From Bacteroidota bacterium (lineage in GTDB: Bacteria; Bacteroidota; Ignavibacteria; Ignavibacteriales; Ignavibacteriaceae): 52,766 nt of DNA. Positions 1 to 52,766 of the stretch are shown here, in pieces. How positions within the stretch are numbered: position 1 is the first letter of the stretch; each line of letters begins with the position of its first letter. The notes beneath the pieces were generated by a model. The model did no database searches and was not told the DNA's origin. It was given only the letters and a program-made list of their open reading frames with translations. A program made the translations under genes and the position numbers. Location of the stretch: contig JAKAJV010000140.1 in NCBI GenBank assembly GCA_021813585.1, positions 1 to 52,766 of the forward strand. The letters run 5' to 3'.

Positions 1-260
1 AGAAGTTTTTCATTCTTCTTATACAATTCTTCTTTTGTAGTCAAATCATAAACATCAATACCCATTAAAGTCGATTCGAAAAATTTGTCCGTAAAAACCG
101 AATCTATTTTTTCTTTCAACTGAATGGGACTCTGTTGAGGGAATGCAGCGGCGGAACAAAGAACTATGAACATGATTAATTTCAGAAAGTAATTTTTCAG
201 CTTTCCATAAGCAGGGATGGAAAAGTTTGAAAGCATATGATTAGAAAACATTAATTCCAT
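1..260 (-). CDS. D-alanyl-D-alanine carboxypeptidase, PBP4-like (partial, C-terminus outside window)
   Basis: Reading the minus strand from position 260 gives a partial protein that runs off the left edge. It has a hydrophobic signal segment (LKLIMFIVLCSAAAFPQ), then a stretch ending ESTLMGIDVYDLTTKEELYKKNEKL. The latter matches the start of the PBP4/DacB (peptidase S13) fold, where a 'G..v.dl.tge.ly..n..' strand precedes the catalytic SxxK, which would lie just outside the window. The family trims and cleaves peptidoglycan cross-links in the periplasm. In-frame ATGs at 260, 251 and 236 are possible starts; 260 is only the most upstream, with no strong ribosome site before it. The assignment rests on about 60 residues, so it is tentative. 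Confidence 0.55.
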   Translation of the reverse strand, partial: MELMFSNHMLSNFSIPAYGKLKNYFLKLIMFIVLCSAAAFPQQSPIQLKEKIDSVFTDKFFESTLMGIDVYDLTTKEELYKKNEKL

Positions 261-348
261 TTTAGATTTTTTCTTAAAAGTTCAAAATAAAATTATCGTC
301 AGTTAGGAATTTCAAATTATAATTACTACGGATGAAAAAAATACCCGG

Positions 349-1710
349 CTAGAAATACTGACGCACTCTAAATTCGACACCTATTTTTTCTTCAACAACT
401 TTCCTGGCTTTTTCTATATCTACTTCATTCATCGCAATAACAGTCATTACCACCTTGCCCGTATATTTTTTGGTATTCTTAGCAAACGTAACCATCTCGT
501 TAAAATATCTCGTCTCCAGTCCCACCAGTTCCGAATACTGACGCGGATCGGCGGAATTAAAACTAATCGATACCGAATCGATCAGCCCGAGCAGCTCCGG
601 GGTAATATCTCTTTTATTTATTACACTGCCGTGACCGTTGGTTATTAACCTGGTAGTGCCGTTGTTGTCTTTAACGTACCTGGCAATTTTTTTCACGGTC
701 TCCCACCTTACAGTCGGCTCGCCGTATCCGCAAAAGACAATTTCTTTATATTGCGCGGCGTCGCCTATTTCATTTATATATACTTCCGAGTCCGGCTCTT
801 CCGATTTATTCATTTTAAGATTGTAGCCGCTAATAACCGCTTCCCCGTCTCTATCGCAAAAAGTACAATTGGCGTCGCATCTGTTGGTAACATTTATGTA
901 TAACGAACTGCCGATTTTATACGTATACGCAGTGCCCGGCTTTGAGCCTATGCCGAACATCCTGAAAACATTATAGGAAGTAACCCTGGCAACATCCTCA
1001 GCCGTAAGATGATGAACTTCCGCCAGCTTCTCGGCTATGATTTTAACATTGGCAGGCTCGTTTCTTTTTCCGCGGAACGGTTCGGGCGTCATAAACGGAG
1101 AATCGGTCTCCAGCATAATACTTTCAAGGCTCAGGTTCTCAATAATGTTTCTAAGGCTGTCCATCTTCTTAAAAGTAATATTCCCGGTAAAGGAGATGAA
1201 ATGATTAAGCTTTACCAGCTCTTTAGCATTTTCAAGGCTGCTGCCGTAACAATGGAATTGCGCCTTCAAACCGCTTTCGGAATAAGATCTGATTATATTC
1301 ATCATGTCTTCATCCGATTCGCGGTTGTGCACAATAACCGGCTTGTTCAGCTTCAACGCCAGTTCAATCTGAGATTTGAATGCTTCAATCTGTTTTTCTT
1401 TCGGAGAAAAATCGTAGAAATAATCCAATCCTATCTCGCCGATGGCAACTATTTTTTTATGTCCGGCCAGTTCTTCAATCTTTTCCAGGTACGAGTCGTT
1501 CCAGTCTTTAGTATCGTGCGGATGAACTCCGACAGCGCCGTAAACAAAATCGTATTTTTCTACAAGCTCCAATACCTGCTTCGAGTTTTCCAAATCGGTA
1601 GCCGGAACAATTATATAATCCACTCCCGAGTCTCTAGCTCTTAGAATTACTTCGTCTGTATCATTCTCAAAATTCGGATAAAATAAATGAGCGTGCGTAT
1701 CTATAAACAT
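349..1710 (-). CDS. TatD-family metal-dependent hydrolase fused to radical SAM domain
   Basis: This is a 453-residue fusion. Residues 1-255 are a TatD-type metal-dependent hydrolase: THAH at 5-8, GEIGLD with Glu92, VIVH at 125-128, QFHC with His153 and ETDSP with Asp203, the usual metal ligands. Residues 265-453 form a short radical SAM domain with a CxxxCxxC cluster motif (Cys278, Cys282, Cys285) and a GYGEPT segment. TatD proteins are 3'-5' exonucleases or quality-control hydrolases. A TatD-associated radical SAM family is known, usually as a neighbouring or fused partner, but its reaction is unknown. The start follows AAGAAGG. The next gene upstream on this strand is the TonB receptor, 74 bases away. 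All catalytic ligands appear intact in both halves. Confidence 0.9.
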   Translation of the reverse strand: MFIDTHAHLFYPNFENDTDEVILRARDSGVDYIIVPATDLENSKQVLELVEKYDFVYGAVGVHPHDTKDWNDSYLEKIEELAGHKKIVAIGEIGLDYFYDFSPKEKQIEAFKSQIELALKLNKPVIVHNRESDEDMMNIIRSYSESGLKAQFHCYGSSLENAKELVKLNHFISFTGNITFKKMDSLRNIIENLSLESIMLETDSPFMTPEPFRGKRNEPANVKIIAEKLAEVHHLTAEDVARVTSYNVFRMFGIGSKPGTAYTYKIGSSLYINVTNRCDANCTFCDRDGEAVISGYNLKMNKSEEPDSEVYINEIGDAAQYKEIVFCGYGEPTVRWETVKKIARYVKDNNGTTRLITNGHGSVINKRDITPELLGLIDSVSISFNSADPRQYSELVGLETRYFNEMVTFAKNTKKYTGKVVMTVIAMNEVDIEKARKVVEEKIGVEFRVRQYF

Positions 1711-1784
1711 GTTAACCTTCTTTTGCCCCTATGTGGAAATAGGATTTATTCTCTTTACGAGTGGCAAAATTAATATTTGACGAC

Positions 1785-3953
1785 TTAAAATAAAAATTCC
1801 AGGCTTAAAGAATAATTCCTTATCGGCGCCAGGTTCCCAATCAACTCTACATAATTATAATTAAGTGCATTGTAAACGTTAAAGAGAATCCTTGCAGGCA
1901 GATCGAGAATATTTAACTTATAACCGGCTCTTAAGTCCAACACTTTAATTTCTACTCTTTTCCTCCCGTCTTTCACAAGCCCGAGTGAAACCAGTTCAAA
2001 GTCCATTTCTTCAACTTTGCTTGAGTACCTATAGTCGGCGCCGAGGTTGAAATTAGAGAAAGAATAATCTACGCTTGCATAAGCCATATTGCGCGGCCTA
2101 TATTTTAGCGGGGTATTCTGCTGCAGGTCCCTCGCCCACAGGTAAGTGTAACTGAGCGACAGCCTGAGCTTATTGTTCAAAAAAGAATAATTAGAGTTCA
2201 GTTCGAATCCCTGGATTCTGGCGCGAGTGACGTTATCAAAGTATACCAACCCGTCTTTCGGATCGACCCCGGGTTCAATAAAATCATAATATTCATTCTG
2301 AAAAACCGCAGCATCAAGATCGATATTGTTATTCACCTGATAGTTGGCTCCTGCTTCAACAGTCCAGTTAGTCTCCGGCTTAAGATTAGGATTGGGCTTA
2401 ATTGTAATGCCGCTTGCACTGGTGGAAGTATAAGCTTCGGATAAAGTCGGCGCCCTAAAGCCGGTTCCGAATGAAGACCTTAAAACCAGCTTGCCGGACA
2501 GCCTGTAATTTAATCCGGCCTTAGGAGACAATGCACTCACGCCAATCTGGTTGCTTAGCTTGCTGTAATCGTATCTTACCCCTGTTGAGACTGAAAGCGG
2601 GAAATTGAACTTATAATCCAGCTGCGAATAAATTCCGTATCCGAACGAAGTTTTAATTCCGAAAATATTAGAATTAACTTTATCGGTAGTTGCTTCAATT
2701 CCGGAGACGAGTACCGAACGATCGCTTAGATTGGCATTGGCCTGAACTTCAAGTCTGAACAAGTTTGAAATTGAGGTATCGAAAGATGCCGTCTGGTCCC
2801 ACCAATCGGAGCGGTAATAGCTGGCTCTTACATTTATAAAGAGTTTATCGCTTAAAACATCCTTGTAAATAGAACCGAGCATATATCTGTTTGAATTCAC
2901 TCTTTGGCCTTGGTCGGCATCCGGCGGCACCAGGGCATTTCTCGAATCCTTCCAGTATAAAAAATTTCCATGTACCTGGTTTAACCCGTTAGCAAAAAAA
3001 GTAAGCGAGTTGGAAGAGGAGAAATTATAGATTCCTTTAACGTAGCCGATATATCTTGTATAGAATCCGCTTTGCCTGTAGCCCATATCCGAAAGGCGCG
3101 TTAAGGAAACAGCATAGCCGAAACTGCCTATCCTATCCGAATGGGCTGCAGTAATTCCGCTGAATGTTCTAAGCTCATTCGACCAATTCCAGATTGAGTA
3201 TGCAGGCTTATCATAAGCCCCGATGTCGGCTTTAACGTAGGTACTTGGTTTTTTGCTTATTCCCTTTGTAATAACATTAACAACTCCTCCAATAGCAGAT
3301 GAGCCGTAAAGAGAGCTGGCAGCGCCTTTAATAACTTCAACTCTTTCAATCTCCGGAACAGGTATTATCTCCCAAATAATTTCTCCGGTATCTCCGGTAT
3401 AGTAAGGTATACCGTCAATTTCCAGAAGAACCCGCGTACCGGCTCCGCGGCTGTATCCGCTTGAGCCCCGGATGCTTATCTGGTCGTCTATCATATTTAC
3501 TCCGGGAACATACCTCATTGCGTCTTCAAGATCGGTAATATTCCTTCTCTCTAGCTGGCCGGATTTTATAATCTCTGCACTTACGGGAAGATCCGAAATT
3601 CTTTGCGCATATTTACTGGCGGTAATTACCACCTGCTGGGATTCGATTGCAATTTGTTTCAGTTCAATATTTAGAGTTAACGACCTTCCGGATATTATCT
3701 GATTATAAAGCGTCTTACTTTCATATCCTATGCTTGAGACATCAATTGTGAAACTCCCCGGTCTTAAATTTCTTATAACAAATTTGCCATTGGAATTTGT
3801 TGCCACACCGTAGGCCGTTCCTTTAATAAGTACATTTACGCCGGGCAAAGGATTGCCAGAGGTATCAGTAACCATCCCGCCGATACTATACGTTTGACCG
3901 AATGCGGGCAAAGTAAGGATAACGAAAAATACTGTTATAAAAAATTTCTTCAT
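1785..3953 (-). CDS. TonB-dependent outer-membrane receptor with N-terminal CarboxypepD_reg domain
   Basis: A 722-residue outer-membrane transporter. Residues 1-20 are a signal peptide ending AFGQ. Residues 22-105 are a carboxypeptidase-regulatory-like beta sandwich (GxVTDTSGNPLPGVNVLIKG). Residues about 115-230 are the plug, with SIRGSSGYSRGAG and ASSLYGSSAIGGVVNVITK. The rest is a 22-strand barrel ending in Phe (SLEFLF), the usual signal for Bam insertion. The family imports large scarce substrates with energy from TonB. Plug and barrel style resemble BtuB/siderophore receptors more than SusC, and no SusD neighbour is present, so the substrate is unknown. A lipoprotein gene lies 48 bases upstream on the same strand and probably forms an operon with it. 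Confidence 0.92.
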   Translation of the reverse strand: MKKFFITVFFVILTLPAFGQTYSIGGMVTDTSGNPLPGVNVLIKGTAYGVATNSNGKFVIRNLRPGSFTIDVSSIGYESKTLYNQIISGRSLTLNIELKQIAIESQQVVITASKYAQRISDLPVSAEIIKSGQLERRNITDLEDAMRYVPGVNMIDDQISIRGSSGYSRGAGTRVLLEIDGIPYYTGDTGEIIWEIIPVPEIERVEVIKGAASSLYGSSAIGGVVNVITKGISKKPSTYVKADIGAYDKPAYSIWNWSNELRTFSGITAAHSDRIGSFGYAVSLTRLSDMGYRQSGFYTRYIGYVKGIYNFSSSNSLTFFANGLNQVHGNFLYWKDSRNALVPPDADQGQRVNSNRYMLGSIYKDVLSDKLFINVRASYYRSDWWDQTASFDTSISNLFRLEVQANANLSDRSVLVSGIEATTDKVNSNIFGIKTSFGYGIYSQLDYKFNFPLSVSTGVRYDYSKLSNQIGVSALSPKAGLNYRLSGKLVLRSSFGTGFRAPTLSEAYTSTSASGITIKPNPNLKPETNWTVEAGANYQVNNNIDLDAAVFQNEYYDFIEPGVDPKDGLVYFDNVTRARIQGFELNSNYSFLNNKLRLSLSYTYLWARDLQQNTPLKYRPRNMAYASVDYSFSNFNLGADYRYSSKVEEMDFELVSLGLVKDGRKRVEIKVLDLRAGYKLNILDLPARILFNVYNALNYNYVELIGNLAPIRNYSLSLEFLF

Positions 3954-4001
3954 TGAATTATAAAATTCCGGCTTCCGTGTAAATACTTTAAATTTTACCG
4001 C

Positions 4002-4523
4002 CTACTGGCCGCCGGGCGGCTGGGGCGGAGGATTATTAAAATTACATTTAATATTAATATTTCTAACAAGGGTATTCTCGGGAATAACTAATTTACCCGG
4101 CTGTGTGGTATCGTTATTTGCATAATAAACTCCTATTACATTCCAATCTGCTCTGTTTACAGATAAAACCGGATTTTTAGACTGAGCAATCGCAACATAA
4201 GAATAAGTTCCTGCGGAGATCGGAACATATCCGGTGTCTACTGCTGTAGAAAAATTTAGGCTGGTAATTCCGTAGGAGATAGGATGGCTGATGTATCCTA
4301 CGTTAAAAACGTTGAAAGACCCTGCGGAAGTTAAAGGATCCTTAAAGACAACAAGTAGCGTCCATTTAACACTGTCGGGCCACTGTCCCTCAAACGATAT
4401 ATTCCCGCTGAATCCGGCTTTCTGCTGTTCCTCTTCGATTGATGCAGGTGTAAGTCCCTTATTGCATCCGTATACAACAATTAAAAAAATAAAAATAGCT
4501 AAGTATTTAACAAATCTCTTCAC
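4002..4523 (-). CDS. putative lipoprotein upstream of TonB receptor
   Basis: A 173-residue protein with a lipoprotein signal (hydrophobic LAIFIFLIVVYGC, lipobox Cys20). The mature part is beta-rich and ends in a Pro/Gly/Gln tail (NNPPPQPPGGQ). I do not recognise a named domain; the fold may be a small beta sandwich (GNISFEGQWP, SAGTYSYVAIAQS). It precedes the TonB receptor by 48 bases on the same strand, so a surface or periplasmic lipoprotein accessory to that receptor is a reasonable guess. This is inference from position only. No RNA-binding or catalytic motif is visible. Confidence 0.75.
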   Translation of the reverse strand: MKRFVKYLAIFIFLIVVYGCNKGLTPASIEEEQQKAGFSGNISFEGQWPDSVKWTLLVVFKDPLTSAGSFNVFNVGYISHPISYGITSLNFSTAVDTGYVPISAGTYSYVAIAQSKNPVLSVNRADWNVIGVYYANNDTTQPGKLVIPENTLVRNINIKCNFNNPPPQPPGGQ

Positions 4524-4616
4524 GTAAAAAATGATTAGATAAAATTTAAAAGAATATTCAAACCTTTTCGAAATTTAATTGTCTAAATAATTAGAAATTA
4601 AAACCTCTCTCTCCTA

Positions 4617-4650
4617 AAATGGGGGCAGTGAATTTATGCTGCCTCCATTT
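4617..4650 (-). terminator. rho-independent-type terminator after purM
   Basis: On the minus strand, just after the purM stop, the arms AAATGGAGGCAG and CTGCCCCCATTT pair around an 8-10 base AT loop with one mismatch. The second arm ends in a short T run. The position directly downstream of purM supports a terminator. Confidence 0.65.
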
Positions 4651-4664
4651 ATTGTATAGCCCGG

Positions 4665-5660
4665 TTAAACTACTTCCCCAATTATATAAGCCTCTTCATT
4701 TACATTTTTTGCAATCTCTAAAACCTTTTCCGTTTCTTGCTTATTCACTACAGCAATAAGCCCGATACCTAGATTAAACACCTTTCTCATTTCTTCCATG
4801 CTTATATTGCCTGCGTCTTTAATCAGCCGGAAAATTGCAGGGATTTCCCAAGCATCCCAATTAATTTTTAATGATAATCCCTTAGGCAGAATTCTGTTTG
4901 TATTTCCGATTATTCCGCCGCCTGTGATATGAGAAAATCCTTTTATGCTGGTATCGGCCTTCAATCTGCTTATTAATTTCAAATAAGATTTATGAATCTT
5001 AAGAAGTTCCTCACCCAATGTTCCGGCTAATGTATTTAAAGCTTCGTCCAAATTATATTTTCCCAGAAGTACTTTTCTTGCTAATGAATACCCGTTTGTA
5101 TGAAGTCCGTTCGAATTAAACCCGATAAGTGTGTCTCCTTTATTAATTCCGATGCCGTTAATAATTCCGGATTTATCAACAATACCTACAATAGTACCGG
5201 ACATATCATATTCATTTATTTCGTATATGCCGGGCATTTCCGCGGTTTCTCCTCCTATTAGAGCGCAATTGTTTTCCTTACACGCGATTGAAAATCCCTC
5301 AATAATTTTTGCTGCCTTATCGGCATCCAGCTTACCGAATGCAAGATAATCAAGAAAATAAAGAGGCTCCGCGCCGCAGACAGCTATGTCGTTCACACAA
5401 TGGTTTACAAGGTCCTGTCCTACGGTATTATGCTTATCCATCGCAAACGCTATTTTCAATTTAGTTCCAACCCCGTCTACACTGGAGACCAGAACGGGAT
5501 TCATATATTTTTTTAAATCCAGCTCAAAAAAACCGCCGAACAAACCAATATCAGAAAGGACATTTTTATTAAATGTAGACTTCGCCAATTCCTTTATCTT
5601 TTTAACGGTCAAATCGCCTGCCTCAATATCAACTCCCGCGGCTTTATAAGTATTTTCCAA
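4665..5660 (-). CDS. purM: phosphoribosylformylglycinamidine cyclo-ligase
   Basis: A 331-residue AIR synthase, usual length about 340. It closes the imidazole ring of FGAM to give AIR in de novo purine synthesis, using ATP, in the cytoplasm. Diagnostic segments are YKAAGVDIEAG at the N-terminus, SSVDGVGTKLKIA, NDIAVCGAEPLYFLDY, LIGGETAEMPG, GFNSNGLHTNGYSLAR and ITGGGIIGN. The start is TTG at 5660, 8 bases after a strong AGGAG; no ATG lies nearby. It stands alone here, followed by a hairpin terminator. The ThiL-like protein at 33350 belongs to the same superfamily but is clearly a different subfamily. Confidence 0.97.
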   Translation of the reverse strand: MENTYKAAGVDIEAGDLTVKKIKELAKSTFNKNVLSDIGLFGGFFELDLKKYMNPVLVSSVDGVGTKLKIAFAMDKHNTVGQDLVNHCVNDIAVCGAEPLYFLDYLAFGKLDADKAAKIIEGFSIACKENNCALIGGETAEMPGIYEINEYDMSGTIVGIVDKSGIINGIGINKGDTLIGFNSNGLHTNGYSLARKVLLGKYNLDEALNTLAGTLGEELLKIHKSYLKLISRLKADTSIKGFSHITGGGIIGNTNRILPKGLSLKINWDAWEIPAIFRLIKDAGNISMEEMRKVFNLGIGLIAVVNKQETEKVLEIAKNVNEEAYIIGEVV

Positions 5661-6060
5661 AATCCACTCCTTTAATAGTTCTTAACCAAAATGAAATGTG
5701 AATAAATTCGATTTAAAATTTACCACAAAATGCAATATATAACAAAAACATCAATCCCAAGAGATGAACACTGTTGAATAAAGTTTTACCATTTATTTTT
5801 AAGTATTTACTTTGCCAATATACCCGTGAATTTTATAACAACTAAGAATTACATAAAAAACATTTTGTTGAAATCTTTCATAGAATTTATCACAAATCTC
5901 ATGTATGATAAAATTGAATACAACATTCTTATTATCTGGAAACTATAATTATAATTACCAATAATTTTATAAAAAATTTAACAGGCTAATTAGTAAAGTT
6001 AACGGTACATTATTTGATAAATAGCACCCGTATTAACAAATTAATTTTCGGGGATCACCT
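5661..6060. other. AT-rich intergenic region between divergent purM and cytochrome gene
   Basis: These 400 bases hold the divergent promoters of purM (minus) and the multiheme cytochrome (plus). I see no ORF, RNA gene or strong repeat. It is strongly AT-rich. The cytochrome ribosome site (CGGGGATCACCT) ends directly before the ATG at 6061, which is closer than usual. Confidence 0.5.
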
Positions 6061-8454
6061 ATGTATAAATTAAAATTACTTATTTCTTGCCTAGTAATAG
6101 GATTGTTTGCATTGGCATATACTGCAAATGCACAGGTTGCCAAAATAAAGACAAGACCTATTAGCCCTAGGCTTTTACCAACATTGGGTACACTTCCCGC
6201 CGGTTCAAACCCGGTATACAGCGGCAATCATACTGTTGCTAAGGGAATGCCCGTTTATTTAACCGGTGACACTACCGGAGGAGTTACAACTTATAGTTGG
6301 ACGTTGACCGGCCCTAGCGGTACAAAGACAACTTTAAGCAGTACCAATTCCCAAAACGTCACCTTCGTCCCGGATACTACCGGCTTTTACTACGTTGGCT
6401 TAACAGTAAACGGCGGCAGTTCAGACGTAGATACTTTTTACGTTAGCACTTATGTAGGAACAAGCAAAACAACAGACTGTGCCCCATGCCATCAGGGAAC
6501 AATGAAAAAGTGGGATACATGGAAGCTAACTCCTCATGCTAACATTTTTCAAGAAGGCGTTACCGGGCAATTAGAGGTTGCACCGGTAAACGGAAAGATG
6601 GAGGGTGTTTATTCTATTGCACGTTGCGCAAAGTGTCATACTACAGGATGGGATCAAAATGCCAATAATGGAAACTTTGGCTATTTATCCCATCAAAGCG
6701 GATATGACACTGCCTGGGCTTCTACATATACCCTTGATAACGGCGAATATTTAATCCCTCAAGGAGATATGACCGCATGGAACCTTTTAAGCAGCGCAAA
6801 GTATAATAATGCGTTAACAACGGCTACTATTGGCTGCGAAACTTGTCATGGGCCTGCTACAAAACATATCAGCGGTTATGATGCAACCGGTCAATATATC
6901 TCAGCAAGTTTGGATGCTGGTGTATGTTTACAATGCCATGATGCGCCAACACATCATACAATTGGAACATATTATGAAGTTTCGAATCATGCAACTATGC
7001 CGCTTGCAGGTACACATGCAACTTCAACTTCATGCTTCCCTTGCCATAGCGGTACGGCATATTTTAAATACACACAGAACCAGACCACACCGGGTTATTC
7101 CTCAGCTGACGCTTCTCAACCAATTTCATGCGCAGCCTGCCACGACCCGCATGTTGCAGATAATTTCGGTCTCCGTTTAGTTCCTATCACTCTTAAGAAC
7201 GGCTACCAGGTTCCTTCATCTATCGGTGGAAACGGTCAATTGTGTATGACTTGCCATCAGGCTAGAACAAACGGCAACACGGTTATTACTAATGTTGCAC
7301 CATATTACGGTTTCAAAGATCGTTTTGGACCTCACCATGGACCGCAGGCAGATATGTACTTAGGCCAAAACGCATATCAATATGGAAATAATTCTTTAAC
7401 CGGTTTAATGACGCACGGTTCTGTTCCCGATGCATGCGTAACATGCCATATGGCCAATATCGGCACCGGAAACAGTCCAAGCCACCAGTGGAGTATGATT
7501 GACACAACCGGCGGTACACCTCACGATCTGGTAGGCGGATGCGTTAACTGTCATGGAAACATTACTTCGTTCGACGACATTAAAGCTAGTTCCGACTGGG
7601 ACGGCAACGGCGTAGTTGAAGGCGTACAGACTGAAGTTCAAGGTATGCTAAACGAATTAGCAGCACTATTACCAAAAGATTCTACAGGCGCAGTTGTTAG
7701 TAGAACATCTGATTCACTTTTAGTTAAAGGGCAGCCTAGCATAATAAAAGGTATCTATACTTACTACTTTGTTTCCGAAGACAAGAGTATGGGTGTACAT
7801 AATGCAAAATATACGGTTGCACTTTTACAGGCGGCTTTGAAGGACTTAGGTTCCGTAGTCCCTGTTGAATTAACATCGTTTAGAGCTTCCCAAAGCAACA
7901 ACACTGTTACTCTGAACTGGGAAACCGCTACAGAAACCAATAACAGAGGTTTCGAAATTCAAAAGAAACTTGGAGACACCTGGACTGCAATAGGATTTAT
8001 AGACGGCAAAGGCACTTCAACTCAGATTTCTCAATACTCATTCAGCGATAAGTTGACTGATGCCGATAACGGAAGTATTTCCTATAGACTGAAACAGGTT
8101 GATATGAACGGTACATATCACTACTCAAAGGTAGTTGAAATAAGCATAGTATCCGGGCCTAAGGAATATACCTTATCTCAGAACTATCCTAACCCGTTCA
8201 ACCCGTCAACTACTATTCAGTATTCATTACCGTATGAAAGTAATGTTAAGATAGTTGTCTACAACATTACCGGTGCTATAGTAAAAGTTCTTGTTAACGG
8301 AGTTCAGAATTCCGGTATGCACCAGGTAGTATTAAATACTTCCTCCTCAAATATCAATATGTCCTCAGGTATTTACTTCTACCAGATTGAAGCCAATTCA
8401 CTAGACGGCTCCAAATCATTCAGAGAGACAAAGAAGATGATCTTAATGAAGTAA
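6061..8454 (+). CDS. nine-heme c-type cytochrome with T9SS C-terminal sorting domain
   Basis: A 797-residue secreted protein. Residues 1-25 are a signal peptide (ending TANAQ). About 50-130 is an Ig/PKD-like beta domain (SWTLTGPSGTKT...DTTGFYYVGLTV). Between about 140 and 500 there are nine CxxCH heme sites: CAPCH, CAKCH, CETCH, CLQCH, CFPCH, CAACH, CMTCH, CVTCH and CVNCH, with many extra His that could be distal ligands. About 610-700 is the FN3-like linker (PVELTSFRAS..NTVTLNWETATETNN) seen in other T9SS cargo here, and about 702-797 is the sorting domain (LSQNYPNPFNPST). It is likely exported by T9SS and anchored on the cell surface, so a role in extracellular electron transfer or surface redox chemistry is inferred. 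The redox partner is not visible nearby. Enzymes such as octaheme reductases also bear CxxCH arrays, so catalysis cannot be excluded. Confidence 0.93.
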   Translation: MYKLKLLISCLVIGLFALAYTANAQVAKIKTRPISPRLLPTLGTLPAGSNPVYSGNHTVAKGMPVYLTGDTTGGVTTYSWTLTGPSGTKTTLSSTNSQNVTFVPDTTGFYYVGLTVNGGSSDVDTFYVSTYVGTSKTTDCAPCHQGTMKKWDTWKLTPHANIFQEGVTGQLEVAPVNGKMEGVYSIARCAKCHTTGWDQNANNGNFGYLSHQSGYDTAWASTYTLDNGEYLIPQGDMTAWNLLSSAKYNNALTTATIGCETCHGPATKHISGYDATGQYISASLDAGVCLQCHDAPTHHTIGTYYEVSNHATMPLAGTHATSTSCFPCHSGTAYFKYTQNQTTPGYSSADASQPISCAACHDPHVADNFGLRLVPITLKNGYQVPSSIGGNGQLCMTCHQARTNGNTVITNVAPYYGFKDRFGPHHGPQADMYLGQNAYQYGNNSLTGLMTHGSVPDACVTCHMANIGTGNSPSHQWSMIDTTGGTPHDLVGGCVNCHGNITSFDDIKASSDWDGNGVVEGVQTEVQGMLNELAALLPKDSTGAVVSRTSDSLLVKGQPSIIKGIYTYYFVSEDKSMGVHNAKYTVALLQAALKDLGSVVPVELTSFRASQSNNTVTLNWETATETNNRGFEIQKKLGDTWTAIGFIDGKGTSTQISQYSFSDKLTDADNGSISYRLKQVDMNGTYHYSKVVEISIVSGPKEYTLSQNYPNPFNPSTTIQYSLPYESNVKIVVYNITGAIVKVLVNGVQNSGMHQVVLNTSSSNINMSSGIYFYQIEANSLDGSKSFRETKKMILMK

Positions 8455-8475
8455 TTCTCTGAAATTTTTGTTATT

Positions 8476-8510
8476 AACCCGTTCGTGATAATTTCATGAA
8501 CGGGTTTTTT
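8476..8510 (+). terminator. rho-independent terminator after cytochrome gene
   Basis: The arms AACCCGTTC and GAACGGGTT flank a loop of about 11 bases, and a run of six T follows. It lies 22 bases after the cytochrome stop. Confidence 0.9.
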
Positions 8511-8687
8511 ATTGTAAAAAATGTATTGGGTTTTAGAAACCATTACAGTTTTCTTTCATCCAAGGAGCTGGTAATTTTCTTTTAAATATCAGGTATACTT
8601 CTTCCGAATTGGATCACTTAAAGTTCTTTAATTTTTATTATATTTACCCGTTAAATTTTGAAAAAAATTTGTTTTTCTTGAATACGC

Positions 8688-9740
8688 ATGATTAAAGAAG
8701 AATTAAACGACAGAGAGAAAAATATACTCAGGTATGTTATCCAGCAGTTTATTTTAACTGCAACGCCGGTGGGCTCAAGATATATTACCAAGAAATATAA
8801 TGTGGGTCTATCGCCGGCAAGCGTGCGTAATATTATGTCCGATCTGGAAGAATCCGGCTTTATAGATCACCCCCACACATCTGCCGGAAGAGTTCCTACA
8901 GACAAGGGATACCGCTTCTATGTAGATTCGCTGATGGATATACAGAAAATCAATAACTCGGAAAAAGGATTTATAAACAAGAGTCTTGAGCCGAACATTA
9001 ACGAAACCGACGAGATGCTTAGAATTACTTCGATATTGTTAAGCAGTATAACCAACCAGTTGGCCTGCGTGCTGTATCCCAAGCTAGATACCGGTATACT
9101 GGAAAAATTACAGATTGTAAATTTATCTTCCACAAAAATCCTTATAATTATTACTATAAGATCTGGACTGGTTAAGACTATTACCTTGGAGCTTACATCG
9201 GACATCAAAATATCCCAGATTGAATCCGTCCAGCGGCTGCTGAACGAGAGGCTTTCCGGGCTTACATTTGCCGAGATAAGGTCTTCCTTTGTGGAAAGAT
9301 TTAAAGACGTTAAGTTGGAACACAAGCCGGTCATAAGGCTGTTTGTAGATTCTCTGGATAAAATTTTTAAGAATATAAAACAGACCGACAAAGTATTTAT
9401 AGCAGGGACAAAGAATATTATTAAACAACCTGAGTTTGAAGACCCCCAAAGGTTCCAGAGCGTAATTGAACTGATAGAAGATAGGGATATCATAATCCAT
9501 ATACTTGAGAAGTACGGCGACGCCGCATCAGATCAAGTGTATATATCTATTGGTAAGGAAAATGAAATTGAAGAACTGAAAGAATACAGTTTCATCAGCA
9601 AGGACTATATGCTGGGCGACGTTTCCGGAACTCTGGGTATTATCGGGCCTAAGAGGATGGAATATTCCAAGGTTGTAGCTATTGTAGATTATATTGCGAA
9701 AATGCTCACGGAAGTTGTAACTTATTCAACAGTAAAATAA
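8688..9740 (+). CDS. hrcA: heat-inducible transcription repressor HrcA
   Basis: A 350-residue HrcA, of normal length. The N-terminal winged helix (LNDREKNILRYVIQQFI, PVGSRYITKKY, LSPASVRNIMSDLE, HTSAGRVPTDKGYRFYV) is diagnostic; the C-terminal GAF-like dimer domain follows. HrcA represses chaperone genes by binding the CIRCE inverted repeat, with GroEL as co-regulator. It heads a plus-strand operon with grpE (15 bases later) and dnaJ. I looked for CIRCE (TTAGCACTC-N9-GAGTGCTAA) upstream and did not see it, so this operon may not be auto-repressed through a canonical site. Confidence 0.97.
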   Translation: MIKEELNDREKNILRYVIQQFILTATPVGSRYITKKYNVGLSPASVRNIMSDLEESGFIDHPHTSAGRVPTDKGYRFYVDSLMDIQKINNSEKGFINKSLEPNINETDEMLRITSILLSSITNQLACVLYPKLDTGILEKLQIVNLSSTKILIIITIRSGLVKTITLELTSDIKISQIESVQRLLNERLSGLTFAEIRSSFVERFKDVKLEHKPVIRLFVDSLDKIFKNIKQTDKVFIAGTKNIIKQPEFEDPQRFQSVIELIEDRDIIIHILEKYGDAASDQVYISIGKENEIEELKEYSFISKDYMLGDVSGTLGIIGPKRMEYSKVVAIVDYIAKMLTEVVTYSTVK

Positions 9741-9755
9741 AGGAGGCCAAACTGA

Positions 9756-10448
9756 ATGAAAAAAGATAAGAATGATGTAAAGAACCAGGATAACAATTCC
9801 AACAAAATAAAAATTGAGAGAAGCGAAGATATGCATGCCGAAATGAACGACGCTGAAATTTCAAAAGAAGATTCGAATGAGCAAGCCGGCAGCGGTATTA
9901 CGGCAAAAATTGAAAAAGAACTTGAAGAGGCTAAAATAAGAATCGAACAATTGGAAAAAGAAAGTGCGGATTATAAGGATAAGCTCCTTAGAAAGGCGGC
10001 TGAATTTGAAAATTACAAGAGGCGCTCCGAGAACGATCAACTGAATTTGCTGAAGTATGCGGCCGAAAATTTTATTGTTAAACTGCTGCCTACTCTGGAC
10101 GATTTTGAAAGGTCACTTCAGCATATGGAAAACGCAAAGGATATCGATTCAATTAAACAGGGTATACGACTTGTGTATGATAAATTACTGAAAATACTAA
10201 ACGACCAGGGCGTCTCCAAAATCGACTCTGTAGGAAAACCGTTTGATGTTCATTACCACGAGGCAATGATGCAAAGAAAGGCCGAAGGCACTAAGCCGCA
10301 CATTGTGCTGGATGAAATTGAAAAAGGCTATATGTACAAAGACAGAGTTATAAGACACGCAAAAGTAATTGTAAGCTCAGACGACGGAGATGAAAACTTT
10401 GAGTCTTCACAAAGCAATACTGAAAATACCAACAACGAGGATCAATAG
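9756..10448 (+). CDS. grpE: nucleotide exchange factor GrpE
   Basis: A 230-residue GrpE, the ADP release factor for DnaK in the cytoplasm. The charged N-terminal 45 residues are low complexity. Then comes the long coiled coil ([18 protein letters not shown]) and the core signature [36 protein letters not shown] and [19 protein letters not shown]. The C-terminal tail is acidic and Asn-rich. A strong AAGGAGG precedes the ATG. It sits between hrcA and dnaJ, with 5 bases to dnaJ. Confidence 0.97.
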
Positions 10449-10453
10449 AGTAT

Positions 10454-11602
10454 ATGGCCAAGCGGGATTATTATGAAGTTCTTGGGTTAGAAAGAAATGC
10501 TTCCAAGGATGACCTTAAAAAAGCATACAGAAAAATGGCGATGCAATACCACCCGGACAGAAATCCGGATGATAAAGGCGCCGAAGAAAAATTTAAAGAA
10601 GCTGCCGAAGCTTACGATGTATTAAGCAACGATGAGAAGCGCGCAAACTACGACCGGTTTGGACATGAAGGACTTAGGAACTCAGCCTACGGTTCCTCCG
10701 GCTTTAGCGATATTAACGACATATTTTCTCATTTTTCGGATATCTTCGGCGGGTCTTCAATTTTTGATGATTTCTTCGGCGGAGGCCAAAGGCAAAGAGG
10801 CAGAAGAAGAACCTCGGGTATACCCGGCTCGGATTTGAAAATCAATTTAAAATTAACTCTTGAAGAAATTGCCCAGGGCGTTCAGAAAAAATTAAAAATA
10901 AAAAAGCAAGTTAAATGCACCCAGTGCAACGGGTCGGGTGCCGAGTCCGGGACTTCTACTAAAACTTGTCCCGTCTGCCACGGCTCGGGCGAAGTAAAGA
11001 CTGTTTCCCGCTCCGTGTTCGGGCAGTTTGTTAATATAGCAACCTGCAGTAATTGCAACGGCGAAGGAAACGTTATTGATACACCTTGTAAAAAATGCAT
11101 GGGAGACGGTAGAGTAAACGAGGAAGTAAATGTATCCGTAAACGTTCCGGCAGGCGTGCACGAAGGCAGTTATATGACGCTGCGCGGCGAAGGGAATTCC
11201 GGCAAACGGGGCGGGCAAGCAGGAGACATTATCGTCGTTTTCCAGGAAATACCACACGAATATTTTACACGCGAAGAAGACGATATAATTTACGACCTGT
11301 TCATCAGTTTTCCGAAAGCTGTTCTAGGTGCAGAAGTTGAAGTGCCTACGCTAAACGGCAAGGCAATCCTAAAAATCGATCCCGGCACTCAGCCCGGCAA
11401 GATGCTTAAGATGAGAGACAAGGGCATTAAGCACCTTAACCAGTCAGGACACGGAGATCAGCTTGTAAGGGTAAATATCGAAATACCGAAAAAGATTTCC
11501 GCAAAGGAAAAAGATATTCTTAAGGAGCTTTCTGAAATGCCGGGCTTTAAGAAATCCCAGGATTCAGACGATAAAAATTTCTTTAAGAGATTTTCTTTTT
11601 AA
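10454..11602 (+). CDS. dnaJ: molecular chaperone DnaJ
   Basis: A 382-residue type I DnaJ, co-chaperone that delivers unfolded proteins to DnaK and stimulates its ATPase. The J domain is at 5-67 ([27 protein letters not shown] in QYHPDRN). A Gly/Phe-rich linker follows ([17 protein letters not shown]). Four zinc-binding CxxCxGxG repeats are present ([32 protein letters not shown]), then the substrate-binding C-terminal domains (GDLIV-type [22 protein letters not shown]). It is the last gene of hrcA-grpE-dnaJ. dnaK is not in the window. Confidence 0.97.
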
Positions 11603-11686
11603 TTTCTTAATTAAATAATCCTTTACTGCAAATAACCGGATGAATAAACAGAACTAATTTCGGCGGCTAATTTGCCGGGGTGGAAT

Positions 11687-12214
11687 ATGTTCAAAAAAAT
11701 TTCCGAAAAGACCGGGTTCACTCAAACTGAAGTTAAGGTTATTCTTTTTTTAATTGTTGTACTTATAATCGGCTTCGGTTACAAAACACTTCATAGGACA
11801 AACGAGCAATCCGTTAACAGAAGTTTTAGCTATGAAAACGAGGACAGCGCTTTTATCAATTCGGGGAAGGGGGAAGAAGCTTCTCCAAAGGATGCAGAAA
11901 TAAAAAGCAGTTCTGCCGATGAGAAGCGAGAAGTACTTGAACTTGACAACGAAAATACTTTCCTTAAAAAACCGGGAACGCTGCCGGAAGAAAAAAGCAT
12001 CAACTTAAACAAAGCAAGCATCGAGGAGTTATTAAGGCTACCCGGCATTGGGAAGAAAACTGCCGAAAGAATTATCGGGAGGAGAAATGAAATCGGCAGG
12101 TTTACCAGACTGGAACAGCTGCTTCAGGTAAAGGGAATCGGCAGTTCAAAATTTAATAAATTAAAGAAGTACGTCTTTATCGAAGGAGCAGATTCTAAAG
12201 GTTCCGTAAAATAA
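11687..12214 (+). CDS. ComEA-like helix-hairpin-helix protein, membrane-anchored
   Basis: About 175 residues from ATG 11687, chosen because GGGGTGG sits just upstream. A TTG further up (11672) would add five residues and lacks a ribosome site. One membrane helix near the N-terminus (VILFLIVVLIIGFGY) is followed by a Glu/Ser-rich spacer of about 70 residues. The C-terminal pair of helix-hairpin-helix motifs is INLNKASIEELLRLPGIG and FTRLEQLLQVKGIG. This layout matches ComEA-type DNA-binding proteins for DNA uptake, or a general membrane-tethered DNA binder. No other competence gene is adjacent, so the role in uptake is inferred. Confidence 0.85.
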   Translation: MFKKISEKTGFTQTEVKVILFLIVVLIIGFGYKTLHRTNEQSVNRSFSYENEDSAFINSGKGEEASPKDAEIKSSSADEKREVLELDNENTFLKKPGTLPEEKSINLNKASIEELLRLPGIGKKTAERIIGRRNEIGRFTRLEQLLQVKGIGSSKFNKLKKYVFIEGADSKGSVK

Positions 12215-12358
12215 TTTTTAATGCACACTCATTGATTTATGTTCTCAAAAACTATTATGTTGCAGAGTAAAAAATCAATCTAAGTTCTGCGCAGCCGGTA
12301 TGCACGCTGTAATTTATGCCGAACTAAAAATTAAATCTTAGGAGAGATAAAATAACTA

Positions 12359-13285
12359 ATGGCCGGATTTGAAAATCATGCGGGGTTCACAATATCAAGC
12401 TCAAAGCTTCAGCTTGTAGAGGTAATATATAAAAACGGCCAGTTCATGCTTGGCAATATTGATGAGGCGTACTTTAGCGAGCCGGTAAATTTGGAAACAG
12501 ATAAAGAGACAAAAATTATCTCGCTCTTACAGGGCGCCTTTAACGAACTGGTAATCAAAAATCCTTTGAAGAGCTCATACGCTTCATTCACTCTCCCATT
12601 CGAGTTATTTTACATGATGCAGGTGCCTTATGACAACACGCTGCTTCACCAGGACCTTGTTGAAGAATTCAGATGGGAGCTCTCTGTACTTTACCCGTTT
12701 GCCCCTCATAAAGATTTCACAATCCAGTATATCGAGGTTGAAAAGAATAATCTTATTGATTTCAATTCCGCTATTGTAATTGCTCTTGCCAGAAAATATT
12801 TGCAATTGACATTAAATTTTTGCGCCGGTAATAATTTAAAGCTTAAGTTCGTAGACAACATCCACCTGGCTTCCGAACGGGCGCTTTCAATTAGTTACCC
12901 GATGACCAACAGGGGGATTATACTAAGCGTCTACTTCAATAATAAATTCCTTTCGCTCATCTTCTCTGTTGACGGCAAGCCGGTCAGATTAAAAGTAATT
13001 CCGCTTAACGACGCCGGAGAAATTCCCGCTCTGCTTTTAGCAGAGACGTCGACGAATCCTTCATTTAAAATAAGCCGCGGCTCAATAAATGCTGCCTTTA
13101 TTACGGGTGATGAAATATCGGATACGATTATTCAGACGTTAAAGAACGCACTTGGCATTGAGTTTATTTACTTCAATCCCTTCGATAAAATAAAACCCGA
13201 GCCGGCGCTGTACGACAACAAATATTTTTCAGAGAAATTCAATTCTTTCTCCCCTGCTGCCGGTATAGCATACAGGCTTGCTTAG
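12359..13285 (+). CDS. PilM-like (actin-fold) protein, function unknown
   Basis: A 308-residue cytoplasmic protein without signal or membrane segment. Its layout resembles PilM/SHS2-FtsA-like ATPases of type IV pilus and type II secretion platforms. The N-terminus FTISSSKLQLVEV resembles the phosphate-1 strand. The part around WELSVLYPFAPHKDFTIQYIEV resembles the PilM 'E..Yip' segment, and IVIALARKYLQLTLNFC followed by LKFVDNIHLASERAL resembles its second subdomain. The nucleotide motifs are degenerate, so ATP binding is doubtful. PilN/PilO-type genes do not follow; instead an inserted IVP element begins 43 bases after the stop. Similarity is by pattern only, hence moderate confidence. Confidence 0.55.
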   Translation: MAGFENHAGFTISSSKLQLVEVIYKNGQFMLGNIDEAYFSEPVNLETDKETKIISLLQGAFNELVIKNPLKSSYASFTLPFELFYMMQVPYDNTLLHQDLVEEFRWELSVLYPFAPHKDFTIQYIEVEKNNLIDFNSAIVIALARKYLQLTLNFCAGNNLKLKFVDNIHLASERALSISYPMTNRGIILSVYFNNKFLSLIFSVDGKPVRLKVIPLNDAGEIPALLLAETSTNPSFKISRGSINAAFITGDEISDTIIQTLKNALGIEFIYFNPFDKIKPEPALYDNKYFSEKFNSFSPAAGIAYRLA

Positions 13286-13327
13286 GTACGTTTTATTCAT
13301 TTTTAAAATCTTTCATAAGATGGGAGT

Positions 13328-13800
13328 GAATCAGAGATCAGAGGTCAGAAGTCAGAGGCCAGCGGAAAGACAAAAAAGGAGTGATAAAATGCAAATAAAT
13401 TCAGCTAAAGATTTAGATGTGTACAAGAAAGCGTATTGGTTAGCCATGCAAATTTTTGAATTGAGTAAATTGTTCCCCAATGAAGAACGTTATGCATTAA
13501 CAGATCAAATAAGACGTTCATCCCGATCTGTTTGCTTAAATCTTCGTGAAGCATGGGCAAAAAGAAGATACGAAGCACATTTTATAAGTAAATTAACCGA
13601 TTGCGATGGCGAAAATAATGAAACAGATTCTTAGCTAGATTTTGCTAAAGACTGCGGGTATTTAAGTATAGATGATTATAATAGATTGGTTTCAAGGAAT
13701 CGTGAAATAGGAAAGATGCTTGGTTCAATAATGAACAACCCGGAATCATTCCTAATCAAAAATTCTGAACTTTGAGATCTGATCTCTGGCTTCTGATTTC
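13328..13800 (+). mobile_element. IVP (four-helix-bundle/S23) element with imperfect terminal inverted repeats
   Basis: A four-helix-bundle gene lies between two mirrored sequences built from TCAGA-type units. The left arm is 13328-13362 (contains TCAGAGATCAGAGGTCAGA). The right arm is 13774-13800, whose reverse complement contains ATCAGAAGCCAGAGATCAGA. In my alignment 18 of 24 bases pair. Such arms could fold into one long stem with the gene as the loop, as in 23S rRNA intervening sequences. The element fills the gap between the PilM-like gene and rsmD. Confidence 0.6.
13389..13775 (+). pseudogene. four-helix-bundle protein (23S rRNA intervening-sequence/S23 family), nonsense mutation
   Basis: The ATG at 13389 follows AAGGAG. 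The reading begins KDLDVYKKAYWLAMQIFELSKLFP and contains QIRRSSRSVCLNLREAW, the hallmark of the IVP/S23 four-helix-bundle family, which is related to Avd of diversity-generating retroelements. At 13632-13634 the codon is TAG where the family commonly has Trp before LDFAKDCGYL. The frame then continues unbroken (LDFAKDCGYLS, EIGKMLGSIM) to TGA at 13773-13775. A single TGG to TAG change explains it. The truncated form would be about 81 residues and lose the last helices. The function of the intact family is not established. Confidence 0.8.
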
Positions 13801-13827
13801 TTATAATAATATTTCGGCACTTCAATA

Positions 13828-14379
13828 ATGAGAATGAGGATAATATCCGGTGAGTTTAAAGGAAGGCTAATAAACGTTCCCAAATCGGATTTAATTAGGC
13901 CTACCACCGACAGAGTAAGGGAAACACTTTTTAATCTATTAAACAACCAAATAGATTTTGACGGAATTAAAGTGCTAGATGTTTATGCGGGTTCGGGATC
14001 GCTTGGATTGGAATGCATAAGCAGAGGTGCCGCTTCGGTGGATTTTGTCGAGAAGAATTTTGTCATTCAAAAAAATCTTCAGGCAAATATAAACTCATTA
14101 GGTGTGGAAGAAAGATGCACAATATATAAGATGGAAGCAATAAGGTTTTCTTCATTAAAGAGTAACAATACTTACGATTTAATACTTGCAGATCCGCCTT
14201 TCTTTAAAGACGATGTTTATTCCGTCGTTAAAAATCTTCTAACAAATAATTATTTAACAAAACAAGGCTTTATAATTATTGAGCGATCCAAGCAGACAAA
14301 GGAAAAGGACATGGAGAATTTTGCTGTTCAGCCGTTTAAGGTTATCGGGGATACGTGTCTTTACAGAATAAAAAATTAG
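13828..14379 (+). CDS. rsmD: 16S rRNA (guanine(966)-N(2))-methyltransferase
   Basis: A 183-residue Rossmann-fold methyltransferase, of normal length for RsmD, which methylates G966 of 16S rRNA using SAM. Diagnostic parts are RIISGEFKGRLINVP at the start, RPTTDRVRETLFNLL, the SAM loop DVYAGSGSLGLECISRGA and the catalytic DPPF in LILADPPF. ATG 13828 and the in-frame ATG 13834 are both possible; the shorter form is the more usual N-terminus. In many genomes rsmD neighbours coaD, but here coaD is 29 kb away. Confidence 0.95.
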   Translation: MRMRIISGEFKGRLINVPKSDLIRPTTDRVRETLFNLLNNQIDFDGIKVLDVYAGSGSLGLECISRGAASVDFVEKNFVIQKNLQANINSLGVEERCTIYKMEAIRFSSLKSNNTYDLILADPPFFKDDVYSVVKNLLTNNYLTKQGFIIIERSKQTKEKDMENFAVQPFKVIGDTCLYRIKN

Positions 14380-14534
14380 TTTAACTAGATATATATTTGT
14401 ACTTGATACTAAATTATTATTGCATAAATTTATAATTAACTTTTAGTAATAAAATTATAGGGATCATAAAAAAACGGCTGGGTTCTTAAATCTTCATTTT
14501 AGAGGTTTGCCAAAAGTATAAAGGGAAATTAATA

Positions 14535-15842
14535 ATGTTAAAACTAATTTTTTATTCTGCCATGGCTATTCTTTTTAGCGGACATACTGCAGCCCAATAT
14601 TATAACCAACAAAAATTGTATCATGCAAATCAAAATAATTTAAGTATTAGATTTCATGAGTACAGTCAAAATGAACTTTTATCTCTTGAAAATTTAATTA
14701 CTAAAAATGTAAATAGCGATGTAAAGATGGACAGTCTAATTACAACCTCTATTACCGGAGATGGTATGAAAGTTTTATTCGAATATGATCAAAAGAGTAA
14801 ATTATCCTCATGGCTAATTCAATTTAATACGAACAATGAATGGGAAAATAGTTCTATGACTTCTAATTCTTATGACAAAAACGGAAAATTAGTTACGAAA
14901 CTGTATTTAGACTGGGGTGGGAGTTCGTGGGACAGTACAAGCCGGATTATTTATAAGTATGATGAACAAGACAATCTAATTCAGGATGTATTCCAGTCAT
15001 ATTCCGGCAATGATTGGATAGATTTGTCGCGAACGATTTATAAATCCTATAATTCCTCAGGAAATGCAGATACTGTAATTGATGAAACCTGGCATAATAA
15101 TCTTTGGGAGGAAAAAGAACTGATAAACTTTTTCTATTCTGTTCAAAATAGAAAAGACTCGATTATTTTTTATATATGGAACGGTTCCGCATGGCAGAAT
15201 GATTTTAAAACGATATTTTATTATAACGGAACTCAAACCGGTCTCGATTCAATCGTCTCAAAATTCTGGGGCGGTGAGTGGCTTAACAATTTTAAACAAA
15301 TTATCTTCAATGATTCAAACAATAATGAAACTGAGCAAATAGATCAAACCGCTAACGGCATCTGGTGGGAGAATTCGGTAAGACGTTTTTTTACATACAA
15401 TGAAGCTAATTTAATAACATATGCTAATTGCGATATATGGAGCGCAAACGGCTGGACTAAAGGCGACGGAAATTTTACAATAACTAATCCGAATGGATTT
15501 ATAGCTGGATTTATTACTAATAATATAAAAATTTATTATTCTAATATTAGCGGAGTTAATAATAAGATTCGGGTAGTAAATGATTTTTCTTTATCTCAAA
15601 ATTATCCGAATCCTTTCAACCCTTCAACAACTATAAATTATTTTATCCCTAAAGCCAGCTTTGTTTCAATTAAAGTCTATGACATTTTAGGAAAAGAAGT
15701 TGCCGAATTAGTAAATGAAGAAAGATCGGCAGGCAGCCATAGAGTACAATTTAATGCAAATGGACTGGCAAGCGGTGTTTATATTTACAGCATTAAATCC
15801 GGAGTGTACTCAAAATCCAGATTAATGATTCTGGAAAAATAA
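14535..15842 (+). CDS. secreted repeat protein with T9SS C-terminal sorting domain
   Basis: A 435-residue protein: signal peptide 1-21 (ending HTAAQ), a body of about six imperfect repeats of roughly 35-40 residues, then the sorting domain (LSQNYPNPFNPST, ending SRLMILEK). Each repeat carries W-x-x-S/N-x-W followed by a tyrosine-rich strand (for example GSSWDSTSRIIYKYDEQDN, NDWIDLSRTIYKSY, SAWQNDFKTIFYY, GEWLNNFKQIIF). This resembles the YD/RHS-like open beta repeats seen in Bacteroidota surface proteins. No catalytic motif is visible. It is probably a surface or secreted structural or adhesion protein. Confidence 0.85.
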   Translation: MLKLIFYSAMAILFSGHTAAQYYNQQKLYHANQNNLSIRFHEYSQNELLSLENLITKNVNSDVKMDSLITTSITGDGMKVLFEYDQKSKLSSWLIQFNTNNEWENSSMTSNSYDKNGKLVTKLYLDWGGSSWDSTSRIIYKYDEQDNLIQDVFQSYSGNDWIDLSRTIYKSYNSSGNADTVIDETWHNNLWEEKELINFFYSVQNRKDSIIFYIWNGSAWQNDFKTIFYYNGTQTGLDSIVSKFWGGEWLNNFKQIIFNDSNNNETEQIDQTANGIWWENSVRRFFTYNEANLITYANCDIWSANGWTKGDGNFTITNPNGFIAGFITNNIKIYYSNISGVNNKIRVVNDFSLSQNYPNPFNPSTTINYFIPKASFVSIKVYDILGKEVAELVNEERSAGSHRVQFNANGLASGVYIYSIKSGVYSKSRLMILEK

Positions 15843-15878
15843 AGTAGTTATAAAATAGCATACCAAAATAAAGTCTTA

Positions 15879-16214
15879 TCAGCTTATGCCCTTTATATAA
15901 GACAATTCCATTTCGTATATTTCGTTTTGGTTGGAAGTGTTTAATGCCATACCGCGAAATTCAACTCTTAAATTTATTACTATAAATTCATCGGACAAAT
16001 TTGTCGGCGCATACTTCTTTCCGTCATCGCAAATAATCACATAGCAATTATATTTTTGCGTCATTGTTCCTTTCCCCGAGTCCTCATGTCTTTCATTTAA
16101 GCCTGTAGTGGCCATATCTTCCCAATCAATACTTTTCAAAAATTCGTTGCAGCTGTTTATTATAACAACTGAAAATATTATACTTATCATGATACCAACT
16201 TTTCTAAAATTCAT
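15879..16214 (-). CDS. small putative lipoprotein
   Basis: About 111 residues if it starts at ATG 16214 (MNFRKVGIMISII), placing a lipoprotein signal with Cys in VVIINSC. The frame stays open to 16307, but that extension (FIFFIWDLNMVADMI) has no plausible ribosome site. The mature part is not recognised. A Tyr/Cys stretch (YNCYVIICDDGKKYAP) and VINLRVEFRG suggest a beta-rich domain. It ends 37 bases from the convergent T9SS gene and lies about 100 bases after another lipoprotein on the same strand. Confidence 0.55.
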   Translation of the reverse strand: MNFRKVGIMISIIFSVVIINSCNEFLKSIDWEDMATTGLNERHEDSGKGTMTQKYNCYVIICDDGKKYAPTNLSDEFIVINLRVEFRGMALNTSNQNEIYEMELSYIKGIS

Positions 16215-16313
16215 AATCATGTCTGCAACCATATTTAAGTCCCAAATAAAAAATATAAAATTGGATATAATATTTTTAATAAATTGAAAATCTAAAAACC
16301 GACGCAAAACTAT

Positions 16314-16730
16314 TTATTTATATATACCTCTCAAATCGCCAATCCCGAAATCTGGATAACTATTTACATTAATACCTGAAGAAGAATAGTAAAGTGTCCA
16401 GAGCGTAGACTGTCCTTTCGACAACGGGACGCCAATCTTTGTAGTGTTACCGCCTATTTTTGTACTGTAGGTAGCATCTGTATAGAATTGCCCTTCAACG
16501 TACCATGGAGAATTTACCTGTGCATTGCCGTTGTTTTTTACGCTGCCTTTTGCGACAAGCCTGTTAGCAGAAACATCCAAATAAGTTGTATCAACTGAAA
16601 AAGAAAGATTTGATATTTGAGTATCCTGTGGAGACCCGACAACAGTATTGCCGGAATTTGTGCCCGTTTCATCACAGCATAACAAAAGCAAAGGAAAAAT
16701 AATGGATATAAAATATTTCGCCGGTTTCAT
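16314..16730 (-). CDS. putative lipoprotein with FxLYD-like beta domain
   Basis: 138 residues, started by ATG after a strong AGGAGG. The signal is ISIIFPLLLLCC with lipobox Cys. The mature protein reads like a small immunoglobulin-like FxLYD domain: VAKGSVKNNGNAQVNSPWYVEGQFYTDA, a typical 'v.G.vkN.g...' strand pair, then PLSKGQSTLWTLYY. Such domains occur on surface lipoproteins and often bind partners or wall material. No partner is identifiable. The two neighbouring small lipoproteins share orientation and may be co-transcribed. Confidence 0.7.
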   Translation of the reverse strand: MKPAKYFISIIFPLLLLCCDETGTNSGNTVVGSPQDTQISNLSFSVDTTYLDVSANRLVAKGSVKNNGNAQVNSPWYVEGQFYTDATYSTKIGGNTTKIGVPLSKGQSTLWTLYYSSSGINVNSYPDFGIGDLRGIYK

Positions 16731-16811
16731 TTCCTACCTCCTATTTTTCTGAAAATCTATTTCACTACTAATGCTTGTACAAACTTATAAAAGCAATCAA
16801 TGGTATGAACC

Positions 16812-16978
16812 TCGGGGCAAGCCCCGAACCCTGTTCCGCCGCAACCTGCCCGCCGCTTTGCTTTGGCAGGCGGGGCGGCCGGGAACCTGCCCGTCCGATA
16901 GGCGGGATACCCAACCTTCCTACCTACCGTAGGCAGGCTCGTCCGCCTTCTCCCGAAAACTTTCGGAGGAAGGCGGAT
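16812..16978. repeat. cluster of GC-rich palindromic repeats
   Basis: Four adjacent hairpins in DNA far richer in GC than its surroundings. TCGGGGC-AA-GCCCCGA is at 16812-16827. CCTGCC..GGCAGG is at 16845-16870. CCTAC-C-GTAGG is at 16923-16933, inside a longer CCTACC..GGCAGG stem. The last is 16942-16978, where TCCGCCTTC pairs perfectly with GAAGGCGGA around CCGAAAACTTTCGG. That hairpin resembles the palindrome inserted into two coding genes at 21900 and 28659. The block lies in the non-coding gap 16731-17209, which otherwise holds only a decayed T9SS tail. Confidence 0.8.
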
Positions 16979-17021
16979 TAAAACTTGGTTGTCAGCATAT
17001 TGAAAAAAGAACGTCGAACTA

Positions 17022-17204
17022 TTATTTATTTAGAATCATTTTCTTTGCCTGCACAAAACCGTTTGATTCCAGCCGGTAAAAGTAAACCCGCTTGCCATCC
17101 CGCTTACATTTCACTTAACATTATGCTCGCCGGCAGATTGAACTTCGTTAACCAGCGTTGCTGCTTCCCTCCCTAAAGCATCATATACCTTCAATGTTTT
17201 TTAA
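17022..17204 (-). pseudogene. decayed T9SS C-terminal sorting-domain fragment
   Basis: Minus-strand translation gives LKVYDALGREAATLVNEVQSAGEHNVK, then a stop where homologous tails in this window have Trp (TGG to TGA). NVSGMASG follows, then a one-base deletion (GGAGTT to GGGTT). After the frame change the standard ending RLESNGFVQAKKMILNK and a stop appear. No body or start codon is attached, so it is a relic of the end of a secreted-protein gene. Confidence 0.8.
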
Positions 17205-17209
17205 TTTCC

Positions 17210-17839
17210 TTATAGTAAAACAGAAAAACCTAGTAGTACCGAAATAAAATTATACTTGGTGCTGGATTTTGATGTATAGCCGTAATAACTTGATTCATCA
17301 GAGAAACTTAATCGTCTATAGTTTAATTCAGTTCTAAATGCTACTGCATCGGTCAGTAAAAATTTTAATCCTACACCGGCATTTATTATTGGGATATCAA
17401 ATTTATCTGATATTCTTGCTAATATGCCGTTCTGGATGGGGAATTGAAATGCATTGGAAATTCCATAACCGGCGCGTACGAAGGGCGCAAAACGTTGATT
17501 CTTTATCCTGAATGTATAAGCCAGATTACCTAAGAAGGCAAATGCCGGTGCACTTTTTTTTATGATAAAACAATTTATTTCCGGTTCAATTGATAATCCG
17601 TCTGCTACGTAAACTGCAGGTATTGCCGCCAATTGAAAGTAACCATAAGACTCATCATGATTAGTGGAATAATTGGAATAAGGGGAGATACTTTCATAAG
17701 TAGAGGAATAGTTATATGAGCCAAAGCTGCCGGATAAGTCTAGCTCCCAGCTGCCTTTTGTAAATGGTTTCTGGGGCTGAGCAAATGCTGCAAAAGAAAA
17801 TAACACAAACAAAACTAAAGAAATTATTGACCGTAACAT
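17210..17839 (-). CDS. outer-membrane beta-barrel protein
   Basis: 209 residues. Signal peptide 1-20 (LVLFVLFSFAAFAQ) is followed by alternating beta strands typical of an eight-stranded OmpA/OprF-like barrel: GSWELDLSGSFGSYNYS, YGYFQLAAIPAVYVADGLSIEPEI, FAFLGNLAYTF, FAPFVRAGYGIS, INAGVGLKFLLTDAVAFRTELNYRRLS and NFISVLLGFSVLL. There is no C-terminal peptidoglycan-binding domain. The start follows AAAGGAG. Role is unknown; small porin-like or structural barrels of this type are common. Confidence 0.85.
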   Translation of the reverse strand: MLRSIISLVLFVLFSFAAFAQPQKPFTKGSWELDLSGSFGSYNYSSTYESISPYSNYSTNHDESYGYFQLAAIPAVYVADGLSIEPEINCFIIKKSAPAFAFLGNLAYTFRIKNQRFAPFVRAGYGISNAFQFPIQNGILARISDKFDIPIINAGVGLKFLLTDAVAFRTELNYRRLSFSDESSYYGYTSKSSTKYNFISVLLGFSVLL

Positions 17840-17913
17840 TTTGTTTCTCCTTTTGATTTCTTAAAAAATGATGTTAATTATACCTTAAGAACGGTTTTGC
17901 TAATATATTTGTA

Positions 17914-18024
17914 TGAATATTTTTATATCCATCTCCTTTCTTTATTTAAAATTATTTTCCCAATAATTATTTGAATATTTTTCTCTCTACCTCCTTTCTT
18001 TACTCAAAATATTTCCTCCCATAT
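17914..18024. repeat. two-copy tandem repeat (about 58 bases) carrying Shine-Dalgarno-like cores
   Basis: The stretch beginning TGAATATTTTT at 17914 recurs at 17972. Shared blocks are TGAATATTTTT, CTCCTTTCTTTA and AAAAT..TTTCC, at roughly three quarters identity. On the minus strand each unit contains an AAAGGAG(G/A) core without a convincing gene behind it. It fills the gap upstream of the barrel gene. Confidence 0.5.
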
Positions 18025-18027
18025 TTC

Positions 18028-18591
18028 TTAGTCACAATTTACTTTGGGTTTTTTATACAAACTCGTAATTAAGAAATATGTTTGATCGTTTATATAAATT
18101 TTTAATTGACTACCTGAACTTACATATTTGACATCAATACAAACATCCCCATATAAATCGAAACAATGAAAAGTAGCATAACTAACTTTATTATTAATTG
18201 CAATTTTCACATCGGCGTTCCAATAAGGTAGATTCCAGCCATTCTGTTCTACATAGTTTTTGTTTAACACTTCAATTTTACCAGTCGTTTGAAAATCTAT
18301 TGTACTGCTGGTATCTTTTTTCCCGCAAATTCTAATATTAATACTTCCGTCTTTTTGAATGTTAAAAAAAGAATTAGAACTACAGCAGATGAAATGTATA
18401 CTTGGATATTCCGCGTCACTGCTATAAGATGCCCCAAAACCCCGGTAATTATTATAAAATAAATTATCGAATGGCGGCGGTGATTTTGGGGGCGGTTCCG
18501 AGGAACTATCTTTGCACCTAGAAAAATTGAAGACAATCAGTACTGCAAGTGAATAGATTGATACATATCTAAAATACTTTTTCGTTTTCAT
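18028..18591 (-). CDS. putative lipoprotein
   Basis: 187 residues. The N-terminal signal (YSLAVLIVFNFSRC) ends in Cys with an atypical lipobox FSRC. A Pro-rich spacer (SSEPPPKSPPPF) leads to a body with six further Cys residues, which could form disulphides (HFICCSSNSF, IRICGKKDTS, HCFDLYGDVCIDV, KVNCD). I do not recognise the domain. It lies 54 bases downstream of the large seven-repeat protein on the same strand and may share its transcript. Confidence 0.7.
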   Translation of the reverse strand: MKTKKYFRYVSIYSLAVLIVFNFSRCKDSSSEPPPKSPPPFDNLFYNNYRGFGASYSSDAEYPSIHFICCSSNSFFNIQKDGSINIRICGKKDTSSTIDFQTTGKIEVLNKNYVEQNGWNLPYWNADVKIAINNKVSYATFHCFDLYGDVCIDVKYVSSGSQLKIYINDQTYFLITSLYKKPKVNCD

Positions 18592-18645
18592 TTTTAAACT
18601 CCTTGAAATTACAAAAGCATCTTCTGCTTCCGGTTGCTTATAGAA

Positions 18646-21417
18646 TTACTTTGTTAGAATCATTTTCCTTGCCTGCACAAATCCGCTTGATTCCAGCCGG
18701 TACATGTAAACTCCGCTTGCAAACCCGCTTGCATTCCACTTAACCTTATGCTCGCCGGCAGATTGAACTTCGTTAACCAAGGTTTTTACTTCCTGCCCGA
18801 GAAGGTTATAAATTATTAGAGTTGTCTTCCCGGCAGTTTTTAACTGATAGCTTATTACCGTAGAGGGATTAAACGGATTAGGATAGTTCTGTTCAAGTTT
18901 ATATTCTAAAACTATTTTATGATCTTTATAGTTTGTTACTTGATTAAAGTAAAAATTAATTCCATTAGTCTCATTTTCCGTGACAGTAATTGGAGTTATA
19001 TTTTCCGGCAAATCCATTCTAAAAGTTATATCGGTTGAAGAATAAATTTTATCAATTCCATTATACCATTTAGATTCTAGTTCATTATTCCCTAGTAAAA
19101 TTCCCAACAAATAATATTTTCCCGGTCTCAAGCCACAAATTTTGTAGCTGCCATTTATTGGATTATTATATTTGGAATAAATCGATAGTTTTGACATATA
19201 ACCGAATTCATCATACGCCACTAATATGTACCCAATTGAATTAGATGAAAGTGTTGAGTCACCGTAATAGATCGTACCTAAAATAGTTCCCTTTGCTTTT
19301 TGCATTTTGAAATCATTTAATTCCAAGTCGGTCTTAGGATTTATATGGATTAAATCTGTTGCTGCGTCGTTAAAAGTTGTGCCGTTATCAAAATAAGTAA
19401 CCGCCACGCTATCAATACTGCTTTTCGAATTTTCATATGTAGATAACAATGCCAATTTATATTCACCCGGGTGTAATTTCATTTTATATCCCCCATTGAA
19501 GGAAAGGTTAGAAAGGGCTATTTCTTTACCGGTAATCGGATCAAGAGCAATTGCTGAAATATTTAGACTATCATTAGATAACCTAACACCATTTTCATCA
19601 ACGGTAAATCCTGCTAAGCTGCAAACATAATCTCTAAAATGTATGTTTATCACTTTTGGGTAATTTGAACTTAATATAATAGTATCTGCAGATAAAAAAC
19701 CATTTTTATTGTTAAACCATTCATCCGCATATTCATTATTACTTGCGATTAATTTATAAGACCCCAAAGGAAGATTTATAAAAATGTAGCCATTATATGG
19801 ATCCCCATAAGTGGAACGTATCAGTCTACCCTCTAAATTATAAATTCCAATAGCTGCTGCACAAGCAAGACCTTCGGGATTATATATCATCCCTTTTATT
19901 CCGCAAAGCAAATGTGAAGGACTTGATTGATAATCGAAGTTAATATTTGCAACCGAATCTTTTTCATTTAATCTAACAACATCCGCATTATTAAAATTAT
20001 CTTTGTTGTTATACCATATGTCTCCATAATCTTTAGAGGAAGCTAATATTTTATAATTACCGGGAAGCAGTTTATTAATAGTATAAGGAGTTGAATCTTT
20101 TTCGGAATAATACAAATATGTTGAACCTATTAAGTTACTATCAACATCAAAAACATATATATATATAGATAACATTATTTGGCGCAATATTTTGCCTGAA
20201 ATTATTGAGCCAGGTTTTAAAGAAATATCAATATTGCTAACTGTGTCACCAGCAATAACCTGAATAGCTTCTGCTGAAACTCTTGAGGAAGAATTATTGA
20301 ACCATTGCTTGGCATAATTCTCATTACCATTATATACAGCAAACAATTTATACTTTCCGGCATTTAATTTATCGAGTACATAGACCCCATTTGAATCAGG
20401 GTATGTTTCGGATATATAATAGTTAGTACTGTCGGTTTCGAGGTTAACTCTTATATAATAATTTTTAAATAATGACCCGTCTTCTTTGGTTATTTTCCCT
20501 GATATTGCACCGCCATAATCCAAATTGAAATTAATATTTTTAACAGTATCTTCTGTAGATAAACTAACAGCCAAAGCTTCCGCTTCGTTTACCGCATGAT
20601 AATAATATTGTGAGGCGTAATTGCCAATATCACTTGTACAACGAATGATATATTTATCGGGCATTAAATTGTTTATACTATAACAGCCGGTGCTATCAGT
20701 TGTAGAGTAATAGAAGCCTGATAAATCTCCAAAAGCATCAACAAAGCAATTTGGCAGCGGATTCCCCATTACGTCCAACACTTTTCCGGTTATTACTCCA
20801 TTATAATGGTCAAGAGAAAAATTTATACCGGCTGTTTCCAGACCATCATTAGCTTGAACTAATGTTGCTTGCATCCAATCGCTTGCATTATCATAATATT
20901 CACTTTTATAGTATCCTGCATATGCATCTGCAAGGACGTAATATTTTCCTTCGGATAAATTCTTAATTGTATATTTACCAGCACTATAAGTTCTGATATA
21001 ACTCGAAGTAATATATTGCCCGTATTTATCGAATAACTTTATTGAGATAGAATTTGAGATCGGGCTTATCCCATCGCTTTCATAAACCGTTCCTGATATT
21101 AAACCTGTACCGGTAAGAACTTTTCTCCCAACAATTAAATTTATTTCTTGTTCCGATTTACCTTGTCTCCTTAGATTTGCCGCGCTAATTAAAAATTTAT
21201 TAATATTTTTAATCGCTTGTTTTTTTTGAAACGAGCTTTGTTCACTAATCATTCTTGAAGAATAATTTGAATGAATTTTTGGTACACGTATCTTAGATTC
21301 TAATAAATTCATAATTACGCTGGAACCTGATTTGTTTTGTGCATTATTGGATACTACCCAAATACAAATAATGATTAAGATGATTAAATTATTTTTCGGT
21401 TGAGTTATGTTTTTCAT
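18646..21417 (-). CDS. large surface protein with seven carboxypeptidase-regulatory-like repeats and T9SS tail
   Basis: 923 residues. Signal region 1-30 (IILIIICIWVVSNNAQ). From about 105 to 800 there are seven beta-sandwich modules of 75-100 residues, each opening with a strand such as ISGTVYESDG, ITGKVLDVMG, ISGKITKEDG, ISGKILRQ, IKGMIYNPEG, LAGFTVDENG or ILGTIYYGDS. Most continue '...GxYxIxxLxxGKYxLxA' and a D/N-WYNN-type turn (EYYDNASDW, QWFNNSSS, DIWYNNKDNF, EWFNNKNGF). This is the CarboxypepD_reg/Cna-B-like fold. The last 75 residues are the sorting domain (LEQNYPNPFNPST, ending RKMILTK). It is likely a stalk or adhesin on the cell surface. Confidence 0.87.
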   Translation of the reverse strand: MKNITQPKNNLIILIIICIWVVSNNAQNKSGSSVIMNLLESKIRVPKIHSNYSSRMISEQSSFQKKQAIKNINKFLISAANLRRQGKSEQEINLIVGRKVLTGTGLISGTVYESDGISPISNSISIKLFDKYGQYITSSYIRTYSAGKYTIKNLSEGKYYVLADAYAGYYKSEYYDNASDWMQATLVQANDGLETAGINFSLDHYNGVITGKVLDVMGNPLPNCFVDAFGDLSGFYYSTTDSTGCYSINNLMPDKYIIRCTSDIGNYASQYYYHAVNEAEALAVSLSTEDTVKNINFNLDYGGAISGKITKEDGSLFKNYYIRVNLETDSTNYYISETYPDSNGVYVLDKLNAGKYKLFAVYNGNENYAKQWFNNSSSRVSAEAIQVIAGDTVSNIDISLKPGSIISGKILRQIMLSIYIYVFDVDSNLIGSTYLYYSEKDSTPYTINKLLPGNYKILASSKDYGDIWYNNKDNFNNADVVRLNEKDSVANINFDYQSSPSHLLCGIKGMIYNPEGLACAAAIGIYNLEGRLIRSTYGDPYNGYIFINLPLGSYKLIASNNEYADEWFNNKNGFLSADTIILSSNYPKVINIHFRDYVCSLAGFTVDENGVRLSNDSLNISAIALDPITGKEIALSNLSFNGGYKMKLHPGEYKLALLSTYENSKSSIDSVAVTYFDNGTTFNDAATDLIHINPKTDLELNDFKMQKAKGTILGTIYYGDSTLSSNSIGYILVAYDEFGYMSKLSIYSKYNNPINGSYKICGLRPGKYYLLGILLGNNELESKWYNGIDKIYSSTDITFRMDLPENITPITVTENETNGINFYFNQVTNYKDHKIVLEYKLEQNYPNPFNPSTVISYQLKTAGKTTLIIYNLLGQEVKTLVNEVQSAGEHKVKWNASGFASGVYMYRLESSGFVQARKMILTK

Positions 21418-21452
21418 ATGTCCGCCTTTTACTTTTTTAATAAGCTTTTACT

Positions 21453-23591
21453 TCATTTAATTAAAATCAATTTTTTCGTATCAACAAATTTTCCAGCCTG
21501 TAAACGATAGAGATAAACTCCGCTCGCTATTCCGCTTGCATTCCATTCAACCTTATGCTCGCCGGCAGATTGAACTTCATTAACCAAGGTTTTTACTTCC
21601 TGCCCGAGAAGGTTATAAATTATTAGAGTTGTCCTGCCTGCAGTTTTCAATTGATATTTGATCACTGTAGTTGGATTGAATGGATTGGGATAGTTCTGTG
21701 ACAATTCATATTTATTAGGAACAGAAAAGTTGACTTCAATTTCATTTGAATATTTATAACTGCCGTCAAAATCTGTTTGCTTTAATCGATAATAATAAAC
21801 TCCGGTTGAAACTGATTTATCGATGAACGAATATTGATGAGGTTGAGTTGATGTTCCATGCCCGGAAATAAAGCCAATCTTTTCCCATTCGCCCTGGCGG
21901 GGCGTATTCCGAAAGCTTTCGGAAGAAGCCCGCTGGATTTCAAATCCCTTGTTGTTTGTTTCAGTAGCAGTTGACCAGTTAAGAATAACTTTATTACCAT
22001 TATCTTTTGCTGTAAATGAGATTAATTCAACTGGTATAGTTGGTAAACCAAATAATCCGGTATGTATAGTCGCTTTTTCATGTGTTGCATTATAAAAAGT
22101 TAAACCATTATCCTGTTCGTTTACTTTAGGAGAATTTTCTTTTTCATATGCTCTCATCAACATATCCAGAAATCCCATTTCTATTTGGCTTAGCGGTTTA
22201 TAAGTTGGAACAATTAAACACACATTAAACGATTTTTGTGAATTAGAAACATCCGGGTTTCGCGGACCTAACTGCGAGAGGATACTATCTTTGGCAAAAT
22301 ACACAATTGAATCGGAATAACAGCTATAAATATCAACGCTGTCAGTAAATGATTTAATACAAAATAACGTTGGATTTGCAAGTGCTTTTATTGGAAATTC
22401 AACTTCATGGATACCAATAAATCCTGCCAGATAAAGTTCCAGATCATTAAATTTGTCCCGTGAAGGATAATCTTTTTTATCTACCAATAAATCATAATAA
22501 GTACCGGAAACATTATTAATACTTGAAAAAACACCATTACAATCAGTATAACCTCCAAATCCAGTACCCTGATATTCAATTCCAGACCAGTGAGATTCTC
22601 CCAAGCCTTTAATATAAATACCCCAATTATGCAGAATTTCATGATTAAGTGTTGCCATATTATCCATTGCTTTTCTTTCAATCTGAATAATTCCACTCAA
22701 TCTTCCCGCACTTCCAATTGTTCCATCTCGGTAAAAAACATCACGTAATTGTCTATTTATTACTCCATCATCATAGTCCTTCGTCTTTAGAAACTGGGCT
22801 GTTCGTCTTATACCTTCTTCAAGGTTAAATGGATATTTACAATTCATTAGAAAATTAAAATCAATGATTAAAAAATCATAATCATCATTAAAAAAAGAAT
22901 AAAATTTATTAGTAATTGGAGAGCATTCAAGATTTAATTGAGGATATATCTCGAAAGGATCTACAACAATATTTACTACATGAGGCGTAGCATACATATT
23001 ATCATAAATTTTAACAACTGTGGGACTATTTTCAGTTCTAAGATGTATTATTTCTACCCAATCAGGAGTAGGATCGTTCCAACTATCCGGTATCTCCGTT
23101 TTTTGCGTTCCATCATTAAAGGTGATAAGGAAACTTGTTTCATATTTCATAAAATAAGCAACACAACTGGTTAAAAAAGTATTTCTTTTCAGCCAATCAT
23201 ATTCATAAGGGCTAGGTGTCAAATTGCTCAAAGTGAAAATGCTATCCCCTGCTGTTTCATCACCATGTGTACCATCATTATATAAATCAACATAGTTTGT
23301 ATCACTAACTCCATTTATGAAAATTCCAGGATTTATATGTTTTATTTGGAGTGTTCTCACATTATTTTTTTTAACTATTACATACAATGTATAAGTATCT
23401 GTCTCCCGAAGGATAAAAGGATTAACAAATACTTTAGTAATTGTGCTATTCCCTTCCTGAATTTTATGAAGTTTAATATTGGAATTATAGTATACGGGTT
23501 GCCGGGGCATCAGCTTTTGTGAGAATAAAGAAGAAGCGAAAATTACCAGGCAAAATGATGAAAGAATAAATTGTTTCATACTAAAACTCAT
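21453..23591 (-). CDS. secreted HExxH metallopeptidase-like protein with T9SS tail
   Basis: About 712 residues from ATG 23591 (MSFSMKQF); ATG 23579 (MKQFILSSF) also fits the signal peptide FCLVIFASSLFSQ. The frame is open further upstream without a signal. Near residue 320 there is ATLNHEILHNWGIYIKGLGESHW, a zincin-type HExxH with a downstream His. The upstream half (VYYNSNIKLHKIQ..VVDPFEIYPQL) resembles no family I know. A linker with FN3-like strands (PVELISFTAKDNGNKVILNWSTATETNN) and the sorting domain (LSQNYPNPFNPTT) follow. Within the linker an extra ASSESFRNTPRQGE is encoded by a palindromic element (21900-21931). Peptidase activity is inferred from the motif only. Confidence 0.75.
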   Translation of the reverse strand: MSFSMKQFILSSFCLVIFASSLFSQKLMPRQPVYYNSNIKLHKIQEGNSTITKVFVNPFILRETDTYTLYVIVKKNNVRTLQIKHINPGIFINGVSDTNYVDLYNDGTHGDETAGDSIFTLSNLTPSPYEYDWLKRNTFLTSCVAYFMKYETSFLITFNDGTQKTEIPDSWNDPTPDWVEIIHLRTENSPTVVKIYDNMYATPHVVNIVVDPFEIYPQLNLECSPITNKFYSFFNDDYDFLIIDFNFLMNCKYPFNLEEGIRRTAQFLKTKDYDDGVINRQLRDVFYRDGTIGSAGRLSGIIQIERKAMDNMATLNHEILHNWGIYIKGLGESHWSGIEYQGTGFGGYTDCNGVFSSINNVSGTYYDLLVDKKDYPSRDKFNDLELYLAGFIGIHEVEFPIKALANPTLFCIKSFTDSVDIYSCYSDSIVYFAKDSILSQLGPRNPDVSNSQKSFNVCLIVPTYKPLSQIEMGFLDMLMRAYEKENSPKVNEQDNGLTFYNATHEKATIHTGLFGLPTIPVELISFTAKDNGNKVILNWSTATETNNKGFEIQRASSESFRNTPRQGEWEKIGFISGHGTSTQPHQYSFIDKSVSTGVYYYRLKQTDFDGSYKYSNEIEVNFSVPNKYELSQNYPNPFNPTTVIKYQLKTAGRTTLIIYNLLGQEVKTLVNEVQSAGEHKVEWNASGIASGVYLYRLQAGKFVDTKKLILIK
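21900..21931 (-). repeat. palindromic element inserted in frame in coding sequence (copy 1)
   Basis: The 18-base perfect palindrome TTCCGAAAGCTTTCGGAA is nested in outer arms GGGC/GCCC. It encodes the inner part of ASSESFRNTPRQGE in the linker of the metallopeptidase-like protein. The same linker in the cytochrome (QKKLGDTW) is about nine residues shorter. Confidence 0.8.
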
Positions 23592-23640
23592 TGTTAAATA
23601 ATTCGTTTTGTTAAAAATATATTGTGTCTTAATAGTTAGT

Positions 23641-24012
23641 TTATTCAGAATTAAATTTCTTCCTGTCAAAAATTCGTAAAAAGCTTGTAAAAAAATTTCT
23701 TGTGTAAAGCATTGTCTTTGTCGATATATAATCATTCGCTTTCATCTGATAGTAATAAGCCCCGCTTTTAATCCGGCTGCCTCCAATGTTGAAAGCATCA
23801 AATTGAACTTCATAAACGCCCGGCTCGTGCTGTTGATTTACTAATCGTTCAATCATCTCGCCGGAAGAATTAAATAAAGTAATTTCTACTTTCGACATTT
23901 CAGGCACACAATATTTTATCTTTGTCTTTTTCCTGAACGGATTCGGGTAATTCTGACTTAACTGAAATTCCGACGGATTTATTTTTTCTATGTTGGAAAC
24001 TATCAACAGCAT
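23641..24012 (-). CDS. orphan T9SS sorting-domain ORF without passenger
   Basis: A 123-residue ORF that is almost wholly a T9SS tail: FQLSQNYPNPFRKKTKIKYCVPEMSKVEITLFNSSGEMI, then EPGVYEVQFDAFNIGG and SGAYYYQMKANDY. It lacks any signal peptide or passenger, and runs 18 residues past the usual end (FFTSFLRIFDRKKFNSE). The ATG at 24012 has no clear ribosome site. It sits between the HTCS and the metallopeptidase, both on the same strand. It could be a remnant of a lost secreted protein or a spare sorting cassette. Confidence 0.5.
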   Translation of the reverse strand: MLLIVSNIEKINPSEFQLSQNYPNPFRKKTKIKYCVPEMSKVEITLFNSSGEMIERLVNQQHEPGVYEVQFDAFNIGGSRIKSGAYYYQMKANDYISTKTMLYTRNFFTSFLRIFDRKKFNSE

Positions 24013-24060
24013 TGCTTCTTAAGTTTACTGCTGCAATGGTAAGTTTTGGGAGGAAAGTAT

Positions 24061-24077
24061 TCTACCAAATTGGTAGA
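24061..24077. promoter_or_regulatory. short perfect palindrome between HTCS and orphan T9SS ORF
   Basis: TCTACCAA-A-TTGGTAGA gives two perfect 8-base arms around one base, in an AT-rich gap of 114 bases. It could be an operator or a weak terminator hairpin; there is no T run on either side long enough to decide. Confidence 0.35.
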
Positions 24078-24126
24078 TAATACTATCGCATATGTCTATT
24101 ACTTGGGATTAATAATTTTTTGTTTA

Positions 24127-25950
24127 TTAACAGTTGTTAAAATTATGGTGATATTGAGACGGCGAGACACCAAACTGCTTTCTAAAAGATTCCGCAAAGT
24201 GTGAAGGATTGCTAAAGCCTACTTCAAGCGCAATCTCCGATATATTTCCGAAATTACTTTCAATCAGCTTTGCAGCATAGCTTAATCTAACCTGCTTAAT
24301 AAATTCGCTCGGTGCTTCGCCGGTTAACGCAACTAGTTTTTTATGCAGCAGCGATCGGCTTGCGCCGATTTTATAAGCGAACGATTGGACATCGAAATGG
24401 CTGTCCGATAAATTCTGGTTAATTATTTCAACTGCCCTTTGCAGAAATCTTTTGTCAGCAGCAGGAATGCTATTTTCTTTAATCTCAAGCAATCCGTTCT
24501 TTCTGAAATATTCGTGAAGCCGCTTTCTCTGCTCAATAAGATTTTTTATTCTTGCAGTTAATTCTTCGGCGTTAAAAGGTTTAACTATATAATCGTCAGC
24601 GCCTGTTTCCAATCCCTCAATCTTATCATGTCCGCCGGCTTTTGCGGTTAATAATATTACAGGAATATGACTCGTCCTTTCGTCGGCTTTTAATTTTGCA
24701 CACAGCTCAAAGCCATCCATTATGGGCATCATAATATCGCTTACTATAATATCGGGAATATTTTCAGTTGCGCTCTTAAATCCGGTTTCTCCATCTCCTG
24801 CTTCAATAATTTTATAACAATTTTTCATAAAACCCGCTATATAATTCCTTACATCATTATTATCTTCAATAATCAGCAGCAAAGGTTTTGAGTTATCGAT
24901 TAGTTCTTCAATGTTCGGCTTAACGGTTTGTGTTCCCGTCTGATGTGAGCCTACTTCAAATGAAGGAAGGATTTGCTTTTCTTTTATACTGCATTCTTCA
25001 ACAATCTCCTCTTCCCTAAGATAAGCTTTCCCAACCGGAATAATAATAATAAATGTGGAGCCTTTTCCTTCTTCACTTTTAACTTTTATTTGAAATCTAT
25101 GCAATTCAATAAGTTCTTTAGAAAGTGCTAATCCGATTCCGGTTCCTTGCCTTTCTCTTGTATGGCTTCCATCAACCTGGTAAAAACGGTCGAATATTTT
25201 ATCGATCTTATCTTTAGGAATTCCTATTCCCGAATCCGTAACAAAAACTTGAGCCTCATTATTTTCTTTTTTTACCAGAACAGTTACGCTGCCGTAGTGT
25301 GGTGTAAATTTAATAGCGTTTGAAATAACGTTTAAAAGTATTTTTTCCGTTTTATCAACATCAACATAAACAATTAAATTATTTTCTGCCGGTACAAAAT
25401 TAAAGCTGATTTGCTTGCTTTCTGCAAAAGGCGTTAAAGACGAAATCAACTGTCTGACGAGAATAATTAAATCCTGCCTTTGGGCTCTTAAATTCATTTT
25501 GCCTGCTTCAATGCGCGATAAATCGAGAAGCTGGTCTACTAACCTTTTCAGCCGCAAAGCATTTCTATGAATCAGGTCTGCATCATTCTTTATGTCTAGA
25601 TCTTTTGTAAGATCGAAAATCTTTTTTGCCGGACCAAGTATTAAAGTAAGCGGTGTTCTGAATTCATGCGAAATGTTCGTAAAGAATCCGGTCTTAATTC
25701 GATCAATTTCTTTTAGCTTTTCCGAATGATTCAGTTCCAATTCCAACCGGCTTTTCAAACGCTGTTTGCGCAGATCATAATTCCTGATAAATATTATAAA
25801 AGAAACAAACACCATAAAATACAGCGTATATGCCCACCAGGTTTTCCACCAGGGCGGATTGATAATTATTTTAATGGAAGCACTGTTTTCATTCCATATG
25901 CCGTCATTGTTAGAGCCTTTAACATGAAAGGTATAATCTCCCGGTTCCAA
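24127..25950 (-). CDS. hybrid two-component regulator, C-terminal half (kinase, receiver, AraC domain) after a frameshift
   Basis: This frame continues the gene whose first half ends at 25866. The nominal start here is an internal TTG within the Y_Y_Y domain (LEPGDYTFHVKGSNNDGIW), so it is not a true separate gene. Order: end of Y_Y_Y (1-31), membrane helix 41-57, HisKA with ISHEFRTP (His95), HATPase (NVISNAIKFTP, DSGIGIPKDKIDKIFDRFYQ, GTGIGLALSKEL), receiver (IEDNNDVRNYI, phospho-Asp in SDIMMP) and a C-terminal AraC-type HTH (SLLHKKLVALTGEAP, IALEVGFSNPSHFAESFRKQFG). HTCS proteins sense periplasmic ligands and activate nearby genes directly. Restoring one A at 25996-25999 joins the halves. 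Confidence 0.9.
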   Translation of the reverse strand: MEPGDYTFHVKGSNNDGIWNENSASIKIIINPPWWKTWWAYTLYFMVFVSFIIFIRNYDLRKQRLKSRLELELNHSEKLKEIDRIKTGFFTNISHEFRTPLTLILGPAKKIFDLTKDLDIKNDADLIHRNALRLKRLVDQLLDLSRIEAGKMNLRAQRQDLIILVRQLISSLTPFAESKQISFNFVPAENNLIVYVDVDKTEKILLNVISNAIKFTPHYGSVTVLVKKENNEAQVFVTDSGIGIPKDKIDKIFDRFYQVDGSHTRERQGTGIGLALSKELIELHRFQIKVKSEEGKGSTFIIIIPVGKAYLREEEIVEECSIKEKQILPSFEVGSHQTGTQTVKPNIEELIDNSKPLLLIIEDNNDVRNYIAGFMKNCYKIIEAGDGETGFKSATENIPDIIVSDIMMPIMDGFELCAKLKADERTSHIPVILLTAKAGGHDKIEGLETGADDYIVKPFNAEELTARIKNLIEQRKRLHEYFRKNGLLEIKENSIPAADKRFLQRAVEIINQNLSDSHFDVQSFAYKIGASRSLLHKKLVALTGEAPSEFIKQVRLSYAAKLIESNFGNISEIALEVGFSNPSHFAESFRKQFGVSPSQYHHNFNNC

Positions 25951-28181
25951 ATTTCTATAAGATGCATATCTATATGATCTCGCAGATACCCAGTCTTTTC
26001 CACCCCGTCCAGTTTATACGCATATAAATTTTTCCAGGGACTAATATAACTTAGCGCAGCGAACTCAATAGATATATTGTTATCATTATGCTGAAGAATA
26101 AGTTCTTTACCAAACTGGATGTGTTTACCGGAGACTGAAACGTTAGTGATTACAACCGGCGGAACAAACCGGTTATCTTTTATGCTGTCCGGATGAAATT
26201 TTATCAACCCTCTAGGACTTACTAGATATATGAATCCGTTATCTGTCTTACAGCCAACCCCTGATCTATCTTCACTAACAATACCGCTTAGTACTTCATA
26301 AGTTTTAAAAGTTTTCGTATTAGGAATAAACTTTGATACACCTTTTAATGTACTTATCCACAAATTATTTTTGTTGTCTTCAAATATCTGATATGCCCAA
26401 TTGTGCGGCAACCCGTTTGATTCGGTGAAAGAATGAAATACTTTTCCTCTCCTATCAAATTTATTAAGTCCAATATTTGTCCCCAGCCATAAAGTGCTGT
26501 CTTTACTTTCAAAAATTGTGAGAATTGTATTGCCGCTTATACTAAACGGTTTTTTAGGGTCGGAAATAAAGTGATCTATAATTTTATTTTTCGCCGGGTC
26601 ATAGCAGATTAAACCGGATTCCCGGGTGCCTATCCACAGTAGTCCTTTAATATCTTGATGAATGGCATTTAAGGTTGTAAATATTTTAAGAGGGATAATA
26701 AATTTGTTTGTTAAAGTATTAACTTTTCCAATAGCTCCAATATCTTCAGTACAAATCCATAAGGTGCTGTCGTTATATTCCACAAATCCGTTTATCAGAT
26801 AGGGGAATTTATTACCGTTGGAGTCCGTAATGTTTATTATTCGTCCGTTTTTTTCAATCTTAATAAGTCCACGCCCCGAAGAACTATTAAGCCCGATCCA
26901 TAAATTACCCTTTCGATCTTCATGTACAATTCTGCAATTCTGTTTGACTCTATTATATCTCAATTTTTCAGTAATTGGATTAAAATTAATGAGACCTGCA
27001 GGTGTCGCAATCCATAATGATCCGTCATGCGCTTTAGATATATCCATTATTGAAGCGGAAGAAAAGCGTTTATTCTCTTTCCAGGTTTGCAGCGAGTATT
27101 GATTAAATGGATAAGTAGTACGGTTAACTTTATTAACGCCTCCTCCGTATGTAGAAACCCATAATGTACCGGAGCGCTCTCTGAATACGGAGGCAATACT
27201 ATTATGACTTAAGCTGTTTATTAATTTATCGTCATGATAAATACGGGTGAATTTTTTAGTCTTTTTATCGAATAGATTAAGTCCGCTCCATGTCCCGATC
27301 CAAAGAGCATTCTGATTTTCTTGACAAATTGAGGTTACTGCGTGAAAGCTTATGCAGCCGGAATTTTTAGGATCATACTCATAAAATATGAATTTGCTTC
27401 TTTCGGAATTTAATTCTAATAAACCGCCTTGAGTTCCTATCCAGAGTGTTCCATCCATATCTTCATAGAGTGCGGTTATCCAATATTTACATTTTGTCCA
27501 ATCATTATAGAATCCTTCCCTATAAATCGAATCCCGCCAATAATGAATAAACGATCCGGTATTAGAATCATATTTGTCTAGCCCGTTTCCTGTTCCGATC
27601 CAAAGCGTACCTTTCTTGTCCTTGAGTATTGCATAAATTACGTTATGCCTTAAGCTGTTAGTGTCTGATTTAAGATTGAAATAATGAATGAAGCTGCCGG
27701 TAGAAGGATCAAATTTATTTAATCCGTCTCCTGTTCCTAGCCAAAGATATCCGTTACTATCTTCTTCAATTGAAAGAATATTGTTTTTATTCCAATCGAG
27801 CGGATTGATTTTATCGAACGGTTTATAATGCATAAAAGTTCCGGTAGAAGGGTTCAATTTATCTAACCCGTTAGTTGTGCCGACCCAAAGATTACCGTTT
27901 TTATCTTCTAACATACATTGGACAAAACCGTTGGTAATACTTGCTCTATTACCTGGAATATTCTTATACGTCTTAAAATTTAACCCATCATATCTATCCA
28001 ATCCGCTGTAAGTACCGAACCATAAATATCCGGTGCGGTCTTGCAGCACGCACCGGACTAATGATGCAGATAATCCTTGCTCTGTTGTGAAATGCTTAAA
28101 CACAATTTCCGGAGTTTGAGAGTATGAATAAAACCCGCACAACAAAAACAATAAGTGAATACTTAAATATTTCCCTAACAT
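25866..28181 (-). CDS. hybrid two-component regulator, N-terminal half (beta-propeller sensor) before a frameshift
   Basis: Signal peptide (LLFLLCGFYSYSQ), then about 14 regulator-propeller repeats of the form G-x-LW-I/V/L-GT-x-x-GL (for example GYLWFGTYSGLDRYD, GTLWIGTGNGLDKYD, STLWLGTNIGLNKFD), forming the two periplasmic propellers of an HTCS, and the start of the Y_Y_Y domain (NISIEFAALSYISPWKNLYAYKLDGVEK). From about residue 727 the frame departs from the family. The reading after VEK should be DWVSARSYRYASYRNLEPGDYT, which is found in the next frame. Loss of one A in the run at 25996-25999 (plus strand TTTT) accounts for it. The gene starts 30 bases downstream of the 5'-nucleotidase gene. 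The true locus is 24127-28181. Confidence 0.9.
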   Translation of the reverse strand: MLGKYLSIHLLFLLCGFYSYSQTPEIVFKHFTTEQGLSASLVRCVLQDRTGYLWFGTYSGLDRYDGLNFKTYKNIPGNRASITNGFVQCMLEDKNGNLWVGTTNGLDKLNPSTGTFMHYKPFDKINPLDWNKNNILSIEEDSNGYLWLGTGDGLNKFDPSTGSFIHYFNLKSDTNSLRHNVIYAILKDKKGTLWIGTGNGLDKYDSNTGSFIHYWRDSIYREGFYNDWTKCKYWITALYEDMDGTLWIGTQGGLLELNSERSKFIFYEYDPKNSGCISFHAVTSICQENQNALWIGTWSGLNLFDKKTKKFTRIYHDDKLINSLSHNSIASVFRERSGTLWVSTYGGGVNKVNRTTYPFNQYSLQTWKENKRFSSASIMDISKAHDGSLWIATPAGLINFNPITEKLRYNRVKQNCRIVHEDRKGNLWIGLNSSSGRGLIKIEKNGRIINITDSNGNKFPYLINGFVEYNDSTLWICTEDIGAIGKVNTLTNKFIIPLKIFTTLNAIHQDIKGLLWIGTRESGLICYDPAKNKIIDHFISDPKKPFSISGNTILTIFESKDSTLWLGTNIGLNKFDRRGKVFHSFTESNGLPHNWAYQIFEDNKNNLWISTLKGVSKFIPNTKTFKTYEVLSGIVSEDRSGVGCKTDNGFIYLVSPRGLIKFHPDSIKDNRFVPPVVITNVSVSGKHIQFGKELILQHNDNNISIEFAALSYISPWKNLYAYKLDGVEKTGYLRDHIDMHLIEIWNREIIPFMLKALTMTAYGMKTVLPLK

Positions 28182-28211
28182 TTATTCTTACCTAAATAAA
28201 ATATTAGAAAA

Positions 28212-30356
28212 TTATCGCAGAAGGATCATCTTCCTAATTTCAGAAAAATTTCCGGATGCCAATTTGTACAAGTAAACTCCGCTTGCCATCCCGCTTGCAT
28301 TCCACTTAACCTTATGCTCGCCTGCGGATTGGACTTCGTCAACTAAAGCTGCTATCTCCTGTCCTAAAAGATTATAAATCTTCAAAGTTGTTTTACCGCC
28401 GTTCGATAAAGTATATCTAATAACTGTCGAAGGATTAAAGGGATTCGGATAGTTCTGATTTAATTCATATTTAAAAGGCGCGGAAAAATTTACTTCAACT
28501 TCATTTGAATATTTATAACTGCCGTCGTAATCTATCTGCTTTAATCTGTAATAATAAACTCCGGCTGAAACCGATTTATCTATATATGAATATTGATGCG
28601 GCTGAGTTGAAGTTCCATTACCGGAAATAAAGCCAATCTTTTCCCATTCGCCCTGGCGGGGCGTATTCCGAAAGCTTTCGGAAGAAGCCCGCTGGATTTC
28701 AAATCCCTTGTTGTTTGTTTCAGTAGCAGTCGACCATTTAAGTTCAACTGAATTTTCAGATGGCTGAGCAGTAAAAGATTTTAATTCAACCGGAACAATT
28801 TGATCAAATCCGTTCTTAACGACATAATCGGTAACTACCTGGAACTCCGTTGAATCATGATAAACATATACATCGCTTACAGGTATATTGAACATAGTAC
28901 CGATCGCAGCGAGCACGAATTCATTTGTAGTAACAGAATAAGTTTTTGACAAATCCAGCGGACTGCCGCCAATCGTTATTCCGGTTACCCGGCTGCCTGC
29001 CGGATTAGATAAATTGCATGTATAAGTCATGCCGGAAACCTGCGGCAGAAATTCATCATTATATTGAACTTGAGATAAAGCCATTTCAAATGCCGTCAAT
29101 AAATCCAAACCCGTCATCTTAAAAGTTGCAATCCTATAGCCGAGACCGTTCACTTCATTGAATCCGTAGCCGATCATCCTAAAAATATCTGCTGCAACAA
29201 CGGGACCTTTGTATAACATTTGCGCAGTTGAACCGCCTACCGTAATGGCAACATCGGTATTAGTTTTCCATTTGAATGCTGTAGTTACCAGCTTACCCAC
29301 AGATGTTTCATAAGGACCGGGACCGGTTACATCGGCAGTATGGTCTAAATCAACAGGTGCATATGCAATCTGCTGTGTGTACACCGGACCATAAACGGAT
29401 TCGATTTCCGTTATCAAAGAATTTACTACGGCTTTTACTGTGGGTTCTTCCGGTATACTATTGTTAAGCTCAATTGACTGATAGCTGATTTCATTTACGC
29501 TGCTGCTACTTACTGCTAATTTTATTTCGCCTATGTTAGAATAAAATGCACCAGCCTGAACTATTAATGTTTTTTTACCCTCCGGATTTGTAACTTCAAC
29601 CGGCTGATTTAGAAGATAATGATCGTGAGCGCCGACTATTAAATTAATCCCGGGAATATAGCTTGCCAGCATTTCATCAACATTTAATCCGAGGTGTGAA
29701 AGACAAATTATCACGCTGCAATTTTCTGTTTTTAAAGTCGTAACCATTTCTGCGGCTTTCTGCATTAATGCTTCACCGCTTGTATCAATAACAACAGGGG
29801 AAGGAAGAGAAAGTATGGCAGTTTCGGGAGTCGTCATTCCGAAAATGCCTATCTTCATATTTCCCATTTGCTTAATAATATACGGCTTGATATAATTCTT
29901 TAATGATTGAACAGCGGGATCATCAAGAATAATATTAGCAGACAGCAAAGGAAAGCCGCCCGAAGGGAACGCCATCTTTAATGCTGTATCGAGTACGGCA
30001 GGAGTAAGATCGAATTCATGGTTGCCGACAGCCATCGCATCAACACCGATTGAGTTTAAAAGCTGAAGCTCTGCGGCGCCATAATAATAATTAAAAAACA
30101 TGTCGCCGATAAAGGAGTCGCCTCCATGTAGTACAAGGACGTTGGGCTCTGTCATCTTAGACATACCGATTACCGTAGCCGCTCTTGCTATTCCGCCCCT
30201 GGTTCCTTGCAAGTCCTCCGTTCTTGGTGCCAATGGTGCTAGGCATGAATGAGTATCGTTGAAGTGAAGGATTGTTAAAGTATCTACCTGAGCAAAAAGA
30301 TTCAGCGAAAGAATGACGAACAAAATAGAACAAAGCTTAATAGAAATGCGTTTCAT
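28212..30356 (-). CDS. 5'-nucleotidase/metallophosphoesterase (UshA-like) with T9SS tail
   Basis: 714 residues. Signal peptide 1-22 (ending LNLFAQ). A calcineurin-type metallophosphoesterase follows: LHFNDTHS, LHGGDSFIGDMF, AVGNHEFDLTP, CLSHLGLNVDEML and VGAHDHYL supply the two-metal ligands. The 5'-nucleotidase C-terminal domain has TDVAITVGGST and substrate-stacking segments (GYGFNEVNGLGYRIATFKMTG). A FN3-like linker and the sorting domain (LNQNYPNPFNPST, ending RKMILLR) end the protein. The family hydrolyses nucleotides, cyclic nucleotides or UDP-sugars outside the cell, probably for phosphate or nucleoside uptake. The linker carries the in-frame palindromic insert at 28659-28690. A motif shared with the lipid-like cluster lies about 90 bases upstream. 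Confidence 0.93.
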   Translation of the reverse strand: MKRISIKLCSILFVILSLNLFAQVDTLTILHFNDTHSCLAPLAPRTEDLQGTRGGIARAATVIGMSKMTEPNVLVLHGGDSFIGDMFFNYYYGAAELQLLNSIGVDAMAVGNHEFDLTPAVLDTALKMAFPSGGFPLLSANIILDDPAVQSLKNYIKPYIIKQMGNMKIGIFGMTTPETAILSLPSPVVIDTSGEALMQKAAEMVTTLKTENCSVIICLSHLGLNVDEMLASYIPGINLIVGAHDHYLLNQPVEVTNPEGKKTLIVQAGAFYSNIGEIKLAVSSSSVNEISYQSIELNNSIPEEPTVKAVVNSLITEIESVYGPVYTQQIAYAPVDLDHTADVTGPGPYETSVGKLVTTAFKWKTNTDVAITVGGSTAQMLYKGPVVAADIFRMIGYGFNEVNGLGYRIATFKMTGLDLLTAFEMALSQVQYNDEFLPQVSGMTYTCNLSNPAGSRVTGITIGGSPLDLSKTYSVTTNEFVLAAIGTMFNIPVSDVYVYHDSTEFQVVTDYVVKNGFDQIVPVELKSFTAQPSENSVELKWSTATETNNKGFEIQRASSESFRNTPRQGEWEKIGFISGNGTSTQPHQYSYIDKSVSAGVYYYRLKQIDYDGSYKYSNEVEVNFSAPFKYELNQNYPNPFNPSTVIRYTLSNGGKTTLKIYNLLGQEIAALVDEVQSAGEHKVKWNASGMASGVYLYKLASGNFSEIRKMILLR
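28659..28690 (-). repeat. palindromic element inserted in frame in coding sequence (copy 2)
   Basis: Identical to the copy at 21900-21931, including about 110 identical bases around it (about 28622 to 28730). It encodes the same ASSESFRNTPRQGE peptide in the linker of the 5'-nucleotidase. Confidence 0.8.
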
Positions 30357-30445
30357 TTTAACCTCCCGATTATATTATTAAATAAAGTATCGCATCTAAA
30401 CTAAGATAGGCACTGGGTGAATTTGTCAAATTTTTTTATTCCAGA

Positions 30446-30462
30446 TGTCAAAAAAATGTAAA
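30446..30462 (-). promoter_or_regulatory. shared upstream motif, copy facing the 5'-nucleotidase gene
   Basis: On the minus strand this reads TTTACATTTTTTTGACA. The same string, with at most one or two changes, occurs at 30507 and 34410 on the plus strand. A second TGACA follows 17 bases later, the same spacing as at the 34410 copy. It ends about 90 bases before the 5'-nucleotidase start. Confidence 0.5.
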
Positions 30463-30506
30463 AAATCCGGAAACATTATTTTAAAGCTCGCATTATTTAC
30501 AGGCTA

Positions 30507-30523
30507 TTTACATTTCTTTGACA
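30507..30523 (+). promoter_or_regulatory. shared upstream motif, copy facing the SDR-led operon
   Basis: TTTACATTTCTTTGACA lies 65 bases before the SDR start. It contains TTGACA, so a -35-like role is possible, with AAATAT 17 bases downstream as a weak -10. A TGTCA half in inverted orientation follows 9 bases later. Confidence 0.5.
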
Positions 30524-30587
30524 AACTCAAATTGTCAGTCAAATATTTTTCTTCCGTAATTAAATTGAATCTTGAAGGAAAATTGAA

Positions 30588-31448
30588 ATGAAAAAGTTAT
30601 TGGATGATAAAGTTATTGTAATAGCCGGATGCTCAGGCGGAATAGGAAGCGCAGTTTTCAGAAAGCTTTTACTCCTTAACGCACAAGTTATAGGTATAAG
30701 CAGAACGGAAAACATCCACCTAAAAAATTTTGCAAAGCAGAACAACGTTGAATACAATTGGATTAAATCGGATCTTTCTTCCGCCTCCGGCTGGGAAAGC
30801 GCAATTCAATATATAAAAGACAGATTTGGCAAAGTAGACGCTTTAATAAATTGTGTTGGAATATTAGCGCCGGGCAAAATTGAATATCTAACTATTGATC
30901 AAATTGACAGAGTAATATCGACTAACTTTAACAGTCTAATCTATTCTTCAAAAGTTATCATCCCGGTTATGAAGCAGCAGGGATACGGTCATATTATTAA
31001 CATAGGCTCGCTCGGCGGAATAGTACCCATGCCGTATGAGACTTTATATAGCGCCACAAAATTTGCAGCCCGCGGATTTTCATTATCATTAGCAAATGAA
31101 CTTAAAGGTTACGGAATCAAAGTCAGTTTAATTTCACCGGGACCCGTATTAACGAAAATGCTGGCTATGGAATCTGTTGACCCGGATTCAACAATCGCGT
31201 TTGTGAACAGACCACTTCGGGCAGATATAATTGCAGACAAAATAATACAGACTATCTTTCATCCAAGGACTGAAGCGGTTCTTCCGGCGGCAGCCAAGCC
31301 GGCAGCGTTTCTTCTAAGCCTTTTCCCTCAGCTATTCCATCTCATCTTACCGGCGCTCAATCTTATAGGAAGCTGGAACCGGAGAAAATATTCTAAAACT
31401 ATGAATTGCTTAATCAACGAGGACGATTATGAAAACTCAATTAATTGA
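30588..31448 (+). CDS. short-chain dehydrogenase/reductase
   Basis: A 286-residue NAD(P)-dependent SDR. The cofactor loop is GCSGGIGSAVF (a variant of TGxxxGIG). NCVGIL replaces the NNAG motif, the catalytic Ser is in INIGSLGG and Tyr/Lys are in YSATK, so all four catalytic elements are present. The C-terminal 60 residues carry a hydrophobic amphipathic stretch (AAFLLSLFPQLFHLILPALNLIG), as in membrane-associated SDRs that act on lipids such as 3-ketosphinganine or mycolate reductases. It is the first gene of a tight operon and overlaps the next gene by 20 bases. In a pathway with an alpha-oxoamine synthase it would be the natural 3-keto reductase; this is inference. Confidence 0.88.
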   Translation: MKKLLDDKVIVIAGCSGGIGSAVFRKLLLLNAQVIGISRTENIHLKNFAKQNNVEYNWIKSDLSSASGWESAIQYIKDRFGKVDALINCVGILAPGKIEYLTIDQIDRVISTNFNSLIYSSKVIIPVMKQQGYGHIINIGSLGGIVPMPYETLYSATKFAARGFSLSLANELKGYGIKVSLISPGPVLTKMLAMESVDPDSTIAFVNRPLRADIIADKIIQTIFHPRTEAVLPAAAKPAAFLLSLFPQLFHLILPALNLIGSWNRRKYSKTMNCLINEDDYENSIN

Positions 31449-32415
31449 AAACAGATATCAGCTGTTAAGTTTTAACTTTGTTACGGCGTACGTCATCACT
31501 ATGCGCCCTTATTTAATGTTCGTCTCCGGCATTACAGGTATTGCCGGTTTGTCTTTTGGAGAAATGAGTTTCGTCAGCATTGTCTTTTTATTTTCCGCAG
31601 CATTTCTTTCTTACGGATTCGGACAAGCGCTTACAGACTGTTTTCAAATCGATACCGATTCAATTTCCTCCCCTTACCGCCCGCTTACGCAGGGATTGGT
31701 TTCACGCAGTCATATTTTATTTGTAAGCATTACCGGATTAGCATATTGCGTTTTGATTTATACTCTTTTTAATCCGGTAAACTTAATACTTGGAATAATC
31801 TCCGGATTGGGCTTAGCAACATACACGCCTTTTAAAAGAAAATGGTGGGGCGGACCGTTTTATAATTCATGGATTGTCGGGCTGTTATTCACGATGTCAT
31901 TTTTATCATCGGTAAACGCTTTGCCGGCATTTCATTCAAATAGATTTATACTTTCACTTTGCGCAGTCTTCTTCGGATACGCCAACTTTGTACTAAGCGG
32001 GTACTTCAAAGATATTTCTGCAGACCGTGCAACCGGGTATAACACTTTGCCGGTTGTCTTTGGCAGAAAGACTTCGGCTGTTATAAGCGACGTGCTTGCA
32101 TTTCTAACACTCGCTTTCGCCTTAGCAGCGATGCTAACAATTTTTAACGGTAAAAATTTGGGCAGCATTAAACTTATTTCATTCATGTTCTTAGCTGTTT
32201 CTGTAATAATTTCAGCTATTGCTCAAGTCCGCTTGCATTTGGTTAAGAAAGACGAGGAAGCACACAAATCAATTTCACTCGTTGTTCATGTGTACATTTT
32301 ATCTCTTTCTGCTATTGCTGCAGCAAACAAACCGGAGTGGAGCTTGTTTCTGTTTGCATTTTATTTAGTCTACCTCTTTGTGTTGAAAATACGACCTGCA
32401 AAAAATCAAATATAG
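31429..32415 (+). CDS. UbiA-family prenyltransferase
   Basis: A 328-residue integral membrane protein with about nine helices. The first Asp-rich motif is ALTDCFQIDTD (NDxxDxxxD type, with Gln-Ala-Leu-Thr in place of the leading Asn). The second is FKDISADRATGYNTLPV (DxxxD). UbiA enzymes join polyprenyl diphosphates to aromatic or polar acceptors in menaquinone, heme, chlorophyll or archaeal-type lipid synthesis. No menaquinone or heme genes are nearby, so the acceptor here is not a standard one by context. It overlaps the SDR by 20 bases, and the lipid kinase begins 8 bases after its stop. Confidence 0.88.
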   Translation: MKTQLIENRYQLLSFNFVTAYVITMRPYLMFVSGITGIAGLSFGEMSFVSIVFLFSAAFLSYGFGQALTDCFQIDTDSISSPYRPLTQGLVSRSHILFVSITGLAYCVLIYTLFNPVNLILGIISGLGLATYTPFKRKWWGGPFYNSWIVGLLFTMSFLSSVNALPAFHSNRFILSLCAVFFGYANFVLSGYFKDISADRATGYNTLPVVFGRKTSAVISDVLAFLTLAFALAAMLTIFNGKNLGSIKLISFMFLAVSVIISAIAQVRLHLVKKDEEAHKSISLVVHVYILSLSAIAAANKPEWSLFLFAFYLVYLFVLKIRPAKNQI

Positions 32416-32423
32416 GTGAGAAG

Positions 32424-33353
32424 ATGATAATTTTAATTAATCCGAATGCCTGTGGCGGAACAGCACTAAGAAAGTGGAACACAATCAAGCCGGAACTTTT
32501 GAATAAATTGAATAATCCTGAACTTGTATTCCTCAATGGGCGTCAGTCGATGCATGCGCTGGTTAAAGATGCTTTAATAAAGGGCGAAACCGAATTCATC
32601 TCGGCAGGCGGCGACGGCACACTGAATTTAATGCTGAACTCGATAATTAACATGTACGGTACAGATCGAATTGATAAGATTAAAGTCGGCGCTGTCGGGC
32701 TCGGCTCCAGCAACGATTTTTACAAGCCGTTTGCCTGGGGAAAATTGATTAATAATATTCCGGTTAAAATTGATTTTGAAAAACCTTCGCCAAGAGATGT
32801 TGGAAAAATTACTTTTACAACCGGCGGAAGAATTAAAACAAAATACTTCCTCATAAATTCAAGTATCGGGCTAACAGCCGAGGCGAACTATCTATTTAAT
32901 AACCCGGATAAAATTTTATCATCCTTAAAAAGGAAAAGCACATCTTCGGCTATAATTTATACAGCGCTAAAAAAGATTTTAAATTATAAAAACTTTAATG
33001 CGGAAATAACTTCCGGCGAGACGGGAAGATTTATAACAAGGATTACAAACCTTGGGATAGTAAAGAACCCGAATTTTTCCGGCGGAATGAATTACGGCTG
33101 CGAAGCAGATTACCGGAATGGATTATTCAACGTTCATCTTTGTTATGAGATGAATATGCCGGAAAGATTAAATTTGTTCCGGGCGCTTAATTCCGGAAAG
33201 TTTGAGCAGATAAAAAAAACAAAATCATGGACGACCGATAAGCTAACCGTAAAATCCTCCGGTCAATTCGCAGTTGAATATGACGGTGAAATAATTAGAA
33301 CAGACAAAGTTGAATTTTCAGTTTTACCAAGCTACATAAAGGTGTGCGGATGA
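32424..33353 (+). CDS. diacylglycerol/sphingosine-type lipid kinase
   Basis: 309 residues from ATG 32424. That start is chosen because ATAGGTGAG lies just before it and the family begins MIILINPNACGG; the open frame extends upstream into the UbiA gene. The catalytic domain of the DAGK/LCB5/YegS fold is marked by NPNACGGTALRKW, ISAGGDGTLN and GAVGLGSSNDF (usual GTGNDF). The C-terminal beta domain has VEYDGEIIRTDKVEFSVLPSYIKV, matching the 'DGE' segment of the family. It phosphorylates a lipid hydroxyl with ATP at the membrane; the substrate is not fixed by sequence. The stop overlaps the next start (ATGA). Confidence 0.88.
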   Translation: MIILINPNACGGTALRKWNTIKPELLNKLNNPELVFLNGRQSMHALVKDALIKGETEFISAGGDGTLNLMLNSIINMYGTDRIDKIKVGAVGLGSSNDFYKPFAWGKLINNIPVKIDFEKPSPRDVGKITFTTGGRIKTKYFLINSSIGLTAEANYLFNNPDKILSSLKRKSTSSAIIYTALKKILNYKNFNAEITSGETGRFITRITNLGIVKNPNFSGGMNYGCEADYRNGLFNVHLCYEMNMPERLNLFRALNSGKFEQIKKTKSWTTDKLTVKSSGQFAVEYDGEIIRTDKVEFSVLPSYIKVCG

Positions 33354-34378
33354 CGAATCAAATATTGGAAAACAATCTCGTAAATTTTCTAACAAATAAT
33401 TTCGCCCGCTCCCCGCTTCAAATTAATTGCTTGCACCAAAGCGATGCGGAAATAATAAAGACATGCGGCGGAAATTTAATTGCAGTTACAACCGACAGCA
33501 TTGCTGAAGAAATTGAAACCGGTTTGTACACAGACCCTTATTTAATCGGCTGGATGGCTGTTACTGTTAACTTAAGCGACCTAGCTGCTGTAGGCGCCGA
33601 GCCTTTAGGCATCTTAATTTCGGAAATTATCCCGCCGGCTTTCGAAAAAGACAAACTTGATAGAATGCAGAAAGGAATTTCCGATACATGTAAAAATTCA
33701 AACACTTTCGTGCTAGGCGGCGATACTAATTCCGGGGAGAAGCTTATTCTTACCGGTACGGCTTTAGGAACTTTTCCCGGAGGTAAATTCCTTACTAGAA
33801 CCGGCTGCAGACCGGGTGATCTTCTTTATGCCTCCGGCAAATTGGGCAAAGGAAATGCTTATGCAATTTCACAATTGTTAAATGCGGGCGAAGGCGGAAT
33901 TGATTACCTGCCGGCAGCCAGGCTGAATGAAAGCAATGTAATTAGGAAATTTGCCGGCGCATGCATGGATACCAGTGACGGAGTGATTTCGACCCTAGAC
34001 CAACTGATGAGACTGAACGGAACCGGATTTAAACTGGATGAAGACTGGATCAGCTCGATTGATAAGGGCTCTCTAGAGCTTGCCGAAAAGAACGGAATCC
34101 CGCCGTGGATGCTTCTTGCAGGCCAGCATGGCGAGTTTGAGCTTTTATTTACAATTCCTCCGGAAAAAGAAATTGACTTCCTGAATAAAGCCAGGCAGAC
34201 AGGCTGGCAGCCGGTTAAGCTTGGAAAAGTAATTCAAGATGTTTCAATTAAAATGAAGCTTTACGCAAGGCTTCGAACGATTAACAGTGCGACTATTAGA
34301 AATATTTCCTTTAACCTCAAAGAAGGAATTCAGGCTTATCTCCGCTCGCTATTAAAAATTGACCGGGAAATGAGGTAA
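33350..34378 (+). CDS. ThiL-like ATP-dependent kinase (AIR synthase superfamily)
   Basis: 342 residues from ATG 33350, which overlaps the kinase stop as ATGA; GTG 33344 would add two residues. It has the PurM/ThiL fold: AVTTDSIAEEIE, VNLSDLAAVGAEPLG (strongly ThiL-like), LGGDTNSG, TGTALGTFP, LLYASGKLGKGNAYA, DTSDGVISTLDQL and LLAGQHGEFELLF. ThiL makes thiamine diphosphate from the monophosphate. The usual GxHF substrate segment is replaced (TGLYTD), and no thiamine genes are nearby. It may therefore act on another phosphate substrate of this operon, or it may be the genome's only ThiL. Confidence 0.8.
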   Translation: MTNQILENNLVNFLTNNFARSPLQINCLHQSDAEIIKTCGGNLIAVTTDSIAEEIETGLYTDPYLIGWMAVTVNLSDLAAVGAEPLGILISEIIPPAFEKDKLDRMQKGISDTCKNSNTFVLGGDTNSGEKLILTGTALGTFPGGKFLTRTGCRPGDLLYASGKLGKGNAYAISQLLNAGEGGIDYLPAARLNESNVIRKFAGACMDTSDGVISTLDQLMRLNGTGFKLDEDWISSIDKGSLELAEKNGIPPWMLLAGQHGEFELLFTIPPEKEIDFLNKARQTGWQPVKLGKVIQDVSIKMKLYARLRTINSATIRNISFNLKEGIQAYLRSLLKIDREMR

Positions 34379-34409
34379 ATACCGGTAAAGCTTTCAGGTC
34401 GATTATTTG

Positions 34410-34425
34410 TTACATTTTTTTGACA
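34410..34425 (+). promoter_or_regulatory. shared upstream motif, copy facing the alpha-oxoamine synthase gene
   Basis: TTACATTTTTTTGACA lies 97 bases before the ATG at 34522, inside the 143-base gap after the ThiL-like gene. A second TGACA follows 17 bases later. This gap is the only place in the cluster large enough for an internal promoter. Confidence 0.5.
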
Positions 34426-34521
34426 AAACTTCAACCGCTCCCTGACATACTCCTAATTTAACTTTTCTATTTTTCCATCGTAAGAGCTTGAGCTTTGATT
34501 ACAATAAAGAAAGGAATAAAA

Positions 34522-35835
34522 ATGGAAAACAGCATAGAATATAACGGCGGAGAAAATTTCGACCTTCGCGAAATGCTTTTAAGAGGAAGGAATTTACGGC
34601 TGAATGAGAAAGTCGGATTATTCGAAAGCTTTATCGACGATTTAAACAAACAGAATGTAATGTTAAACATGCGCTGCATTACTACGGCAGCGGATAGGGA
34701 AGTAACTATTTTAGACCGCAACGGGAAAAAGAAAAATATGCTTATGTTCGGATCGAATAATTATTTAGGGCTTGCGTCCCATCCTTACGTTAGAGAAAAG
34801 GCTGAAGAGGCTATTCGAAAATACGGCGCCGGCATAGGCGGCCCGCCGCTATTAAACGGCTATACAATTCTGCACCGGCAGCTTGAAGAACGGCTTGCTG
34901 CGCTTAAAGGCGCCGAGGATGCTTTAATTTTTTCCAGCGGCTACGGAGCTAATGTCGGTCTGGTTTCCGGCTTAACCAATCCTAACGACGTAATTATTTA
35001 CGATGCGTTCAGCCATGCTTCGTTCTGCGACGGGATAAAGATGTCGGAAGTAAAGTCATTCCGCTTCCCTCACAACAACTTGAATTTGCTTAAGCTCAGA
35101 TTGGATCAGGCTGCTAATCAAACCGGCAGCGATGTGTATGTTGGTGTGGAAGGAGTTTATTCTATGGACGGCGATACGGCGCCGCTTGATAAGATCGTCC
35201 CTCTATGCAAATCAAAAGGCGCAATACTGCTGGTAGATGATGCGCATGGTACGGGTGTAATGGGAAGCAGAGGCAGAGGAACTGCCGAGCACTACAGAGT
35301 TGAAGGCAAAATCGATATTACCATGGGAACATTCAGTAAGACTTTTGCCGCCACGGGTGCTTTTGTTGCCGCCTCAAAGCCGGTTGTAGATTACCTCAGA
35401 TTTTTTGCCAGGTCTTATATGTTTTCAGCCTCGCTTCCGCCGGTTTCTATTGCAGTTGTTCTTGCCGGGCTGGATGTCCTCGAATCCGAGCCGGAATTAA
35501 TCAATCGATTAAATGACAATACAAAATATGCTGCCGAACGCCTTAACAGCTTAGGTTTTAATTTAAATCCGCAGACACCGATCCTTCCCCTGCGTGTGCC
35601 GATTGGAATGGACATAAGGAAAGCTGCATTAAAATTCCACGAGAAAGGCATCTTCGTCAATTCGATAGAGTACCCCGCTGTGCCTGTCTCCCAGCAAAGA
35701 TTCAGGATAAGTATTATGGCAACTCATACTAAGGAAGATATAAATAAGCTGATCGAAGTAATTGATGAGATATGGACAAGCTTTAAATCAAGTGAAAAAT
35801 GCGCTGCCAAAGAGTTTTGTTATGAAGCAGCTTAA
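34522..35835 (+). CDS. alpha-oxoamine synthase (serine palmitoyltransferase/BioF/KBL-like, PLP)
   Basis: 437 residues from ATG 34522 after AAAGGAA; TTG 34495 lies upstream but has no ribosome site. It is a PLP fold-type I enzyme: NYLGLASHP, GAGIGGPPLLNG, FSSGYGANVG, DAFSHASFCDG, VEGVYSMDGD, LVDDAHGTG and the Schiff-base Lys in GTFSKTFAATGAF. The N-terminal extension of about 60 residues is also typical of lipid-forming members. The family condenses an acyl-CoA or acyl-ACP with an amino acid and releases CO2. The end (FVNSIEYPAVP..QQRFRISIMATHT) is closer to serine palmitoyltransferase or cysteate-acyl transferase (sulfonolipid) types than to BioF in a biotin operon. The amino acid cannot be decided by eye. 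Confidence 0.85.
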   Translation: MENSIEYNGGENFDLREMLLRGRNLRLNEKVGLFESFIDDLNKQNVMLNMRCITTAADREVTILDRNGKKKNMLMFGSNNYLGLASHPYVREKAEEAIRKYGAGIGGPPLLNGYTILHRQLEERLAALKGAEDALIFSSGYGANVGLVSGLTNPNDVIIYDAFSHASFCDGIKMSEVKSFRFPHNNLNLLKLRLDQAANQTGSDVYVGVEGVYSMDGDTAPLDKIVPLCKSKGAILLVDDAHGTGVMGSRGRGTAEHYRVEGKIDITMGTFSKTFAATGAFVAASKPVVDYLRFFARSYMFSASLPPVSIAVVLAGLDVLESEPELINRLNDNTKYAAERLNSLGFNLNPQTPILPLRVPIGMDIRKAALKFHEKGIFVNSIEYPAVPVSQQRFRISIMATHTKEDINKLIEVIDEIWTSFKSSEKCAAKEFCYEAA

Positions 35836-35856
35836 TAAATTATAAAGGTAACAGCC

Positions 35857-37296
35857 ATGAAAAAGCCGAAGCTACTTATAATCGTTCTATTTCAAAATTT
35901 AATTGATGAAGAGCCGTACTATGCTCTAACGCCCGCTCCTCCGCTTCCGGGAATTTTATTAGCCGCCATTACGCCGCCCGTTGTTGATGTTGAGGTGCTT
36001 CATGAAATGGTAAGACCGGTTAACTACGACACGGATGCGGACTATATTGCAATAAGCTTTATGGACTACCTATCTACTCACGCATACGAAGTTGCAGAAA
36101 GGTTCCGTGCACTAGGAAAGGTTGTAATCGGCGGCGGTAAGTTTGCATCTACATTCCCGGATGAAGTCGAGCCGCACTTCGATTCGATACTTGTTGGTGA
36201 AGCGCAAAATGTATGGAGGCAAATGGTGTACGATTTGGTTGACGGCAATCTTAAAAAACGGTACACAGCCGAGCCGGTTCCCTGCCTGGAAAATATCCCC
36301 TCGCCCAGATACGACCTGGCTGAAAAAAAGTTCACGGTTCCTATTGTAATAGAAGCCTCCCGCGGATGCCCGCACTCATGCACATACTGCCAGCTTAATA
36401 TAAAGAGGCTGCCTTACAGAACTAGACCGGTAAGCGATGTAATAAACGACCTGAAAAGCTCAAGATCGCTTCCGTGGCATAAAAGGAAGATGGCAATGAT
36501 ACACGATAACCATTTCGGCGGAGATTTAAAAAATGCCAAAGCACTTCTAAAGGAAATTGCCAAGCTGAAATTTTGGGGAGTAGGAGTTCAGTATGGAATA
36601 GAATGCCTGCGAGACGACGAATTTGTTAAGCTTCTTTCAAAAGCCAATTGCAGGATGTCTTTTATCGGAATGGAATCGTTAAATGAAAAGAGCCTAGAAA
36701 GCGTTCAGAAAAAGCAAAATAAAGTTGAGGAATACAAAGAAGCGTTCGATAAGCTGCACCGAAACGGCATACTTACTTTCACCGGATTTATGTTCGCACT
36801 TGAGGAAGATACAAAGGAATATTACCAAAAGCTGCCCCGGATGCTGGATGAGGTCGGCGTGGCGGTTATACTTCCTTCAATTGCAATACCCATTTACGGT
36901 ACACCCCTTTACCAAAAGATGAAAGATGAAGACAGAATTACTGATTTCGATATTTCACATTACGAAGGCGACCATGTGGTCTTCAAGCATAATCATCTTA
37001 CTGAAGAAGAAATATATGAAGCTTACCGGAACGTGAACAGAATTTTTTACTCAAGAAGGAAAATCTTAAAACGGTGGCTAAAAATAATTTCAAGGCAGTC
37101 GATGAATGAATCGCTGCCGCAGTTTATACTAAAGCTACTGGTGGTAACATTTGTTTACTTCAAGCTGTCTATTTTTCAAAGGCATCACGCACAGAAGCGC
37201 GTGTTTAATCAAAGGAACAAGCTGGAGGATTTTCAGAGTAGTTTTAATAAAAATCCTGAAGCGGTTGAAAAGGAAACTGAAGCGGCAGTTATTTAA
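35857..37296 (+). CDS. B12-binding-domain radical SAM protein
   Basis: 479 residues. The N-terminal ~150 residues form a B12-binding-like Rossmann domain (FMDYLSTHAYEVAERFR, GKVVIGGGKFAS), without an obvious DxHxxG, so cobalamin may be bound base-off or not at all. The radical SAM core follows, with CxxxCxxC in ASRGCPHSCTYCQ, then GIECLRDDEF and GMESLNEKSLESVQKKQN. The C-terminal 80 residues are basic with a hydrophobic stretch, suggesting membrane association. Family members do C-methylation, ring closure or other radical steps on lipids, tetrapyrroles or hopanoids. It follows the oxoamine synthase by 21 bases, so it is likely to modify that pathway's product. Confidence 0.88.
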   Translation: MKKPKLLIIVLFQNLIDEEPYYALTPAPPLPGILLAAITPPVVDVEVLHEMVRPVNYDTDADYIAISFMDYLSTHAYEVAERFRALGKVVIGGGKFASTFPDEVEPHFDSILVGEAQNVWRQMVYDLVDGNLKKRYTAEPVPCLENIPSPRYDLAEKKFTVPIVIEASRGCPHSCTYCQLNIKRLPYRTRPVSDVINDLKSSRSLPWHKRKMAMIHDNHFGGDLKNAKALLKEIAKLKFWGVGVQYGIECLRDDEFVKLLSKANCRMSFIGMESLNEKSLESVQKKQNKVEEYKEAFDKLHRNGILTFTGFMFALEEDTKEYYQKLPRMLDEVGVAVILPSIAIPIYGTPLYQKMKDEDRITDFDISHYEGDHVVFKHNHLTEEEIYEAYRNVNRIFYSRRKILKRWLKIISRQSMNESLPQFILKLLVVTFVYFKLSIFQRHHAQKRVFNQRNKLEDFQSSFNKNPEAVEKETEAAVI

Positions 37297-37309
37297 TTCG
37301 TATGCAAGC

Positions 37310-39445
37310 TTAAAAAATTTGTCCAAAATTAAAGTACACTCCCGTTGTCTCTTTCCCAAGCCCCACATCAAGGCGAACGACGAAAGTATCCATATAAAAT
37401 CTCAGACCGAGCACCGGATTGTTAGCCCAGTCTTTAAGGTCCATCTTTCCTATGTCGCTCCAAACTTTTCCTGCGTCCATCCCAAGCACTGCGCCGAACC
37501 GCCAGTAAACCGGAAACCTAAGCTCTGCATTTATCAGCGCAGATGTCTTATCAAGATATCTATCCTGTCTATATCCTCTTAGTGTACTGTTGCCGCCTAT
37601 AGGCAGCAGAGCCTGCACAGGCAAATCTCCTCCGGTTAAAGACTGCAGGCTTGCCCTTAACGCAAAAATAGTTTTGGGATAAAACAACAGCGAGTAGAAC
37701 TGGAAGCTTCCTCCGTATCTGGAAAAAGATGTGTTTGTTATTGCCGTCTTCAGAGCGAACTCGGTTTCCCCCGAAAGCACCAATCCCTTCGATGGATTTA
37801 TAAAGCTGTTCCTTGTATCGTATCTTACCAAAAGATTTATTGAATTAAAGCTAACGCGGGACGAACTAAGTGAAGAAGGAAATAAAAGTAGTTTACTCGA
37901 ATCTCCGTAATTAAAGTTTCTAACTACCTTATATTTAATTCCGAATTGACCGACAAAATTTTTACTGAAACCTCGGCTTAAATTCAGATCGATTTCAAGC
38001 GGCTCTTTAGTATATTCCTCCAGATCGTCATATCTTGATTTGTTTCCCACACCGAAAAAGCTATTCCGAATATATTTGTCGTAATCAATAATAAAGTCCA
38101 GCGCCCAGGGATAAACCTTTCCCTGTCTCAATTCAAAGTCGGGTAGAGAAAAGACGAATCTATACCATCTCTCGCCCTTGGTGCTGTTAAATAATGTAAC
38201 GTCAAATGATTCGTTTTGACCAAGAAGGTTTAAGAAGAATGCTTTAGCGCCGTACCCGAATCCGACATCGGTGTCATAAGAAAAAATCGGCAGTGGCTCG
38301 ATTGTATGATCTTTATTCTCTGCAACAAAATCATATTCTTTTGGCGCATTATCAATTGCATCTTTTAAATTAATTTTTGCAATTACCCCGAAATGGTCGG
38401 AGGCATGTATACCGTTTGAAGCTGAATCAAGAAATATTTTATAATCAGCTATGTCATTCTTGTTAAAATGATGATCGGTAAATATGTAATCGATCCTTCT
38501 CGGCACGGCATCATATATTGAACTAAGTATATCGTATCCTTTTAATTTATTTCTGTCTGCATCAAAAAAATTTGTTGAGAAGATGACATTTTCATTCTCC
38601 AGTACATTCCAAGTATATTTTTCGGGCGTATTATTTTTAATGAATGCATCCGTTAATTTATTCTCTGCAATAAAGTATTTTAAGCTGCTGTCATTTGAAG
38701 CCGTATTAAAATCCCCGCCTATTATACAAGGATACTCCGGCGGAAGTTCTTTCAGTTTACTTGTCAACTCCTCAAACTCGGTTTTCTTCTTTTGAATTTT
38801 CTCATCACGTAATTCCAGAGCTTCACGGTAATCGCTTTCGCCAATGGAATTCTGTTTACGGTAGTTATTATATTTAACTATGATTGAAGTATCGTCCGGG
38901 ACATTGGCATTAAGATGAGCGTTGATCAGATAAAATACCGTTCCGTTTACTTTAATAGTTCCGATTAGAGCAAAGTTAGATTCGCTGAAATGGACAGTAA
39001 AAAGATCGCCGAATAAACCGAAAGAGCCAGATAATTTCCAGGTATCGAAATAATTTAAATTCAGCTTTGGGTTTGAAAGAATGGCGATTCCCTCTTTAAA
39101 GTTTGCGGGTATTCCAAACGAGCCGATCTTTATACCTGCATTACAAACCTGATGGATTTCATCGAATGAAAGCGAATCAGCCAGGCGCCGCGAAAATTCT
39201 CCGATCGGGTTTGCCTCCTGTAAAAAAATTACATCGGGGGATAACAATTTAATCTGCGAAAGTAAAATTTGAAAGCGCTGTTCTCTTCTTTCGGGCGTTT
39301 CGTATTCACCCATTTTAAACGAGCCGTTATAGTCCAGCCCCGACCAGACGTTTACAGTCGCAATTTTAAGGCTCCTGGTTTGGGCAGCAACTAAAGATGA
39401 AAAAAGTATTAATAAAGCAAGAACTTTCAAACCACACCTTATCAA
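37310..39445 (-). CDS. endonuclease/exonuclease/phosphatase domain fused to Omp85-type beta barrel
   Basis: 711 residues. Signal peptide 1-22 (LLILFSSLVAAQ). Residues 25-360 are an EEP (DNase I/sphingomyelinase/inositol-phosphatase) domain with Asn32 (ATVNVW), Glu77 (LQEANP), His177 (INAHLNAN), Asp245/Asn247 (GGDFNT), RRIDYIF and the final catalytic Asp350-His351 (SDHFGV), so it looks active. Residues about 385-711 are a BamA/TamA-like barrel, opening PIFSYDTDVGFGYGAKAF and containing the LRGY motif (GGNSTLRGYRQDRYL). No POTRA domain is visible. The layout recalls type Vd (PlpD-like) proteins, where an enzyme passenger is tied to an Omp85 barrel, but with a phosphodiesterase instead of a patatin. 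TTG start at 39445; its AAGG lies in the end of the regulator gene, implying coupling. Confidence 0.85.
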   Translation of the reverse strand: MIRCGLKVLALLILFSSLVAAQTRSLKIATVNVWSGLDYNGSFKMGEYETPERREQRFQILLSQIKLLSPDVIFLQEANPIGEFSRRLADSLSFDEIHQVCNAGIKIGSFGIPANFKEGIAILSNPKLNLNYFDTWKLSGSFGLFGDLFTVHFSESNFALIGTIKVNGTVFYLINAHLNANVPDDTSIIVKYNNYRKQNSIGESDYREALELRDEKIQKKKTEFEELTSKLKELPPEYPCIIGGDFNTASNDSSLKYFIAENKLTDAFIKNNTPEKYTWNVLENENVIFSTNFFDADRNKLKGYDILSSIYDAVPRRIDYIFTDHHFNKNDIADYKIFLDSASNGIHASDHFGVIAKINLKDAIDNAPKEYDFVAENKDHTIEPLPIFSYDTDVGFGYGAKAFFLNLLGQNESFDVTLFNSTKGERWYRFVFSLPDFELRQGKVYPWALDFIIDYDKYIRNSFFGVGNKSRYDDLEEYTKEPLEIDLNLSRGFSKNFVGQFGIKYKVVRNFNYGDSSKLLLFPSSLSSSRVSFNSINLLVRYDTRNSFINPSKGLVLSGETEFALKTAITNTSFSRYGGSFQFYSLLFYPKTIFALRASLQSLTGGDLPVQALLPIGGNSTLRGYRQDRYLDKTSALINAELRFPVYWRFGAVLGMDAGKVWSDIGKMDLKDWANNPVLGLRFYMDTFVVRLDVGLGKETTGVYFNFGQIF

Positions 39446-39448
39446 TGT

Positions 39449-40129
39449 TTACCTTACAAACTTATAACCGCTTTTATGCATCGTAATAATATGAACCGGT
39501 TCCGCGGGATAGTCTTCAATTTTTTTGCGGAGGGAAAGTATATAATTATCTACGGTACGTGTTGTCGGAAATGCATCGTAACCCCAAACTTCATCAAGTA
39601 GTTTATCCCTGGAAATTACTTCTCCTTCCCTTTCAATCAAGTATTTCAAAATTTTAAATTCAAGAGCCGAAAACTTGACAGACTTTCCGTTTTTTACTGC
39701 TTCCATTTTCTTAAAGTCCAGGCTTATGCCGTTAAAGCTGAATTCATCAATCTCTTTTGCCAGCTCATATTTGCGTCTCAGAATTGCTTTTATTCTTGCC
39801 AGCAGTTCTCTTATGCTGAAGGGCTTGGTCATATAATCGTCTGCGCCGGTTTCTAGGCCGAGTACCTTGTCGATTTCTTCCTTCTTGCTTGTCAGCATAA
39901 GAATGGGAGTATTGATATTATTCTTTCTCAGGTCGCGGCAAATCTCGAATCCGTCTTTGTTCGGCAGCATAACATCGAGGATGATAAAATCCACGTTCAT
40001 TGTTTTGCCTATCTTGAATCCTTCTTCGCCGTCGGAGGATGACAGAGTTGCGTACCCGTTTGATTCCAGGCTTGTAATAAGGCCTTTTAGAATTGCCGGG
40101 TCGTCTTCGACTATCAAAATTTTTTTCAT
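39449..40129 (-). CDS. OmpR/PhoB-family response regulator
   Basis: 226 residues. Receiver domain 1-120 with acidic pocket EDD, phospho-acceptor Asp52 (ILDVMLP), Thr in LTSKK and Lys in MTKPFS. The winged-helix output domain is at 128-226 (FSALEFKILKYLIEREGEVISRDKLLDEVWG, RTVDNYILSLRKKIED, GYKFV). It is translated from an ATG overlapping the kinase stop by one base (TAATG), and its own last codons hold the ribosome site of the EEP-Omp85 gene. It therefore probably regulates its own operon. No conserved direct repeat was identified as its target. Confidence 0.95.
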   Translation of the reverse strand: MKKILIVEDDPAILKGLITSLESNGYATLSSSDGEEGFKIGKTMNVDFIILDVMLPNKDGFEICRDLRKNNINTPILMLTSKKEEIDKVLGLETGADDYMTKPFSIRELLARIKAILRRKYELAKEIDEFSFNGISLDFKKMEAVKNGKSVKFSALEFKILKYLIEREGEVISRDKLLDEVWGYDAFPTTRTVDNYILSLRKKIEDYPAEPVHIITMHKSGYKFVR

Positions 40130-42576
40130 TACACTTCTCCCTTTATAAATGACAAAGTAAAAACACAGCGGTTGTTCTGCAAATAGTTTATTAATAATTT
40201 TCCTTTATGCGCAGTCATTATGCGGTCAACAAGAGCAAGCCCTATGCCGCTTCCCGGAATATTTTTCTTTTTTACGCTCCCGCTTCTAAAGTACGGCTCG
40301 GTAACTCTTATTAGTTCATCAGGCGAAAGGCTTGCACAGTTATTTTCAAAGCTTATATTAATTGAATCGGAATAATTGTCTAGTGAGACGACTACTTTTT
40401 TAGGATTTGCAGAGTACTTAATGCCGTTTGATAGAAGGTTTGTAATTGCACTTAAGATTAGCTCCGGATCCCCGCGTGTAAAGCATTCGCCTTCGCACAT
40501 ATGGGTAACTACCTCGCACTTATCAATTTTCATTTGATAAGACATTAACTTGACTGCGTGCTTTAGCAATGCTTCTAAATCTATATCGGTAAAATGAACC
40601 TCCTTTACCCCGCGCTCCATTTTCGAAAGGTCGAGCACATTTTCAATTAGCCTGCCAAGCCTGTCGCATTCGCCTTCAATAATTTCAAAATATTCTTCCC
40701 TATTGCCGCTTCCGGAACCGGAATCCAAATGAAGCAGTTCGGCAAACATTCTTATTGAAGTTAGCGGTGTTTTTAATTCGTGGGACATGCTGGAAAGGAA
40801 AAATGATTTCAACTCGCTAAGCTCTTGAAGTTTTTCTTTAAGCAGCTGCTCGCGTATCAGTTTTTCCTGGATATTTATCCTTTCGATTGTAAGCCCGGCC
40901 TGCAATCCTACCTCGATAAGCAGATCAATATCCTCAACTGAAAAACGCCCGCCGGATTTTTTTTCTCCTAATACCAAGAACCCCAGTATCTCGTCCGAAG
41001 TAGACTTAATGGGGAAGACCAAAGCAATGCCCCATCTTTTGAAAACCTTATAATCGGCTTCTTCTATCTGGCTGCCCGGCTCTACTTTATTAACCAAAGC
41101 AACGGGACTCGCCAAATTCGTCTTCAGGTTTTTCCTGTCCAGAAAAATGCTTCTCCTTCTTAAAATGTCAAAATTTTCTCCGACCTGTAAATAAATTCTG
41201 CTGTTGGCTTCGGAGAATAAAAAGAACCCCTGCTTTTCTACCGGTATTAATATTTTTATCTGCTCTGTAATCTTTTCGGCAAGAGACTGAATACTGCTGC
41301 AGTTCTTTATTTCATCCAGAAATTTTCTGGAGGCAATTCTGAAATCGTATTTAATCCTAAAAAATTTTCTGTCAATAATTTTTTGTATCCTATCCTTAGC
41401 GGGATAGAAAAGAAAAGCAATAATTACCGCGGCTACGCCGGATGATAAAAATTCGTTTTTAATATTTGCAAAGGTAGTTAGCGCCGAAATTACGGCGGCG
41501 TAAATAATCGCTACAAGGCCGATAGATAAGAAATAAATAACACTGCGCTGAATTATAATATCGATATCGAATAAGTGATATTTTAAGATAGCGATTGCAA
41601 ATGTAGCGGGTATAAACAGCATAAAGATCAGAACCATCTCTTCGGGAATCAATCCGTAGTTTGTAATAGCCTGCGGTACTACCCAAAGGCACGCAAACAT
41701 TAGAGGTCCCAGAATAAATCCGGTTAAAATCCATCTTAATTTTTTCTTTTCGGTTAAATCTGCGGAAGTAATATATGTGTGGATGGAAATTAAAAGTCCC
41801 GCAATTACACAAGCAGCCAGGTATACCCGGCTGATGTTAAAGATAAGAAGGTACTCACGTATAGCTGTTACTGCTGCCGAGGATACTGCTTTGATAAAAT
41901 ATACGGAAGCAAATATTGCAATAATAAAAGCCGTTAAATAAAGCAGAGCGGCAACAGTTTTTGCTTCTTTTTTTTCTCTGGGAAAGGTTAAAGTAAAATT
42001 GACAAAGAGCGCCGGAGCCATTGAGTAAGAAAATGAAAAGATTACTTTTAAGACAAAATCGTAGAATGCAGGAGGTATGCTGTAATAACCCCACGTCGTC
42101 ATAATTATAGAAGCGGTGCTAAGGTTAACCAAATGTAGAAGCTTTGCAGGCTTACTATCAGGTTTTTTCCACAAGACCAAAATTCCGATAAATATGAAAA
42201 GCATCCCGGTTATAAGCGCGGCAATTAAATAAAAAGCAGTATAGAAGCTTATTAAGCGGACGGGAACCGAATTTTCAATGCCTTTATCAGAATAATTAAT
42301 TAAAACATAGGAGCCCGGCTTAAAGCCGTCCAGGTATATCTCAACTTCATCTTTGGTAGAAAAGGTCCTCCCGTTAATCGAAACGACAGTATCGCCGGAA
42401 GGTATTATTATCTTTCCGGATAGATTCTGGTTAACAACGATGTGCGAATTTAAATTATAGAAGGTTAAAGGTAAGTCCGCCTTTTCGTAAACACGGTAAA
42501 TACCCAGCAAAGAAATGATAACTATAAAAAGATCAGCAGCAAGAAAAAGGGATAATAATTTTAATTTAACTTGCAA
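40129..42576 (-). CDS. multi-pass sensor histidine kinase with PDZ-like and GAF domains
   Basis: 815 residues. One helix (about 8-28) is followed by a PDZ-like periplasmic loop (SGDTVVSINGRTFSTKDEVEIYL) of about 80 residues, then about 9-10 membrane helices between 110 and 385. A GAF-type domain lies at about 410-560 (GFFLFSEANSRIYLQVGENF..ALVFPIKSTSDEILGFLVLGEK), then HisKA with SMSHELKTPLTS (His about 597) and HATPase (ITNLLSNGIKYSANP, GSGIGLALVDRIM). The kinase autophosphorylates and signals to the regulator downstream. A PDZ domain in the sensor suggests that it reads envelope protein or lipid stress. The next gene in the operon is an outer-membrane enzyme-barrel fusion, which fits. Confidence 0.93.
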   Translation of the reverse strand: MQVKLKLLSLFLAADLFIVIISLLGIYRVYEKADLPLTFYNLNSHIVVNQNLSGKIIIPSGDTVVSINGRTFSTKDEVEIYLDGFKPGSYVLINYSDKGIENSVPVRLISFYTAFYLIAALITGMLFIFIGILVLWKKPDSKPAKLLHLVNLSTASIIMTTWGYYSIPPAFYDFVLKVIFSFSYSMAPALFVNFTLTFPREKKEAKTVAALLYLTAFIIAIFASVYFIKAVSSAAVTAIREYLLIFNISRVYLAACVIAGLLISIHTYITSADLTEKKKLRWILTGFILGPLMFACLWVVPQAITNYGLIPEEMVLIFMLFIPATFAIAILKYHLFDIDIIIQRSVIYFLSIGLVAIIYAAVISALTTFANIKNEFLSSGVAAVIIAFLFYPAKDRIQKIIDRKFFRIKYDFRIASRKFLDEIKNCSSIQSLAEKITEQIKILIPVEKQGFFLFSEANSRIYLQVGENFDILRRRSIFLDRKNLKTNLASPVALVNKVEPGSQIEEADYKVFKRWGIALVFPIKSTSDEILGFLVLGEKKSGGRFSVEDIDLLIEVGLQAGLTIERINIQEKLIREQLLKEKLQELSELKSFFLSSMSHELKTPLTSIRMFAELLHLDSGSGSGNREEYFEIIEGECDRLGRLIENVLDLSKMERGVKEVHFTDIDLEALLKHAVKLMSYQMKIDKCEVVTHMCEGECFTRGDPELILSAITNLLSNGIKYSANPKKVVVSLDNYSDSINISFENNCASLSPDELIRVTEPYFRSGSVKKKNIPGSGIGLALVDRIMTAHKGKLLINYLQNNRCVFTLSFIKGEV

Positions 42577-42846
42577 ACCTATCCCCGGTTAATTTTATTT
42601 TTATAAAAGACCGAATAAACAATGATACTTGATAAAAACATAAATAAAAGAGTTATTAATATCAATAATAATCTTTTATAAATTATATTTTGATAGAACG
42701 GTAAAGGTATTACAGTACGTTAGAAGGGAACGCAAATCTTCCTAGGAATTCTATTATTTTTTAATATCCGGAAAATTTTATTCTGAATTAAAATTTGTTT
42801 TTCATTAAATTAGTGTGTAAAAAAAATAGTAAAACCGGAACTGCAG

Positions 42847-43323
42847 ATGCGTAAGGTACTATATCCAGGCACTTTCGATCCCGTAACAAACGGGCACATA
42901 GATATTATAAAGAGAGCAAGAGAATTATTTGACGGCGTTGTTGTTACTGTGGCTATAAATCCCGGTAAGACACCTCTGTTTACCGTTGAAGAAAGAGTAC
43001 ACATGCTAAAAGAGAGTCTTAAGGATTTTGATAATGTAGTTGTGGATTCCTTTGACGGTCTGGTTGTAGATCATGCACACGAAGTGGGTGCGGTTGGAAT
43101 TTTAAGAGGATTGCGCGCCGTAAGCGACTTTGAATACGAGTTTCAGATGGCTTTAATGAACAGAAAACTGGCTGGCGATATAGCTACAGTTTTCCTAATG
43201 CCTCACGAAAAATATACATACTTGAATTCATCGATCATAAGAAATCTCTCAAGCCTTAACAGCGATGTAAGTGAATTTGTCCCGTCGATCGTTATGGAGG
43301 CATTGAAGAAAAAATTTTCATGA
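42847..43323 (+). CDS. coaD: pantetheine-phosphate adenylyltransferase
   Basis: 158 residues, normal CoaD length. It transfers AMP from ATP to 4'-phosphopantetheine, the fourth step of coenzyme A synthesis. Motifs: YPGTFDPVTNGHIDIIKRA with the (H/T)xGH nucleotidyl-transfer motif, LRGLRAVSDFEYEFQMALMN and SSIIRNL for phosphate binding. It starts a short plus-strand unit divergent from the two-component operon. Its stop overlaps the start of the next small ORF (ATGA). Confidence 0.96.
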   Translation: MRKVLYPGTFDPVTNGHIDIIKRARELFDGVVVTVAINPGKTPLFTVEERVHMLKESLKDFDNVVVDSFDGLVVDHAHEVGAVGILRGLRAVSDFEYEFQMALMNRKLAGDIATVFLMPHEKYTYLNSSIIRNLSSLNSDVSEFVPSIVMEALKKKFS

Positions 43324-43529
43324 TAGAATATATACATATGAACAAGCAAAAAACTTTACGGGGATGGACAATAAATAGCGGGGACTATAAAAGAGAAAGC
43401 AGCGGGGAGCCGAATTTTAAGAAGATTAGGAACAAAGGAAAAAACTTTAAAAGATTCTGGGCAGTATTTTTAATCCTTCTGCTAATGGCGATTGAATTAT
43501 TCGTACTAAAGTACGCAGCCAATATATAA
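43320..43529 (+). CDS. small single-pass membrane protein
   Basis: At most 69 residues, from ATG 43320 (overlapping the coaD stop) or ATG 43338 (MNKQKTLRGW). A basic, polar N-terminal half is followed by one hydrophobic helix (FWAVFLILLLMAIELFVL) and a short tail. There is no signal peptide and no known domain. Its position suggests translational coupling to coaD. It could be a genuine small membrane protein or a chance ORF. Confidence 0.4.
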   Translation: MIEYIHMNKQKTLRGWTINSGDYKRESSGEPNFKKIRNKGKNFKRFWAVFLILLLMAIELFVLKYAANI

Positions 43530-43649
43530 CCGTACTTTCTCGTAGGATTTAGTATCGGCGTAATGTCTAATCGCTATAATAAATTAAAAATTTATATTTT
43601 CTGCCTTATACAAATTTACACTTTAAGGCCGCAGAACATTTTTCCGTAT

Positions 43650-43810
43650 AATTATTAACTCACCTTACGCAAAATTATAAAGCTTGAGTGTCATACCCGC
43701 GAAAGCGGGTATCCAAGATGAGAATATATAATAAAAAATGGATTCCCACTTTCGTGGGAATGACAATGCAGACATCAAAATGTATTCCTGCGTAACATGA
43801 GTAATTAATT
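43650..43810. repeat. MITE-like element with nested inverted repeats
   Basis: Outer arms are 43650-43671 (contains ACTCACCTTACGCA) and 43789-43810 (contains TGCGTAACATGAGT); 18 of 22 bases pair. Inner arms are 43689-43715 (contains CCCGCGAAAGCGGG) and 43739-43765 (contains CCCACTTTCGTGGG); about 23 of 27 pair. Each inner arm is itself a hairpin. There is no ORF inside. The element lies in the 504-base gap 43530-44033, where I found nothing else. Confidence 0.65.
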
Positions 43811-44033
43811 TTGTGACCTGTAAAACTAATAATTCTTTTTACTCACCTTTCCGCTTCTATTTAGAAAATTATTTATTAAATTTGCATAAAAATTTTTGCC
43901 AGCAAACTGCGGTAACCTGTCTGTACGGCGAAGAAATAAACTACCAAACTTCTGCCCGTAAAGATTAAAAGATATTGATATTTTATTTTTTTTGACGTAG
44001 TGAATGTAAAACAATACTAAGAGGTAAATAGAT

Positions 44034-45233
44034 TTGAATAAATATTCAGAAGTAGTCTCATCGATAGAAGAAAGCAGAACTATGGCTATTTCTTCACTAG
44101 TAAAAAAACTTAAAGCGGAAGGTAAAAATGTTCTAAGCTTTAGTGCCGGAGAGCCCGATTTTCCTACGCCCGAATTTATAAAGCACGCCGCCATTAAAGC
44201 AATAAACGAAAATTTTACCCGATACACCGCCAACGAAGGTTACCCCGCTCTTATAAATGCTATCGTTAAAAAATTTTCCGCGGAAAACAATCTTGAATTT
44301 AAACCCGACCAGATACTTGTATCCGACGGTGCAAAACATTCCATTTACAATGTAATAATGGCAGTCTGCAATCCAGGCGATGAAGTTATATTTCAATCGC
44401 CGTATTGGGTAAGTTACCCCGAAATGGTTAAGCTGGCCCAGGCTGAATCGGTAATTATAGAAGCAGGCGTAAAACAAAATTACAAGATAACTCCCGATCA
44501 GCTGGAAAGGGCTATTACACCTAAAACCAAGGCTTTTATTTTCAATACGCCGTCAAACCCCAGCGGTATAGTATACGGCAAAAAAGAAATTCTTGCCCTG
44601 GCGGAAGTATTAAAGGACAGGGATATTTTTATTATATCCGACGAGATTTACGAAAAAATATTATTCGACGGCGAAGAGCACTTTAGCATTGGAAGCATCG
44701 AACATTTAAAAGATAAGACGATTACCGTAAATGGGGTTAGTAAAGCCTACGCTATGACCGGATGGAGGATAGGCTACGCCGGCGGAAACCGGGAAATTAT
44801 CAGACTGGCAAGAAATCTCCAAAGCCACTCCACCTCGAACGCATCCTCGGTCTCTCAAGCTGCAGCATATGCTGCGCTGTCGGAAACTTCGGACGAAATT
44901 AACGACATGGTTAAGAAATTTAAAAATAGGAGAGACTATATTTATAATGCATTGAACAAAGTAGAAGGCATAAAATGCCCTCTTCCCAAAGGCGCATTCT
45001 ATGTCTTTTTCGATGTAAGTAATTATTACGGAAAACATGCTAATGGCTATCATATAAATGATTCATCGTCTTTCTGCAATTACCTGTTAACCGAAGAAAA
45101 CGTCGGTCTTGTTCCTGGTGTTGCATTTGGAAATGATAATTGCGTTAGGATGTCCTATGCTTGCTCGCTGGAAGAATTAAAAGACGGCATTGAAAGGATT
45201 ACAAAAGCATTGTCAAAACTACACAATGCTTAA
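44034..45233 (+). CDS. aspartate aminotransferase-like PLP enzyme (class I)
   Basis: 399 residues, close to the usual length of subgroup I-gamma aspartate aminotransferases. Motifs: FSAGEPDFPTP, YTANEGYPALINAI, DGAKHSIYNV, PYWVSYPEM, NTPSNPSG, ISDEIYEKI and the PLP Lys in VNGVSKAYAMTGWRIGYAGG; the substrate Arg is in NCVRMSYA. The start is TTG at 44034, with AAGAGG nine bases upstream; no ATG is nearby. It transfers the amino group between aspartate and 2-oxoglutarate. Aromatic or other amino acids are also possible. Confidence 0.92.
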   Translation: MNKYSEVVSSIEESRTMAISSLVKKLKAEGKNVLSFSAGEPDFPTPEFIKHAAIKAINENFTRYTANEGYPALINAIVKKFSAENNLEFKPDQILVSDGAKHSIYNVIMAVCNPGDEVIFQSPYWVSYPEMVKLAQAESVIIEAGVKQNYKITPDQLERAITPKTKAFIFNTPSNPSGIVYGKKEILALAEVLKDRDIFIISDEIYEKILFDGEEHFSIGSIEHLKDKTITVNGVSKAYAMTGWRIGYAGGNREIIRLARNLQSHSTSNASSVSQAAAYAALSETSDEINDMVKKFKNRRDYIYNALNKVEGIKCPLPKGAFYVFFDVSNYYGKHANGYHINDSSSFCNYLLTEENVGLVPGVAFGNDNCVRMSYACSLEELKDGIERITKALSKLHNA

Positions 45234-45245
45234 AGAAGTATAGAA

Positions 45246-45266
45246 GCCGTTCATCTGCTGAACGGC
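45246..45266. terminator. bidirectional terminator between aminotransferase and aroE
   Basis: GCCGTTCA and TGAACGGC pair perfectly around a five-base loop, with CTTTT after the plus-strand arm. It lies in the 45-base gap between two convergent genes and can serve both. Confidence 0.8.
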
Positions 45267-45278
45267 CTTTTGTTAAAT

Positions 45279-46151
45279 TTATGTTTTAATAAAAAGCTGG
45301 AGGGATTTATAAACTTTTTCTACGGGCATTTGTTCGCCGGTCCACAGCTCAAAAGATTTTGCCGCTTGAAATACCAGCATCTTTAGCCCATCCAGCGTTA
45401 TTGCCCCGCGCGAGGCTGCAAGCTTAAGCAAGGCTGTCTGGGGCGGGTTATACACAAGATCGAAAACGATCTGCTCTTTAGTAAATGAACTCCCCAGTGT
45501 GGTAATTATATCGTCGGATTCGGGGAACATTCCGACCGAAGTTGCATTTACAATCAACTTCGAGTTCCCAAAGACCTCAACAAGATCGGGAGGAAAAAGT
45601 TCTAATGTTTTAAATGAGTCGAATTTCATTTTATCAATAAAATAATTCTTCAGCGACTCGGCTCTTTGCTCGGTCCTATTTATCAAATAAATCCTTGACG
45701 GCTTAAAGTACCTTATGAGTGAATAAATAACAGCACGCGCAGCACCACCGGCACCGACAACGCTAACCTCGCTGCCGTTTATTTCCTCTTTGTAATCAAC
45801 CAGCGTTTCGTAAATGCCGTTAACGTCCGTATTGTAACCCGTCAATTTTCCCATATCGTTTACTATCGTATTTATCGAACCGATAATCGACGCTTCCTCC
45901 GAAACATCATTCATTATAAGCATAATATTTTCTTTATGCGGGATTGTTACATTAAGCCCCTTAATGCCCAATGAAACAATTCCCTTAAGTGCAGTCTTCA
46001 AATTAGACGAAGGCACATCGAAAGGCAGGTATATATAATCCAATCCATTCAGTTCGAAAGAGATATTGTGAATGAACGGTGAAAACGTATGCTTAATTGG
46101 ATGCCCAATCAATCCCGTAAGTTTGGTATTTAAATGATATAAGTTCTTCAT
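45279..46151 (-). CDS. aroE: shikimate dehydrogenase
   Basis: 290 residues. It reduces 3-dehydroshikimate with NADPH in aromatic amino acid synthesis. Substrate and cofactor signatures: GHPIKHTFSPFIHN, LNVTIPHKENIM (catalytic Lys), GAGGAARAVIYSL (NADP loop), NRTEQRAESL, NATSVGMFPE and GLKMLVFQAAKSFELWTG. The length is slightly above the usual 270. It is convergent with the aminotransferase and shares the hairpin between them. Confidence 0.97.
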   Translation of the reverse strand: MKNLYHLNTKLTGLIGHPIKHTFSPFIHNISFELNGLDYIYLPFDVPSSNLKTALKGIVSLGIKGLNVTIPHKENIMLIMNDVSEEASIIGSINTIVNDMGKLTGYNTDVNGIYETLVDYKEEINGSEVSVVGAGGAARAVIYSLIRYFKPSRIYLINRTEQRAESLKNYFIDKMKFDSFKTLELFPPDLVEVFGNSKLIVNATSVGMFPESDDIITTLGSSFTKEQIVFDLVYNPPQTALLKLAASRGAITLDGLKMLVFQAAKSFELWTGEQMPVEKVYKSLQLFIKT

Positions 46152-46246
46152 CCCTAATTAAGGTTATTAAAGAAAAATAAGTTACACTAAAAGTTATCCG
46201 CGATAAAAAAAGAAAGCAAAAAAACGGGAAATATTATCGTTCTATC

Positions 46247-47668
46247 TTATAAGAATTCCCCCAGCAGCTTTTTAAATAGTCTGGAAGAAATTATTTCCGG
46301 GTATTCTTTTGCAAATTCGGTTCTGAAAGTCGGATCGATTGAGAAAGCGGACTTTAAGCATTCAACTGCTTCCTGGGTTCTTCTCAAAATAAAATTAATT
46401 TTCGCCTTTCCGTAAAAAGAATGAGCATCTGCCGGTTTTATCCTTAAACACTGGTCGTACGAATTTATCGCTTCCAGCCAATCACCTATCTCGGTTAAAG
46501 TTTCAGCCAGGTTAAACCATACCTCGTAGTTGTCCGGCTCAATTTGTAGTGCCGACTTATAGCTGCTTACAGCTTCTTTAAGTTTACCAAGGCTGTACTC
46601 AAGATCGGCTTTGGCATACCAGGCTTCCGCACTGTCCTGCGATAGCGAAATTGCCTTATTAAAATCTTTTAATGCGAACTGGAACTTGCCTAATGAATCG
46701 TAGCAAAATCCCCTTGCCAAATAAGCATCGTAGTATTGATCGTTTATTTTTATCGATTCGGTATAATACTTTATAGCGTTATTCAGGTCGCCCAGCTCTT
46801 CGTAAATATTTGCGATGTTATATGCCGATGCCTCGTCGTACTTATCGTATTCAAGCGCTTTCTTAAAACATTCAACAGCACTTTGAAGCCGGCCCAGATC
46901 GGCAAGTGCATTGCCTTTATTGAACCAAGCGTTCGGGAAATCTTCTTTCAAAGCAAGCGCAAGATCATAACTATCCACTGCTTTTTCCAGCTTGTTCATC
47001 TTTGTAAGAACAATGCCTCTGTTGTACCAGCCGTTGGTGTTGTATGGTTCGTATTCTAAAAATTTATCGTACGAAGCAAGCGCGCTTGCGTAATCTTTTA
47101 AATTTTCGTAGACGTATCCCTGCTCGTAAAAAGCCTCGTAAAATTCCGGATCGATCTCGATTGCCTTTTTAATATAAAACAAAGCACGGTTAAAATCCTC
47201 TTTCCTCTGGTAGAGCATACCCAAGTTAAAATATGCCTCTTCATTATTCGGGTCATTAACAAAAATAGATTCCAGGGAGTCTTTAGCTTCTTCCAGAAGC
47301 CCAAGATTTTCCTCGGCAGCAGCTTTGTCCATTAGAGCATCCGAGTCACCGGGATTTAGCGACAGCGACTTGTTGTAGCATTTAATCGATTCTTCAAATT
47401 TGCCCGCGGAATTCAGCAGCGATCCCTTCTTCTGCCAGTACTCCGAGTTATAAGGGAACGTATCGAGCAGGTTATTTATAAAAAACAATCCGTCCTCATA
47501 CCTTTCATTCTCAAGACAAACCTGAAAGCACTCTTCAATGGACTCCGCACATTCGTATACGCTAAGTATACTTACCATCTCCTTGCATCTCTTTATTTCA
47601 TCATCAATATTTTTACTTTGCTCGTAAAAATATTCCTCGTCAAAATATTCTGAATCCAAATATGACAT
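46247..47668 (-). CDS. TPR-repeat protein
   Basis: 473 residues from ATG 47668, preferred because GGAG sits six bases before it; an upstream TTG (47680) lacks a ribosome site. After a short acidic N-terminus there are about 11-12 tandem TPR repeats with the 34-residue periodicity, for example AWYNRG-type NGWYNRGIVLTKMNKLEKAV, AWFNKGNALADLGRLQSAVE and VWFNLAETLTEIGDWLEAI. There is no signal peptide or membrane helix, so it is a cytoplasmic scaffold or adaptor with unknown partner. Its gene is divergent from the FAD dehydrogenase. Confidence 0.9.
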   Translation of the reverse strand: MSYLDSEYFDEEYFYEQSKNIDDEIKRCKEMVSILSVYECAESIEECFQVCLENERYEDGLFFINNLLDTFPYNSEYWQKKGSLLNSAGKFEESIKCYNKSLSLNPGDSDALMDKAAAEENLGLLEEAKDSLESIFVNDPNNEEAYFNLGMLYQRKEDFNRALFYIKKAIEIDPEFYEAFYEQGYVYENLKDYASALASYDKFLEYEPYNTNGWYNRGIVLTKMNKLEKAVDSYDLALALKEDFPNAWFNKGNALADLGRLQSAVECFKKALEYDKYDEASAYNIANIYEELGDLNNAIKYYTESIKINDQYYDAYLARGFCYDSLGKFQFALKDFNKAISLSQDSAEAWYAKADLEYSLGKLKEAVSSYKSALQIEPDNYEVWFNLAETLTEIGDWLEAINSYDQCLRIKPADAHSFYGKAKINFILRRTQEAVECLKSAFSIDPTFRTEFAKEYPEIISSRLFKKLLGEFL

Positions 47669-47863
47669 CCATTTCTCCAAAGGATTGAAAATGTTGTAAA
47701 AAATGTATTACTAATAAAATCCAAAATCAAGTTGATTTTGTTCCGACTTTTTACATACGATGAGTCCTTTTCAATTATGTTTTATTAAAGTTAAATTTGT
47801 TCGTTAAATCTTTTGCAATTTATAAAACCTTTAATAACTTAATATCACTGTAAGGTAAAATTA

Positions 47864-50695
47864 ATGCTTGACGGAAAATATATAGAGCTTTACAATCTCC
47901 TTTCTAATAAAATACCAAAAGACAGATTAATTTCAGACGACTTAAGGACGCTTACATTCGGCACAGATGCCAGCTTTTACAGGTTAATTCCCAAGCTGGT
48001 TGTTAAAGTTGATAATGAGGATGAAGTAATATTTCTGTTAAAGAACTGTAAACAGTTGGGGCTGCCTGTAACTTTTAGGGCCGCAGGTACCAGCTTGTCC
48101 GGGCAGTCCATTTCCGATTCCGTCCTGGCGGTTCTCGGCAATAGCTGGACAAAATATAAAATCAGCGAAGATGTTTCCACCATATCGCTGCAGCCGGGAA
48201 TAATAGGTGCAAGAGCAAATATATACCTTGCGCCCTTCAATAAAAAAATAGGCCCGGACCCAGCCTCTATTAACGCTGCGATGATAGGCGGGATTGCCGC
48301 AAACAATTCAAGCGGTATGTGCTGCGGCACCGCTCAAAACAGCTACAATACACTTGCCGGCTTAAGAGTAATTTTTTTAGATGGAACAATCCTCGACACT
48401 TCCGATAAAAAAAGCATTGAAAACTTCATCTGCAGTAAACCGGAACTTATTAACGCCGTAAAAAATATCTCGAGCAGAATAAAAGATAACCGCATCTTGT
48501 TCGACAGGATAAGACAAAAATATAAAATGAAAAACACTACCGGCTACAGCCTAAATGCTTTTGCCGATTTTGAAGATCCTATCGATATTATTCAGCATTT
48601 GATGATCGGCTCGGAAGGCACACTGGGGTTCATTTCGGAAATTACTTACCGCACCGTTCCGGAGCCTCCCCACAAGGCAAGCGCATTAATGATTTTTCCG
48701 GATATCGAAACCGCATGCAGAGGCGTGGATGTACTTAAAAAATGCCCTGTCGATGCAGTGGAGCTTATGGACAGGGCTTCACTTCGCTCTGTGGAAGATC
48801 AGAAGGGCATGCCCGAATATTTGAAAGGACTAGATGAGAACGCTGCTGCTCTGCTGGTTGAGACTAAGGCAGCCGACCGGCAAGCGCTGGACGGTCAAAT
48901 AAATTTTATTATCGATGCACTAAATAATATTTTAAAAGTATTTCCGATTTCGTTTACATGTAACCCGGTGGAATATGCAAAGCTTTGGAACATTAGGAAA
49001 GGTCTTTTCCCTTCGGTGGGCGCAATGCGTAAAACGGGTACTACCTGCATAATAGAGGATGTAGCCTTCCCGGTTCCTAAGCTTGCAGAGGCAGCGCTTG
49101 AACTGCAGAGGCTTTTTAAAAAGCACGGGTATACGGACGCAATAATCTTCGGCCATGCACTTGAAGGAAATCTCCATTTCGTTTTCAACCAGGATTTTAA
49201 TTCGGGAACCGAGCTGACGCGCTATAAAAATTTTATTGAGGATTTAACCTCGCTCGTCGTGGATAAGTTCGACGGCTCGCTTAAGGCGGAACACGGCACG
49301 GGAAGGAATATGGCTCCCTTCGTAGAACTGGAATGGGGAAAAGAAGCTTACATTTTAATGAAGGAAATAAAAAATATTTTTGACCCTGAGAATTTGCTAA
49401 ACCCCGGAGTGATAATAAATCTTGATAATGAAGCGCATATAAAAAATCTTAAACCGCTTCCGGCCGCAAACGAGCTGGTCGATAAATGTATTGAATGCGG
49501 ATTCTGCGAGAGCCACTGCCCGTCAAAAAACCTTACATTAACTCCGCGGCAAAGAATTGTGGCTTACAGAGAAATTACCAGACTGTCTTCCTTAAGAGAA
49601 AATACAGAACGGCTGAATAGCATAAAAAATTCCTACGGCTATTTCGGCGACGACACTTGTGCAACCGACGGCCTTTGCGCGCTAGCCTGTCCGGTTAAAA
49701 TTGATACCGGCAAATTGATAAAAGATTTGAGGTTCAATAATAATTCCATAGCTGCAAACAAAATAGCATGGCATCTGGCAAAACATATGGGCGCGGTAAC
49801 AGGAACTGTAAGGTTTTTGCTTTCGGTTGTAAACGACTTCCATACGCTGTTAGGCTCTCAGAATATGAAACGCATATCTGAATTCTTAAGGAAGATAAGC
49901 GGGAACAAAATTCCTGCATGGAACAAGTATATTCCTAAAGACGCAGAGCCGGTTTTTCAAAAATCTATTGACGGCTCCAACCCTCTTAAAGTTGTTTACT
50001 TCCCTTCCTGCTTAAATAGGACTATGGGAACTTCGGCAGATTACGACGAAAAGATTTCTCTTACATCAAAGACAGAATCGCTTTTGAAGAAGGCGGGATA
50101 CGAAGTGATCTATCCGGAAAATCTATCTAGCCTGTGCTGCGGAATGTCCTTTGCCAGCAAAGGTTTTTTTGAGCAAGGCGATTTGCTTTCCGCCGGGCTT
50201 GAGATAGCTCTTACAAAAGCATCGGAAAACGGACGGTACCCGGTGTACGTGGATATGAGCCCCTGCCTGCTTAGAATGAAAGAGAAGTTCACGTCAAACC
50301 TTAAACTTTACGAGCCTGTAGAATTCATCTCGGAGTTCCTAATCGACAAGCTCCGGTTTGAAAAGACAAAGGCATCGGTTGCAATACACACAACATGCAG
50401 TTCAATTAAAATGGGACTAAGCGACCAATTTAAAAGGATTGCCGGGCTGTGTGCAGAAGAAGTTATCGTTCCCGAAGATGTTGAATGCTGCGGCTGGGCA
50501 GGAGATAGAGGATTTACCTTCCCGGAACTAAACAGCTCTGCGCTAAGCAGCTTAAAGTCTGCGGTATCGGATAAATGCGAACAAGGCTATTCAACCAGCA
50601 GAACTTGCGAGATAGGATTAACATTAAACAGCGGGATAAGCTACAAGTCAATTGTTTATCTTGTAGATGAATCGACTAAGCAGAAGTTAAAGTAG
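47864..50695 (+). CDS. FAD- and Fe-S-binding dehydrogenase (D-lactate/glycolate-type fusion)
   Basis: 943 residues joining GlcD-like and GlcF-like parts. Residues about 20-225 are FAD_binding_4 (FRAAGTSLSGQSIS, GIAANNSSGMCCG, NTTGYSLNAF, IGSEGTLGFISE). About 260-525 is the FAD-linked oxidase C-terminal domain (FGHALEGNLHFVF, KAEHGTGRNMAPF, DPENLLNPGVI). About 540-640 holds two 4Fe-4S motifs (CIECGFCESHCP, CATDGLCALACPV). From about 690 there are two CCG (Cys-rich) domains (CCGMSF, CCGWAGDRG). The fusion oxidises D-2-hydroxyacids such as D-lactate and passes electrons to quinone or cytochrome at the membrane. Substrate not decidable. AAGGTAAA precedes the ATG. Confidence 0.92.
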   Translation: MLDGKYIELYNLLSNKIPKDRLISDDLRTLTFGTDASFYRLIPKLVVKVDNEDEVIFLLKNCKQLGLPVTFRAAGTSLSGQSISDSVLAVLGNSWTKYKISEDVSTISLQPGIIGARANIYLAPFNKKIGPDPASINAAMIGGIAANNSSGMCCGTAQNSYNTLAGLRVIFLDGTILDTSDKKSIENFICSKPELINAVKNISSRIKDNRILFDRIRQKYKMKNTTGYSLNAFADFEDPIDIIQHLMIGSEGTLGFISEITYRTVPEPPHKASALMIFPDIETACRGVDVLKKCPVDAVELMDRASLRSVEDQKGMPEYLKGLDENAAALLVETKAADRQALDGQINFIIDALNNILKVFPISFTCNPVEYAKLWNIRKGLFPSVGAMRKTGTTCIIEDVAFPVPKLAEAALELQRLFKKHGYTDAIIFGHALEGNLHFVFNQDFNSGTELTRYKNFIEDLTSLVVDKFDGSLKAEHGTGRNMAPFVELEWGKEAYILMKEIKNIFDPENLLNPGVIINLDNEAHIKNLKPLPAANELVDKCIECGFCESHCPSKNLTLTPRQRIVAYREITRLSSLRENTERLNSIKNSYGYFGDDTCATDGLCALACPVKIDTGKLIKDLRFNNNSIAANKIAWHLAKHMGAVTGTVRFLLSVVNDFHTLLGSQNMKRISEFLRKISGNKIPAWNKYIPKDAEPVFQKSIDGSNPLKVVYFPSCLNRTMGTSADYDEKISLTSKTESLLKKAGYEVIYPENLSSLCCGMSFASKGFFEQGDLLSAGLEIALTKASENGRYPVYVDMSPCLLRMKEKFTSNLKLYEPVEFISEFLIDKLRFEKTKASVAIHTTCSSIKMGLSDQFKRIAGLCAEEVIVPEDVECCGWAGDRGFTFPELNSSALSSLKSAVSDKCEQGYSTSRTCEIGLTLNSGISYKSIVYLVDESTKQKLK

Positions 50696-50722
50696 AACTG
50701 TTTAATTTAGTTAAGCGTTGCA

Positions 50723-50805
50723 GGCTTTAGCTGTATTTAAAACTCTATGCGGCTAAAGCCCTAAGTTTGCAATTAATTTATCACCCGTTGGCTGAAAGCC
50801 AACGG
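50723..50805. repeat. REP-like hairpins upstream of transposase
   Basis: GGCTTTAGC (50723-50731) pairs with GCTAAAGCC (50752-50760). A second perfect hairpin, CCGTTGGCT-GAA-AGCCAACGG, is at 50785-50805. The GGCTTTAGC core recurs on the other side of the transposase, in both orientations. Confidence 0.75.
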
Positions 50806-50873
50806 CTGGGGAAAGATTATATACTAAATTCGTTAGCTGCATTAAACAAACTAATAAAAGGAAAAAATGTAAT

Positions 50874-51315
50874 ATGAGTTGGGTAAGAATCTGGGTGCAT
50901 TTGGTTTATTCAACAAAAAAACAGAGAGCCTTTTCTTTACTCAAAAGATATCCGGGAAAAAGTATTCATGCATATAAAAGAAAATGCAAAAGAAAAAGAT
51001 ATATGGCTTGATACGGTTAATGGTTATCATGAACATGTTCACTGTTTACTCTCATTAAACAAAGAACAATCAATTTGCAAGGTTACTCAATTGATAAAGG
51101 GTGAATCTTCAAATTGGATAAACAAGAATAACATATTAAACGGAAAGTTTCATTGGCAGGATGATTACTGGGCAGTAGGTGTTAGTGAAAGTCACGTAGC
51201 TTTGGTAAGAAATTATATCCACAATCAAGAAGAACATCACAAGAAGCAAACATTTGCCGAAGAAATTGAAAGGTTTATGTATAAATACGGTTGGCATTTT
51301 ATTACCAATTCTTAA
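50874..51315 (+). pseudogene. IS200/RAYT-type Y1 transposase with one-base frameshift
   Basis: The ATG at 50874 gives MSWVRIWVHLVYSTK, the start of the IS200/REP-associated tyrosine transposase family. The frame is lost at the seven-A run 50915-50921. Removing one A gives NREPFLYSKDIREKVFMHI and then the long frame from 50968, with the HUH metal motif HVHCLL, KGESSNWIN, FHWQDDYWAVGVSES and the catalytic Tyr in YIHNQEEHHKKQTF. The protein would be about 147 residues. REP-like hairpins flank the gene on both sides. An extra A may be a real mutation or a sequence error in a homopolymer. Confidence 0.85.
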
Positions 51316-51340
51316 AATGTGGTCCACCTGCCGAATTTTA

Positions 51341-51540
51341 GTGTGGCTAAAGCCTTTTTTATTTTCAGTTTTCATTTATCGTTCGCTAAAGCGAACGGCA
51401 ACTGAAAGTAATTTTGCTATTTAAATTTTCTTTTTTATAAAATCTGTAATCCATTGCCGTTGACTTTAGTCAACGGATTAAAATTATTAAGCATACTGCG
51501 GGCTTTAGCCACATTAAAAAACGCCGGATAAATCCGACGG
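51341..51540. repeat. REP-like hairpin cluster downstream of transposase
   Basis: The gap 51316-51722 contains nested palindromes. GTGTGGCTAAAGCC (51341-51354) pairs with GGCTTTAGCCACA (51501-51513). CGTTCGC-TAAA-GCGAACG lies at 51380-51397, inside outer arms TTTCAGTT/AACTGAAA. CCGTTGACTT-TAGTCAACGG is at 51457-51476. CGCCGGAT..ATCCGACGG is at 51522-51540. No ORF is supported here. Confidence 0.75.
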
Positions 51541-51645
51541 GGGTCTGCGACAAATTTGTTGCTGATAGTTTCGGAAATTTTATTTTTTCTACATTCTGAT
51601 TGCTTACTATTCATCAGACTTTTATTAAATGACTCTTGTTATACC

Positions 51646-51706
51646 GTCCCTATGGGACTTTGGTGTTTTGGATTTTATATTCTAGAAATATTTTGTCCCG
51701 GGACAA
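51646..51706. repeat. two short palindromes between REP cluster and sucC
   Basis: GTCCC-TAT-GGGAC lies at 51646-51658. TTGTCCCGGGACAA, a perfect 14-base palindrome without loop, lies at 51693-51706, 16 bases downstream of the sucC stop. The second could act as terminator stem or protein-binding site; it has no T run that would settle it. Confidence 0.45.
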
Positions 51707-51722
51707 GATAAAAGAATAAGAA

Positions 51723-52766
51723 TTAATTCCTTAATACAGCAGTTACTTTTTCAGCGGCATCCTTTAAAGTGGAAGCAACTTCAAAATTCAATCCCGATTC
51801 CTTCAGCAATACGCCTGCTTCTTCTGCGTTGGTCCCTTCCAATCTAACAACAATAGGAATATCAACATTTATTTCTCTGGTAGCATCAATTACTCCCTGC
51901 GCTACGCGGTCGCATCTTACAATACCTCCGAAAATGTTGATCAGGATGGCCTTAACATTCGGGTCGGAAAGAATAATTTTAAATCCGTTGGAAACCGTTT
52001 CCTTATTAGCGCCGCCGCCAACGTCTAGAAAGTTTGCGGGTTCGCCGCCAGCCAGCTTAATTATATCCATAGTAGCCATTGCAAGGCCGGCGCCGTTTAC
52101 CATGCAGCCTACATTCCCATCCAGCTTAATATAATTTAAATTGAATTTGCTGGCTTCTATTTCAAGCGGATCTTCCTCATCAAGATCACGGTATTCTACA
52201 ATATCCTTGTGCCTGTAAAGAGCGTTGTCATCAAAGTTCATCTTTGCATCAAGCGCTATAACATCTCCTTCTTTCGTAAGTACAAGAGGATTTATTTCCG
52301 CTAGAGAGCAGTCGCTTTTTACATACGCATTATATAAGCCGGTTAAGAACTTTACGGCGTTCTTATGCTGATCGCCTTGAAGCCCGAGTGCAAAAGCCAA
52401 TTTTCTTGCCTGGAACGGCTGCAGTCCTAGTTCCGGCTCAACAGTTTCTTTAACTATTTTTTCAGGAGTTTCTGCTGCAACTTTTTCTATTTCAACTCCG
52501 CCCTCGGTAGATACCATTACTACGTTCTTTGAAATTGCTCTATCTAGAGTAATGCCGACGTAAAATTCTTTTTCTATGTTAACGCCTTGTTCAATTAAAA
52601 GTCTCTTAACCAATTTACCTTCCTGCCCGGTTTGATGCGTTACCAGTGTCATGCCCAGCATCCGGCTTGCAAAGTCCTTAACTTCATCAAGACTTTTAGC
52701 AACTTTAACTCCGCCGCCTTTCCCTCTTCCGCCAGCGTGAATTTGAGCCTTTACCACCCAAACGCT
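51723..52766 (-). CDS. sucC: succinyl-CoA ligase (ADP-forming) beta subunit, N-terminus outside window
   Basis: 348 codons are in the window; about 40 N-terminal residues are beyond the right edge (the frame is open to 52766, reading [20 protein letters not shown]). The ATP-grasp domain and the C-terminal ligase domain are present: [67 protein letters not shown] and [14 protein letters not shown]. It pairs with SucD to convert succinyl-CoA to succinate in the TCA cycle with ATP formation. The GTG giving MVKAQIH at 52757 is internal, not the start. Confidence 0.96.

Follow-up and report, generated by a model that had tools for sequence, protein, structure and literature searches.

Omp85 proteins are known as assembly or translocation machines. 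The gene described here, which lies in a 52,766-nucleotide stretch of Ignavibacteriaceae DNA (the whole of the stretch analysed, hereafter the window), joins an EEP domain to an Omp85 barrel, and raises the question of whether the barrel anchors, exports or gates the enzyme.

One frame encodes an EEP domain and an Omp85 barrel

A single open frame of 711 codons on the minus strand, opening with TTG 39445 and closing with the stop at 37310, carries both PF03372 and PF01103 (Table 1). The first-pass annotation had given the product as 711 residues; the 711-codon frame exists, but TTG 39430 appears the likelier start from the sequence, which would shorten the protein to 706 residues, because AAGG precedes it by six bases and the ATG of L046, the nearest relative, aligns at this codon. 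Residues are numbered below on the 711-codon frame.

Table 1. Coordinates of the fusion gene, its parts and its neighbours in the window
Feature	Coordinates	Strand	Remarks
EEP-Omp85 fusion gene	37310..39430	-	706 aa from TTG 39430; 711 aa if TTG 39445
AAGG, Shine-Dalgarno-like site	39437..39440	-	six bases before TTG 39430; direct sequence reading
Putative signal peptide	39383..39430	-	about residues 1-16, ending ...SSLVAAQ; hydrophobic N-terminal stretch judged by eye in sequence and alignment
EEP (Exo_endo_phos, PF03372) catalytic domain	38393..39361	-	residues 29-351 of 711; Pfam, AlphaFold2 model, fold matches
Linker	38273..38368	-	about residues 360-391; without POTRA; weakly conserved up to residue 383
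Omp85 barrel (PF01103)	37313..38299	-	residues 383-711; entry motif E-LPI-SYDTD conserved; C-terminal Phe
LRGY, Omp85 loop 6 motif	37571..37582	-	residues 622-625 (L622-R623-G624-Y625)
Sensor histidine kinase (HK)	40129..42576	-	815 aa; overlaps RR by one base (TAATG); Pfam, NCBIfam
OmpR/PhoB-type response regulator (RR)	39449..40129	-	226 aa; Pfam Response_reg and Trans_reg_C; NCBIfam YycF/PhoB-like, under equivalog cut-offs
Lipid-type cluster	30588..37296	+	SDR (KdsR-like), UbiA, DAGK/YegS kinase, ThiL-like, serine-palmitoyltransferase-like AOS, B12 radical SAM
UshA/5'-nucleotidase-type phosphoesterase, T9SS sorting domain	28212..30356	-	recurrent neighbour of EEP-less barrel

The join is a real protein architecture, and apparently an undescribed one, since it recurs in many related genomes. 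A search for the EEP domain in 391 genomes of the window's class (Ignavibacteria; E<=1e-8) matched 21 of them, and in 19 of the 21 EEP and barrel share one frame. Frames of 626-898 aa with barrel are present in 17 of these 21; in G557 and G433 a partial EEP and the barrel share a frame (a contig end and a frame break within EEP, respectively), in G397 the two parts lie on separate contigs, each cut off by the contig end, and G368 has only a 95-aa EEP fragment. Full-length fusions are carried by 18 genomes, the source genome included, and the 17 homologues (39-61% identity) align the end of EEP and the start of the barrel at the same place. An assembly or annotation artefact merging two genes, which the first-pass annotation had named as one way in which its reading might fail, might be suspected from a source assembly of 142 contigs and from relatives broken by stops, frameshifts or contig ends; these 17 full-length homologues in other genomes, with their aligned domain borders, make it vanishingly improbable, and for practical purposes refute it. 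Scanning viral contigs with the fusion profile gave 24 pattern matches, none of them a relative. No description of an EEP-Omp85 fusion was found in the open-access (not subscription) literature, covered partly as titles and abstract starts, and the main text of PMC3482391 has no mention of Omp85.

The EEP domain has the features of an intact enzyme

The Pfam match to PF03372 spans residues 29-351 and scores 48.5 bits, above the cut-off of 24.5 (E=1.2e-12). N32, E77, H177, D245, N247, D350 and H351 (N27, E72, H172, D240, N242, D345 and H346 in the 706-residue numbering), which we take to be the metal and catalytic residues of the EEP superfamily, are invariant in all 18 full-length fusions aligned. 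These 18 are the 21 fusion rows minus L097, L098 and L100, which are N-terminally incomplete or broken; with the broken copies included the counts are 18/18 for N32, 19/20 for E77, 20/20 for each of H177, D245 and N247, and 21/21 for both D350 and H351. The AlphaFold2 model of the domain (pTM 0.80, mean pLDDT 72.6) shows the four-layer alpha/beta EEP fold and reaches Z scores of up to 24.3 to EEP enzymes. Predicted fold and catalytic set together support an intact enzyme domain, in agreement with the first-pass annotation, which had named the same residues.

The free-standing Omp85 barrels found in the class could suggest another role for the domain. The barrel is present in 50 class genomes, in 24 of them as a free-standing frame of 355-474 codons; these free-standing barrels are the nearest relatives of the fusion barrel, and the EEP label switches about six times on the barrel tree, gains and losses not being told apart. 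Such a pattern would suit an EEP that serves as an accessory or sensing domain without turnover, tuning a barrel that itself works in transport or assembly, but a non-catalytic domain would hardly need seven invariant catalytic positions and we regard this reading as highly improbable.

Known neutral sphingomyelinases and TDP2 share the EEP catalytic set. Both have the same fold as the modelled domain, at about 17-21% identity, and tie in Z (24.3 each; rmsd 3.2 over 267 aligned residues for human neutral sphingomyelinase, 2.6 over 241 for TDP2), but neither type is fused to a barrel. TDP2 comes first in the Foldseek E-value order and shares a TW...N motif with the fusion EEP in the alignment. 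Among solved sequences the best EEP match of the fusion profile is beta-hemolysin (E=1.1e-9), presumably a sphingomyelinase-type enzyme, followed by TDP2 at 4.3e-7, while the Bacillus cereus sphingomyelinase (E=0.0018) falls behind TDP2 and nocturnin. The single-sequence NCBIfam matches lean to exodeoxyribonuclease III, far under cut-off. Because sphingomyelinase and TDP2 tie in Z and Foldseek puts TDP2 ahead, the modelled fold does not choose a substrate. Free-standing EEPs with 29-34% identity to the fusion occur in three MAGs, two of them spirochaete and one unclassified (L003, L005 and L006); they share with it the block NVW-G-D--G-FKMGEYETP and, unlike it, are exported-looking proteins of about 370 aa from which the barrel is absent.

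The barrel belongs to Omp85 and lacks POTRA

By profile the C-terminal half is an Omp85 member: PF01103 matches residues 406-669 (E=1.3e-20; 74.6 bits against a cut-off of 24), and R623 and G624 of the loop 6 motif and the C-terminal aromatic F711 are kept in all 21 fusion rows. The score against the NCBIfam family NF047779 (Omp85_fam), 125.4 bits, is below its cut-off of 200. No POTRA (PF07244) was matched in the fusion up to E=1; the same profile library found POTRA in the patatin-Omp85 protein of the source genome (L119). EEP and the conserved start of the barrel are about 25-30 residues apart, with no POTRA between them, so the description of a POTRA-less barrel with LRGY in the first-pass annotation was borne out. 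The full-length AlphaFold2 model, built on a six-sequence alignment, has a mean pLDDT of 44, with 20-43 per ten-residue block in the barrel. A profile alignment reaches the barrel region of 9ccg (E=2.6e-20). A hydrophobic-alternation script marked 17 strand-like windows in the barrel, 12 before LRGY and five after; the number is compatible with 16 strands, without proving them.

Other enzymes joined to Omp85 barrels

The type Vd protein PlpD, offered by the first-pass annotation as the only well-known analogue, resembles the fusion in layout, with an N-terminal enzyme attached to an Omp85 barrel at the C-terminus (PMC11116518). PlpD carries a patatin serine hydrolase with POTRA between enzyme and barrel, whereas the fusion has an EEP metalloenzyme and no POTRA; a patatin domain was not matched in it up to E=1. 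The source genome also encodes a separate patatin-POTRA-Omp85 protein (L119).

A closer analogue is the 'Metallo' subfamily of Heinz and Lithgow (2014; PMC4104836), in which a PF00149 domain is joined to the barrel, so PlpD does not stand alone. The subfamily is named for a metalloprotease there; PF00149, the entry cited for it, is Pfam's calcineurin-like phosphoesterase, and that main text contains no word beginning 'endonuclease', 'phosphatase' or 'phosphoesterase'. As in the fusion, an N-terminal metal-dependent enzyme is joined to an Omp85 barrel, and 'Metallo' is likewise absent from the subfamilies listed with predicted POTRA. It was suggested to descend from barrels without N-terminal domain ('noNterm'; PMC4104836); the fusion too is nearest to free-standing barrels. 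The enzyme fold differs, being PF00149 in one and EEP in the other, and PF00149 was not matched in the fusion up to E=1. A scan of four long Omp85 frames of this phylum showed two (L064 and L067) to be of the 'Metallo' kind and, at 1211 and 1240 aa, longer than the fusion.

The PlpD layout (PMC4104836, PMC11116518) could also suggest type Vd-like autotransport, with the barrel exporting EEP over the outer membrane for display or release, as the secretion or surface display put forward in the first-pass annotation would have it. A linker of about 25-30 residues might be long enough to thread the lumen, and other window proteins, a phosphoesterase among them, have T9SS sorting domains. Omp85 barrels, however, begin with their N-terminus on the periplasmic side, and the EEP-less relatives of this barrel need no passenger. 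The analogy itself also turns against export, the patatin domain of PlpD having been shown to be periplasmic (PMC11116518), and we consider autotransport unlikely. By this precedent, and because the barrel starts so soon after EEP without an intervening POTRA, the EEP domain probably lies on the periplasmic side.

A two-component system accompanies the fusion in several families

In the window the fusion follows HK and RR genes, the gene order given by the first-pass annotation. The TAATG overlap that it described exists, at 40129, between HK and RR and not between RR and fusion; 18 bases separate the RR stop from the fusion start (3 if TTG 39445 is used), and the fusion has its own Shine-Dalgarno-like site. 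Co-linear HK relatives were found at 21 loci, the window included. Counted with a tblastn check where the upstream flank reaches at least 4.5 kb (at 16 of the 22 fusion loci and 14 of the 22 barrel loci), HK lies upstream on the same strand in 12/16 fusion loci and RR in 13/16, which supports a context conserved across families. The 22 fusion loci include the broken or cut ones of G397, G433, G543 and G623. HK lies beside 6 of the 14 EEP-less barrels and RR likewise, two of the six, L004 and G311, being near-copies that share one neighbourhood. Since HK-RR also accompanies EEP-less barrels, and RR and barrel are often separated by other genes, the fusion can no longer be called the main output of the kinase. 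With HK on the same strand upstream in most fusion loci, we infer that the adjacent HK-RR regulates the fusion.

The small OMP lying between RR and fusion (L027, PF13568) matched only one other locus (BLAST, E<=1e-4), and we therefore do not count it as a regular part of the neighbourhood. In a Pfam scan of ten proteins, seven neighbours were without a match.

Neighbouring genes and the substrate

The main rival to a lipid substrate is phosphate or nucleotide scavenging, in which EEP would be a nuclease or nucleotide phosphodiesterase freeing nucleotides for the T9SS 5'-nucleotidase to dephosphorylate, with the barrel anchoring it or passing the products. The models nearest to HK and RR (PnpS/PhoR and YycF/PhoB in NCBIfam, all below cut-off) point in this direction, as does a fold as close to TDP2 as to sphingomyelinase. 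A phosphate-regulon identity of the pair was rejected: RR scores 205 bits against the PhoB model TIGR02154 (cut-off 296), and another regulator of the genome, on contig C96, scores 233. Nor was a Pho-box-like site seen by eye in the HK upstream regions of five same-genus rows, one of them of 30 bases. The 5'-nucleotidase is no more than 3 kb away from the barrel in 9/15 EEP-less loci, and to this extent its presence weakens the case for a lipid by pointing to phosphate or nucleotide use, but it is mostly absent near the fusions, occurring in 3/16 (Fisher p=0.03, with no correction for relatedness; loci flanked on each side by at least 2.5 kb). Scavenging is thus possible, but we judge it rather unlikely.

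The link to lipids comes from the lipid-type, sphingolipid-like cluster that adjoins the fusion in the window. Its UbiA is found no more than 5 kb from the barrel in G000, G097 and G543, a divergent but similar lipid set is found directly downstream of the fusion in G315, and a weakly GNAT-like gene adjoining the fusion in G543 is homologous (36.5% over 375 aa) to the gene adjoining the free-standing EEP of L006. Those three are a third of the nine genomes with a strong UbiA match; among the 42 genomes searched 32 gave no match, and in 6 of the 9 strong ones UbiA is not on the barrel's contig. The cluster is therefore near the barrel in a minority of loci only, and no lipid genes were seen beside the free-standing EEPs L003 and L005. 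A lipid substrate is credible at slightly less than even chances.

Proposed function

As a tentative reading, to which we give somewhat less than even weight, the fusion would be a phosphodiesterase that is anchored in the outer membrane, faces the periplasm, probably acts on envelope lipids and is set by the co-encoded HK-RR. The signal peptide would send the protein through Sec, and the POTRA-less barrel would insert in the outer membrane as anchor of a secreted-type EEP phosphodiesterase. The N-terminal EEP would remain periplasmic, next to the inner leaflet, like the patatin domain of PlpD, and may cut a phosphodiester in the envelope of its own cell, the likeliest target being the head group of a phospholipid or sphingolipid (phospholipase C or neutral-sphingomyelinase type chemistry). 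HK and RR would set its expression. For a phosphodiester turnover of envelope lipids that a two-component system controls, the fusion is a concrete candidate.

PlpD has been put forward as a model of how an enzyme may act on outer-membrane lipids from the periplasm, and that work suggested that the Omp85 scaffold also holds enzymes at the outer membrane (PMC11116518). This enzyme-holding would become a general principle with a further catalytic fold on an Omp85 barrel that several families of one class have kept. More doubtful is a wider proposal: that outer-membrane-anchored EEPs under orthologous HK-RR pairs trim, from the periplasm, the phospho(sphingo)lipids of their own cell's outer membrane. 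They would be a bacterial counterpart of neutral sphingomyelinase, tethered by Omp85, and would belong with several unrelated hydrolases (patatin, calcineurin-type, EEP, peptidase MA) to those that adopted the Omp85 barrel as an anchor, not as a secretion pore.

The fusion is one polypeptide that recurs across the class

The minus-strand frame with its stop at 37310 encodes a signal peptide, an Exo_endo_phos (EEP) domain (Pfam 48.5 bits, cut-off 24.5) and an Omp85 barrel (74.6 bits, cut-off 24) in a single polypeptide, which bears out the first-pass annotation on the protein. No POTRA domain was matched by Pfam up to E=1. The start is likely TTG 39430, giving 706 residues, because AAGG lies six bases ahead of it and L046, the nearest relative, has its ATG at that place in the alignment; residue numbers here follow the 711-residue version beginning at TTG 39445.

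That the two halves might be an assembly join is contradicted by the other genomes: we found the complete fusion in 6 of 80 genomes of the family (the window's own, G315, G308, G307, G148 and G359), with 59-60% identity across residues 6-711 in G315, G308 and G307, which belong to the window's genus, and also in G259, from another family of the class. An EEP-domain query matched 21 of 391 class genomes at E<=1e-8, and 17 of these carry EEP and barrel in one frame of 626-898 residues, the EEP end being incomplete in G543 and G623. Two further matches retain the EEP end fused in frame to the barrel: G557 lies where a contig begins, and in G433 the frame breaks inside the EEP. The join is only likely in G397, because EEP and barrel are truncated at the ends of two different contigs; and the G368 match is a 95-residue fragment with a stop. 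When 395 genomes drawn from the phylum were searched with the EEP profile, only four matched at E<=1e-20, all of them with fusions and all from the window's class. Elsewhere, EEPs of this type turned up as three free-standing proteins, two from spirochaete MAGs and one from an unclassified MAG. The fusion is thus neither a chance event nor an assembly join.

A barrel query matched 50 of the 391 class genomes at E<=1e-30: 20 with an EEP, 24 free-standing (355-474 codons), one decayed (G311) and five partial, whose N-terminus could not be judged. On a tree of 39 barrels, one branch (97/92) sets 21 fusions and five free-standing barrels apart from the rest, and the fusion label changes six times, against 13.3 in shuffles. 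The fusion of G577 and the free barrel of G120, from one genus, are sisters. The simplest history would be a single EEP gain followed by repeated loss, a direction that the unrooted tree does not itself give.

The EEP domain and the barrel

Asn32, Glu77, His177, Asp245, Asn247, Asp350 and His351 are invariant in all 18 full-length fusions, as are Thr278-Trp279, Asn284 and Asp319. A model of the domain by itself, built together with the three free-standing EEPs, reached pLDDT 72.6 and pTM 0.80. Human neutral sphingomyelinase (Z 24.3, rmsd 3.2, 267 residues, 17% identity) and TDP2 (Z 24.3, rmsd 2.6, 241 residues) matched it equally well, ahead of Bacteroides EEPs (23.4), nocturnin (23.1), a Bacteroides mannosyl-6-phosphatase (22.9), PDE12 (21.7), bacterial sphingomyelinases (about 21) and E. 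coli ExoIII (20.1); Foldseek's own ranking placed TDP2 on top. Against solved sequences, the single fusion sequence gave no significant match; the fusion profile matched beta-hemolysin, a sphingomyelinase-type enzyme, at 1.1e-9 and TDP2 at 4.3e-7, but B. cereus sphingomyelinase far less well (0.0018). These comparisons establish the EEP fold; candidate substrates are lipid head groups on the one hand and nucleic-acid-type diesters on the other.

A profile of 39 barrels matched the barrel part of the solved chain 9ccg (E=2.6e-20, 257 profile positions), through the YDTRN--NP turn and the GG-N-LRG motif, and no other solved chain at E=0.01. Lipid-facing residues alternate in 12 windows before LRGY and five after; Omp85 proteins have five strands after LRGY. 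The total, one above 16, is compatible with a 16-strand barrel but is not proof of it.

Gene neighbourhood

Features in the window and in other stretches
Feature	Location	Strand	Remarks
EEP-Omp85 fusion (from likely start)	37310-39430	-	
Response regulator, OmpR/PhoB-type	39449-40129	-	
Histidine kinase	40129-42576	-	
Lipid-type cluster	30588-37296	+	opposite to fusion; between 5'-nucleotidase-type gene and fusion
UshA/5'-nucleotidase-type protein, T9SS-sorted	28212-30356		7 kb downstream of fusion
Hybrid two-component frame	24127-25950	-	
Hybrid two-component frame	25866-28181	-	overlaps the preceding
Patatin-POTRA-Omp85 protein	L119:1392-4181	-	window's own genome, C56
PF00149-Omp85 fusion	L064:1666-5301		1211 residues
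PF00149-Omp85 fusion	L067:1689-5411		1240 residues
Decayed free-standing barrel	L004:5830-6999		
Long kinase frame	L096:10286-18001	-	G387; at least 2571 residues, runs off stretch end

Kinase, regulator and fusion stand in tandem, as the first-pass annotation had it, but the TAATG it placed in this operon joins kinase and regulator, which overlap by one base, and the fusion starts 18 bases after the regulator (3 from the upstream TTG). Among loci with at least 4.5 kb upstream (16 of 22 fusion loci), fusions have a co-linear kinase upstream on the same strand in 12/16 and a regulator in 13/16; EEP-less barrels have each in 6/14. Gene order suggests that the adjacent pair governs expression of the fusion.

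In L055 (G311) and L004, whose neighbourhoods are near-identical, a decayed free-standing barrel with many stops follows an apparently intact kinase-regulator pair. The C-terminal third of the L096 frame is the kinase of the fusion system. The two hybrid frames together resemble one protein (Reg_prop repeats, Y_Y_Y, then HisKA, HATPase, receiver and AraC HTH), the second holding only the end of Y_Y_Y, and were probably split by a frameshift, biological or from assembly.

The lipid-type cluster encodes a KdsR-like SDR, UbiA, a DAGK/YegS lipid kinase, a ThiL-like protein, a serine-palmitoyltransferase-like AOS (369 with its best model, NF047600, whose cut-off is 640) and a B12 radical SAM protein; its product may be a sphingolipid-like lipid. 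Similar sets lie near the same barrel family in G097, G315 and G543. In G315 the set is divergent and directly downstream of the fusion (ThiL-like, SDR, radical SAM/SPASM, UbiA-like, FMN oxidoreductase, AOS and, by its N-terminus, a lipid-kinase-like frame). A search of 42 barrel genomes for the cluster UbiA matched 10, nine of them strongly (E<1e-20); in three of the nine (G000, the window's own, G097 and G543) it lies within 5 kb of the barrel on the same contig, and in the other six on another contig. Random placement within 20 kb in a 4-Mb genome gives p of about 1e-5 for 3/9 and 1e-3 for 2/9, rough values that ignore shared descent. A weakly GNAT-like neighbour of the G543 fusion is homologous to the gene product beside L006's free EEP (36.5% over 375 residues); among the neighbours of the L003 and L005 free EEPs, no lipid genes were recognised.

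Proposed site of action and substrate

The N-terminus of an Omp85 barrel faces the periplasm, and here a tether of about 25-30 residues, without POTRA, links EEP to barrel. Passages of a study on PlpD, the one enzyme-Omp85 protein for which we found a topology test, report that its patatin domain stays in the periplasm, that it forms dimers and that its deletion raises phospholipids (PMC11116518). By analogy with that periplasmic domain, the barrel-anchored EEP domain would most likely work at the outer membrane's inner leaflet.

A nucleotide substrate would agree with the tie of TDP2 in the fold comparison and with the linkage to the 5'-nucleotidase; such a T9SS protein lies within 3 kb of the barrel in 9/15 EEP-less loci versus 3/16 fusion loci (Fisher p=0.03, relatedness ignored). 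In favour of a lipid stand the match to sphingomyelinase-type enzymes and the linkage to the lipid cluster; the substrate may be of this kind.

Relation to other enzyme-Omp85 proteins

By profile, the fusion is a member of both the EEP family and the Omp85 superfamily. Type Vd (PlpD) proteins carry patatin and POTRA, whereas the fusion has neither and is ruled out as type Vd; lacking PF00149, it is likewise ruled out as a 'Metallo' Omp85. It may nevertheless work in the manner of either. The passages of Heinz and Lithgow on ten Omp85 subfamilies name no EEP domain (PMC4104836), and we found no published EEP-Omp85 fusion in the open-access literature, to which the search was confined.

The window's own genome also encodes a PlpD-like protein (L119), and in L116, L117 and L118 (C138, C36 and C140) barrels with a peptidase-like N-terminus: Peptidase_MA_2, below cut-off in L118, and PD40 propeller repeats, with Omp85 recognised by Pfam in L116 and L118 and by genome search in L117. 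When four long Omp85 frames from the same phylum were scanned, two (L064 and L067) proved to be of the 'Metallo' type, with a calcineurin-type phosphoesterase.
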